A program made the translations under genes and the position numbers. Positions 1 through 64,000 of a stretch of DNA of 64,000 nt are shown here, in pieces. The notes below the pieces were generated by a model. The model searched no databases. It was not told where the DNA came from and worked only from the letters and a program-made list of their open reading frames with translations. Numbering within the stretch: the stretch's first letter is position 1; each line of letters opens with the position of its first letter. The stretch is from Apostichopus japonicus. Its lineage: Eukaryota; Echinodermata; Holothuroidea; Aspidochirotida; Stichopodidae. Location: assembly GCF_037975245.1 (NCBI RefSeq), contig NC_092563.1:9127001-9191000 (forward strand). The letters run 5' to 3'.

Positions 1-1546
1 TAATGTCTGGAAGTATGATGTAGTGTGTACAAGAAAGGTATGAAATAAGTAGGTAGTGAAATAGTGTGCTATCATACTAACTTAAAAAATGATATTTTAA
101 CTGTATCAACTGCCATAAAATTCTGATAGACCGGTGCAATAAATTTGAGTGATTTAAGGTTGTTGCATGAATTATTAAAAGCATTTTAAGAATAAATAGC
201 ATCTTTTGATCTATAGGGTCTATGGTTCTCACTTGACTAATGGTGGCTGCATATTTTGCAATGGCAGCATATATGGTCATAATGTCATCCAATAGTGGCA
301 CCATGGTGATAGGCAAGGACTCCTGCAAGATATGAAAGGTTTTCATCCTGCCCATAGCTCTTTCTCAATATTTCCTGGCATTAGCGATCGCGGTTTTCGG
401 GTCATCTGCTGAGGCTTTTACTCGGGGTTGGGGGGGGGGGGTGGTTGGGCAGGTGGTATATCTCAGTGGGCTTCATGCAGCAGCAGGTGCTCTCTGATAG
501 TGAAGCCCCTGTCTGTCAGATATAGTATTATACACAGTAACAACAGCATCTTAAATTGGTTGTTTCATTACTGTGAGGTACTTTGTAGTTTCAAAAATGG
601 AGCAATTTCAAGTTTTAGAAGGTCTTCCACTGAGCTTCAGCTCTTGTAGACTTAAAGGTAGTCAGTATAGGTTCCAAATTATAGCACGCTATAATTGCTA
701 GAACATTTTAAACAGTACTTTCCTGGAGGTCTTGACTCTCCAAATTGTTCTAAGACATTTTTAAGGAACACACAAGATGACTGAATGTCCCAGAAAGGAG
801 AAACTGTTCCTCGAAGGTTGGAATACAGTTTAAACAGAAGCAGTTTAAGAATTTTGACCAAAGGTGACCATATTTGATTATCTAGCATATTTGGGGCCAA
901 TACAGCATACCTTTAAATCACCATAACGATGTCCAAGAGAATAATTTTACCTCAACATGACATGCAGTGTAGGCCTATATAATTCTTTATCACGCACTGA
1001 GTATTTGTATAAGGTGGCTGTATGGCTCCAATATTAATCCCACCACCGTGGTCCAGTAGCCAGGCTGGGGCTCAGGGGCCATGCCCCTCCACTTTCAGAC
1101 TAAAGTGTTCTCCCTCCCCACCCCTTTCATTTGTCCCACCATCATTAGAACAAACATTTCACAAGTAACAGCACATGACTTATGCCCATCCTTTTATTAT
1201 TGGTGCTCCTCCATAAATAATTGGTGCCCTTCACTCCTGTACGGTATATTAGCAAAGTATCTCATTGTAAAGATGTATCACCTAAAGGCATCCGTAGTTT
1301 TCTCCTCGGTGGGCAAAGGATGAACAACTGCCCATAGTAACAATCCAGTGACCTTTGGCCTGGGTCTATTACTCATCCTTGTTTAGATGCATGGTGCATC
1401 ACATGGTCACAAAAGACACTATTGTTTTAATTTGGTTTATTTTGGGGAAAGAGCAAGTCCAGACCTGTTGGGGAGGAGATGTTGGGAAGAACAAAAACAA
1501 AGAAGGTGAGAAGGCATAGTAATTGACTCTAGCAGAGGCAGGAGGG
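1..1546. other. Region without recognisable gene
   Basis: Only short unrelated open frames occur on either strand and none resembles a known family. A G-tract near 430-440 sits in low-complexity GT-rich sequence. I see no splice-flanked exon, RNA gene or clear repeat that I can support. Confidence 0.5.
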
Positions 1547-1554
1547 TGGACTAC

Positions 1555-2232
1555 GGTTACATCTCTATGTTCCGACGTCTCTATGTTCCGACGTCTCTAT
1601 GTTCCGACATTTTTTTTGGACTCTAATTTTTTTTACCCAAGTTTTTTCGGACTCAAGTTTTTTTGGACCAAAATTGTTGACCAACATGTTTTCGGACCAA
1701 ATTTTTTCGGACCAAAATTATTTTTAGACCAATATATTTTTATGACCAAATTTTTTGGGACCAAAATTTTTGACACCAACATGTTTTCGGACCAACTTTT
1801 TTCGGACCAAATTTTTTTGTTGACCAAACTGATTTTGGTCCCAAAAATTTGAGTACAAACAATTAAATTTCCGGTCACAAGCAATTTTCGGTCACAAGCA
1901 CTATTTTGGTCATAACAAACTTTGGGCCCTTTTTTTTCCTGAAAAAAATTTGGTGCGTCCAAAAAATTATGTCCCCCAAAAAGGTAGGTCAGAAAAAATG
2001 TTGGTACAAAAAAATTGAGTCCCCCCAAAAAATAGGTCCCAAAAAAATTTGGGGCCCAAAAAATTAAGTCCCCCCAAAAAAATTTGGTCCGAAAAATGGG
2101 GGACCAAAAAGATTGAGTCTCCAAAAAAATTGGGTCGGAAAAAATTTTGGTCAAAAACAATTAGAGTCCAAACAATTTGTCGGAACATTGAGACGTCGGA
2201 ACATAGAGACGTCTGAACATAGGGATGTCTCC
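1555..2232. mobile_element. Foldback transposable element, 678 bp, with 8-bp target duplication
   Basis: The element is bounded by TGGACTAC direct repeats at 1547-1554 and 2233-2240, an 8-bp target-site duplication. Its ends are inverted copies of one another: a direct array of a motif like TCTCTATGTTCCGACG on the left (about 1559-1611) and its complement on the right (about 2179-2228). The inverted relationship continues inward: the left half is T-rich with repeated TTTTTTCGGACCAAA-like units, the right half A-rich with their complements, so the whole element can fold into one imperfect hairpin. Arms built from short direct repeats plus an 8-bp duplication are the layout I recall for TU foldback elements of sea urchins; family membership is inference. 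The open frames here, rich in F, W, P and N, are by-products of the repeat and not genes. Confidence 0.8.
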
Positions 2233-2240
2233 TGGACTAC

Positions 2241-2867
2241 AGCTAGTGATGGAGAGATGCAGTCTTTTCTGGTACTCTTGTCCGATTATTTTTAATACCT
2301 TTGAAGAAGAGACTTACAATAAATTAGAGATGAAGCTTTTGCGCTATAATTGTTGTCAATCTCCATTTTTTGTGTGTGAATTGTACATATTCAACCCAAT
2401 GTTCCAGGTGGGAACATTATGACACTCATACTACTTTATGTAGTTAGGCCTTCTCCATAGTTCATTCAAATTTCAATAGCATGTATATGAATAATGATGA
2501 GTTACTGAATACCTATATTCATGTGGTTCCTTTTTTCTATGTCACTATACCACATTACAGTATGTCAGTTGCTTTAATGATCTGCTCGAATACAGTTTAA
2601 TAAACACATCTGCTTAACCTGGAGTTCTCTCATGAATTGTGAACCCACGTCATTATTACTTCGTTAATATCTTAAATGAAGCAGATGTAACACCTCCAGC
2701 TCATATAGTATACCTGCTCGATCCCTAGGAGTCCAAACATTTTCGTAGAACTCTTCCTTACATTTTGGTCTAATCAAGAGGTAGGATGCTTCAAAAAAGT
2801 GGGGGCACAACATCAGAGGGGCACTTTCTCATTCCACAACCACCACTTGTTATGCTATAAACCGATA
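2241..2867. other. Region without recognisable gene
   Basis: AT-rich sequence with only short open frames; I see no motif, repeat or exon that I can support. Confidence 0.5.
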
Positions 2868-2875
2868 CACACCGG

Positions 2876-3235
2876 CATAGGCGCAGGAGATCCTGTAACG
2901 ACTTGCCCGCAAAATATAACCACAATTTTTCGCGCGCTCCGCGCGTTTAACATCTTAATGTGTATATCATATAGGCATGGATCGGTTATTACATTGTATG
3001 CCAATAACATACAATCATATGCCGTGTTATTACCCTTCCATATTAGTTATCATTATTGGGTAGGTCGGTACAAGAATAATGAAAATAATAATATCAGTTT
3101 AACCATTGAAAAACACATTCCAAATTATATTTCTTTTAGTCGGTGCCCGAAAAATTCTGAGCATATCGCCCGAATTTTTTCAAAAATATTTGGTTGGTGG
3201 CTGCAGTCCCCTCCCCCGCCTCCTACGCCTATATG
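2876..3235. mobile_element. hAT-type MITE, 360 bp (CATAGGCG-ended family)
   Basis: Direct repeats CACACCGG at 2868-2875 and 3236-3243 form an 8-bp target-site duplication, the hAT size. The left end reads CATAGGCGCAGGAG, and the complement of the right end reads CATATAGGCGTAGGAGGCGGGG, so the termini are imperfect inverted repeats. The right subterminal region is C/G rich and carries ATTCGGGC-like motifs, shared with the element at 14077-15675. There is no coding capacity, so this is a non-autonomous copy. Confidence 0.75.
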
Positions 3236-3243
3236 CACACCGG

Positions 3244-4311
3244 CCAGATCACTTAAATATATAAGACGTGTTAGTATGCTATCAATACTATTATGGTGCA
3301 CGTGAATAATTCAAATAAAATATTAAAATTAATATAGGCTTAAGATATGCAAAAGACAGTTCTTCATCAAAGGGTCACATTTTATTTGCCAGTAGGGTAC
3401 ATTGCCCCCCGGCTTTACCCCCTGGGCTAATCAAAATAACTAGCTAGGCGAATAATAGACGGCTGGGCTTTGTGTCCCCCTATGTATCTATAGTTAATGG
3501 TCTAACGTAAGGTTGTACAACACTTGGGAACATACTGGGATTTAAAAAAAAATTCTTCCAAAAGTAAGAACAACTGTGTAAGCAACTGCCAAATACCCAT
3601 GAATTGTAAGTTCATTTTATTCCACAAAATTCGAGCTAATGTGGTGCATCAAGTGTTTCTGTATGTGAAAATGAAAGACATTTTGACGATGAGATCAGGA
3701 TTTCGTTGAAACCTCGTTACCATAACGTACTCAGGCACCCTTGGGGCCCTGGGTGTATCAAGATGTCGCCAGTGACCCGCCAAGCGCTGCAATCGTATTG
3801 TTGTCAGCGGGTGCGATGTGGCTTTTATGTGTGAATTTCTGTGGTGCTCACGAGGAAGGGAACCATCTTTAAATCTGGAAGGCAAAACATTGGAAGTTGA
3901 ACAATAAAGATCGTAATTTTCAATACATTGCAAGGTGTGGTACTCAAGGGGTTATCAAAACTGAACAGCCTACATGTAGAATACTACCCACAGAACAGAT
4001 GACCTTCATAATCATTTACATATTTACTACTCTTTATGAGAGAAACTAATCATTTTCAGACATCGATCAGAAGCAGAGACAATATACCCAAATTACCCAT
4101 ATCTTGCCTGCCGCTAACCTCTATTTTGTTATTTCCTGGAAGAAAATGATAACCTTGTCCAAGCAGAAGGTGATATTAATTTAACTAAACTAAACAACAA
4201 AGAACACGGAGACAGGACAGTGGTTTGCTGTCGATACCCCCATCAGGGAGTTGTTATGGAACAACTCCCTGCTCCCATACCACAGCAGGTGAACTGTGTC
4301 CCAGCTACAGT
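3244..4311. other. Region without recognisable gene
   Basis: A 94-codon minus-strand open frame at 3649-3933 has no recognisable domain and no supporting splice or promoter signal. Nothing else stands out until the segmental block starts near 4312. Confidence 0.45.
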
Positions 4312-4320
4312 AGCACAACT

Positions 4321-4468
4321 CACGTGGAGCATTTTTGATCAAGTACGTCATCGAGAACGGATAACGACACCTGTTGACATACTGTATAGCGCTAAGCCGC
4401 ATTGACATTGTCATTACTGATTTCGGAAGTGCCTGGCAAAGACACATGTGACGGACTACACTCACGTG
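4321..4468 (+). promoter_or_regulatory. Paired CACGTG boxes upstream of candidate first exon (copy A)
   Basis: Two perfect CACGTG palindromes lie at 4321-4326 and 4463-4468, about 205 and 65 bp before the ATG at 4530. Both are kept in copy B at 13332-13337 and 13465-13470. CACGTG is the core for bHLH-ZIP factors. No TATA box is evident nearby. That this is a promoter is inference from position only. Confidence 0.3.
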
Positions 4469-4529
4469 TAGATCAGTGACAGGAAAATTGTGAACGGAGT
4501 CTCAGTAACACACCAGAATAATCGCGACC

Positions 4530-4544
4530 ATGGGCAATAAAAAG
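4530..4544 (+). CDS. Candidate first coding exon MGNKK (copy A)
   Basis: The ATG sits in an excellent Kozak context (GCGACCATGG). Five codons follow (MGNKK), then a splice donor AAAAAG/gtaaac in phase 0. This matches the phase needed by the exon at 22337, which also begins in phase 0; joined, they give an N-terminus with a lysine run directly after a Gly at position 2. The same exon is repeated at 13532. If both are used, gene 1 has two alternative promoters giving the same protein start. The link over about 18 kb is inference; cDNA would settle it. Reading on into the downstream conserved sequence through a possible acceptor near 4592 stops after seven codons. Confidence 0.35.
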
Positions 4545-5702
4545 GTAAACAAAGTTTCAATATTTCCTGCGATTCTTTTTATGTAATTTAGGCATCTTTG
4601 GCACAGAATTCATAGGACTGAGTGAAAGGCTATGTAATCGCTGCCAAATCGCAGTCTACGGATAAGTTTAAAGAACACATGTTTGCAACAGATTGCGAAT
4701 ATAAGCTCGCAAATTGCACTGACATTCTTGTGAGACGGAGACGGATGGCAGGGGGACTTTTCAAGGAAGATCTTCAGAGTCTGGTAGTGCAATTTTTTCT
4801 CTAATACGTTTAATTTGCATCTTGCACTGCAGATCTGCTACAAACGGCTTTAATATCAATTAAGGAGTGGACACTAATTGATAAATGCCACACACCAATT
4901 GTTATTGTTTAACCATAGTGTCGTGCATCTTTCAACATCTTGTAACCTGGGAATTGTCGACTATCTGGCCTCCCCCCCCCCCTAAAAGGTGCTATTATAA
5001 CGCAAGGGGACATCTTTCCGAACACCCTCTCCATACACGTTATCCTCTTGACAGGCTATAGGTCTATGTAAGGCACTGTTAGGCAATAATTACAGCAATA
5101 ATAATAATTAAAATAATAATGACAATAATAATAACACTCCAGATTCCCATCCCTACAATTGTGTGTATGTACGTTATACATAACAGCACGAAATCTTTGG
5201 AATCGTGAAGAAACTTCTGTGCATTAATAGAGTAAATCGCAAACCGCTCAATGATGAAGCTCCTCTGAACATGGTTTTACAGGCCACCGTACGGTGGAAT
5301 TTCCCTTAGTTAATAATAAAGGTACGTGCTGTAGTATAGGATCGTACAGTAGTTACTGCAGACCCCTTCGTACGTGTAAGTGTATTTACACGATGAAGTT
5401 TTCTTTACTGTTTTCATATCAAAAGCAATGTTTAGTCATGTCCATGCAATGGTGGCGGAACCGGGGGGGGGGGCTTGGGGGGCTTGGGGGCTTGGGGGAT
5501 CAGCCCCCAATGAAAAAGTTGAGGGGGCAAATGCATGATAAGCCCCCCCCCCCCTAAATATTTACCAAGGCTCCGAAACGTGCATCTACCCATTTTCCAA
5601 TGCATAATTGTCGATCTGTCCGATGCACACGTATACTATATAAGTGTAATAATTCGATAAGATAATTGATTGTCTGTATCATGCCTCATCGAATATTAGT
5701 GC

Positions 5703-6353
5703 TTTAAATAGGGTGTTACTTAAACGAATGACAATTGCGTTACACATAACGAATGACGATATGTTGTACACACTAAAAAATTGCGTTGACTAAAACGAAT
5801 GACAGTAATGACAGCACAGACATTTGCTTTAACCGGATATCACAGTTCAGATTTCGTGGGTATCTAGATCTAGTAAAGTACGGACAATATAAAAACGCAC
5901 CTTATAGTAAGCGAAATTGTAAGTCTGATTAAAAAAAAAACAATTTAACGTCATTTTTCCGATATTAATTGTTAGAAACTAACAATACTATAATCTTGAA
6001 ACGGCTTCAGATATATTTCTATATAAATCTACAGAGGTAAAAAGCACAGCACTCAAGCGCATTCTCACACACAAACTTTCCCTGTGGTTTCTATCCGTAA
6101 ATTACACCAAAACCCTGCAACCATGTAACATGCGATTTTCCTCAAATCATTTTTGCGCAGAAAACCAATAACCGCATTTACTCCACTCCGTTAATCATGC
6201 TATCTCCACTCAACACTGTCCTTCGTTGTCCTTCGTTGTCATTCGTTGTCATTCGCTGTCATTCGCTGTCATTCGCAAATGATAATTAACCCTGTACAAA
6301 GTCAATTGTCATTCGGTCATTCGCTGTCATTCGTTTTAGTTTGTCCCTTTAAA
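5703..6353. repeat. MITE-like inverted repeat with ACGAATGACA arms
   Basis: The left end (TTTAAATAGGG, then AAACGAATGACA) is mirrored at the right end by TGTCATTCGTTTTAG and CCCTTTAAAT. Inside the right arm, about 6220-6345, TGTCATTCG(T/C) recurs in tandem; inside the left arm its complement ACGAATGAC recurs. The copy in block B spans 16279-17285 and is split by a hAT MITE. No coding content. I cannot assign a superfamily because no clear target duplication is visible. Confidence 0.5.
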
Positions 6354-6365
6354 TAAGAGTGTAAT

Positions 6366-7480
6366 AAGGGTCAATCCATGCCAAATCAACAGTGGCCTCC
6401 ACGTCGACCCTCTCAGAATCGCCTGAAATTGATATGGTGTCTTGCCATATGTCTCAAAGGATGAAATTGGGCAAAAAAAAAAATTTAAAAATTTTTGTTG
6501 CTAGGATACGGCCCCGCCTAGCAACCAAATCTGGATTGCATTTTAAGAGCCCTTAATTTGTGTCAAGTTTGGAGGCATTTTTTGCATAAATGTTAAGTAT
6601 TTTATGTCTAATATTGCAGATATTGTGGAAGACATGTGGCCAGTCTTCGAATTTAGCTAATTTTGAGGAAAATTTACGGTCTCAATTTTTCGTAACAAGT
6701 AATTAAAATGGCAGAAAATGAGATAGGGGTCTTTTCTGGCCCTACTTTGAGTGTGCTCTATATTCACAAGCAGAGGCATGTTTGAGTTTTAATTTCCATA
6801 GGATCCTTGTCCAGTGGTAGTTGTACGGGAAAAGTGCAAAAAAAAAGTCAAGCGGGTCGTACGTTTTACGAACAGCGCCCTCAAACTTAAGAAATCTCAC
6901 TTCTGGCCCTTATTGGGGGTCCATTTTGGGCCTGTGGGTATTTTTTTATTTTTTTTTAAATAGCATTTTTCAGGAGCGTATTGACCCTATTTTTAAAAAC
7001 TCAAGTCAAAAAGTTGTGTATTTTGCGTTATCTACTCAAATTTACGACTCGAAAATTGCGAAAATCACTTCGTTCATATGTATGAAAATGCTTGCACAAG
7101 CCGATTTGAGTAATTCAAATGACAACAACTTCTTAGCATTAGCATACAGGTGCTTAACAATTAAGAGGGTGGTCCACTAGCATAAGGACTACAAATAAAC
7201 TGCATTTTCAGGGTCATATGCCCAATGATGCCTGTGAACAGCGCCCTCAAACATCACATTTTACCAATATTTTGGGCTATTTTGGGCATTTCAAGGTCAA
7301 ATTTGGTCACAATTAAAAGTTTTATTTTTGGTTTTTAATACAAAATTAGTAAGATATGTATAGTTATGATGCACAGAATGAGCTAAAACATCTTTTATAT
7401 TAGTTATTAATGCTCTGATGAGCAGCTTAAAGTGGCGTATATGAGAGTTACATCAGCTCTACAGAAACATGCTTGCGAAA
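6366..7480. repeat. Copy-A-specific insertion, unclassified
   Basis: At the position where block B continues with about 110 bp beginning CTAAACGCTACTACAC, block A instead has about 1.1 kb of different sequence. It contains two related stretches with AACAGCGCCCTCAAAC (near 6872 and 7237) and repeated GAAACATGCTGTACTG at its end. A 119-codon open frame at 6821-7180 has no recognisable domain. I cannot see convincing target duplications, so whether it is an insertion or a replacement is open. Confidence 0.4.
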
Positions 7481-8548
7481 CATGCTGTACTGCGAAACAT
7501 GCTGTACTGTATAGGGTACATGAATTCGTGACAGTGCTTGGTTCATAGAAATTTGTTGGCAACTACACATGGTTTTGGAATTACCCATTTGTTGACATTA
7601 GGAAATGCTTTCTGTTTTTTCTTATGACATTTATTTAATTATTGCATTTAATTGCAAGTAGTAATTTACTACACTAAAAAAACGTCTTTGCGAGCACACA
7701 ACGAGTAATAGCTACTCTCCTAAAACACCATCGAATATACAAATTACAATGTTTTTACATATTTGTACGTGCAATCTGAGAAATTGCAGGCTTGAGACCC
7801 ATATTTTAGGGCTAGGTATTCGCAGCATGAAACACTCGTGAAGTGCCGCTTCCGGCCATCAGGGGGTTTGAAAATCCCAAACTTTTCTTGTACGCTCCGC
7901 GCCAACCGATGGTGGCGCTCCGCTTAGATAGTCTCCACACATTAGCCCCCCAACAATTTTCCCGTTCCGCCGCGCCTGTGTCCATGCGAGCTACATTAAT
8001 CTATATAATGCTGGTTCTTTAACACAAAACGAGTACCGTACCAGGTGATAACAAACGACTTTGCTCCTCACTAAGCGGATTTATTACTAGTTGTAATTAG
8101 CTATATCCGTTCAGAAGTATAGTTGCTTGAATAGTAGGGACGGAATTCACCAACATTTCGCAATTTAATTTAAAGCGGCGCACTGCCTTGACATGGTAAT
8201 ATATAAGGATTTAAGCAACCTCAACAACCGTTGCCTTCGAATCTTCCCATTAAAATGATATGATGGTGACAAAAAATGTGAAGCTTGGATTGAAGAATCA
8301 CAGTAGGCGCATCACAGTAAAAGAATCACAGTAGTCGAATCACAGTAGGCTGTATATATGTGATGCCATCTGAGCAAATGATTATCAAAAGTTTAAAGTA
8401 GGCTATTATTTAATCTTCTTGTTGATTTCTTCTTGGAACCAGATAAACCATGGAAAGTTTGCTTAGTTCTTAAAGTTCTATGTTTAATGTTAGGCTACCT
8501 AGAATTTCACGGAAAGGTACCTTTTTTTAGAAATATTGTTATTTACAT

Positions 8549-8734
8549 TTGTATTGCATATATATTCGCGGTTCAAAATGGCTGCTGCGTCGATTTGATT
8601 TCACCTATAAGATAGAGAAACTTTTCAGCAAGTTTGCTAAGCAATTCAATTCAGCAGCCAAGAAAATCCCTTTCAGTGATAAAGATGATCCGAAGAGATT
8701 TATTGCTTGGTGTAATATATACGATGGTTTATAG
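8549..8734 (+). other. Small open frame conserved between blocks (uncertain)
   Basis: An open frame ending IEKLFSKFAKQFNSAAKKI...WCNIYDGL is kept, stop codon included, at 18470-18655 in block B. One difference in the shared part is synonymous (TTC to TTT). The composition looks protein-like (charged, aromatic), but I recognise no domain, and the blocks are recent enough that an open frame could survive by chance. It may be a terminal exon with an acceptor near 8608; this is weak. Confidence 0.2.
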
Positions 8735-9135
8735 GTGTGTTTATTTAAGGGGAGGGGTGTGCGGCGGAGTTGGGATGAGGTGGGAACCGTGGGGTGGGTG
8801 GGGTAACGTGTCATTCGAAGTGACGTAACAGTGCCAATTTCAGTTAAACACCATATACACTTCCCTTTGTTTCTCTTGCTAAGGGTACGTTACATACTGC
8901 TTACACTAATATTCTAAGGTGACCATATTTTCCTCAATGAATGATGTTGCCCACGCCCCCCCCCCCGCCCCACCCAGTCGCATTCCATGTTGACATGAAG
9001 CGACATGGACGGCCACTGCAAGTTTAAAGGGAGGGAAGAATTTTGAGGGCCTTTTTGTGTTTCGGTGGTGCAAGGGATTATATTAAAACACTAAATTTTT
9101 GAAAACCTGATTTTGAAACTTGTTTTGGGAATTTT

Positions 9136-9865
9136 GAAGAAACTTCTGTGCATGAATATAGTAAATCGCAAACCGCTCAGTGAGTGATGAAGTTCCTCTG
9201 AAAATGGTTTTACAGTCCACCATACAGTGGAATTTCCCTTAGTTAATAAAGGTACGTGCTGTAGTATAGGATCGAGTTACTGCAGACCCTTCGTACGTTT
9301 AAGTGTATTTACACAATGAAGTGTGTTGACAGTTTTCATGTCAAAGCAATGATTAGTCATTTTCATTCAGGCTATATAATGCTGGTTCTTTTACATAAAA
9401 CTAGTACCGTACCAGGTGATAACAAAGGACTTTGCTCCTCAAGCGGTTTTTTTTACTAGTTATAATTAGCTACATCCGTTCAGAAGTATAGTTGCTTGAA
9501 TAGTAGTGACGGAATTTCCCAACATTTCGCAATTTAATTTAAAGCGGCGCACTGCCTTGACATGGTAATGTATAAAGATAAGCAAACTCAACAACCGCTG
9601 CAACACACAATTCCCTTTGTTTCTCTTGCTAGGGGTACGTTACATACTGCTTACACTAATTTTCAAAGGTGATCATATTTTCCCCAATGAATGATGTTGC
9701 CCCCCCCCCCGCCCCACCAAGTCGCTTTCCATGTTGACATGAAGCGATATGGCCACAGCCACTGCAAGTTTAAAGGGAGGGCCTCTTTGTGTTTCGGTGG
9801 TGCGATGTTTCAATGGATGATATTAAAACACTAAATTTGTGAAAACCTGATTTTGAAACATCTTT
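9136..9865. repeat. Internal tandem subunit of block A lacking the hAT-like element
   Basis: The sequence from GAAGAAACTTCTGTGCAT repeats 5207-5447 and then runs directly into the sequence seen after 7987 (CTATATAATGCTGGTTCTT), with no element between. This is the empty-site version of the insertion at 5448-7979. The tail at 9605-9860 repeats 8865-9100. The equivalent subunit in block B is about 19040-19600. Confidence 0.65.
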
Positions 9866-10625
9866 TTTTGGTGCCCAAGATATAAAAATACAATGCCCCC
9901 CCCCCCCAAAAAAAAACTTGGAACGACCAGTAACTGTGAGCCTTCTTATTTTTCATTTGGTTCATATGCATGTGTTCTAACATACTTGTCTGGTTCTAGT
10001 ACTCGCCCTCCTGAATATGGACTTACACTCGTAATCTTTAAAGTTTTGAAATGTAGTGCAAGATTATGTAGTCATGTCTACTTCAGCAATGTAATCGTAC
10101 CGTCGTGCCAACAGTAATTCTACTGATGATCATCATCAGAATGATTTGAATTATTGTTGTTATTATTGTTGAATTATGAGTAGAAGTGACCATTATGTGT
10201 ATCTATAGCTTATTTTGGTGGTAATATGGATGACTTTTAAATACCCTAGCTGCATGAAACCACGCATTCTCAGGGCCCGTATATATACTACCAATTGCTC
10301 GTCAAATTTCTGGTTTGAGCGGCGACAAATCGGAGTTCGAAGCAGGAACTCCATGGTCGAAGTCGTGCTCGTGTATACCATGGCACGCTGCTAATTGAAC
10401 CAGGGAGCTGTCATAACGGGTGACTGTAAAAATATAGGAACTATAAGACCTTTAAAACAACGAGCTGTAAAACCAAGACCCGTAAAACTAAGACTAAGTA
10501 TAGGAAATGTTGTATGTCATCGTAGCAAATAATTGTAAAGGTTTGCTATAATATTTTTGATGTTGACTTCTCAATAAGGTCTTACAGTCACCCTCTCTCA
10601 AAAACTAAACCCCATTTAATTTTAT

Positions 10626-11870
10626 CGTCCCGTTTTCGCGTAGTGGCGAATGTGCACTTTTGGCGAAATTTAATTAAATATTGTTCTTACCTATTTCGAG
10701 GGTGAAGAATCGGTTGAGCCGGATTAGAAGTTTTAAAACTGTCCATGTTTTCGTTTTTTTCTGACTCATTTCTGACGAATGTACACCTAAGGCCCACTCT
10801 CGTGTTTACATACTGACGAATACATTAGTCATCAGTACAACCACTCAGTAACACAATTTGTCTAAGGTCCATACATCTGACTGCCATTTGAAAACACCCA
10901 GGATTATGGGAAGGTAATATTTTTATTATTTCCACCTGTAATTGCTTAATGCAGCATTTCATACACGATAGCATAACTCGTGAAAACAGAATGGCCAGTG
11001 GGTCAACAATAATATACCTGAATAGTAGCCTAGTGTTATGATTGCAGTACATTCGATGCTTGTATCTGTTGCGCGAGTAGCTATAGACAGTGGACTGGAG
11101 TAACGCTATTTATCTCTATACTGAATCGGTGTAGCAGTGTCGGTACATTTAATTAGAGCTGTGTGTAAATGAGGAAACAGGTGGTGTAAGTCACTGACGG
11201 ACATTGATGACAATGGGTGTAATTCTTTTAAAAATGATGAATAAATCACTCAAATTTTAATTGTGACCGCGAAGACTACAATACCTAGACCAAGGTTAAG
11301 TAATTTAAGCCATTCTTAGAGTTAGCCTAACCATACCTAGGGATTGAAGGGAAGGAATCCCAAACCATCACAATGAACGTATATCTCCAAGATCCTTGTG
11401 ATGAACTTTTCCCTAAAATATCTAAGTCCATTATCTTGCACGGTACTGGAGTAAATTGGTTTTTAAAAGTCGTGGCATGTAGCTATTTTGGGCAATGTGT
11501 AATGTCATTGTGCCACTTGGGATGATGGGGGGGGGGGGGGGTACTTTTCAATGTGAATGTAAACAGTTCAATAAACAAATACCAGTATTATGAAAAATTA
11601 AAACATGCAAACGCCAGCTCATTTCCACTTAAGACTTCCTCCAGTCTTCAATTCATATGTAAAGAAACGTTAAAAGTGTAACATCTCCCTAACGAAGTAC
11701 GGTTTCTCTTAGCTGTTGGCGGCTTTGCCCATCACGAGCATTACTCTAGCCTCACTTAAAACTAACTTTATCTGGCTTAGTAATACCTAGTTACATAGTT
11801 GAAGGTCACATACTTTTACATTAAACTTTGGAAGGTATACTAGCATAGTTTATACTTAAGTAGTTTACTT
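10626..11870. other. Spacer between segmental blocks, no gene seen
   Basis: AT-rich, short frames only, with a long G-tract at about 11527-11542. Nothing resembles an exon or RNA gene. Confidence 0.45.
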
Positions 11871-11874
11871 TGCT

Positions 11875-12945
11875 ACAGGTTCTCTGCTGGGTGGATGCTT
11901 TTCTGAGTGATAGAGAGCAGTCGGTTGTTGTCAATGGGTCTAGGTCTAATCCTTCTAAGGTTACTTCCGGTGTTCCGCAAGGGTCAGTTTTGGGACCCAT
12001 TCTCTTCCTGGCCTACATAAATGATATTGGTAATGCTGTTTCTTCTGGTGTCCGACTGTTCGCTGATGACTGTGTCTGTTATCGGGTTATCGATGATGTC
12101 AGTGATGGTCATCAACTTCAGGAAGATATAAATATACTAGTGCAATGGGCTAAAGATTGGGGCATGAGTTTCCAGCCTGTGAAATGTAACATTATGACCA
12201 TTACTAGAAAGAGGAAACCTGTAATTTTCAATTACATGCTCAATGGGGTTCACTTGGTTAAGGTTGATTGTGTTAAATATCTGGGTATTCATATCACTTC
12301 AGATCTCAACTGGGGAAAGCATATTCAAAATGTGTGTAACAAAGGAAATAGGATATTGGGAGTTCTTCGTAGAAACTTATCCCCCTGTTCGAAGGATGCA
12401 AAATTGGCTGCATATAAAGGTCTCCTCCTGCCAGTATTGGAATATGCCAGTTCTGTCTGGGATCCCCACCAAGCTCTTGCAGCACAACCTCGAAAACATT
12501 CAGAGGCGTGCAGCCCGTTTCATCGCTTCAGATTATTCAAGAGAGCCTGGCTCTGTCTCATCTCTGTTACGGGACCTAAACCTGGTGCCCTTGGCAGAGA
12601 GGCGCAGACAAAGTAGAATCATCTTATTTGCTAAGGGCATCTATGGTCAGGCTCAGATCCCTATTGACTGCCTAAGAAAGCCTCTGCGTAGGAGTCGGAA
12701 CATGCATGATATGCATTTCTGCCAACTGTATGCCAGTACCAATTGCTATAAGTATAGTTTTTTCCCCAAATACAATTAGGGATTGGAATAGTCTGCCTTC
12801 AGACCTCATTAGTAGTTCCAGTGAATCCTGTCACTTATATCAGTACTCGGGTCAGATTTAACTAGTTATTCTCTTGACATGTGTGTGGTGAGATATTGTC
12901 CCTTTTTGCGGATGTGTCACCGTATCGAAGACGAAGACGAAGAAA
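11875..12945 (+). pseudogene. 5'-truncated non-LTR retrotransposon (LINE) reverse transcriptase, frameshifted
   Basis: The translation starts abruptly inside a reverse transcriptase with SGVPQGSVLGP and the catalytic-box variant FADDC. It continues through KCNIMTITRKRK, KYLGIHI and the thumb region (LPVLEYASSVWDP). The frame then shifts near 12468 into QHNLENIQRRAARFI and shifts again near 12775 into RDWNSLPSDLI, the usual C-terminal signature of Jockey/CR1-like elements. At least two frameshifts and loss of everything upstream (endonuclease and N-terminal RT) make it dead. The 3' end has short GAAGAC repeats at about 12936-12953, as LINE tails often do. The exact clade is uncertain. Confidence 0.9.
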
Positions 12946-13331
12946 CACAGTTACATTCCTAAAATACAGTTACGCCTAGTAGTAGTAGTACTACTAGTAG
13001 TAACTACAGTAGTTAATACTATGCCTACTACTAGTTATAGGTAGGCTATATCGAAATTCGGACTTTTCCATCACTTCCAAAGCGCCCGAATCGACCGCTC
13101 GCCATTTCTCTATTTCTATGCTCCTTCACCTTGACTATACACGCTTGAAGTCGGGCTGGAAGTCGCCATTCTTCTCGTATACGTTTTGCACTTTGCTTAC
13201 ATCTATGGGCGCAGACATCTTGATTTGGGGTGCTTGGCAGCGATTGGCTGAAATCCCAAACCTTCTTTAAGATCTATTTTGATTGGTGCTAACATACTGT
13301 GACACCGTCACCCTCCTACAGTAGCACAACT

Positions 13332-13470
13332 CACGTGGAGCATTTTTGAGCAAGTACGTCATCGAGAACGGATAACGACACCTGTTGACATACTGTATAG
13401 ACATTGACAATGTCATTACTGATTTCGGAAGTGCCTGGCAAAGACACATGTGAAGGACTACACTCACGTG
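13332..13470 (+). promoter_or_regulatory. Paired CACGTG boxes upstream of candidate first exon (copy B)
   Basis: CACGTG at 13332-13337 and 13465-13470 precede the ATG at 13532 by about 200 and 65 bp, the same arrangement as in copy A. Copy B is the nearer candidate promoter for gene 1. Function is inferred from position only. Confidence 0.3.
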
Positions 13471-13531
13471 TAGATCAGTGACAGGAAAATTGTGAACGGA
13501 GTCTCAGTAACACACCAGAATAATCGCGACC

Positions 13532-13546
13532 ATGGGCAATAAAAAG
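13532..13546 (+). CDS. Candidate first coding exon of gene 1, MGNKK (copy B)
   Basis: The Kozak context, five codons and phase-0 donor (AAAAAG/gtaaac at 13547) are the same as at 4530. Of the two copies this is the nearer to the exon at 22337, leaving an intron of about 8.8 kb filled with repeats. Gene 2 shows the same design: a very short first exon encoding MG..., phase 0, then an exon running from phase 0 to phase 1. That parallel is the main reason I favour it. The joined start MGNKK-KKWKPKS has Gly2 and a polybasic stretch but no Ser/Thr at position 6, so myristoylation is less sure than in gene 2. Confidence 0.4.
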
Positions 13547-14625
13547 GTAAACAAAGTTTCAATATTTCCTGCGATTCTTTTTATGTAATTTAGGCATCTT
13601 TGGCACAGAATTCATAGGAATGAGTGAAAGGCTATGTAATCGCTGCTAAATCGCAGTCTACGGATAAGTTTAAAGAACACTTGTTTGCAACGGATTGCGA
13701 ATATAAGCTCGCAAATTGCACTGACATTCTTGTGAGACGGAGACGGATGGCAGGGGGACTTTTCAAGGAAGATCTTCAGAGTCTGGTAGTGCAACTTTTT
13801 CTCTAATATGGTTAATTTGCATCTTGCACTGCAGATCTGCTACAAACGGCTTTAATATCAACAATTAAGGAGTGGACGCTAATTGTTAAATGCCACACAA
13901 CAATTTTTATTGTTTAACCATAGTTCGTGCATCTTTCAACATCTTGTAACCTGGGAATTGTCGACTATCTGGCCTTTTTTTTTGTACCCTAAAAGGTGAT
14001 ATTATAAAGCAAGGGAACATTATCTTTCCGCACACCCTCTAAATACACGTAATCCTCTTGACAGGCTTTATGTAGGCATAGGCGTACGGGACCATTTCAG
14101 TTTGGGGGGCAGAACTTTTTGTGCCCGAAAGTTCCCGTGACACTATCTAAGCGGAGCGCCACCATCGGTTGGCGCGTAGCGTACACAATGCCTCTCAGAT
14201 TGCCGGAAACGGCACTTCTGAGGCCTTGCAAGTTGCATCTAAACATTCTTTATTTTATAATCTCACGTTTTAGAAATTTACACTTCCCCAAAAATTTGGT
14301 AAATTAGAAGAAGAAAAAATGGTAACATCACTTTGAAGGGGAAAAATGGGACATATATTTTAAGCTCCTATTTAGTTACCGTATTTATACTTTTAACACA
14401 GTACTCAGCTACCTCCAGAAAAAAACATACATTGTTCAACGACACGTAGGCGGGATCATGTCGCTGTGTCGGGTGAGACTGCAATTTGTCTCACAAAAAA
14501 GTATAAAAAATAACAAAGAATATGATAAACCTGTACTTCTAGGCTTGTAGGCACTCCCCCCTCCCCCCACCATCCATGAAAAAGAAAATGTTTCTTATAT
14601 ACACTCATGTTGCGGATATCCAGGT

Positions 14626-15279
14626 CAAGGGCGGCGGAAGCACTTTTAATCTGGGTGGGGGGGGGGACCGACATCAAAGGGCACTTTGCAGAAATTCGAT
14701 TGGACTGATGCAGCCTTAGATTTAGTCCCCCTTATAACTCTTATTGTATTATCTTATTTGTGTATATACATCACACCATCAACGCCCCCCCCGCCCCTAA
14801 AGGAAAATATGCATACTAAAACTGCAATATCCAATGCGCAAATTGGGAAACAAGGAACAAGTTTTCTTTTGAGACGAAATGAGGTGAAATCATGCTAGTT
14901 GCTATTGTAGGAATCTTCCGAATTAGAGTTTATTTCTTGTTAATACCTTAACAAATTTTTTCCATTCGAAATAGCTTTGAGTTTGACCCACAGAAATTCA
15001 TTAAAAGTCACGGGCTTAGCCAAGATTTGCAAAGTTGTATGCACGACTATCTGAGCGGAGCGCCACCATTGGTTGGCGCGGAGCGTACTAGCAAATTTTT
15101 GGTTTTACAAACCCCTCAGATGGCCGGAAAAGGCCCTTCCCGAGTGTTCATTCTGGTTACCTGACCTCTTGCTAACTTGAGGCACCTCAATTTTGTAGAA
15201 AAAAGGCCCCTTTTTAACCTGTGGAAAAGTGGGGGGGGGGGGCACGTGCCCCCTGTGCCCCCCGGTTCCGCCGCCCTTG
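14626..15279. mobile_element. Nested hAT-type MITE, 654 bp, CAAGGGCGGCGGAA termini
   Basis: The left end CAAGGGCGGCGGAAG and the complement of the right end CAAGGGCGGCGGAACC are near-perfect inverted repeats. Flanks ATCCAGGT (14618-14625) and GTCCAGGT (15280-15287) agree at 7 of 8 bases, consistent with an 8-bp target duplication. It lies wholly inside the element at 14077-15675, so it inserted later. G- and C-tracts lie just inside the ends. Confidence 0.75.
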
Positions 15280-15471
15280 GTCCAGGTATACAATTGAATA
15301 GTTAGAAAAAAAATTGATCGTGCAAAAAGCGTGGTAGCCCAGATGAACTGCGCTTACGGTGGTGTTACACGGAAATATTCGGGCATCATGATGCTAAATA
15401 AAGAAAATCATGGAATTGTCGGGCAAAAACTTGAAAAAGATTCGGGCAAGCTACTGCATATTTATATATAT

Positions 15472-15630
15472 ATTTCCAGAGGACAAGAAACTCGGGCAAA
15501 AGTCCTGAAAATTCGGGCAGCCTAAGAGGAGAAAAAAAAAAAATATATATATATATATTTTTTTTCTCCTCTTAGGCTGCCCGAATTTTTCAGGACTTTT
15601 GCCCGAATTTCTTGTCCTCTGGAAATTTGG
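15472..15630. repeat. Near-perfect palindrome, about 75-bp arms, AT centre
   Basis: The sequence from ATTTCCAGAGGACAAGAAAC through GCAGCCTAAGAGGAG is followed by an AT-only centre (about 15533-15565) and then its complement, ending CTTGTCCTCTGGAAAT. Arms differ at only a few bases. ATTCGGGCA-like motifs recur within and just upstream (from 15377). Such a structure can extrude as a cruciform. It may mark an inverted end duplication of the host element. Confidence 0.85.
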
Positions 15631-16046
15631 GGGGGGGGCAGTCTGCCCCCCTGCCCCCCGCCTCGTACGCCTATGTATGTAGGATACTGTAAGGCAATAA
15701 TTACACCAACTTAATAATAATAATAATAAAAATAATAATAATAATATAACACTCTAGATTCCCATCTTCACAATTGTGTGTATGTACGTTATACATAACA
15801 GCACGAAATCTTTGGAATCGTGAAGAAACGTCTGTGCATTAATGGAGTAAATCGCAAACCGCTCAATGAGAAAGTTCCTCTGAAAATGGTTTTACAGGCC
15901 ACCGTACGGTGGAATTTCCCTTAGTTAATAATAAAGGTACGTGCTGTAGTCTGCAGACCAGACCCTTCGTATGTGTAAGTGTATTTACACGATGACGTTT
16001 TGTTGACTGTTTTCATACCAAAAGCAATGTTTAGTCATGTCCATGC

Positions 16047-17903
16047 AGTGGCGGCGGAACCGGGGGAGGGTGCTTTGGGGGGCAATGAAAAAGTTGAGGG
16101 GGCAAATGCATGATAAGCCCCTCCCCCAATATTTACCAAGGCTCCGAAACGTGCATCTGCCAATTTTTCAATGCATACTTGTCGATCTGTCCCGATGCAC
16201 ACGTATACAGTACTATATAGGTGTAATAATTCGATATGATAATTGATTGTCTGTATCATGCCTCATCGAATATTAGTGTTTTAAATAGGGTGTTACTAAA
16301 ACGAATGACAATTCCGTTGCACATAACTGACAATACAGTGGAGTAGGAAGGTACTTTTGAGTGGGGGGGGGGGGGCTGAAGACTGATGGCTGGCCTGGGG
16401 AGGGATCTAAGGGGAGGGGGTGTCCCCCTCCCCTTTGGATTTTTTTTGCATTTCCAGGTGGCCTCAGATGCAATTTGGTGCAATATAGCACACTTCAACA
16501 CCCACTCCATTTTGTAAAGAATTTTGCATTTTCACCTGGCCTTAGATGCAATTTGGTGCTTCAAATGAGATTTTTTTCTCATTTGGAAATGAAAAAGGGG
16601 TTTTCTGACTTGCGGAGCGGGGGGGGGGGGGGGTGGAACGATACTTCCGCCCCCCATATTTTTCACTGGGGGGGGGGCTGGCGCCCCCAGCCCCCCCGGT
16701 TCCTACGCCCTTGTGACAATATGTTGTGCACACTAAAAAATTGCGTTGACTAAAACGAATGACAGTAATGACAGCACAGACATTTGCTTCAACCGGATAT
16801 CACAGTTCAGATTTCGTGGGTATCTAGATCTAGTAAAGTACGGACAATATAAAAACGCACCTTATAGTAAGCGAAATTGTAAGTCTGATTTAAAAAAACA
16901 ATTTAACGTCATTTTTCCGATATTAATTGTTAGAAACTAACAATACTATAATCTTGAAACGGCTTCAGATATATTTCTATATAAATCTACAGAGGTAAAA
17001 AGCACAGCACTCAAGCGCATTCTCACACACAAACTTTCCCTGTGGTTTCTATCCGTAAATTACACCAAAACCCTGCAACCACGTAACATGCGATTTCCTC
17101 AAATCATTTTTAACCGCATTTACTCCACTCCGTTAATCATTTTATCTCTTCTCAACACTGTCCTTCGTTGTCTTTCGTTGTCATTCGTTGTCATTCGCTG
17201 TCATTCGCAAATGATAATTAACCTTGTACAAAGTCAATTGTCATTCGGTCATTCGCTGTCATTCGTTTTAGTTTGTCCCTTTAAATAAGAGTGTAATAAG
17301 CTAAACGCTACTACACTCATCAAAATTTGCGTTTACACTACGAGTACACGCAAGGCGTGGAACATGGCTTTATGTTTAAACGCAATCAATTATTAAACGA
17401 ACAAAAACACAATATTAGCATTTCACCTGTACTGTATAGGGTACATGCATTCGTGACAGTGCTTGGTTCATAGAAATTTGTTGGCAACTACACATGGTTT
17501 TGGAATTACCCATTTGTTGACATTAAGAAATGCTTTCTGTTTTTTCTTATGACATTTATTTAATTATTGCATTTAATTGCAAGTAGTAATTTACTACACT
17601 AAAAAACGTCTTTGCGAGTACACTTCGAGTAATAGCTACTCTCCTAAAACACCATCGAATATACAAATTACAATGTTTTTACAGATTTTTACGTGCAATC
17701 TGAGAAATTGCAGGCTTGAGACCCATATTTTAGGGCTAGGTATTCGCAGCATGAAACACTCGTGAAGTGCCGCTTCCGGCCATCTGGGGGTTTGAAAAAC
17801 CCAAACTTTTCTTGTACGCTCCGCGCCAACCGATGGTGGCGCTCCGCTTAGATAGTCTCCACACATTAGCCCCCCAATAATTTTCCCGTTCCGCCGCGCC
17901 TGT
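16047..17903. mobile_element. hAT-like composite element in block B
   Basis: Bounded by GTCCATGC at 16039-16046 and 17904-17911. The left end AGTGGCGGCGGAACC pairs with the complement of the right end ACAGGCGCGGCGGAAC. It corresponds to the copy at 5448-7979, but is interrupted at 16336-16713 and lacks the 1.1-kb sequence seen in A. Confidence 0.6.
16336..16713. mobile_element. hAT-type MITE, 378 bp
   Basis: TGACAATA at 16328-16335 and 16714-16721 is an 8-bp target duplication, and block A has a single TGACGATA at the same point. The left terminus CAGTGGAGTAGGAAGG pairs with the complement of the right terminus CAAGGGCGTAGGAACC. Long G-tracts lie inside both ends (about 16362-16374 and 16619-16632). 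No coding capacity. Confidence 0.8.
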
Positions 17904-19760
17904 GTCCATGCGAGCTACATTAATCTATATAATGCTGGTTCTTTTACACAAAACGAGTACCGTACCAGGTGATAACAAACGACTTTGCTCCTCACTAAGC
18001 GGATTTATTACTAGTTGTAATTAGCTATATCCGTTCAGAAGTATAGTTGCTTGAATAGTAGGGACGGAATTCCCCAACATTTCGCAATTTAATTTAAAGC
18101 GGCGCACTGCTTGACATGGTAATATATAAGGATTTAAGCAACCTCAACAACCGTTGCCTTCGAATCTTCCCATTAAAATGATATTATGGTGACAAAAAAT
18201 GTGAAGCTTGGATTGAAGAATCACAGTAGGCGAATCACAGTAGAAGAATCACAGTAGTCGAATCACAGTAGCTGTATATATGTGATGCCATCTGAGCAAA
18301 TGATTATCAAAAGTTTAAAGTAGGCTATTATTTAATCTTCTTGTTGATTTCTTCTTGGAACCAGATAAACCATGGAAAGTTTGCTTAGTTCTTAAAGTTC
18401 TATGTTTAATGTTAGGCTACCTAGAATTTCACGGAAAGGTACCTTTTTTAGAAATATTGTTATTTACATTTGTATTGCATATATATTCGCGGTTCAAAAT
18501 GGCTGCTGCGTCGATGTGATTTCACCTATAAGATAGAGAAACTTTTCAGCAAGTTTGCTAAGCAATTTAATTCAGCAGCCAAGAAAATCCCTTTCAGTGA
18601 TAAAGATGATCCGAAGAGATTTATTGCTTGGTGTAATATATACGATGGTTTATAGGTGTGTTTATTTAAGGGGAGGGGTGGGTTGCGGAGTTGGGGTCAG
18701 GTGGGGTAAGGTGTCATTCGATTTTTGTCAAGAAGTGACGTAACAGTGCCAATTTCAGTTAAACATTATACAATTCACTTTGTTTCTCTTGTTAGGGGTT
18801 TGTTACATACTGCTTACACTAATTTTCTAAGGTAACCTTATCTTCCCCTATGAATGATGTTGTCCACCCCCCCCCCACCCAGTCGCTTTCCATATTGACA
18901 TCAATCGATATGGCCACAGCCACTGCAAGTTTAAAGGGAGGGAACAATTTTATGGGCCTTTTTGGTGTTTCGGTGGTGCGATGTTTCAGTGTATGATATT
19001 TAACACTAAATTTTTGAAAACGGGATTTTGAAACATTTTTTGGGGTGCATTAATAGAGTAAATCGCAAACCGCTCAATGTTGAAGTCCATCTGAAAATGG
19101 TTTTACAGGCCACCGTACGGTGGAATTTCCCTTAGTTAATAAAGGTACGTGCTGAAAATTAGGATCGGAGTTACTGCAGACCCTTCGTACGTTTAAGTGT
19201 ATTTACACGATGAAGTTTGTTGACAGTTTTCATGTCAAAAGTAATGATTAGTCATTTTCATTCAGACTATGTAATGCTGGTTCTTTTACATAAAACTAGT
19301 ACCGTACCAGGTGATAACAAAGGACTCTGCTCCTCAAGCGTTTTTTTTTACCGGTAGTTATAATTAGCTACTTCCATTCAGAAGTTTTGTTACTTGAATA
19401 GTAGGGAAGGAATTTCCCAACATTTCGCAATTTAATTTAAAGCTGCGCACTGCCTTGACATGGTAATGTATAAGGATAAGCAAACTCAACAACCGCTGCA
19501 ACATACAATTCCCTTTGTTTCTCTTACCACAGGGGTACGAAACCTACTGCTTACACTAATTTTCTAATGTGAGCATATTTTTCCCAATGAATGATGTTGT
19601 AAATGAGCTGTAAAACCAAGACTTTTGGAACTAAGTATAGGAAATGTTGTATGTCATCGTAGCAAATAATTGTAAAGGTTTGCTTTAATAATGTTGATGT
19701 TTACTTCTCAATAAGGTCTTATACAGTCACCCTCTCTCCATTACTTAACCCTATTTAATT

Positions 19761-20439
19761 TTAAACAAATGTGCCGCTCGTTGATGTGGCAGCTTCCTTA
19801 TTACACTTCATGTAATGTCCAATTTTCTTTCATTTTCCTGTGGAAGATCTTGCTATCCTTATGCTCCGGAGGCTTCTTTTTTTGCTGGAAATTGTCAAAA
19901 CCACATCCATAGCACTTGGTATTGCGAAGAAATGAAGTTTTCAAATTTGGGGATAAACTTGTGAATACTTCTGGCAACAAAAGAGTAAATGATGCCTCTA
20001 TGAACTGAGCAAAATCTTGTAGTAAGACGTGTCTATGTACTGCGTAAATTGCCAGTTTAATTACAATTTAATGAACACAATGATATCCACCACATATAAT
20101 TATAATAACACATGCCTGTCACTACACTGCTTTAATACTGACAATTTGACGTGAGCGACTCCTGTAAGTGACACTGCGTTTTCGAACGCCGTCGATCTAT
20201 ACTATATAAAACTTAATCTTTGGATTACGTCACCTTTTAAGGTGACCTGAGGGTACTCCGCTTCCACTATAGTGACCCTATTGACACCAACTTTCAGGGT
20301 ATTACCTGCACTGATGTGCTGGGTCTTTACTCAGGGGTTCTTTTCCACAGTTGTTCTTGATTGTATCTTAAATTATAATGGAGGGAATTACAAAACCTTT
20401 AGGCATTCTTTTTGTTCTTTCTTTCGTTTCCCGTATTTT
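19761..20439. other. Region without recognisable gene
   Basis: AT-rich; short frames only; I see nothing that I can name. Confidence 0.45.
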
Positions 20440-21725
20440 GATTACTTGCCGAAGGCAGGCAAGTAACATATGCAGTCAAAGTTGGCATGTGCATGTATGC
20501 GCGTGTGTATTTGAGTGTGTGTGTAATTGGGTTGGGGGGGGGGTGTATGTGAACACGATATCTTTGTAATCACGATAACTTGAGATAGGTATGCAGATCT
20601 CATATTTGGCATGTGGCGTCATCTTATTCAGTAGAAGAACCAAATTGTTTTAGTAAAGGTCAAAGGTCATATGGGATCAGCAGAGGTCAAAACTTGAAAA
20701 TGTTAAAAGTCCTTTATCTCCAGAACCCCCCCCCCCAAAAAAAAAATAAATAAATAAATAAAAAAAATTGGAAACTCATATTTGCACGGTCGGTTATTGT
20801 AATACTGTGTACAAATTTTAAACTATTCTGGAGAAGGTGAAATGTCATTTTATGTAAGCCTTTAGTAAAATCTTGAAAATAGGGATGCACCGGATATCCG
20901 GTCCGGCCGGACTATCCTGCCGGATAGTGAGAAATTATCCGGTTCCGGTTCCGGTTCCGGCCGGATATTTTTCAAAATCTGACCGGATCTTTTTCAAAAT
21001 CAGGCCTGAATCATCCCTTAAAAAGGTGTTGGTATTAACTTAAATCAATGTAAACTATTTCCAAAAATTAATAAAAACATTCAAAGTAAGGAAAAATTAG
21101 GTTTAACATGTTTAATTTAATTTTCTCAATGGTCTGACCCACTGTTTCTAAAGATCAACCAAAACAATACAACTACTGTAATTATATGAAGCAATATACA
21201 ACAAATACAGTTTGCAGTTAAATCATTTCTTGCAGCCTTCAGCAGTTTAATATTGTAGTTATTTTATTAAAGAATGTAGATTACACCACTTCAAGTCATA
21301 TTTAATCTCATAAATGGGGTCTTAATTTCACCTTCTTTATAATATGCATACATACCTCACCTAAGATTTGCTCCTTGTTCCATACTTCTACTTCTTATTA
21401 ATGATTTTCTTTTGTGTAATGAAAAAATCCGGTTCCGGCCGGATTTTATCCGGCCGGATTTCACGTACTATCCGGCAAAATCCGGTTCCGGCCGGATCCA
21501 AAAATTTGGATCCGGTGCATCCCTACTTGAAAACATTGTCAACACGATATTTCAAGAAACGTAACAACAGTAGATTACATATATCGTATTTAGTAGGTGG
21601 TTTCCGTGAATTGAGTGCAAAAGTGTTAAATGAAAGGTCCCTATTGTTTTTGACCGAAATCAAAGGTCACCAAGGGTCAGCAAAGCTGAAAGTCTGAAAA
21701 TGTGAAAACCTTTGTAATAGAATCT
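20440..21725. repeat. Degraded member of the AGGTCA-rich repeat family, split by a hAT insertion
   Basis: A hairpin at the start (ACTTGCCGAAGGCAGGCAAGT), then GCAGTCAAAGTTGGCATGTG, a TG-rich run, a CACGATATCTT motif and AAAGGTCAAAGGTCA parallel the start of the full repeats at 25581 and 40113. Toward the end, AAAGGTCACCAAGGGTCA is a decayed form of their signature. The hAT element 20880-21525 lies inside. Ends are approximate. Confidence 0.55.
20880..21525. mobile_element. hAT element, 646 bp, TAGGGATGCACCGGAT termini
   Basis: Perfect 8-bp direct repeats CTTGAAAA lie at 20872-20879 and 21526-21533. The left end TAGGGATGCACCGGAT and the complement of the right end are identical over 16 bases, and further inverted (TCCGG)n-rich subterminal sequence follows. 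Both the ends and the duplication length are typical of hAT. The interior has no transposase frame, so it is non-autonomous. The clean duplication suggests a fairly young insertion. Confidence 0.9.
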
Positions 21726-22336
21726 GCAGCATTTACAGACTTCATAATAGCATGGTAAGATCTTGGTAGGATACTTATATAGACAATTTGGACAAACTAA
21801 TTACATCAACTGGAATAATAAAATCATTGAGGTTACGCGAGTCCAGATTATTTATGTTACTCGTAACGTATTTGTTTGTTAATGAATCCACCTGGCAATA
21901 AATTTGAAAACCATCTGTATAACGGATACTGCTTATGTATATAAACAGTTCTATTGTTACTAATGCGTACGCGAAATATATCACAGTGATTATATATATG
22001 CCTCGTATACATATCATTATCAACACGAACTGAAAAAGTCTCTGCAAGCAGTTTTTATACTGAATACCTTATGTCGTTAATAATCAGTCTTTGGGCTTAT
22101 ATTTTGGCAACGAGCAAGTGGGATATTTACTACAGAATAGTACCAAAAGAGATTCTTTCGACCGCCAAGATCGAATACATCATGAGGCTTTATGGTTGTT
22201 AATATTGTTGATTCTTCTGTTTCATTGTACAGTATAATTGTGTGATAAGAACAGAATCGGCATTATTGTTGCGCATCGATCTGGAAGATCGAAATTACAT
22301 GATTCGTTATTGTATTCTTAATTCTTAATATTTCAG
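21726..22336. other. Putative intron/upstream sequence, no gene seen
   Basis: AT-rich sequence preceding the exon at 22337; a 90-codon minus-strand frame (21775-22047) shows no recognisable domain. No promoter-like element that I can support. Confidence 0.4.
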
Positions 22337-22469
22337 AAAAAATGGAAGCCAAAATCTAGAAATTTTACGGCTCCCAAAAAAGCAGCAGCACCTTCGCAAC
22401 GGTCTTCTGCTCCTGCGAATGAGAATGAAAGACACCCTAGTCCCTTGCCACCGCCAAATCTTCTGGAAG
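22337..22469 (+). CDS. Gene 1 exon 2: basic, Pro/Ala-rich N-terminal segment
   Basis: Acceptor ATATTTCAG/ and donor GGAAG/gtttgt bracket 133 nt open from phase 0 to phase 1. The peptide begins KKWKPKSRNFTAPKKAAAP and ends LPPPNLLE: a polybasic start and a proline-rich, probably disordered tail. The 0-to-1 phase change parallels gene 2 exon 2, which also converts a phase-0 first exon into the phase-1 series that follows. The five-codon MGNKK exon upstream would supply the start. No domain recognised. I am fairly confident of the exon, less so of its 5' partner. Confidence 0.55.
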
Positions 22470-23593
22470 GTTTGTTTATTTGCTTCTTCTTTGCGTTACA
22501 TTTAATCATCTTCAGCAAGCAATTTGCAATTAAGCACTACACTATTCAGTACATAATGCACATAGTCACATACCAGCAGGTTACTCCGCCGCCACCCCAC
22601 CCGAAGTATATGTTGTTTCGCCCCTTGTTGTTGTTTATATGAATTTTGAAGAATACACTCTGGTTAATTTATTTGAAATTCAGGCCTGCACTGAGGAGTC
22701 GACGTCGTCATCAATGAAGCTTTAAAGGAGCGTTCCCGAGATTAAGCATGTTTTTCAAAGTAAATATCATGAAAACCGAAAACGCTATAGAAACAAATGT
22801 TACTAGCACTCAATTTTCCATTTTCTTGGACTGTTAAAATATCAGATCTAATGTTCTGCTTCCTTTACTCATCCTTTAATGACACTTGTTAGTATCACAT
22901 GATCCTTGAAAGAGAATTAAGTCTAGCTTCGTCGGCGAAGATCTAAGCCTTATAGACCTTATTATATATGGCGTATATAGCGAAGTATCGATATTTCGTA
23001 TTTTTTGAAAAATTCCTGCAACGATTTCACGAGATGTTAGAAGCTATCTACCCTCATTGCTCGTTATGCTTTGTCGGTGGTGTGAGCAGGGAACTGCACC
23101 CAGGTGGAAGGCCCTTCTTTCATGCGTATTCAAACTAAAGAAGTTGAAACTGTCCAGGGTAACCGAGGTTACATGAAGCGTCGTTTTAAGTTATCAAGGG
23201 TCACACCCTTCAGACCAGTAGGGTCCATATTTTTATAGGTAAGGTTTTGTTTGTCGGTAAAGGTAGGCCTATGTGTTTGATAGACTTGTTTGGACTACCG
23301 GCTTACTACTGACTCAAAACCGATGCGCCACTGGGTCAGACCCTGGCACCATGAGGTTGATAGATTATCGTCTTTCTTTCCCCGCCAAATGGGCCGTTTA
23401 TTTCAAGTCCCCGTCTCCATTGGTTGGAGATAGCTTATTCGAAAGCAGCCTAGTCGGAAACAGTGTTTGCATGTAATGAAATTGAACAACATCGGTTATG
23501 CAGAGGTAGTATGGAAATAATTAGTTATATACGTACCTGTAACTTAATTTTTAAGATCCATTGATTTTTCCCTCTGTTCATCTTTTCGTTTAG

Positions 23594-23683
23594 AAAGTGC
23601 ATCGTCAGGATTTACGTCGACCACCGGAGAAGGCAATCACAGCCATCTTCAATCATTGCCTGCCTTGCCGCTGCCTGATAATG
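23594..23683 (+). CDS. Gene 1 linker exon L1 (30 codons, phase 1-1)
   Basis: Acceptor TTTCGTTTAG/ and donor AATG/gtatta enclose 90 nt. Read in phase 1 it gives ESASSGFTSTTGEGNHS, then HLQSLPALPLPDN and a split Gly. It is homologous to the exons at 24245, 29019, 29590 and 54022, with shared positions E-x-A-x-x-x-x-x-S-T, QSL and (P/S)(D/A)NG. The segment is Ser/Thr/Pro rich and probably disordered, a spacer or phosphorylation platform before the DED-like domain. Because it is phase-symmetric it can be skipped or multiplied without frameshift. No known domain. Confidence 0.65.
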
Positions 23684-24244
23684 GTATTAATATTATTGAT
23701 ATTTCGTATTTTTTGAAAAATTCATGCAACGGATTTCACGAGATGCTATAGAAGCTAGCTACCCTTGGTGGTGTGAGCAGGGAGCTGCACCCAGGTGGGG
23801 AGACCCTTCTCTCATGCGTATTCAAAGTCAACGAATTTGAAACTGTCCAGAGTAACCGAGGTTACATGAAGCGTCGTTATAAATTATCAAGGGTCACACC
23901 CTTCAGACCAGTAGGGTCCATATTTTTATAGGTAAGGTTTTGTTTGTCGGTAAAGGTAGGCCTATGTGTTTGATAGACTTGTTTGGACTACCGGCTTACT
24001 ACTGACTCAAAACCGATGCGCCACTGAGTCAGACCCTGCACCATAAGGTTGATAGATTATCGTCTTTCTTGTACCGCCAATGGGCCGTTTATTTCAAGTC
24101 CCCGTCTCCACTGGTTATAGATAGCTTAGTCGGAAGCAATGGTTGCATGTAATGAAATTGAACAACATTGTTTTGCAGAGGTTTGTACGTAACTTAATTT
24201 TTAATGATTCATTGATTTTCCCCTCTGTACATCTTTTCTTTTAG

Positions 24245-24328
24245 AAAGTGCATCGTCAGGGTTTACGTCGACCAATGGCAATCACAGCCATCTTCAATCA
24301 TTGCCTGCCTTGTCGCTGCCTGATAATG
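24245..24328 (+). CDS. Gene 1 linker exon L2 (28 codons, phase 1-1)
   Basis: A recent tandem copy of the exon at 23594: the acceptor TTTCTTTTAG/ and donor AATG/gtatta are kept, but it is two codons shorter (84 nt, six bases deleted in the GEG region), leaving the frame intact. It encodes ESASSGFTSTNGNHS followed by HLQSLPALSLPDN. The in-frame deletion and retained splice sites suggest it is still usable. Confidence 0.65.
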
Positions 24329-24950
24329 GTATTAATTAAGGGATTTGTTCAAACTTTTCACTCTTCAACTTTTACTTTGCATGGAGAAAGGTTATATCTC
24401 TGTTTCATGTTCTTTGTTTACCACTTCATAAACCAGCAAACAAAATAATAATAATACCAGTATTAAAGTTATATTTGTTTACTGTTCATTTTTACACACT
24501 CATAGGTTTAGAATTTTTTACTATTTGGAAATAATAATCAATAGATTAGATATATTTTAATATCGTGTGCATTATGCATACTGTAGTGTAAGCTAATTAG
24601 CTGTATTTGAGTTGAAATGAATTCAGTATTTGTTCTTGGTATCTGGGATCTTAAAATGTTTCTTGTCTGATAGATAACAGTGTAAATATGGGACATGTTT
24701 AATGTTTCATAAAAAAGGTTTATATATCAAAATGACAAATTATGTTAATATGTTAAAAATCTATAACATTCAAACGTATTCTGAAAATATATCAGAGAAA
24801 AAGGTTAAACATTTTCAACCTCGATTGTAAACGACATCCGAAATCAAATTCGACGTTTCCATTTCCGTTGCGGAAAGCAATGTTTCGTTAACCTTACGGT
24901 TATGACACACTGCTAGGTGTAAATGAAGTTCGTATTTGACATGTGTACAG

Positions 24951-25103
24951 GCAATGCTGAAAGAAACTTGGTATCAAATGGAACGCCCGGGAAAGGAAAC
25001 TCTGTCCCGTCTCAAAATGAAGATAAAACGTGCATTACTGGGAAGGGAAACCTTGTTACGTCATTGAGAAATGAAGGCAGAAGAGTTAAAGGGGATTCAT
25101 CTG
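24951..25103 (+). CDS. Gene 1 linker exon L3 (51 codons, phase 1-1)
   Basis: Between an acceptor at GTGTACAG/ and a strong donor TCTG/gtaagt is a 153-nt segment open in phase 1. The peptide (NAERNLVSNGTPGKGNS..., then ...TGKGNLVTSLRNEG) has an internal repeat, GKGNSVPSQNE against GKGNLVTSLRNE. It is polar and probably disordered, in keeping with the other linker exons, though clearly diverged from them. The polypyrimidine tract is poor, which lowers confidence. The duplicated unit shared with gene 2 begins just downstream, so gene 2 has no counterpart. Confidence 0.5.
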
Positions 25104-25580
25104 GTAAGTAACAACTTAGTTTCTGATTCTTTGTTATTCGTGGACGTATCAGCTTTGGTCACGGACGTCCAGATCTCGGCTTTGAACAGTTAGGTCTCAA
25201 AACTGTTACAATATTTAATACTTTCCACGGGTAACTTGTCTAGGGTACAATTAAGCTAGGGTATAAATTTATTCATTCATATTAAGTTGTACCGTATTCC
25301 CATACAATTGGATATCGCTCAATATAAAAAGATAATTATGTGATTTCAAATGTTTCGTTTGTCCTGATTAGCGGTTTATCAACAATTTTATTCAATACAG
25401 ACATACAATTTAATCATTCTCAAAATCTTTTTTTCAGGTACATGGTCTTTCCTTAAATGGTTAAGTCAGTTGCAACTAGATTGTGGCAATTGGAATGCAA
25501 ATGGCTACTTTCAAAATTAATTCTGTCACGTAATATGTGAACAGATTTCGTGCCAATATAAGTAATCATCACTAATTATT

Positions 25581-28500
25581 GGTTCCTTGCTTTAGCAAAA
25601 GGAACCTATGCAGTCAGGTTGGCGTGTGTGTGTGTGTATGTATGTATGTATGTATGTGTGTGTGTGTGTGTGTCTGTGACACTTGCTTGGGTACGCTCTA
25701 TCTCAATAAGGGAATGTTGGATTGAGGCCAAACTTGGACGATAGATCCGCCATATGGAGAAGGTGTGCCCTATTGTTTCTGGTGCCCACAAAGGTCACCA
25801 AAGGTCAGTTATGGTCCAAAAACCGAAAATATTAAAACTGCAATAACTCCCAGTGCCAATGTGTGACAAGATTGATATTTTGGGACAAGTTGTGAACTGG
25901 TTAGGGGAGCATTTTCAAACTTAATGGTCATGTGATCCGAGGTCACCAAAGGTCAATTAATGATAAAAAACTAGTATTTTTGCGATAACTTGAGAACGAA
26001 ATGTCCGTTAGGGTTGGGAGTTGCTTCAATGTTATCCAATTGTTGACCCGCATCTGGGTGACCCTTGACCTCAATTTGACCTCTGGTGACCTTTACGTGT
26101 TTTTGGGGATTTTTACAGTTTTGATGCTATTTTCAGATGTCAAAGGTACCTTCTGATCATAAATGTCAATAGGTTGACCCCGTGTGACCTTTATGTGCGA
26201 AGTTATATGGGGTCAAAGTTTTTCGGTCGGAGTTAGGATGGTTGTACAGAATTGTCGTTTTGTTTTTTGGAATCAGGAGATTAAACTACATCTGAAACCA
26301 AGGTCAAAAGGTCAAAGGTCACATTAGAAAAAATGTGCTTATTTTGGGAGGAAACGAGCAAAAAAGGAAATGTTTGGTTTTGATGCTAGATTTGGATATC
26401 AAAGGTACCTTCCGATCAAAACTGTCAATTGGTTGACACCCGTGTGACCTTCATGTGCGAAGTTATACAAGGTCAAAGTTAATTTTCAGACATTTAATGC
26501 AACAACTCCCAGTTCCAAGGTGTGACATGGTTGATATTTTTGGACAAGTTGCAAATGGTATAGGGGAATATTTTCAAACTTAACGGTCATGTGATCCGAG
26601 GTCACCAAAGGTCAATTAATGTTAAAAAACTAGTATTTTGGGGGCAGAAAATGGGCAAAGAAAAAATGTTTGAATTTGTATAGTTTGATGCTCTAATTTA
26701 GGTCTCATCAATCAAAAATGTCAATAAGTTGACCCAAGGTGACCTTTGTATGTTAAATTATATGAGGTCAAAGTTAATTTTCAGACATTTAGTGTAATAA
26801 CTCCCAGTGCCAAGGTGTTACACAGTTGATATTTTGAGACAAGTTGCAAATGGTATAGGGGAATATTTTCAAACTTAAGGGTCATGTGATCCGAGGTCAC
26901 CAAAGGTCAATTAATGATAAAAAACTAGTATTTTTGCGATAACTTGAGAACAAATTGTCCGTTAGGGTTGGGAGTTGCTTCAATGTAATCCAATTGTCGA
27001 CCCGCATCTGGGTGACCCTTGACCTCAATTTGACCTCTGGTGACCTTTACGTGTTTTTGGGGATTTTTACAGTTTTGATGCTATTTTCAGATGTTAAAGG
27101 TACCTTCTGATCATAAAGGTCAATAGGTTGACCCCCGTGTGACCTTCGTGTGCGAAGTTATATGAGGTCAAAGTTAATTTTCAGACATTTAATGCAATAA
27201 CTCCCAGTGCCAAGGTGTGACAAGGTTGATATTTTTGGAGTAGTTGCAAATGGTATAGGGGAATATTTTCAAACTTAACGGTCATGTGATACAAGGTCAC
27301 CAAAGGTCAATTAATGATAAAAAACTAGTATTTTTGCGATAACTTGAGAACAAATTGTCCGTTAGGGTTGGGAGTTGCTTCAATGTAATCCAATTGTCGA
27401 CTCGCATCTGGATGACCCTTGACCTCAATTTGACCTCTGGTGACCTTTTCGTGTTTTGTGGATTTTTACAGTTTCGATGCTATTTTCAGATGTTAAAGGT
27501 ACCTTCTGATCATAAATGTCAATGGGTTGACCCCCATGTGACCTTCGTGTGCGAAGTTATATGAGGTCAAAGTTAATTTTCAGACATTCAATGCAATAAC
27601 TCCCAGTTCCAAGTTGTGACAAGGTTGATATTTTTGGAGTAGCTGCAAATGGTATAGGGGAATATTTTCAAACTTAAGGGTCATGTGATCCGAGGTCACC
27701 AAAGGTCAATTAATGATAAAAAACTAGTATTTTTGCGATAACTTGAGAACAAATGGTCCGTTAGGGTTGGGAGTTGCTTCAATGTAATCCAATTGTCGAC
27801 CCGCATCTGGATGACCCTTGACCTCAATTTGACCTCTGGTGACCTTTTCGTGTTTTGTGGATTTTTACAGTTTCGATGCTATTTTCAGATGTTAAAGGTA
27901 CCTTCTGATCATAAATGTCAATGGGTTGACCCCCATGTGACCTTCGTGTGCGAAGTTATATGAGGTCAAAGTTAATTTTCAGACATTCAATGCAATAACT
28001 CCCAGTGCCAAGTTGTGACAAGGTTGATATTTTTGGAGTAGCTGCAAATGGTATAGGGGAATATTTTCAAACTTAAGGGTCATGTGATCCGAGGTCACCA
28101 AAGGTCAATTAATGATAAAAAACTAGTATTTTTGCGATAACTTGAGAACAAATTGTCCGTTAGGGTTGGGAGTTGCTTCAATGTAATCCAATTGTCGACC
28201 CGCATCTGGATGACCCTTGACCTCAATTTGACCTCTGGTGACCTTTTCGTGTTTTGTGGATTTTTACAGTTTCGATGCTATTTTCAGATGTTAAAGGTAC
28301 CTTCTGATCATAAAAGTCAATGGGTTGACCCCCGTCTGACCTTCGTGTGCGAAGTTATATGAGGTCAAAGTTAATTTTCAGACATTTAGTGTAATAACTC
28401 CCAGTGCCAAGGTGTTAGACAGTTGATATTTTGAGACAAGTTGCAAATGGTATAGGGGAATATTTTCAAACTTAAGGGTCATGTGATCCGAGGTCACCAA

Positions 28501-28944
28501 AGGTCAATTAATGATAAAAAACTAGTATTTTAGCGATAACTTGAGAACAAATTGTCCGTTAGGGTTGGGAGTTGCTTCAATGTAATCCAAATGTCGACCC
28601 GCATCTGGGTGACCCTTGACAACATTTTGGAACATGTGGAACATTTTGAAACTTAAAGGTAATGTCATCTGAGGTCACCAATGGTATCATATCTGTTGAC
28701 ACGCTTGTAGGTCTCTTATATTTCTTACATTTTCGACGCCATATTTAGATCTCAAAAGTGCCTTTTGATCCAAAATCCGATCACATTTTGTGATCACAAA
28801 AGTGTTGGCTATAGTGTTGGTTACTTTATGGGAACATGTAGGACCACAATTACTTGGACTATTTGAGCCCAATCTTGCTTGATAATGTTATGTGTATTGT
28901 CATATACCCCAAGCAAGGAACCACAGTGCCCTTGGGCTCTTGTT
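25581..28944. repeat. 3.4-kb AGGTCA-rich repeat with about 400-bp internal tandem units
   Basis: It starts with GGTTCCTTGCTTT as a short hairpin and ends CCCCAAGCAAGGAACCAC...CCCTTGGGCTCTTGTT; the copy at 40113-43898 has the same ends. Gene 2's paralogous intron near 53930 is uninterrupted, showing this was inserted. Inside, a unit recurs: the marker ACTAGTATT starts at about 25970, 26629, 26924, 27324, 27723, 28122 and 28521, a spacing of 399-400 bp in the last five. Each unit contains AGGTCACCAAAGGTCA (direct repeat, 4-base spacer) and TGACCTCAATTTGACCT (5-base spacer), the half-site layouts bound by nuclear receptors. I count eight exact copies of the first. The 69-codon frames at 27355 and 28153 are by-products of the repeat. 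I see no transposase. Confidence 0.8.
25626..25672. repeat. TG/TATG microsatellite
   Basis: (TG)n with a (TATG)n middle, located just inside the 5' end of the AGGTCA-rich repeat; the second copy has a matching TG-rich run at about 40166-40202. Confidence 0.9.
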
Positions 28945-29018
28945 TATTGATGTAAACTCATTCTAAGCATGCGCATAACTTAACATTAAATATTCGTTGT
29001 TTCCCCCTCTGTATTTAG

Positions 29019-29108
29019 AAAATGCAACGCCAGGACTGACGTCGACCAATGAAGAAAGCAACTCTGCCGATCGTCAATCCTTACCTGCCATGCCGCTGTC
29101 TGCCAACG
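29019..29108 (+). CDS. Gene 1 linker exon L4 (30 codons, phase 1-1)
   Basis: Pyrimidine-rich acceptor CCCTCTGTATTTAG/ and donor CAACG/gtatta enclose 90 nt reading ENATPGLTSTNEESNS, then ADRQSLPAMPLSAN. It is the direct counterpart of gene 2's exon at 54022 (same length, same boundaries, a few substitutions) and homologous to L1, L2 and L5. The intron 5' to it contains the inserted AGGTCA repeat. Ser/Thr/Pro-rich linker without recognised domain. Confidence 0.7.
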
Positions 29109-29589
29109 GTATTAAACGACTATCACAACCTATAAACATAAATTTGTAGCTTAAAAAAGACGATTCTCTGTTTATCCCACCCTTATTTATAGTAGACACA
29201 ATCATGACATGCTTGTCTGGAGACAGTTTGAAAAGTTAATGTATCTGGTGGTTCTGGATGCAATTATAAATCATACAGATAATCTAACGAGCTCAAGCCC
29301 TTGTTAAAAGCACCTTCATCAGCAGTATAGCGTCACCCTCTTAAAGCAAGTCGTACGATTTATGTCAGACATCTTTGTATGTTGTATGTTAATTATATCT
29401 TAATAGATTATGACTGCTGTCACGAACATAAATGGGGCAAGGCCATATGATGTTTGGAAGCTATTTACATAATCATGAATAATTGTATTCACACAGTTCA
29501 GCATTAAAATATTTTATTATAAACATTACATCATATAACATTACATCATTTTGAGTATGTGTCCTTTCCCTACATATCATTTTATTTAG

Positions 29590-29679
29590 AAAGTGCTACG
29601 CCAGAATTACCGTCGACTAATGGAGAAAGCAGTCATAGCGATCTCCAGTCTTTGGCGACCATGCCGCTGTCTGACAATG
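29590..29679 (+). CDS. Gene 1 linker exon L5 (30 codons, phase 1-1)
   Basis: Acceptor CATTTTATTTAG/ and donor AATG/gtacta enclose 90 nt reading ESATPELPSTNGESS, then HSDLQSLATMPLSDN. Same family as L1, L2 and L4. An (AT)n tract begins about 20 bases after its donor. In gene 2 the corresponding exon survives only as its acceptor and seven bases (54520-54526) before an (AT)n tract. Confidence 0.7.
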
Positions 29680-29699
29680 GTACTAACCATTATAATTCT

Positions 29700-29749
29700 A
29701 ATTTATATATATATATATTTATATATATATATATCTATATATATATATC

Positions 29750-29782
<33 letters not shown>

Positions 29783-30062
29783 GTAAATATGTAAAAACAT
29801 ATGTCACCAAAGCAAAACTAGTTTGATACAGGTAGCAGGAGCCTACAGTAGAATTACGACCCTCCTTACCGGTTATGAAACTTTGGACGTACAATCAGTG
29901 TCCATTGCTTAGTGGTTAGGGTGTCCGTATATATATATATATAATGTTTATTATGTATATTATGTGTATTATGTGTATTATGTATATATTATGTATAATA
30001 TATATTATATATATATATTATATATGTGTGTGTCTATCTATCTGTCTGTCTGTCTGTCTGTA
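29700..30062. repeat. AT microsatellites with a possible tRNA-derived SINE stump
   Basis: (AT)n tracts at about 29703-29782 and 29930-30028 and a (TCTG)n tract near 30030-30060 flank unique sequence. At about 29906-29927, TTGCTTAGTGGTTAGGGTGTCC resembles the A-box end of a tRNA-derived SINE, but no B-box follows before the microsatellite. The SINE call is weak; the microsatellites are certain. Confidence 0.6.
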
Positions 30063-30512
30063 CACACAATCCCCTTTGATGTATTGAAGATATCACATTT
30101 GAGATCCCAAAAGCAATTTTTTGTATGAATTTCACACATGACTCGTATAACCCCCTTCTTGGGTACCAGAACCCTTTGAATTATATGTGAAAGTGAAAGG
30201 TAAGTTCAGGTAAACATAGGTCAAATTATGCAAACCTGGCGCTATGAATTCAAAGGCATGACTTTTGGGTCAACTTCATACTTTGTTCATACAGCAAATT
30301 AGTGGTCAAATACTGAACTAAAGACTGAACTAATTGAAAAAAAATAACTTGACTTGCTAGAATTAATTTCATTCGTGATATGTAGGTCCACATAAGTGTA
30401 AGTTTCGCCCTGGTATACTCTTGACAACACTTGAAAATTGACTGTTAAATTGCTCTAGATAATGAATGGAACACAAGCACTAAACGTATTGGCTTTCTGT
30501 TTTTCCATCAAG

Positions 30513-30860
30513 GATTTGAAAGGAAGGACGTTTGTAAATCTGGGAAATTCAAGATCAAACCGTTTCGTTTGATGGTACATGGATTAGAGAAGTGCTTAGA
30601 TCATGGTGCCGTTACTGAACTTGCTCAACTGACAGAACAAGATCCTGACTTTGTGCTGAAGGTGGATGAATTACGAAAGCCATTCCACCATCTTATGGCC
30701 AACTGGGAGAAGGAAGGCATTGTCAAAGAGGATGATGTAGATACATTGGTGGAACTATTGAACGTGTTGGAGGCATATGAAGCTTTGGATCTAGTAATAG
30801 AATACAAGGCATCGTTCGGCGGTGAATTGACAGAAAAAAGTGTTTCTTCTAAACCACAAG
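30513..30860 (+). CDS. Gene 1 DED-like domain exon
   Basis: Acceptor TTTTCCATCAAG/ and donor CACAAG/gtcagt enclose 348 nt in phase 1-1, encoding about 116 residues from GFERKDVCKSGKFKIKPFRL to SVSSKPQ. The core looks all-helical. Its C-terminal half (FHHLMANWEKEGIVKEDDVD, then TLVELLNVLEAYEALDLV) matches the helix 4-6 pattern of death effector domains, where a hydrophobic L-x-x-L-x-x-x-G-x-[IL] helix is followed by LLELL...R/Y-x-DLL. Such domains assemble death-fold signalling complexes. The charge-triad motif is not obvious, so I call it DED-like. Gene 2 has the same exon with about eight substitutions. It sits just N-terminal of the GTPase exon, coupling a death-fold module to a giant GTPase. 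Confidence 0.75.
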
Positions 30861-31887
30861 GTCAGTTTGCAGGATAGTGATACTTGATTGAGTCTACCGA
30901 ATGTTTATTCCTCTACCCAACAGTGGTTGCGTGATGTACGTCAAGTGATCGTGCTAGACATGATGATGAGTTCTATTAGATCGATAACATTGAAGTCCAT
31001 CTAAGTAGGAAGTAACATCAGTTGACTTTTCCCCAATAGTTAGGCAAGTTATAATTTAAATACAAACTGCTCTGAAGATGATTTGATAGAACCAAGAGCA
31101 ATATAGAATCAAAGTGAGATACTATATGTGAATAAATCAAAGGATTTTCAAATGTTCTGAACCACAAACATTTAATATTGTACCTCAGTAGGGTATACAT
31201 TAAAAAAAACACAGACCCATAATCATCTATGAAACCAAAATAATTTTAAGGGTATTAATTGATAGTTTGAACACATCCAAATGGCGGATTTATTATAAAA
31301 GAAAAGCTTACGAAAACAAGGATTTAGTTTAACCCCCTTCCCGTGCCACAACCTATTGTTACCGAATTCCTGAAAAAGTGTAACCAATTTTTGTATTTTT
31401 CTGTAAACCAAACGTTACAACCCAAGGTAAAGTCTTAGTAGCGGCTGTTCAGCTGATAGATACTTCACCCTTCACATGAATATTAATTTGGAAACATCCG
31501 AGTTATTTTTATTCGTTGTTCCAAGCATTTAATAGATACCATAACTGTTAGTGGCAAGAAAGCAGTTTAAGATGTGGTTTAGAACAATAACAAGTAGCCT
31601 TTTTGCTATTAAAAGTTTAATATACTGTGCATATGAACACTTGATGCACCTGATATTGCATAGCAATGTACAACGCCATGTCTTACGAGACAAATCAGAT
31701 GATCGAGTCAATGGATGTATATTTTACTGATGACCGTGTAGTACCACACCAATGAAATGTTTCCTATCAATGGTATATCCTACTATGTTTTGTTGGAGAC
31801 ATGAGTGGAAGTTATTGATGACTTGGATTTCGTCTTGGTTAATATATTTTTTGAAGTATTGTGTATTTTGTTTTGTTTTTGTAACAG
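30861..31887 (+). other. Intron between DED-like and GTPase exons, gene 1
   Basis: About 1.03 kb, AT-rich, collinear with the gene 2 intron 55346-56366. Its last 136 bases are open in the frame of the next exon, so an uninterrupted frame begins at an ATG at 31752; the strong acceptor TTTTTGTAACAG and the phase-1 join argue that this stretch is intronic. Confidence 0.65.
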
Positions 31888-34800
31888 ATATCAAACCTTC
31901 TGTTCAGTGTTCTAGTCCAAGAGAAGCTGCCACAAACATCCCATCACAAGAACAGGAACAACAGAGAACATCATCGGCAAGACCACGGGAGACATTTCAG
32001 AATCCCACAAGGAACAACCATAGAAGCAAGAAACCAACTCACACAAAAGAACAGGTGTTATCCGTCCTTCAATCGTTTGGTATTGATTTAGATTGTGGTA
32101 AACAGTTAAACGTTCTCAGTAGCATGACCCTGGAAAGCATTCATCTTTGCGAAGACACCATATCCCCTGTATGTCTTGTCACGGCTTTTTTAAGTCGTTT
32201 GATGTCATACGATTATCGTTCATTGCGACTCTTTAAGGAACATGAAGAGCTCAACATGATTCTTTCAGTGGCCCCATATCCAAATAATAACCCTCATTCG
32301 TCCGATTCTACTAACACAGCTAGACTGAGTTGCAGAGATATTGTGTCTGCCATCGTTATGCATTGCGATCCTTTCCTTAGGCAAGAGGTTTTGTCGAAAA
32401 TGTCTGCTTGCCAGCTGGCTGTTCCAGTGATTCTTCCACAATCAACTACGTCTGACCCTATGTTTCTTTTATGGGGACTTCAGAAAATATCGAAAGCATG
32501 GAAGGACCCGTCAACTTCCCTTGTGAATGAAGTTAATGTTACACAATTTCCCTTTCCGATTGTAGCTGCAGTGCGTTTCGGTATTCCTGGCTTCTCAAAG
32601 TCGAATACTTTGAACAAACTGATAGGTTCTGTTCAAGGTAACGACGAACATCCGTATTTCTGCAGCCAAGAACAGGACATCGCTCCTTCCATTTTATCCA
32701 GAGGAACAGTGGAGGCGGTTTGGTACCTTCCAAGTGATCGTAAAAGTCGTAAATATACCATTGAGAAGGCAGCTTGCTTCCTTAACCTTCGCGGAGATGC
32801 TGTAGAGTCCTCATCCCAGTTTGATTTTCTATGTACCTTTGCATCGATCACTTTAGTGTTTGTCAACAGAAGAGATGTACAAAGGATGTTGGTCCAACTT
32901 AACGCCATTACCCGGAAGAGCCAAGTACTGCTGATTTTGTCCTCCAATGGGACATTAGTTCCAAGATGGAAAGAAGATGAGTATGTGGTAAACTCTATCA
33001 GGGCAACAGGAGTAAGTGTCATAGACACGTCACAGCTTTCACAGATCGATGTTTGTGAAAACATCTGCGATCAGATGAAGCGATTGCTCAAGGAGGTAAA
33101 AACACCCCCAGTCAACCTTCACAATACAGCATCATATTGTGCAGACCACGGTATTGCAGTTGATATATCATTCCAAGATTGTTCAAAGGCAAAAAAGGCC
33201 GCCCTTAACATATTACAAGCATGCAAACATGACCCCAAAGAGTACAAACCGAAAGCACTTCCTTTGCAGGTAAAATGGCAAAAATGGTCTCAACTTGACA
33301 AAGACCGAAGTTGGAAAGGTGCACAAGGTAACGTAGAAAAAGAGCTTGCTATGTTGCACAAAGCTAAGACAGCAGTGAGACAACAACAGCGTGACATTGG
33401 TATGTCTAACGAGATGCGTTTACTGTATGAAGAACTTTTGAGTTCAACTTCGGATTACAAACAGTTTCTGGTGTTTTGGCTTCAACACTTTTTAAATGAG
33501 GTCTCGATTGAAAACTTGCGTCCCGTTCTAGATGAGATGAAGGCCACTAGAGATGAACTACGAGAAACCGCTGCAAAGGTCACAAATGTTCAAAGAAGAC
33601 TAAGTGTTTCTTCCATTCCTGCGCAAGAGAAAAGAGCTTTGCAGGATGATGTTAGAAAATGGAAGTCCAAGGAGTCTGAGTTGCAGCAAAGTCTATTGGA
33701 GAAGACTAAGACATTTGACGCATCCTCTTTAGGTTTCGAACATTTCGTGAGGGAATTCGGCCAAATATATGAGTGCTTCCATAACACTGAAAAAAGGAAT
33801 CAAAAAAACATAATGAAGAAATTTGATGTAAAACTAATACCGCAAATGGCTGCTGAAATGCTACTCAGTGGCCACCCATTAGAAATTTTTGATGGCGATG
33901 CGTGTCATGTACCCATCAAGTGGGTAAAAGGAATCTTAGCAGCGGTTCGCGGAATCATTGGTGACGCATCTGTTTATGTAATTTCAGTTATCGGCATACA
34001 AAGCAGTGGTAAGTCTACCCTTCTCAATAGCATGTTTGGAGTTCGATTTGCTGTAAGCGCTGGAAGATGCACTCGGGGAGTGTTTATGCAGTTGTTACCA
34101 ATAGCTGATTCCCTAAAGGAAGAAATTGGCCGTGACTATATTGTTGTTATAGATACGGAGGGTTTGAAAGCACCCGAGAAAGCTGTTACGGAACGCAAAA
34201 GTGAAGACAATGAGCTAGCGACCTTTGCTTTATGTCTCTCCGATATGACTCTGATCAACATTGGAGGGCAGACTGTTGGAGAAGACCTGTCTAACATTCT
34301 TCAGATATCTGCACATGCATTCATAAGGATGAAGGAGGTTCATCTAAGCTCATCTTGCTACCTCATACAGCAATTTGTGGCCGACGTAACCGCCCAATAC
34401 CGAAATCAGAGCAGCACCCAAAGCATACTGCAGAAACTTGATCAAGCTGTTATCACCGCCGCAACAGAAGAAAGGAAAGAGGATCAATACAGACAGTTCT
34501 CAGACTGTTTCAACATTGTCAACATTGACAACAAAGAGGATAATGTGCAGTACATTCCCAGCCTATGGAGAGGATCAATGTCGTCCCCCAATCACGACTA
34601 CAGCGAGACGGTGCTAAAACTGAAGTCCGCTCTTTTAAGAGAAGTGAAGGGCAGCTGTAGACCACAAAAGCTCTCAGACTTTGAGGAAAGAATTAGCAGC
34701 GTTTGGAATGCAGTGAAACAGGAAGACTTTGTATTCAACTTCCGGAACACTACCGAAATCTCACAATACAACACATTTTCCCAAATGTTTAAGAGACTAC

Positions 34801-37800
34801 AGTTACGTCTTAATCGGGAAATGATGAAGTGGGAACTTGAAGCGAAGCAACAGATTCGAAATTCAACTGTTGAGAATATTGAAGGACGGAAAGGAACTTT
34901 ACTATTAGAACTTGAACATAAAATGACTGAAGAAATGAGCGAAATACGAGCTACCATTGGCGAAACATTGCAAGAACGAGAATTTGAGAGTGTTCGACAC
35001 CATTCCACTTTTTTTTACCGTGATTTAGATCTTTTCGAAAAGAACATTCTAGACACGGTGAAGAAAATGATACAGTTCGAATCCGATATCATCGGCAACG
35101 CCACAGCGAAAGAAAACCAAATTCTACCAAAGCTTAAGGCGGATTTGCGGAGACAAGTTCTTCCGGTTGCAGAAAAGCTGCAAAACGAATTCCTGCAAAG
35201 TTACAGTGGTAAGTCTAAAGAAGAAATATCTGAGCAAACTGAAGAGCTCGTGAAGACAACATTTGAAGAAGAGTGGTCAAAATGTATGAGAAATATCGAG
35301 CTTGTCCATCCGACAAATAGTGAAGAGCGAATTCGGCAAGACATTGAAGCTGACATTTATAGATGTGTCCAGGAGTGTCTGCAACATAGCAGTCATAGTA
35401 TGGCAATGAAAGATTTACTGACTACACACAAACTTGAAGGACTTTGTGAAATGACCCCAAGTGTCAAATCTGAAAGAGATGCAGAGGAAGCATTTCGACT
35501 AATAGGACCATGTGATAGAGAAATGACGAGGTTAATAAACGTCTTACTTGAATTTGTTGAAACCACATGTGGCAAAGAAGATTTTCAGTTCACTGAAGAA
35601 TTCTTGGACAGTGTCAGAAGGTTACTGACGAGCATCGTATCAAAGCCTTGCCCAGGATGTAGAGATAAAACAGCTTTGATCGTTATCCTGTCTTGTAACA
35701 TTGTGCAATCCGCAAATGTCCCACACAAGCAAAACATTTTGAAGAAGATCATTCGAAAACGGGAATTATTGGTCAAATTAAAACAATTTGACATACGTAC
35801 GGAGTGGAAAATAAAAGAACACGTAACTGCGTGTCTCAAAAGTGAAAAATTGAACTGCGCTTCGAAAGGCACGTTGAAGAAATTGACTAATTGGGTAATA
35901 ACAGACATGCTTGGCTGGGGATCAGACAACAGTGAAGAAAATTTCTTGAACAAAGTTCGAGCTAATCTTAATGACATCACGTCAAGAGTAGACGGAAAGA
36001 AGTGGTATTCGTTAGAAGCAACAAAGGATTTCGTTGCAAGCATTAGTGGATTATTGAATACATTTCGTTTGACAGATAAAAAAAAACGTGAGCATCTCCA
36101 GTGCGAAGCGTGTGGGTATTACATTCAAGAAGCCGTACGCTCTGAAATGGATGCGCTAGCTGAAAGCGTATCTTGGTCTGAAGTGCAAACATATATGGAC
36201 ATTTTCTCTGTAGACATCATCGATCAAATGACAAAATTGGTGGATACTGTCAAGGATCTTGTGCCTGTTGAAGTGGTTGAAATGTTAGTTGGTCTGTCAG
36301 AAGAAAACATTCAGAAGTTTGCCAATATGGTACCTACGGGGGACACACGACACACACTTGATAAGTGCTTTATGATGGAACTACCAATGCTAGAGAGGCA
36401 AGACGTCCATATTGTACTATCTATCGTGGCAGAAGCACGTCAGACGTTTCTTGCGCAGATCAAAAGTAATGGGTCGTACAGTTCCACTATAATGAGGGGT
36501 ATGATTACTTCCATTGACCAGGAGTTGAGCGCACGTAATGAATTGGGCCTACGGGAACAAATCGTTTCTATTGCATACTTTTGCTCCTGGGCCTTCCCGA
36601 TATGTGCTGATGTTCAAACTACATCTGAACAGGAAAACAGTGTAACGACGTTACTAGAGAAGGAAAAACACCCTTTGTATCAAGACTTCAAAACGTTATG
36701 TGACGGTACCTGCAAGGATCATATAGCAGCTAAATCGTTTAGCTCTATTATCGAGGAATCTCTGAGGCAATGTCTACAGAATCGAATCTGCACAGCAATG
36801 TTTGAGCGATTGAGTAAAGCTGGCGATGAAATATTCTGCAGCAGACCTCGTTTCTTAAAAGCCGTTTTAGAGAACCTCTGCGAAGAAGAAGATTTTGAAA
36901 ATTATATTGATTTTCTTAGGCGACACTCAACCTTTCTGCAAAAATGGACCTTATCTTTTATTGCCAAAGAATGCTGTGAAGTAACAGAGAATTGTATTCG
37001 AATCAAAGATATTGCAATGCATGAAATTGGTGAAATACTGCGAGAGACGGGAGAATCACTGGATGCAACATTGCGTTCTTTGCGAGCAGAAAGTGAAGGC
37101 GACATTTCCTTTGAAAAGTGGGTTGAAACCTTTACCGAGTATTTTGAAAAATCAGTAAAGTCATCTTTAAACGAAGAAGATATATCTGAAATGACCATGT
37201 ACACAGTTATATCCGACTATGACGTATTTGGTGCAGAATGTAAAAATCTTGTTCAGAATACTATGCAACCGAAACTATTGCAACATGCGGACCTTCCAGA
37301 TACTAGCTGCATCGAAAAAATCAAGGAATGGTTTGAAGACCTTCCCAAACAATTGCATATTCTTCTAGCTCACGCGATGCAGGGATGTGGAACCCAGTGT
37401 CCGTTTTGCAGGACGCTTTGTGACGACACCGTCAAAGAACACAAAGTGCATTTTTCTAATCTACATTTTCCTACTGGTGTAGGTGGTTGGCGAGTTCGCC
37501 GTAGTAGAAAGCTGGTATGTAATACTTGTACTGCAAACGTCGCATCAAGAAGAACGTATCTCAAATGTGACTGTCCCGGACGAACGTGTGCACACATCCC
37601 AACACCATACAAGGAATACAGGAATGATTATCCGGAGTGGGATATCAAACCAATCTCTGATTATGAAGCAACCCTCTACTGGAAGTGGGTGCTTTCGCGA
37701 TTTAACGACGACTTTGCAAGATACTACAATTGCAAAAGGGCGTCCATTCCATGGGGAACAGTTACAAAGGAAGAGGCCCTATCAAGCATAAGAAATGATA

Positions 37801-37805
37801 CTTGA
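31888..37805 (+). CDS. Gene 1 giant exon: VLIG/URGCP-type very large GTPase
   Basis: A single 5,918-nt exon (acceptor GTAACAG/, phase 1) to TGA at 37803. Order of parts: a Ser/Gln-rich linker; a helical region; a first, degenerate G domain with GIPGFSKS at 32580-32603 in place of a P-loop, and NLRGD at 32784-32798, as in URGCP/VLIG N-terminal halves; a coiled-coil stretch around 33350-33700; a canonical G domain with P-loop GIQSSGKS at 33993-34016 and G3 DTEGL at 34152-34166; a long helical region; and a Cys/His-rich C-terminus starting CGTQCPFC (37386-37409), then YWKWVLSRFNDDFARYY, the family's usual tail. Vertebrate relatives are interferon-inducible, cytosolic or nuclear, of poorly known biochemistry. 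A one-exon body is typical of the family. Intact, with no frameshift. Role in innate defence is inferred from family. Confidence 0.93.
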
Positions 37806-39590
37806 CTTCGATAGACGTTCGGGCATAGGTTATATGCGTGTCATGGTTAAATGTATATATTCGGTTTTAACCAATAACAATGGGAGGGACCTAGTAGAGG
37901 AAGGATATGTGTGTACTAGGCATATGTGTGCGTGTGTGGGAGGAGTTGGGGTGGGTGCAATCGTTGCATAACAGTCGTGGCTTTAGGTAGAACCGATTGA
38001 GATTACAGTAACTAAGAAGAAAAATATGTTCAAAACAAAATTGTATTTCAACATCTAGTCGAAAATCAAAGCTCCCTGAATTTTAATTAACTACGTAGGG
38101 TAAATTAATATTTACACTATTGACTCTGCGCAAATACTGGTGGGATAATCACAACATTATTCAGACTATTTCCGCGAATGGTATGAATAATTTCTGACTG
38201 TCATCGGAGTCACCATTGTACTAAAAATCGAGTAATTTTTTGTTATGTTCATACTCAGTTTAAAGGGCTGTCTTTGTTTAATTGCTTATACTGCAGCAGT
38301 ATATTTTAATATCTTTACGACATTTAGTTTCGTAACATGCTTGTTTTGACTAAATATTATGCTTTTTCGCTATTTAGTTTATGTCTAGATTTCAACGGGA
38401 CCTACTTTAAAGATAATGTCAAGAAAATCACTTTCGAGAAAGGGCTGTCGGATTATATTATGAAGACATATTTAAATACATCTCTTTCGCAATGTTTTTG
38501 TCGTTATAGCTTATGGGAACAAAAGTCACCATAATTTAACATATAATGTAATTTACGTAAACACCTTGCACAGATAGCACTAGCTTGCTTTCGTATAAAA
38601 TATTGACACTGTTTGGTCACTTGATGGTTGATACGCCAATGAAAGTAACTGTTGCCGTCATGTTTACATTTGATTTGCGTGTGAATGTGACACATTAGAT
38701 TGTAGATATGTTGTCCCATGCAAGAATCTCTTCCAGGTGGCAAGTTTGACACACGTCTAACATATTTAGGTGAAAGGTTATCTGTCGCAATGTTTTTGTC
38801 GTTATAGCTTATGGGAACAAAAGTCACCATAATTTAACATATAATGTAATTTACGTAAATACCTTGCACAGATAGCACTAGCTTGCTTTCGTATAAAATA
38901 TTGACACTGTTTGGTCACTTGATGGTTGATACGCCAATGAAAGTAACTGTTGCCGTCATGTTTACATTTGATTTGCGTGTGAATGTGACACATTAGGTTG
39001 TAGATATGTTGTCCCATGCAAGAATCTCTTCCAGGTGGCAAGTTTGACACACGTCTAACATATTTAGGTGAAAGGTTATCTGTTGTTAATTAAAAATCAG
39101 TAATTTCTTTCATTGACAAAATAAATTCAAGGAAATGGTTGATATGGCTTATTGAGATTTCATTTATATAGGCCTATCTATGTAGTCTTTGTGGTTATCT
39201 GGTGTAAGACGTGATTTTGCAAGTAAATAAATCCCTTCCAAAGTACGTTAATTTTATTACCAACTCTACAGTTTGTTTAACGGAAATACCATTTTCTTTA
39301 TGATTATATAAGGGAGAAGAGTTATGTATACTTTCTGTATTTTTCATACCATAAATAGGAAAAAAGGTTGCGGCAGGTAAACTATTAAGGACTTCAATGT
39401 AATGTTTGATATCTACCCAACGATTCGTAAAGACGGGTTAGGTTTGGTAAGCCGGGTTTTTGGTTCATATCACAGTATTAATTAGACTGGACTTACTTGG
39501 TATGATTAAATAGCCATAATGCCATTATCTTTGGCTGTCTTAGAATGTACGTTTGTATGGCTTAAGTATGGTGGAAGTAGCTTGAAGTTC
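37806..39590 (+). other. 3' flank / probable 3' UTR of gene 1
   Basis: Collinear with 62285-64000 after gene 2. The first AATAAA I find is at 39120-39125, matched at 63474-63479, which would give a 3' UTR of 1.2-1.3 kb. This is tentative, as other signals could be used. No further gene seen. Confidence 0.35.
38487..39080. repeat. 297-bp tandem duplication in gene 1 3' flank
   Basis: 38487-38783 and 38784-39080 are nearly identical, both starting TCGCAATGTTTTTGTCG. Gene 2 has a single copy (about 63146-63442). The very low divergence marks it as recent. The minus-strand frames it contains (up to 108 codons) exist in duplicate only because of this repeat. Confidence 0.95.
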
Positions 39591-40112
39591 AGTACCATCA
39601 AGATTATCTGTACTTCACCCAATCTCTTAAAAGTTTGTCATTTCTTTGTAGTGTTTTAGTAATGATGATAACGAAGATAAGTGCTCACCTGTTAGCCTAG
39701 AAAATTATTTCTCTCTCTTTCAGTCTTTCCAGCACACTAGACCAGATGCAAAGCTACAACTTTAATAAACATTTAACATGAAACGCCTTTCGGAATGCTT
39801 CGGATCACACTTCATTTAATTTAGGACGTAAGGTAGATCGTAGAATAGAAAATGTAATTTGTTTAGCATAAACTCTTTCAATTGATATACAAGTATTCCA
39901 AATCGTATATGGTAACTTTGTATGCACTGTTAGACGGGTAAAAAAAAACAATCATATTAAGGTTATCCTTTAATAAATGAGGTAAAAGGTAAAAGGATCT
40001 CTGTTGTGTTATTTTTCATGAGAGAATCTTTCCCCCCGAAATTAACTTTAATAGAAAATGTTTAGGTGGCTATATCAGGTACTTTAGAAGGAAGATGAGA
40101 AACATCGTTTTT

Positions 40113-43100
40113 GGTTCCTTGCTTTTTGCAAAGCAAGGAACCTATGCGTTCAACTTGGCATGTGAGTGTGTGTGTGTGCGTGTGTGTGTGCGTGTGTGTA
40201 TGTGACGCTTGGCTTGTGTACACGATATCTCAATAAGGAAATGATGCGTCATGATGAAACTTGTTGGGTGGATAGCCCATAGTAAGAGGAAGATCCCTAT
40301 TGTTTTTGGTGCCCGCAAAGGTCACCAAAGGTCAGTTAGATGCCAAAAACCAATATATTAAAAACAGCAATAACTCCCATTGACAGGGTCCGACATGGTT
40401 GATATTTTGGGAGTAGTTGTGAATGGGGTAAGGCATCGTTTCCAAACATAACGGTAACGTGATCGAAGGTCAACAAAGGTCAATTAATGATAAAAAACTA
40501 GTATTTTTGCGATAACTTGAGAACGAAATGTCCGTTAAGGTTGGGAGTTGCTTCAATGTAATCCAACTGTCGACCCGCACCTGGGTGACCCTTGACCTCA
40601 ATTTGACCTTTGGTGACCTTTACGTGTTTTGGGGGATTTTTACAGTTTTGATGCTATTTTCAGATGTCAAAGGTACCTTCTGAACATAAATGTCAATAGG
40701 TTGACCCCGTGTGACCTTTATGTGCGAAGTTATATGGGGTCAAAGTTTTTCGGTCGCAGTTAGGATGGTTGCACAGACTTGTCGTTTTGTTTTTTGGAAT
40801 CAGGAGATTAAACTACATCTGAAACCAAGGTCAAAAGGTCAAAGGTCACATTAGAAAAAATGTGCTTATTGTGGGAGGAAACGAGCAATAAAGAAAATGC
40901 TTGGTTTTGATGCTAGATTTGGATACCAAAGGTACCTTCCGATCAAAAATGTTAATGGGTTGACACCCGTGTGACCTTCGTGTGCGAAGTTATACGAGGT
41001 CAAAGTTAATTTTCAGACATTTAATGCAATAACTCCCAGTTCCAAGGTGTGACGTGGTTGATATTTTTGGACAAGTTGCAAATGGTATAGGGGAATATTT
41101 TCAAACTTAACGGTCATGTGATCCGAGGTCACCAAAGGTCAATTAATGTTAAAAAACTAGTATTTTGGGAGGAGAAAATGGGCAAAGAAAAAATGTTTGA
41201 ATTTGTCTAGTTTGATGCTCTATTTAGGTCTCACCGATCAAAAATGTCAATAAGTTGACACAAGGTGACCTTTGTGTGTTAAGTTATATGAGGTCAAAGT
41301 TAATTTTCAGACATTTAGTGTAATAACTCCCAGTGCCAAGGTATTACACGGTTGATATTTTGGGACAAGTTGCAAATGGTATAGGGGAATATTTTCAAAC
41401 TTAACGGTCATGTGATCCGAGGTCACCAAAGGTCAATTAATGATAAAAAACTAGTATTTTTGCGATAACTTGAGAACAAATTGTCCGTTAGAGTTGGGAG
41501 TTGCTTCAATGTAATCCAATTGTCGACCCGCATCTGGGTGACCCTTGACCTCAATTTGACCTCTGGTGACCTCTGGTGACCTTTTTGTGTTTTGTGGATT
41601 TTTACAGTTTCGATGCTATTTTCAGATGTTAAAGGTACCTTCTGATCGTAAATGTCAATGGGTTGACCCCTGTGTGACCTTTGTGTGCGAAGTTATACGA
41701 GGTCAAAGTTAATTTTCAGACATTTAATGCAATAACTCCCAGTTCCAAGGTGTGACACGGTTGATATTTTTGGAGTAGTTGCAAATGGTATAGGGTAATA
41801 TTTTCAAACTTAACGGTCATGTGATCCAAGGTCACCAAAGGTCAATTAATGATAAAAAACTAGTATTTTTGTGATAACTTGAGAACGAATTGTCAGTTAG
41901 GGTTGGGAGTTGCTTCTACGTAATCCAATTGTCGACCCACATCTGGGTGACCCTTGACCTCAATTTGACCTCTAGTGACCTTTTTGTGTTTTGTGGATTT
42001 TTACAGTTTTGATGCTATTTTCAGATGTTAAAGGTACCTTCTGATCATAAATGTCAATAGGTTGACCCCTTGATGAGCTTTGTGTGTGAAGTTATAAGAG
42101 GTCAAAGTTAATTTTCAGACATTTAATGCAACAACTCCCAGTTCCAAGGTGTGACATGGTTGATATTTTTGGACAAGTTGCAAATGGTATAGGGGAATAT
42201 TTTCAAACTTAACGGTCATGAGATCCGAGGTCACCAAAGGTCAATTAATGTCAAAAAACTAGTATTTTGGGGGTAGAAAATGGGCAAAGAAAAAAATGTT
42301 TGAATTTTTATAGTTTGGTGCTCTAATTTAGGTCTCATCAATCAAAAATGTCAATAAGTTGACCCAAGGTGACCTTTGTATGTTAAGTTATATGAGGTCA
42401 AAGTTAATTTTCAGAAATTTAGTGTAATAACTCCCAGTGCCAAGGTGTTACACAGTTGATATTTTGAGGCAAGTTGCAAATGGTATAGGGGAATATTTTC
42501 AAACTAAACGGTCATTTGATCCGAGGTCACCAAAGGTCAATTAATGATAAAAAAACTAGTATTTTTGCGATAACTTGAGAAAAAATTGTCCGTTAGGGTT
42601 GGGAGTTGCTTCAATGTAATCCAATTGTTGACCCGCATCTGGGTGACCCTTGACCTCAATTTGATCTCTGGTGACCTTTTTAGTGTTTTGTGGATTTTTA
42701 CAGTTTCGATGCTATTTTCAGATGTTAAAGGTAACTTCTGATCATAAATGTCAATAGGTTGACCCCCGTGTGACCTTCTTGTGCGAAGTTATATGAGGTC
42801 AAAGTTAATTTTCAGACATTTAATGCAATAACTCCCAGTTCCAAGGTGTGACGTGGTTGATATTTTTGGAGTAGTTGCAAATGGTATAGGGGAATATTTT
42901 CCAACATAACGGTTATGTGATACAAGGTCACCAAAGGTCAATTAATGATAAAAAAACTAGTATTTTTGCGATAACTTGAGAACAAATTGTCCGTTAGAGT
43001 TGGGAGTTGCTTCAATGAAATCCAATTGTCGACCCGCATCTGGGTGACCCTTGACCTCAATTTGACCTCTGGTGACCTTTTCGTGTTTTGTGGATTTTTT

Positions 43101-43898
43101 ACAGTTTCGATGCTATTTTCAGATGTTAAAGACGTGTACCTTCTGATCATAAATGTCAATAGGTTGACCCCTGTGTGACCTTCGTGTGCGAAGTTATATG
43201 AGGTCAAAGTTAATTTTCAGACATTTAATGCAATAACTCCCAGTTCCCAGGTGTGACAAGGTTGATTTTTTTGGACAAGTTGCAAATGGTATAGGGGAAT
43301 ATTTTCAAACTTAACGGTCATGTGATCCAAGGTCACCAAAGGTCAGCTAATGTTAAAAAAGTAGTATTTTGGGGGAGAAAATGGGCAAAGAAAATTTTTT
43401 TGAATTTTTACAGTCATGCTCCCTTTAGGTCTCACCGATCAAAAATGTCAATTGGTTGACCTCCGGGTGACCTTTGTGTGTGAAGTTACATACAAGTTCA
43501 AAGTTAATTTTTTGACATTTAATGCAATTAAATCTCAATGCCAAGGTGTGACATGGTTGATATTTTGGAACAAGTTGTGAATGGGGTGGTGGAACATTTT
43601 GAAACTTAAAGGTCATGTCATCTGAGGTCACCATTGTTATCATATCTGTTGACACGCTTGTAGGTCTCTTATATTTCTTACATTTTTGACGCCATATTTA
43701 GATCTCAAAAAGTGCCTTTTGATCAAAAATCTGATCACATTTTGTGATCACAAAAGTGTTGGCTATAGTGTTGGTTACTTTATGGGAACATGTAGGACCA
43801 CAATTACTTGGACTATTTCAGCCCAATCTTGCTTGATAATATTATGTGTATTGTCATTTACCCCAAGCAAGGAACCACGGTGCCCTTGGGCTCTTGTT
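40113..43898. repeat. 3.8-kb AGGTCA-rich repeat, second copy
   Basis: Same ends as 25581-28944: the 5' hairpin GGTTCCTTGC/GCAAGGAACC and the 3' end CCCCAAGCAAGGAACCAC...GGGCTCTTGTT. Here the hairpin is perfect, and the internal units are arranged differently: the ACTAGTATT (or ACTAGTATTT) marker falls at about 40497, 41156, 41450, 41869, 42258, 42555 and 42956, with spacings of 659, 294, 419, 389, 297 and 401, showing two alternating unit types. I count nine AGGTCA-N4-AGGTCA sites, one with spacer ACAA. It lies 2.3 kb after gene 1. No transposase frame; the 63- to 89-codon frames inside are by-products. Confidence 0.8.
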
Positions 43899-44459
43899 AT
43901 GAATTCGTTTGAAAACTTTCGGGATAGTTCAGTGTGCTTAACTTTCTGTTAATGTTAATGTTAAAACGTTTTTAAAAACATAATGATGAATGAAATAACT
44001 TTTCATAGCCTTTTTAATGAACGCATTGAACGCAGGATATATGGTTGCGTATATGGTTGCGTTAATAACTACTTCATTTGTGGTGGGGTGGAACGGGATG
44101 TACATTCCATGCAACCCCCTTCCCCGAATTCTCCATTTCCCCGGAACCTAACCTACTTGCTGAACACTTTCATTTGTGACATTGTACGCATGGAATTATA
44201 GGCACGAACGTACGATCAGTAGGCCTACATAAAAGCAACCTACTGACATTTGTCCTGGTTTTTTAGTGTGCATTACTGTAATATTATCTTAATATACTTT
44301 TCTTTTTAAGTACTTAGAACATGATTCGTGTAAATAAAGAATACTAGTTAAGAAAACACAAAGTCTAACAAAGGGACCTGGATGATCTTCTTTGGCAGTT
44401 TAATTTGAAAGGACAGGTTTGTAGTTTCGATCGTATAAGTTTTCGTTCTGTCTTCACAG
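43899..44459. other. Region without recognisable gene
   Basis: AT-rich spacer between the repeat and the EGF-like exon; nothing supported. Confidence 0.4.
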
Positions 44460-44591
44460 CAACTGGCTTAGGTCGATATGGTCAGGAGGGGGAACTGTGG
44501 TGCAGTTACTGCTGGGAAGTCCTCATATGCCAAGTGGACCCATATGGGTGTTCATGTGCAGATGGATACATGGGCCAAGGCTGTCATAATG
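44460..44591 (+). CDS. EGF-like exon 1 of an unidentified gene
   Basis: Acceptor GTCTTCACAG/ and donor AATG/gtaggt enclose 132 nt in phase 1-1. It reads ATGLGRYGQEGELWCSYCWE, then VLICQVDPYGCSCADGY and MGQGCHN. The ending C-x-C-x-x-G-[YW]-x-G-x-x-C is the classic EGF signature. Phase 1-1 exons are usual for EGF modules of secreted or receptor proteins such as the Tie, MEGF and scavenger-receptor types. A following EGF exon lies at 46163. No signal peptide or transmembrane or kinase exon is in reach, so this is a fragment of a gene or a gene remnant sitting between the two GTPase genes. Confidence 0.6.
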
Positions 44592-44700
44592 GTAGGTTCA
44601 ATTAACACGTCACTTTGTTATTATGAAACCATGTTATTTTTCATTTGTTTTTCTTCATGGGCTGGGTGCTGAATTAAAAAAATAAGAGTAGCCTAATATT

Positions 44701-46116
44701 ACGGAGAGCCAAACGTTCCATAAATGTCGAAAAAGAAAGTGAAATGTCCAAGTTAATATACATATATATGTCCAATTCGAAATCAACATGTTACAATTCC
44801 ATATATACATGTCGAAACAAAATAACAATATGTCATTACGTTTATCAATATGTCAAATTCAACATCAGCATGTCGAAAACTTGTAACAGCATGCCACTAC
44901 TTGGCATTTATGCCTCTATGGAAGACCATATAACATATGTGCGTCTGTCTGCTCAGTACCATCTCTACAACATCGGAAGAATACGAAAATACCTCACCAC
45001 AGAAGCCACAGAGCAGTTAATCCATGCTTTCATAACATCTAAACTGGATTAATGCAATGCACTTTTCTGTAGACTACCAGTTAAACAAATAAAACGACTG
45101 CAAAGGCTCCAAAACACAGCAGTAAGGATTGTTACACTAACGAGAACATCAAGTCATATTACCCCAGTATTGCATGATCTTCATTGGCTGCCGGTATCTC
45201 AGCGGATTAGGTTTAAAGTCCTTCTTGTGTTCAAGTGCCAGAACAACATGGTACTTCCATATCTGAAGATCTCATCCGCCCTTATTAGCCAACAAGAGCC
45301 CTACGGTCTGCTGGTCAGAGTCGTCTGGAGGTACCGATCACAAAAAAAAAACCGGCCATGGGAAAAGAGATTTTTGCGTGGCTGGGCCACGCCTCTGGAA
45401 TGAGCTGCCAGCTGAACTCAGAACTGTTTTTAGTCTTACGACATTCAAGTCAAAGCTGGAAACCTTTCTTTTTAGACAGAATTACTGCAATTTTTAAACT
45501 GTTTATTAAATTCTGTTCATGTGCAATACTCCAACAAACTCAAACGTGCATGTTTTTTTTTCATACTCATTTATATTGTATTTTATTCTGCATTTTTACT
45601 ACATATTTTGTGTCATATATATTTTTATTTGCTGTTACATAGCGTTTTAGAGCACTTTCATGGATTTAACGCTTTACAAGATGAATTATTATGTTATTAT
45701 TATACTACATTGATCATGTCAACATTGCTTGCTAGATACAATATTGACGTCATACTATAATGTTGGCACATCGGTGAGCGCCATCGTTTCATGAATACCA
45801 AAACTGTATATATATGTCGAAATTTATATGAGAATGTCCAAAACTTGTGTCAGCATGTTGAGACAAGGAAATAAAATATTCAAGCCGTAGAGATCACGTT
45901 GATGCCTTAGTGCAATTTTTGGGCCCTATGTCTATATTCACATGATTAATTCCTGTGTGGGCAATTGAGCCTTTGAGGTTGCTGCATGTGCCCCGTTACA
46001 GTTAAAAAATGAAGTCGTAGATGGTATTTTGGAAACCGCAATGTCCAATAGGGCCAACACCTCTAAAAGAATTATCCTGCTTTTTGTTAACATTAATGGA
46101 ACGTTTGGCTCTCCGT
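44701..46116. mobile_element. TIR element in the EGF intron (ACGGAGAGCCAAACGTTCCAT ends)
   Basis: ACGGAGAGCCAAACGTTCCA at 44701-44720 is repeated inverted at about 46097-46116. Internal sequence near both ends is full of (C)ATGTCGAAA / ATGTCCAA motifs in AT-rich context. Flanks AATAT on both sides may be the target duplication, but offset gaps make this uncertain. A LINE 3' fragment lies inside. No transposase recognised. Confidence 0.65.
44935..45500 (+). pseudogene. LINE reverse transcriptase 3' fragment (CR1/L2-like), frameshifted
   Basis: Pieces in shifting frames read YHLYNIGRIRKYLTTEATEQ, LIHAFITSKLD, then after a stop CNALFCRLPVKQIKRLQRLQ, VLHDLHWLPVSQRIRFK, and later a WNELPAEL-like stretch near 45405. 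This is the connection/C-terminal region of CR1/L2-type non-LTR elements. It has several frameshifts and in-frame stops, no catalytic core and no endonuclease. Confidence 0.85.
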
Positions 46117-46162
46117 ACAATATGGCAATGCCATTTTGTTCTTTTCTTCCAAGTCTTTTCAG

Positions 46163-46312
46163 AATGCGAACTAGGAACGTTTGGAGCGAATTGTGAGGTT
46201 GAATGTCATTGTGTAGATAACAGCCTCTGTGACTTCATGACCGGATCTTGTGACAGTTCTGGAGGATGCCAGACTAATTGGGCTGGACATACTTGTCAAA
46301 TTTTCACGGCGG
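46163..46312 (+). CDS. EGF-like exon 2 of the same gene
   Basis: Acceptor AAGTCTTTTCAG/ in phase 1, then ECELGTFGANCEVECHCVDN, SLCDFMTGSCDSSGGC and QTNWAGHTCQ. The C-x-LGTFGxNCexxCHC start and C-D-x-x-TG-x-C...GCxxxWAGxxC pattern is the laminin-type/MEGF style of EGF repeat. A donor at GGCGG/gttcta (46312/46313) would keep phase 1 and give 150 nt; otherwise the frame runs to a stop at 46405. No downstream exon is visible before gene 2, so a truncated gene is possible. Confidence 0.6.
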
Positions 46313-46466
46313 GTTCTACATCATCAAAAGACAGTCGACTGGGAAAACTGATTAGACTGATGATATACAAAGAAATTAGTTCTAAACATCTGACAGTTCT
46401 CATGTAATTCCTACAACGCGTGTTCGAGATATTTATTTTGAAGTTGTTATACAGTTTGTACTATAT

Positions 46467-46784
46467 GTGAACTCGGAGCAAACAGGTGTGACGTCATAGT
46501 TGCACATTAAGAGTATAATCACGAAATGTTAAAAAGAAATTGCTTTTTTTTTTTTTTTTTTGATTATTGGATCGGGTTGTGAGCGGGTACGATTGTACAT
46601 TACTCCAATTCAGAGCTTTTTAATGTAGCAATATATATGTATACCCATATTCTTATGGCGTATTGTATTCATACGCGGTTGATCGTATTTTGAAGTAGGA
46701 ATATGGATGTACATTTCACTGAAAAAAATAACAACATTTGCCAATGTGCAATAACAACATCACATCTGTTTGCTCCGAGTTCAC
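46467..46784. mobile_element. Palindromic MITE, 318 bp
   Basis: GTGAACTCGGAGCAAACAG at 46467 is mirrored by CTGTTTGCTCCGAGTTCAC ending at 46784; the inverted similarity extends about 45 bp inward (TTGCACATT is shared). A poly-T tract lies at about 46542-46561. No coding potential; target duplication not clear. Confidence 0.75.
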
Positions 46785-47134
46785 TTATGTAAGTACTAAA
46801 CGCATTAAACTTCTACTGTTGTTTTTGTCGCAACCATACACTCAAGCTTACACACCAATTAATTACTTAGCTACATGCAGCAGTAAACAAATTTGAATTT
46901 GAATTCGTTAAAATAGTTTGTTAAACACTAGAAACTTTGATGCTGAGTCCTAAAGTTGATTTTATTCGGTGGCACTAAAAGCCATCTCCTACAAGTGTTT
47001 GTAGTTTCGACCCAGATCATTATCTTAGTATATAAACTCAATATTTAGTATCTTTAAATGCTTTAACTTTTTATATGCACCGGAATGCAATCAAACTAAC
47101 CAACATATCCTTTAAAACGCAATATAAAGAAAGG
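46785..47134. other. Spacer without recognisable gene
   Basis: AT-rich; nothing supported. Confidence 0.4.
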
Positions 47135-47660
47135 GTAAAGTTGCCACTGCTACATTGGTCACCGCTATCATTTCGTCCCGTCTGGTTTATGTAAATAGCC
47201 TGCTGTGTGGACTCCCCAACTCTACAACTCGCAAGCTGGAAATTGTTCAAGAAAATGCTGCTCGTATAGTTTATAAGAAAAGGAAAAGAGACCATGTCAC
47301 ACCACTATCGGAATCACTGAATTGGCTACCAATAGATTTTCGAGTGAAGTTTAAGCTAACCTACTCACCTACAAAGCTCTGCACGGTCATACTACCTGTC
47401 TTGTCTCCTTACACTGTACAAACCTAGCAGAACCATACGGTCGTCATCACAGGATTTGCTCAATGAGAAGAGAACAAGACGAAGACCGGCGACAGAGCGA
47501 TTTAATCTTTGTGCATTTTACTATATTACTACTAACTTAGTTCCAGTTTTCATTGAGTACAATGACAGTGTTGACATTGGTGGCGCCAAGGAGGCATTGG
47601 GCTCATTTATCACCCGTCATCCGCCACACTACATTCAGGTGCGGTTAAAAAGAACTGGCT
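47135..47660 (+). pseudogene. Second LINE reverse transcriptase 3' fragment
   Basis: Reads IISSRLVYVNSLLCGLPNST, TRKLEIVQENAARIVYKKR and LSESLNWLPIDFRVKFKLT, the same C-terminal RT region as the fragment at 44935 but of a different element. Frame is lost near 47370, and only short scraps continue. No catalytic core. Confidence 0.8.
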
Positions 47661-47934
47661 CACTTTGTCGTCTAAATTTCCTATATTTGGGCAATATATA
47701 AAGCCAACAAAATGCTTCACATTTCGGAGGCTTGGCCACATGGGCCCGCATAGGCTTTGAAATACATTCCAACTGAATTGTAATCTCTGGATGTATGTCT
47801 CTGCTTTAGTTATCATAGCTATAAGAGAAATGTCTGAAAGCACTGCAGCTTCCGCGCTTGGAAAACCTTTCACAGAAATGAAGTTCATCGTTCAGATAAG
47901 TGCTTTGGTAATTTAAAGTAAGTTGTTATGAGAT

Positions 47935-48125
47935 AACAATATTAATATCGAACAAGGTCTAAAAGCATTTGTACTTACTCAACCATCACGGCCTCTTCAC
48001 GGTGATAAAAGATTATTTTTAAAGTCAGTGGCTATGGGAGAACAATATTAATATCGACCAATATCTAACATCATCTGTACTTACCCAAACATCACGGCGA
48101 TAACAGATTATTTGTAATATTAGAT
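47935..48125. repeat. 105-bp tandem duplication upstream of gene 2
   Basis: AACAATATTAATATCGA at about 47935 recurs at about 48040, followed in both by similar sequence through ATCACGGC and GATTATTT. It lies about 250-450 bp before the gene 2 ATG, so it could affect its promoter; this is unproven. Confidence 0.7.
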
Positions 48126-48381
48126 ATCTTAGGACCTTGCATGCGAACAGCCAGTATATTGACCTATCACTACCGTTTACTTGGGAGTATCTTGTTTGCC
48201 TATATCTGTCCATTCTTGATTCAGAAAGGTGCAGTTTGTGCGATAAATATAGCCTGCTGTAACAGCGACACAAGCTTGGTATGTCATGTTGTGTGTTAGT
48301 ATATGAAACAATTCACAGGACCCGTTGTTGCGGTATAATGTAAAGCAACACATTTCAACTACATCTGATCAACGTCAAGCA

Positions 48382-48405
48382 ATGGGGGGCGCAGCAAGTA
48401 AAGAG
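48382..48405 (+). CDS. Gene 2 exon 1: MGGAASKE, N-myristoylation motif
   Basis: ATG in acceptable context (AGCAATGG), eight codons, then a consensus donor AAAGAG/gtaagc, phase 0. The peptide MGGAASKE fits the N-myristoyltransferase pattern: Gly2, small residues, Ser at position 6 and Lys at position 7. A lipid anchor would place the GTPase at membranes. A TATAAT-like stretch near 48335 is the only candidate core promoter feature. The exon is short, but the motif, donor and phase agree with exon 2. Confidence 0.6.
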
Positions 48406-49500
48406 GTAAGCTTTGGGATCACATTGTACTTTAAAGACGTCATGATTGATTGACTGTGTTTAAAAAAAGTTATGAATCGAGTCGATAAATTTCAGGAGTA
48501 AAATGAGAAAATAAAGTGTCTCGAATCTATGATTCGAGTCAGAGCGTTAACACTGGCAGTGATCCGATTCGACCTGCAATGAAGTGGTTGACTTGTTAAA
48601 ACTTTGTTGTTTGAAACTAGATACGGGAGAGAACTTGGATTCTGTTATAGACAGATTGACTATAATATCAATACATATTCATATGAAGGCAAATTTCTAG
48701 ACAACTGAACTGGAACTAACATGATCATTAGCAAATGGAATCCACTCGCATGATCATGTCGCTCAATGTTTGTAATTAATCACATGCTTAATCTAAAGGG
48801 TGAGAATCCAGAATGTTCAGGGTGATCGCTAAGTAGTTAATTTAATTCGTATATTGAACAGTACGGGAGATTCTCACAGTAGTTCCTACCAGAGGACATC
48901 TTCGATCTATTTGTGCATTTTGTTACACGCCTTTCTAATAGTCACGTTACAGAAATTAAGCAGTTTGGTTTCGCCCAAATTGATGAAGATTAGGCTACGT
49001 GCATGCCCTGCGAGAAACCACTTTTCATCTCCTGTTCATGGTTGATGAGTGTTGTTACCTAGTCAGCCTCTCCTGCTGCTGATGTCATACATAAGCTTAA
49101 AGTACTGTAACGATCATGTGGTACTTTCCAATGTGGATCTATACTTACCTGTTAACAATAAAATGTCTTCAGTGTTTAGCTCTACCTTTGGATATCGTAT
49201 TTATTTTTTGTTGTTGTTTTTTGGAGAGAAACGGGTGGTGGTCGGAGCAGAATTTAACTCCTTTTAAACTCCACTAAATTTAAACTAAAGGGAGACCGTT
49301 TAAGCTTTATGATGAACTATTAAACTAAGCGGGTGCGAAAGATATCCATGGAAGTACTAGCAATGGGTATGACTAAAACATTCTGCCCACATGAAACGCG
49401 AAACGAGGCTACGTTGCCGATTGACCATAAGTGGCTGTCATCACTAAACGTGGGTGGAATGGCTCATTGATTGATGGTTTATGTGTTCAATTTTTTTCAG

Positions 49501-49528
49501 ATTAAACCATCCTTAGGCAGGAGCCATG
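49501..49528 (+). CDS. Gene 2 exon 2: short basic exon
   Basis: A long pyrimidine tract and CAATTTTTTTCAG/ acceptor, 28 nt, and a consensus donor CATG/gtaagt. It runs from phase 0 to phase 1 and encodes IKPSLGRSH plus a split Gly. Both splice sites are strong for such a small exon, and the phase shift converts exon 1 into the phase-1 series that follows. A GGAT microsatellite starts right after the donor. Confidence 0.6.
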
Positions 49529-50481
49529 GTAAGTATGGATGGATGGATGGATATGTAGGTAGGTAGATAAAGGTTATACATGTATCTTGCATTTCATCTG
49601 TAAAATATAAATTTTTTCGAAGAAACAATAATAGTAAGTATGGAGGGGACTCAATGCATAGGCCCTATGTTTAATTTTATCCCAAGACATAATATCTGCA
49701 ATTGATCTATTGTGATGTTCACTTGATTGTTTAATGTTACAATTTACTATTCCTGTTATCTATCACATTATCAATTGTATTTTTGGTCATGGTAAACTGC
49801 GAACGGTGGTACATGTTCCGATCCATGTGCTGGAGAATGAACAGAATTTTGAAAACTCGAAAACTAACCTCTATTTTTGGGAAGCATTACAAAAACTGAA
49901 AATCCCTTCCACTCTATACGACGTTGTGCTCTTTTAACATGCTTCCGTATATTCGACATGACATAAAAAGTACCTGTTTTCTAAACCTGATAGGGTAATA
50001 CTATCGATTCCCTTTTTGCGGCTTTCTATAGGAGTTCGTTTGGTATAACGCGGTGGGTAAATTAGGGACAGGAAGAAAAAGAAAAGGTTTGGGTGGACGT
50101 AAATTGGATATAATTAAACTGTTTTTGACAAATGTCCTTGTACATCGAATTACATTCATTGTCGTTCATGCCTGAGGTTTCTCCGAAATATATATTCCTT
50201 TAAAAGAGCAACATTTGGATAAATATCTTTGTAAAGTTGCTATATTGACATACAATCTTTGCAATAATTTTTTATTACTTTGTAAAGAGACCGACAACGA
50301 CAAAAAACGCTCAGCCTATTTGCAATACTGACAAATTGAGACATGTTTAGCACTGTAACTGTTTAATAATAATATATAGCAGAGACTGGCACAGGATTAA
50401 AGTTATTCAAAACTAGGTTAATTAATATCTTGGGTGGTAGACCATCTTTAACAATGTTTGCATTTGATATGTTTGTTTCAG

Positions 50482-50870
50482 ATTCAAAGAGTACCAAAAA
50501 GGCACTAACGCATCAAATAAACACATTAAAAGACAAAGTGCAGGAACTCTCTCACAAACTAACTGAATCAGACTATGAAAAACAACAGCTCACTGGAAGA
50601 CCAAATGAGGTGAGACAACGATTCAATGATAAACTAGCAATATCAGAAGGTGAAAAGCATCAAAATATTGGAAGACTTAAATTTGCAGAGGAAGAGAGAC
50701 GTCTCAGTGATAAAGTTACAGAATCAGAAGATAAGAGACAACACTTTATAGGACGTTTGAATACAACAGAGGAGGAAAGGCAACCATTTAAAGATACATT
50801 GAATACAACTGAGAACAAGCTGAAGACACTGAAGGATGAGACGGAAGAATTACTTCAGCAGCAGAAAGAG
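50482..50870 (+). CDS. Gene 2 exon 3: coiled-coil domain
   Basis: Acceptor TTTGTTTCAG/ opens 389 nt in phase 1, ending at AAAGAG/gttaaa in phase 0. It encodes about 130 residues starting DSKSTKKALTHQINTLKDKV, almost all charged/heptad-like, with a degenerate repeat of about 20-25 residues marked by (I/T)GR(L/P) (QLTGRPNEV, QNIGRLKFAEEE, HFIGRLNTTEEE). A long dimerising coiled coil is the clear reading. The donor is non-ideal (gttaaa), so the exact end is less sure, although the phase fits exon 4. Gene 1 has no such exon, a structural difference between the paralogues. Confidence 0.65.
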
Positions 50871-52045
50871 GTTAAACTCCACATAGCATGTGATTATATA
50901 TATCCGATGACCGAGTTACTGTACCTGACTTGGTTCATGAGAAAATTAGTCATTATGAACAAGATTACCATTCTGCCTAATCTAGTAGTGTAAAGTGACT
51001 TTGTTATTTATCATTTGTAACACAACATGTATTTTCAGCAATTAGGGAATGTTTATGATGTCCAACAGTAGAGATGAAATGATGAACATATTAAGGGCTC
51101 TTTGTCTCAAGAATTGTATACAAGCATGATATTTGTTTATATGATGAAAATTAATTCTATATGTATGAATAGAGGTTAGGCCTAGTAACATATGTATGAA
51201 TAGAGGTTAAAGGTTATTTGATGTTCAGAGAGGTCAATCGACACATGTTTTATGCACAGGTGAAATGCTTTAATCCCTTTATTTCAAAGAACAGAACTTT
51301 CAGAGATTATTCATTTCATAGTGGAATGCTATTTTAAAGAGGACAGCATACTGCATTGTTCTATTTGTTACTAAACAGGAATTCTTCATGTGCTGCGGCA
51401 CACTATGTAGTAGATTAAAGCATAGCATGGGACTTATTGAACATTAAAACAATGTATAAGTAATTAATTTAATTGATAAAAATGAACGTCTGTCCTGCAA
51501 TGTGATAGGTCTACATTCCTCCTTGTAGAACAGTAGTTCCACCGTTCATAGAAGTTCCTTTTGAAGGTTAGGTCTGCAATTTCAGCGCTAAATTATTGTG
51601 AACATGTAGTTTTCTCTGAGCCAGGAAGTAATTTGCCAATAGTCATACCTCAAGTAAAGGTCAAAAGGTTATCATTTCAGCCTGCTTCAAAATAAGTATG
51701 AAGACATTTGTCAAGTTGAATAATGTGTTAGCTTCAGACACAGAGTACTTCAATGTTCGCATAGACTTTAATTTGTGGCAAGTAGTTAAAGGTGTTACAA
51801 GGTGACAAAATAATCTTGAGCTTTACCGAAAAAGTTCAATGAGTTTAAAACAAAAATTAAAACTCATACTACATTTGATTACAAGTAGTGAGTGTGAGGA
51901 AATTCAGCTATGCTGAAATCAGTTGCTTCTATTAGCTAAAAGCTTAATTGATGTAACTTGACAGGTGACGGAAAGGAAACTGAGGTACTTTTTTAATGTG
52001 TCAGTACACCATATAAGATAACTTTCCTGTGTTGTTTGTTTGCAG

Positions 52046-52130
52046 ACTTCCTCCACCTCTGTTACGGAGGAAGACACCCTACTTGGAGAATGTGAAACTC
52101 TAGACAAATCACATCAATCAACTTTGGCAG
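52046..52130 (+). CDS. Gene 2 exon 4: acidic linker
   Basis: Acceptor GTTTGTTTGCAG/ and donor TTGGCAG/gtagga enclose 85 nt from phase 0 to phase 1, reading TSSTSVTEEDTLLGECETLD, then KSHQSTLA. Acidic, Ser/Thr-rich, probably disordered. It returns the frame to the phase-1 series so that the linker exon at 54022 can follow. Confidence 0.6.
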
Positions 52131-54021
52131 GTAGGATCACAATGAAAAGATAATTGCTACTGATCCTTGTAAATTTGTAATAATGTTTCCTTACGTAAGT
52201 CTGATGATCACTAAATAGTCCTACCTGCAGATCTTCAAAGCTACCAGGGGAGATGTAAGAAGAGGGGAAGGGGGGCGGCGGGGGGGGGGATTGGTAACTT
52301 GAGTCAATTTAAGTAGTGTAGGATGGATTTCTTTACCTTATATGCATATTTATGTCAGTTCAGAGCAAGAGTCCCATGTGAAATCATTTGGAGGTCAAAC
52401 TCATAGAGATCCCCTCCTAATGTCCAACACATTACTGAACTTCTGTGAGACTGGATATTCGGCAAGAAAGAAAACTGAATGTTCTTACGCTTTTTTTGTA
52501 GTGTATGCATATCATGGATGCAGCTCAGGCTTTAAGTTGTTTTCATGAACTCACCGACCAAAGACAATCAACTAACATGCACATACTTCAAAAAAGTGGG
52601 GAAGGGGCTTTGTGGTAATTATACCATATATTATATCATAGCGGACCAAATTTGCAAGGACATACGGTGCATGCCGTGCAGCACGGTATATATACGAACC
52701 GATAAAATGTACATCAACTTTCCCATTTGCGCGCGCGCGGCGCAGTGTTGATATTTGGTTTTACAAAATCTGATTGGACAATAAGTCAATCCTTACAACA
52801 CTGACCGACCTTTATTTGCACCACGTGACTTGATTCGATCGGTTTGATTGGATAAATTCTGTAAATCTAAAACACGATTGCCTCAAGTTTAAGACCCTTA
52901 AGACCGCTTAGATTTCAGTCCATTTTCAATCAATAGATTGTAAAGTACTGTCAACTCTTAGATACGACTGACTTTGTCAATCTTATGAAGTAAGAGAGTA
53001 TGTGATATGGAACATCACGTATAGGTTGTGCAATTGTGGTCATGAACCGCAGCACCTGACACAAACGTGACCAACTGGCATTCAGGAAAACGCAACATGT
53101 TGGGTGCCGGACCGACTGAAGCCGACGCGACTTAAAACTGATTAATATCTTGATACTAAGGACCGGCGGCACCGCACACTGTCCCCGCCCATTATAGTAT
53201 ATTCGTATAGGGCTACCGTAGGGTCAATACAAGTTCAGTGACAATGTGAGAAGTAAAATTCATGGTGGTTTGTAAGGTATCTGATTAGTTGTATTGCCTC
53301 AGTTTGCTTGTGTCACATGCAGCGACATCCCATGCCAGAGTACTTGAGTAATTAAAGCGCTGTGAATTTTTTTTATTACACTGCTTTATTACCGTACATA
53401 CCATATTCAACACCAGAGGAGTCCACGTGTTTTTCATGATGTTTTGTTTTGTTTGTGTTTAAACACAGTTATTATTCCAACACGTTTCTCGATTTTTTGT
53501 TATTCGTGGGGGTATTTGTTTTGGTCACGGACCTCCAGATTTGAACAGTTAGGTCTCAACACTGTTACAATACTTAATACTTTCCACGGATAACTTGTCT
53601 AGGATACCATTAAGCTAGGGTATACATTTATGTCATTCAGATTAAGTTGTACCATATTCCCAAACAATTGGATATCCCTCAATCTAAAAAGATAATTTTG
53701 TGATTTCAAATGTTTCGTTTACCCTGAATAGCGGTATCGACAATTTTATTCAATACAGACATACAATTTAATCATTCTTAGAATCTTGTTTTCAGTTACA
53801 CGGTCTTTAATCCTTAAATGGTTAAGTTAGTTGCAACTAGATTGTGGCAATTTGAACGCAAATGGCTCCTTTCAAACTTAATTCTGTCACGTAATATTTG
53901 AACAGATTTCGTGCCAATATAAGTATTCATCACAATGATTTGTTTATGTAAACTTATCTAAGTATGCGCATAACTTAACATTTAACGATTATTTCCCCTC
54001 TGTATACGTCCTTCCATTTAG
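52131..54021 (+). other. Gene 2 intron 4
   Basis: It contains a G-tract near 52268-52290, a CG-only stretch at about 52729-52742 and AT-rich filler. From about 53495 it becomes collinear with gene 1's intron (25120 onward) but lacks the 3.4-kb AGGTCA repeat: the uninterrupted site is around 53928-53950. Confidence 0.6.
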
Positions 54022-54111
54022 AAAATGCAACGCCAGGACTAACGTCGACCAATGAAGAAAGCAACTCTGTCGATTTTCAATCCTTACCTGCCATTTCGCT
54101 GTGTGCCAACG
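54022..54111 (+). CDS. Gene 2 linker exon (30 codons, phase 1-1)
   Basis: Acceptor CTTCCATTTAG/ and donor CAACG/gtatta; 90 nt reading ENATPGLTSTNEESNS, then VDFQSLPAISLCAN. Counterpart of gene 1 L4 with identical boundaries. It is the only intact member of the linker family in gene 2. Confidence 0.7.
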
Positions 54112-54519
54112 GTATTAAACGACTATCACAACCTATTAACATAAAACTTGTAGCTTAAACAATGCGATTCTCAGTTTATCCCACTCTTATATATAGTAGA
54201 CATAATCATGCATATTTTGAGTCATACAGATCATCTAATGAGTTCAAACCCTTGTTATAACCTCCATCGGCTGTCACTCTGACCATGCAAACAGCGTCAC
54301 CCTAGTTAGTACGTCGTACGAATTATGTCAGACATTTTTATATCTTAATAGCTTATGACTGCTGTCACGAACATAAATTAGGCAAGGGCGTATCATGTAT
54401 GGAAGCTATTTTCATGTTCATGAATAAATGTATTCACGTATTTCAGCATTAAAGTATTTAATTCTGAACATTGCATCATACTAAGGACGTGCTTTCTCCC
54501 TACATTTCACCTCATGCAG

Positions 54520-54526
54520 AAAGTGC
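54520..54526 (+). pseudogene. Remnant of a second linker exon, destroyed by (AT)n
   Basis: The acceptor region (CCCTACATTTCACCTCATGCAG) and the first seven exon bases AAAGTGC match gene 1 L5 at 29590; the sequence then becomes (AT)n until about 54620. The rest of the exon and its donor are gone. Since the lost exon was phase 1-1, splicing from 54111 to 54998 keeps the frame. Confidence 0.75.
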
Positions 54527-54527
54527 A

Positions 54528-54595
<68 letters not shown>

Positions 54596-54630
54596 AATAT
54601 AAATATATATATATATAAACATTTATATAT
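54527..54630. repeat. (AT)n microsatellite
   Basis: Nearly pure AT/TATATG repeat, the expanded equivalent of the tract that in gene 1 begins after the linker exon at 29703. Confidence 0.95.
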
Positions 54631-54997
54631 ACTAATGACTCGTATAACCCTCTTCTTTGATTATATGTGAAAGTGAAGATAATTTCAGGTAAACGTATGT
54701 CAAATTATGCAAACCTGGCGCGATGAATTAAAAGGCATGATTTTTGGATCAACTTCATACTTTCATACTTTCAGCAAATTTAGTGGTCAAAGACTGGCCT
54801 AAAGACTGAACTAATTGAAGCCAAAATAACTTGACAAGCTACAATGAATTTCATTCGTGATATGTAGGTCCACATAAGTGTACGTTTCCCGCTGGTATAC
54901 ACTAGACAAAACTTGAAAATTAACTGCTTAATTGTTGTAGAATAATGAATGAAAAATAAAAACACTAAACGTATTGGCTTTCTGTTTTTCCATCAAG

Positions 54998-55345
54998 GAT
55001 TTGAAATGAAGGACGTTTGTAAATCTGGGAAATTCAAGATCAAACCGTTTCGTTTGATGGTACATGGATTAGAGAAGTGCTTAGATAATGGTGCCGTTAC
55101 TGAACTTGCTCAACTGACAGAACAAGATCCTGACTTTGTGCTGAAAGTTGATGATTTACGAAAGCCGTTCCACCATCTTATGGCCAACTGGGAGAAGGAA
55201 GGTATTGTCAAAGAGGATGATGTAGATACATTGGTGGAACTACTGAACGTGTTGGAGGCATATGAAGCATTGGATCTAGTAATGGAGTACCAGGCATCGT
55301 TCGGCGATGAATTGACAGAAAACAGAGTTTCTTCTAAACCACAAG
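54998..55345 (+). CDS. Gene 2 DED-like domain exon
   Basis: Same splice sites, phase (1-1) and length (348 nt) as the gene 1 exon at 30513. It begins GFEMKDVCKSGKFKIKPFRL and keeps the helical core with VHGLEKCLDNGAVTELAQL and LVELLNVLEAYEALDLVMEY. About eight residues differ from gene 1, mostly conservative, some at the C-terminal tail (GDELTENR). The open frame extends 5' into the intron to an ATG at 54949; the acceptor CCATCAAG and the phase favour splicing. Same DED-like reading, with the same caveat that the fold is inferred from a hydrophobic pattern. Confidence 0.75.
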
Positions 55346-56366
55346 GTCAGTTTGCAGGATAGTGATACATGATTGAGTCTACCCGAATGTTTAGTCCTCT
55401 ACCCAACAATGGTTGCGTGATGTACGTCAAGTGAACATGCTAGAAACGATGTTGAGTTCTACTAGATCGATAAAATTTAAGTCCATCTAAGTAGAAAGTA
55501 ACAACAATTGACTTTTCCCCAATAGTAAGGCAATTTTAAAATTTAAATACAAACTGCTCTGAAGATGATTTGATAGAACCCAGAGCAATATAATATCAAA
55601 GTGAATAAATCGAAGGATTTAAAAATTTTTGAAAGACAAACCTTTAAAACTGTACCTCAGTAAGGTATACATTTAAAAACACATACCCACAATCATCTAT
55701 GAAACCAAAATAATTTGAAGGGTCCTTAATGATAGTTTGAACATATCCAAATGGCGGATTTATTATAAGTGAGAAGCTTACGAAAACAAGGAATTAGTTT
55801 AACCGCCTTCCGATGCCACAACCTATTGTTGCTGAATTCCTGAAAATTCTAACTAATTTTTGTACTTTATGTAAATCAAAACGTTACAACCCATGTTAAA
55901 GTTTCAGTATCAACTGTTCAGCTGATATATACTACACCCCTCTCATGAAAATTAATTTGGAAACATCTGAGTTATTTTTTATTCGTTGTTTAAAGCATTT
56001 AATAGAACCATTTATCCCACAACTGTTAGTAGCAAGAAAGCAGTTTACAATGTGGTTTAGAAAAATCACATGTAGCTTTTATGCTTTTAAAGAGTTTTAT
56101 ATACAGTGCATATGAACACTTGATGCACCTGATATTGCACAACGATGTACAACGCCATTTCTTACCAGACAAATCAGATGATCGAGTCAATGGATGTATA
56201 TTATACTGATGACCGTGTAGTACCACACCAGCGAAATGTTTCCTTTCAATGATATAGCCTACTATGTTTGGTTGGAGACATGAGTGGTAGTTATTGATGA
56301 TCTGGATTTCGTCTTTGTGTATATATTTTATGAAATATTGTGTATTTTGTTTTGTTTTTCTAACAG
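55346..56366 (+). other. Intron between DED-like and GTPase exons, gene 2
   Basis: About 1.02 kb, collinear with 30861-31887. Small indels only; no gene or inserted element. The frame of the next exon is open from an ATG at 56294, but the acceptor TTCTAACAG indicates this part is intronic. Confidence 0.65.
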
Positions 56367-59300
56367 ATATCAAACCTTCTGTTCAGTGTTCTAGTCCAAG
56401 AAAAGCTGCCACAAACATCCCATCACAGGAACAGGAACAACATAGAACATCATCCGCAAGACCACGGGAGACATTCCAGAACCCTACAAGAATCAACCAT
56501 CGAGGCAAGAAACCAACTCACACAAAAGAACAGGTGTTATCTGTTCTTCAATCGCTTGGCATTGATCTAGATTGTGGTAAACAGTTAAACGTTCTTAGTA
56601 GCATGACCCTGGAAAGCATTCATCTTTGTGAAGACACCGTATCCCCTGAATGTCTTGTTACGGCATTTTTAAGTCGTTTGATGTCATACGATTATCGTTC
56701 ATTGCGACTCTTTAAGGAACATGAAGAGATCAACATGATTCTGTCAGTGGCCCCATATGCAAATAATAACTCTTATTCGTCTGATTCTACGAACACAGCT
56801 AGACTGAGTTGCAGAGATATTGTGTCTGCCATTATTATACATTGCGATCCTTTCCTTAGGCAAGAGGTTTTGTCGAAAATGTCTGCTTGCCAGCTGGCTG
56901 TTCCAGTGATTCTTCCACAATCAACTACGTCTGACCCTTTGTTTCTTTTATGGGGACTTCAGAAAATATCGAAAGCATGGAAGGACCCGTCAACTTCCCT
57001 TGTGAATGAAGTTAATGTTACACAATTTCCCTTTCCGATTGTAGCTGCAGTGCGTTTCGGTAATCCTGGCTTCTCAAAGTCGAATACCTTGAACAAACTG
57101 ATAGGTTCTGTTCAAGGTAACGACGAACACCCGTATTTCTGCAGCCAAGAACAGGACATCGCTCCTTCCATTTTATCCAGAGGGACAGTAGAGGCGGTTT
57201 GGTACCTTCCAAGTGATCGTAAAAGTCGTAAATATACCATTGAGAAAGCAGTTTGCTTCCTAAACCTCCGCGGAGATGCAGTAGAGTCCTCATCCCAGTT
57301 TGATTTTCTATGTACTTTTGCATCGATCACTTTAGTGTTTGTCAACAGAAGAGATGTACAAAGGATGTTGGTCCAACTTAACGCCATTACCCGGAAGAGC
57401 CAAGTACTGCTGATTTTGTCCTCCAATGGGACATTAGTTCCAAGATGGAAAGAAGATGAGTATGTGGTAAACTCTATCAGGGCAATAGGAGTAGGTGTCA
57501 TAGACACGTCACAACTTTCACAGATCGATGTTTGTGAAAAAATCTGCGATCAGATAAAGGGATTGCTCAATGAGGTAAAAACGCCCCCAGTCAACCTTCA
57601 CAATACAGAATCATATTGTGCAAACAACGGTTTTGTAGTTGATATATCGTTCCAAGATTGTTCAAAGGCAAAACAGGCCGCCCTAAACATATTACAATCA
57701 TGCAGAGATGACCCAAAAGGGTACAAACCGAAAGCACTTCCTTTGCAGGTAAAATGGCAAAAATGGTCGCAACTTGACAAAGACCGAAGTTGGAAAGGTG
57801 CACAAGGTAACGTAGAAAAAGAGCTTGCTATGTTGCACAAAGCTAAGAATGCAGTGAGACAACAACAGCGTGACATTGGTATGTCTAACGAGATGCGTTT
57901 ACTGTATGAAGAACTTTTGAGTTCCTCTTCGGATTACAAACAGTTTTTGGTATTTTTGCTTCAACACATTTTAAATGAGGTCTCTATTGAAAACTTACGT
58001 CCAGTTCTAGGTGAGATGAAGGCCACTAGAGATGAACTACGAGAAACCGCTGCAAAGGTCACAAATGTTCAAAGAAGACTAAATGTTTCTTCCATTCCTG
58101 CGCAGGAGAAAAGAGCTTTGCAGGATGATGTTAGAAAATGGAAGTCCAAAGAGTCTGAGTTGCAGCAAAGTCTATTGGAGAAGACTAAGACATTTGACGC
58201 ATCTTCTTTAGGTTTCGAACATTTCGTGAGGGAATTCGGCCAAATATATGAGTGCTTCCATAACACTGAAAAAAGGAATCAACAAAACATAAGAAAGATA
58301 TTTGATGTAAAACTAATACCGCAAATGGCTGCTGAAATGCTACTCAGTGGCCACCCATTAGAAATTTTTGATGGCGATGCGTGTCATGTACCCATCAAGT
58401 GGGTAAAAGGAATCTTAGCAGCGGTTCGCGGAATTATTGGTGACGCATCTGTTTATGTAATTTCAGTTATCGGCATACAAAGCAGTGGTAAGTCTACCCT
58501 TCTCAATAGCATGTTTGGAGTTCGATTTGCTGTAAGCGCTGGAAGATGCACTCGGGGAGTGTTTATGCAGTTGTTACCAATAGCTGATTCCCTAAAGGAA
58601 GAAATTGGCCGTGACTATATTGTTGTTATAGATACGGAGGGCTTGAAAGCACCTGAGAAAGCTGTTACGGAACGCAAAAGTGAAGACAATGAGCTAGCGA
58701 CCTTTGCTTTATGTCTCTCCGATATGACTCTGATCAACATTGGAGGGCAGACTGTTGGAGAAGACCTGTCTAACATTCTTCAGATATCTGCACATGCATT
58801 CATAAGGATGAAGGAGGTTCATCTAAGGTCATCTTGCTACCTCCTACAGCAATTTGTGGCTGACGTAACCGCCCAATACCGAAATCAGAGCAGCACCCAA
58901 AGCATACTTCAGAAACTTGATCAAGCTGTTATCACCGCCGCAACAGAAGAAAGGAAAGAGGATCAATACAGACAGTTCTCAGACTGTTTCAACATTGTCA
59001 ACATTGACAACAAAGAGGATAATGTGCAGTACATTCCCAGCCTATGGAGGGGATCAATGTCGTCCCCCAATCACGACTACAGCGAGACGGTGCTGAAACT
59101 GAAGTCCGCTCTTTTAAGAGAAGTGAAGGACAGCACTAGACCACAAAAGCTCTCAGACTTTGAGGAAAGAATTAGCAGCGTTTGGAATGCAGTGAAACAG
59201 GAAGACTTTGTATTCAACTTCCGGAACACGACCGAAATCTCACAATACAACACATTTTCCCAAATGTTTAAGAGACTACAGTTACGTCTTAATCGGGAAA

Positions 59301-62284
59301 TGATGAAGTGGGAACTTGAAGCGAAGCAACAAATTCGAAATTCAACTGTCGAGAATATTGAAGGACGGAAAGGAACTTTACTATTAGAACTTGAACATAA
59401 AATGACTGAAGAAATGAGCGAAATACGAGCTACCATTGGCGAAACATTGCAAGAACGAGAATTTGAGAGTGTTCGACACCATTCCACTTTTTTTTACCGT
59501 GATTTAGATCTTTTCGAAAAGAACATTCTAGACACGGTGAAGAAAATGATACAGTTCGAATCCGATATCATCGGCAACGCCACAGTGAAAGAAAACCAAA
59601 TTCTACCAAAGCTTAAGGCGGATTTGCGGAGACAAATTCTTCCGGTTGCAGAAAAGCTGCAAAACGAATTCCTGCAAAGTTACAGTGGTAAGTCTAAAGA
59701 AGAAATATATGAGCAAACAGAAGAGCTCGTGAAGACAACATTTGAAGAAGAGTGGTCCAAATGTATGAGGAATATCGAGCTTGTCCATCCGACAAAAAGT
59801 GAAGAGCGAATTCGGCAAGACATTGAAGCTGACATTTATAGATGTGTCCAGGAGTGTCTGCAACGTAGTAGTCATAGTATGGCAATGAAAGATTTATTGA
59901 ATACACACAGCCTTCAAGGACTTTGTGAAATGACCCCACCTATGAAATCTGAAAGAGATGCAGAGGAAGCATTTCGACTAATAGGACCATGCGATAGAGA
60001 AATGACGAAGTTAGTAGCTGTCTTGCTTGAATCTGTTGAAACGGCATGTGGCAAAAAAGATTTTCAGTTTTCTGAAGAATTCTTGGACAAGGTCAGAAGG
60101 TCACTGGCGAGCATCGTTTCAAAGCATTGCCCAGGATGTAGAGATAAAACAGCTTTGATAGTTATCCTGTCTTGTAACATTGTGAAATCTGCAAATGTCA
60201 CACACAAGCAAAACATTTTGAAAAAGATCATTCAGAAACGGGAATTATTGAACAAATTAAAACAATTTGACGTATGTACGGAGTGGAAAATAAAAGAACA
60301 GTTAACTGCGTGTCTCAAAAGTGAAAAATTGAACTGCGCTTCGAAAGGCACTTTGAAGAGATTGACTAATTGGGTAATAACAGACATGTTTGGCTGGGGA
60401 TCAGACAACAGTGACGAAAATTTCTTGAACAAAGTTCGTGTTAATCTTCATGAAATCACGTCAAGAGTAGACGGAAAGAAGTGGTATTCGTACGAAGCAA
60501 CACGGGATTTCGTTACAATGGTTAGTGAACTATTGAAAACATTGTGTTCGACGGATAAAAAAAAACGTGAGCATCTCCAGTGCGAAGCGTGTGGTTTTTA
60601 CATTCAAGAAGCCGTTCGCTCTGAGATGGATGCTCTAGCTGATCGCGTATCTTGGAATGAAGTGCAAGCATATATGGACATTTTCTCTGTAGACATCATC
60701 GATCAAATGACAAAACTGGTTGCTACTGTCAAGGATCTTGTGCCTGTTGAAGTGGTTGAAATGTTAGTTGGCCTGTCAGAAGAAAACATTCAGAAGTTTG
60801 CCAATATGGTACCTACGGGGGACACACGACACACACTTGATAAGTGCTTCATGATGGAACTACCAATGCTAGAGAGGCAAGACGTCCATATTGTATTATC
60901 TATCGTGGCAGAAGCACGTCAGACGTTTCTTGCGAAGATCAAAAGCAATGGGTCGTTCAATTCCACGATAATGAGGGATATGATTACTTCAATTGACCAG
61001 GAGTTGAGCGCACGTAGAGAATTGGGCCAACAAGAACAAATCGTTGCTATTGCATACTTGTGCTCTTGGGCCTTCCCTATATGTGTTGATGTTCAAACTA
61101 CATTTGAACGTGAAAACAGTGTAACGACGTTACTAGAAAAGGAAAAACACCCTTTGTATCAAGACTTCAAGACGTTATGTGACGGTACATGCAAGGATCA
61201 TATGGCGGCTAAATCGTTTAGCTCTATCATCGAGGAATCTCTGAAGCAATGTCTACAGAATCGAATCTGCACAGCAATGTTTGAGCGATTGAGTAAAGCT
61301 GGCGATGAAATATTCTGCAGCAGACCTCGTTTCTTAAAAGCCGTTTTAGAGAACCTCTGCGAAGAAGAAGATTTTGAAAATTATATTGATTTTCTTAGGC
61401 GACACTCAACATTCCTGCAAACATGGACTTTATCTTTTATTGCCAAAGAATGCTGTGTAGAAACAGAGAATTTTATTCGAATCAAAGATATTGCAATGCA
61501 CGAAATTGGTGAAATACTGAGAGAGACGGGAGAATCACTGGATGCAACATTGCGTTCTTTGCGAGCAGAAAGTGAAGGCGACATTTCCTTTGAAAAGTGG
61601 GTTGAGACCTTTACCGAGTATTTTGAGACATCAGTAAAGTCATCTTTGAACGAAGAAGATATATCTGAAATGAACATGTACACAGTTATAGCCGACTATG
61701 ACGTGTTTGGTGCAGAATGTAAAAATCTTGTTCAGAATACTATGCAACCGAAACTGTTGCAACATGCGGAACTTCCAGATACTAGCTGCATCGAAAATAT
61801 CAAGGAATGGTTTGAAGGCCTTCCCAAACAATTGCATATTGTTCTAGCTCACGCGATGCAGGGATGTGGAACCCAGTGTCCGTTTTGTAAGACGCTTTGT
61901 GACGACACCGTTAAAGAACACAAAGTGCATTTTTCTAATCTACATTTTCCAATTGGTGTTGGTGGTTGGCGAGATCGTTATAGTACACAGCTCGTATGTG
62001 ATACTTGTACTGCAAACGTCGCATCAAGCAGAATGTATTACACATGTCACTGTCTAGGACGAACGTGTGCACATAGTCCAAAACCATACAAGGAATACAG
62101 AATTGATTATCCGGAGTGGGATATCAAACCAATCTCGAATTATGAAGCAACCCTTTACTGGAAGTGGGTGCTTTCGCGGTTTAACGACGACTTTGCAAGG
62201 TACTACAATTGCAAAAGGGCTTCCATTCCATGGGGAACAGTTACAAAGGAAGAGGCCCTATCAAGCATAAGAAATGATACTTGA
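56367..62284 (+). CDS. Gene 2 giant exon: VLIG/URGCP-type very large GTPase
   Basis: A 5,918-nt exon, the same length as in gene 1, to TGA at 62282. Degenerate first G domain with GNPGFSKS at 57059-57082 and NLRGD at 57263-57277; active G domain with GIQSSGKS at 58472-58495 and DTEGL at 58631-58645; long helical region; C-terminal CGTQCPFC and YWKWVLSRFNDDFARYY. Against gene 1, divergence is patchy: about 10 amino-acid differences over the 529 residues spanning the active G domain, but about 40 in the next 235, and about 15 in 59 residues of the Cys-rich tail, where every Cys shown is kept. Intact. Probably a GTP-binding, assembly-forming cytosolic or membrane-tethered protein, by family. Confidence 0.93.
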
Positions 62285-64000
62285 ATTCGATAGACGTTCG
62301 GGCATAGGTTATATGCGTGGCATGGTTAAATATATATTTTCGGGTTTAACTAATAACAATGGGAGGGATCGACCCAGTAGAGGGAGGATATGTGTGTAGG
62401 CATATATGTGCGTGTGTAGGAGGAGTTGGGGTGGGTGCAATCGTTGCATAACAGTCGTGGCTTTTTGTAGAACCGATTGAGATTACAGGAAGAAGTAAAA
62501 TATGTTCAAAAAAAAATAATGTATTTCAACATCTAGTCGAAAATCAAAGGTCCCTGAGTTTATTTTAATTAACTACTTAGGTTAATTATTTTTTACACTA
62601 TTGACTCTGGGCAAACATGGATGGGATAATAACAACATTATTCTTACCAAGACTATTTCCGTGAATGGTATGAATAATTTCTGACTGTAATCGGAATCAC
62701 CATTGTACTAAAAATCGATTATTTTCTTTTTAAGAACGTTTACGTTAACATTTCAATTGTTTGTGCAAGATATTATCCCTTAAAAGTTATCGATGTTATC
62801 GGTTTCCAAATTCAAAACCACATTTGTAAGTCATTACAAATTTCTACAACGTGGAATGGTACTTTATCACACGACTCCATTACAGTTTATCAGACACGCA
62901 TCCAAACTTAGTTTAAGGACTGTCTTTGTTTAATAACTTATACTGCAGCAGTATATTTTAAAATCTTTACGACATTTATTTCGTAACAAGCTTGTTTTGA
63001 TTTCATATTAAACTTTTCGCTATTGAGTTTATGTCTGGGTTTCGATGGGACCTACTTAATAGTTAATATCAAGGAAATCACTTTCGAGCAAGGGATGTTG
63101 AATTATATTAAGAAGACATAATTAAATACATCTCTTTCACAATGTTTTCGTCGTTATAGCATATATGGGAACAAAAGTCACCATAATTTAATATATAACG
63201 TAATTTACTTAATTCAATAACTTGCACAGATAGCACTAGCTTGCTTTCGTATGAAATATTGACACTGTTTGGTCACTTGATGGTTGATACGCCAAGGAAA
63301 GTAACTTTTGCCGTCATGTTTACCTGTGATTTGCGTGTGAATGTGACACATTAGGTTGTAGATATGTTGTCCCATTCAAGAATCTCTTCCAGGTGGCAAG
63401 TTTGACACATGTCTAACATATTTAGGTGAAAGGTTATCTGTTGTTAATTAAAAATAAGTAATTTCATTGACAAAATAAATTCAAGGGAATGGTTGATATG
63501 GCTTATTGAGGTTTCATTTATATAGGCCTATCTATGTAATCTTTATGGTTATCTGGTGTAATACGTGATTTTGCAAGTAGACAAATCCCTTCCAAAGTAC
63601 GTTAATTTTATTACCAACTCTACAGTTTGTTTAACGGAATACCATTTCTTCATGTTTATGTAAGGGAAAAGATTTATGTATACTTGCTGTATTTCTCATA
63701 AATAGGTAAACCGGTTGCGGCAGAAAAAAAACTATTAAGGACTTCAATGTAATGTTTGATATCTACCCGACGATTCGTAAAGCTGGGTTAGGTTTGGTAA
63801 GCCGGGTTTTGTTCTTCTTCATATAACAGTGTTACATAGTTAGACTGGACTTAGTTGGTATGATTAAATAGCCATAATGTGTGGGAAAAAACTTGCAACG
63901 TATTTTATTACATCTTTGGCTGTCTTGGAATGTACGTTTGTATGGTTCTAAGTATGGTGGAAACATTGTGAGTAACAATGTTGTATTGAAGGGCAAAGAT
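62285..64000 (+). other. 3' flank / probable 3' UTR of gene 2
   Basis: Collinear with 37806-39590, with small indels, including about 100 bp near 62730-62900 not seen in gene 1. First AATAAA found at 63474-63479, at the position homologous to the gene 1 candidate. No further gene before the window ends. Confidence 0.35.

Follow-up and report, generated by a model that had tools for sequence, protein, structure and literature searches.

The VLIG/GVIN proteins are interferon-type GTPases of which little is understood, and a stretch of 64,000 nucleotides from the sea cucumber Apostichopus japonicus (contig NC_092563.1; hereafter the window, with a GC content of 38%) raises the question of whether a member of this family can carry an acyl anchor, a coiled coil and a death-fold domain ahead of its GTPase body. 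The window contains two VLIG/URGCP-type giant GTPase genes in tandem, both on the + strand and here called copy A and copy B. Copy B (48382-62284, + strand) is one open frame when read as seven exons joined in phase: 2293 residues (about 262 kDa), with the only stop at the very end, and with AG/GT at all internal exon borders. The six exons upstream of the giant exon contribute about 321 of these residues. Four of the seven exons had been named in an original prediction, together with the coordinate 52130, and all were placed correctly and in the right phase; exons 49501-49528 and 54022-54111 are additions to them.

A tandem pair of giant GTPase genes

The GTPase body of copy B lies within one exon of 5918 nt (exon 7, 56367-62284, + strand, entered in phase 1 and read to the stop), which encodes URGCP and URGCP_GTPase domains and a C-terminal Cys/His-rich region. 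In Pfam it matches URGCP_GTPase (PF25683) with an E-value of 5.6e-101 (338.6 bits, cut-off 55) and the N-proximal URGCP family (PF25496) with an E-value of 6.4e-58 (196.9 bits, cut-off 27), followed by weaker matches to RHD3- and GBP-type families, and Sey1 (E 6.8e-8) is the only PDB sequence that it matches at E 0.01. The second nucleotide-binding loop is canonical in copy B, with GIQSSGKS followed by DTEGL, and a CPFC motif is present too, whereas the first loop is degenerate and departs from GxxxxGKS in both copies (GNPGFSKS in copy B, GIPGFSKS in copy A). No relatives were found in viral or prokaryote collections, where animal genes are not expected. The giant exon of copy A (31888-37805, + strand) aligns with that of copy B without a gap or stop and matches PF25683 with an E-value of 8e-103. 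Thus, the earlier call of a VLIG/URGCP-type exon of 5.9 kb stands far above the Pfam cut-off in both copies, and the assignment of the gene to the VLIG/GVIN-family giant GTPases is strongly supported by its domains.

Comparison of the two copies shows what has been conserved since their duplication. Over 1971 aligned codons without a gap, the giant exons differ with a dS of 0.102 and a dN of 0.034 (dN/dS 0.328), and dN is lowest in the GTPase domain (0.008) among the six sections of the giant exon compared. The section with the highest dN/dS comprises residues 906-1400, after the GTPase domain (59084-60568 in copy B, 34605-36089 in copy A; 0.583 vs 0.181 in the GTPase domain). Upstream, the death-like exon of copy B (exon 6, 54998-55345) has a counterpart in copy A at 30513-30860 (+ strand), with a protein 93% identical and no stop, a dS of 0.105, a dN of 0.030 and a dN/dS of 0.284. 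Because both copies are intact, free of stops and indels, and show a dN/dS of about 0.3, the death-like and giant exons are taken to be real and under constraint. The introns adjoining the death-like exon are 88-89% identical between the copies, and the similarity as a whole runs, in pieces parted by insertions, over 53484-63962 in copy B and 25119-39576 in copy A.

The block also includes exon 5 of copy B (54022-54111, + strand, phase 1 to 1), a Ser/Thr-rich cassette of 30 residues whose counterpart in copy A lies at 29019-29108 (+ strand). Exon 5 is phase-symmetric, so the chain of copy B stays open with or without it. Copy A has four related Ser/Thr-rich cassettes, all in the same phase (23593-23685, 24244-24330, 29018-29110 and 29589-29681), a small array with two members in a local 700-base duplication, while copy B shows one. 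Three of the copy A cassettes, when compared, share 74-76% identity in the exon vs 28-43% in the 60 bases on each side, the pattern expected of selection on the exon.

Several other features share the window. Two segments of about 5-6 kb (4305-9699 and 13316-19599) form a further direct duplication, in pieces 86-94% identical, and a fragment of a mobile-element reverse transcriptase lies at 11864-12613 (RVT_1, E 1.5e-16). A satellite-like repeat with a spacing of about 399 bases forms blocks at 25839-28689 and 40366-43633, one of them between the candidate exons of copy A. Between the GTPase genes there are Cys-rich EGF-like stretches at 44462-44590, with no Pfam match, and at 46162-46299, with a marginal match to EGF_STAB1-2 (E 0.027).

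Codon use and splice sites upstream of the GTPase

The upstream exons were assessed by a codon score trained on the giant exons and compared with open non-coding windows of equal length. None of 17 such windows scored as high as the coiled-coil exon (exon 3) and none of 24 as high as the death-like exon, windows of these lengths being few; the corresponding counts were 2 of 1690 for exon 4 and 28 of 1593 for exon 5. In their codons exons 1 and 2 look no different from non-coding sequence, 949 of 5379 and 3021 of 5094 windows scoring as high. Splice-site matrix scores place the best two donors of the copy B chain on exons 1 and 2 (6.2 and 6.6), and its weak donors are at 50870 (-0.9) and 54111 (-1.2), which end exons 3 and 5. 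Donor 54111 is retained in the related cassettes, as gtatta in four of five and gtacta in the fifth; donor 50870 has no comparable support. A stronger in-frame donor lies inside the coil exon at 50609 (score 5.7). Nevertheless, all three thirds of the coil exon are coding-type, their scores being reached by 11 of 1103, none of 1036 and none of 981 non-coding windows, whereas the stretches flanking its borders are of non-coding type (reached by 586 of 1526 windows on one side and 634 of 1219 on the other), which favours the weak donor 50870 over 50609. An unguided exon scan (acceptor above 4, donor above 3) picked up exons 2 and 4, the latter as its top-scoring candidate apart from the giant exons, and missed exons 3, 5 and 6 because their splice sites fall under its thresholds.

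The start of the copy B chain

Exon 1 (48382-48405, + strand) opens with the ATG, in a context with G at both -3 and +4, reads MGGAASKE in phase 0 to 0, and ends in the donor gtaagc. The strict N-myristoylation pattern asks for Gly2, Ser or Thr at position 6 and Lys or Arg at position 7. MGGAASK fits it and is the sole strict match among the 1721 open ATGs of the window, counted on both strands as ATGs that run through eight codons without a stop; 18 of them fit the loose pattern. When only candidate first exons that have a donor are considered, the strict fits number 1 of 205, 1 of 77 and 1 of 32 at three donor thresholds (the middle figure for donors of 3.5 or more), and the one is always exon 1. 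Exon 1 also ranks best of the three listed first-exon candidates that would feed exon 2 from 45000-49400, one of which has a stop. Both the pattern and the splice context therefore support the predicted N-myristoyl signal that had been claimed for this exon, and its peptide looks like a good N-myristoyltransferase substrate, the acylation itself being a prediction.

Exon 2 (49501-49528, + strand, phase 0 to 1; acceptor 7.5 and donor 6.6 by the splice matrices) adds a basic linker, IKPSLGRSH. Residues 2-26 contain six Lys/Arg vs two Asp/Glu, and this basic stretch could serve as a second membrane signal. Cys is absent from the first 60 residues of copy B, which makes palmitate unlikely as a second lipid there.

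The shortness of exons 1 and 2 and their non-coding-type codon use suit another reading, in which the main transcript arises from a different promoter, for example in intron 2 (with ATG 50454 running into the coil exon) or further downstream, and yields a VLIG with the coil and the death-like domain but with no acyl anchor. Ahead of the coil exon its frame indeed stays open as far upstream as 50373 and contains ATGs. However, the stretch 50373-50480 has a codon score of -4.0, non-coding-type as noted above for the upstream flank, and the best donors of the chain and the myristoylation pattern all sit on the exons that such a transcript would omit. We consider this reading rather unlikely. A start within the death-like exon is disfavoured in another way: copy A has Arg in place of its first Met in copy B, and it is preceded by a conserved cassette, so that translation probably starts upstream of this exon.

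A second alternative concerns exons 1-4 together, which might lie outside the GTPase gene, as a separate coiled-coil gene or a tandem-duplication remnant, in which case copy B would use first exons other than these, and copy A may do likewise. The duplicated block starts at 53484, between exons 4 and 5, and no second copy of exons 1-4, the coil exon included, was found within the window by blastn or tblastn. Upstream of copy A there are only weak candidate exons, at 22337-22469 and 24951-25103, both open; their codon scores are weak (62 of 981 and 35 of 700 windows as high), and neither resembles exons 1-4 of copy B. Against a separate gene, phase is kept at every junction up to the death-like exon, exon 4 (52046-52130, + strand, phase 0 to 1, a Ser/Thr/acidic linker) has the phase-1 end required for entry into exons 5, 6 and 7, and exon 4 leads the unguided scan after the giant exons. 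Such a separation of exons 1-4 thus appears distinctly improbable, and the seven-exon chain from 48382 is retained below.

A coiled-coil exon

Exon 3 (50482-50870, + strand, phase 1 to 0, with the weak donor gttaaa) encodes about 130 residues for which a coiled coil had been claimed, and its heptad periodicity bears this out. Its hydrophobic residues recur with a 3.5-residue period, the Fourier power being 14.46 at 102.9 degrees, a value equalled by none of 2000 shuffles, whereas 277 of the 2000 shuffles were as high at 100 degrees and 439 at 105 degrees. The best self-match of the exon falls at an offset of 14 residues, that is, two heptads. In a weaker and cruder control, its best single 28-residue window was equalled by 9 of 300 shuffles. 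Beyond about residue 40 of exon 3 the best heptad register changes. A coiled coil is well supported by the periodicity of the predicted protein, and we read it as being broken once.

A probable death-fold domain

The death-like exon of copy B (exon 6, 54998-55345, + strand, phase 1 to 1) had been described as DED-like, and the profile searches sustain this description in part. The trimmed domain matches Pfam Death with an E-value of 1.6e-4 (22.2 bits, cut-off 22.6), over positions 40-83 of 86 and hence over the second half of the profile only, and Pfam DED with an E-value of 1.0e-3 (19.7 bits, cut-off 35.9), over positions 1-71 of 82. Both scores lie under the Pfam cut-offs, but these two death-fold families are the top two of 24,736, in one register and in both copies, and no further Pfam family matched at an E-value of up to 1. 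Among ten control strings (nine shuffles and one reversal) none matched a death-fold family or gave anything comparable, the best chance match having an E-value of 0.082.

Searches beyond Pfam fit less well and lend some weight to the proposal that the exon encodes a helical, VLIG-specific domain other than a death fold. A PDB sequence search with exon 6 gave no death-fold chain among its matches, the best being designed ankyrin proteins (E 0.0053, with no single stretch passing alone) and THO2. Structure prediction, put forward earlier as a check, gave an AlphaFold model that is helical, as far as a two-sequence alignment and a mean pLDDT of 61.9 (low confidence) allow, and the structure searches with it returned unrelated proteins and no death fold in the best 50 of 160 Foldseek matches and the best 50 of 264 VIA-align matches. 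The sub-threshold Death and DED scores point the same way. Set against them are the joint ranking of the two death-fold families in both copies and the silence of the control strings, and we hold a domain of another fold to be somewhat unlikely. Exon 6 is thus probably a death fold, Death/DED-like in character, whereas it has not been established as a DED proper.

A possible coat-forming platform

Taken together, these features suggest that copy B could encode a membrane-tethered, dimeric, death-fold-bearing VLIG whose N-terminal assembly module couples a coat to death signalling, a reading to which we give about an even chance and in which the anchoring and the signalling are inferred. N-myristoyltransferase would acylate Gly2, and the myristate, with the basic stretch that follows, would provide a weak hold on membranes, while the coil would make the protein a dimer. 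GTP-driven assembly of the LG domains on a microbial or vacuolar membrane might then cluster the death-like domains, which could recruit a death-fold partner, either an adaptor or a caspase. In this way a coat like that of GVIN1 would be coupled to cell-death or inflammatory signalling. A role as an immune membrane platform is drawn by analogy with GVIN1, IRGB10 and zebrafish Gbp4.

A bolder version is more speculative and, in our view, unlikely as a whole. It holds that the acyl-anchored, coil-dimerized and death-fold-signalling GTPase is a single-polypeptide platform resembling an inflammasome or death complex, that its coat nucleates death-fold signalling at membranes, and that unequal recombination within the intron preceding exon 5 has exchanged its N-terminal module between the tandem paralogs. 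Such an exchange would go with the finding that the window showed no coil exon for copy A.

If the simpler reading is true, GTPases of this kind could signal directly to death-fold partners, and the N-terminus would be a small testable module of about 320 residues that predicts both a site of action and partners. It would also form a parallel, in a different family, to the fish GBP-CARD fusion. Should transcripts confirm it, the architecture would link the coating of membranes with cell-death signalling.

Comparison with known systems

The family of this gene is known, but its N-terminal architecture was not found described in the literature searched: none of the literature matches listed concerned a VLIG that carries an acyl anchor or a death fold, in a search with most subscription journals and unreviewed protein databases outside its coverage. 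Predicted proteins of like architecture may already be present in public databases without having drawn comment. Each part on its own has a precedent among related immune GTPases.

The nearest relatives are the VLIG/GVIN proteins, such as human GVIN1 and URGCP, which share the URGCP and URGCP_GTPase domains and the very long single coding exon, present here in tandem copies. Human GVIN1 forms coats on cytosolic bacteria and has been modelled with two LG domains and a helical linker between them; this coat role comes from a 2025 preprint, which calls the function of the family enigmatic until then (PMC11974893). GVIN1 differs in that its gene is described as having no introns and a longest frame of 1808 residues, whereas copy B has six upstream exons, and in the main text of that paper the words myristoyl, prenyl and coiled each occur zero times (PMC11974893).

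Two further systems resemble the N-terminus of copy B. Mouse IRGB10 is an immune GTPase whose N-terminal myristoylation is reported to be important for recruitment to the pathogen membrane, a likeness to the signal predicted here, but it belongs to the IRG family, and the account of it in PMC7815755, as far as it bears on IRGB10, describes no death-fold domain or long coil (PMC7815755). Zebrafish Gbp4 is a dynamin-like immune GTPase fused to a death-fold domain, a counterpart to the domain predicted here; its GTPase activity is required for defence, and a form that lacks the CARD fails to reach the Asc speck (PMC4932187). However, Gbp4 is a GBP with a C-terminal CARD (PMC4932187), whereas copy B is a VLIG in which the predicted domain is N-terminal and Death/DED-like. 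Judged from its predicted protein, copy B thus appears to join in one chain the signs of features otherwise seen in GVIN1, IRGB10 and Gbp4.
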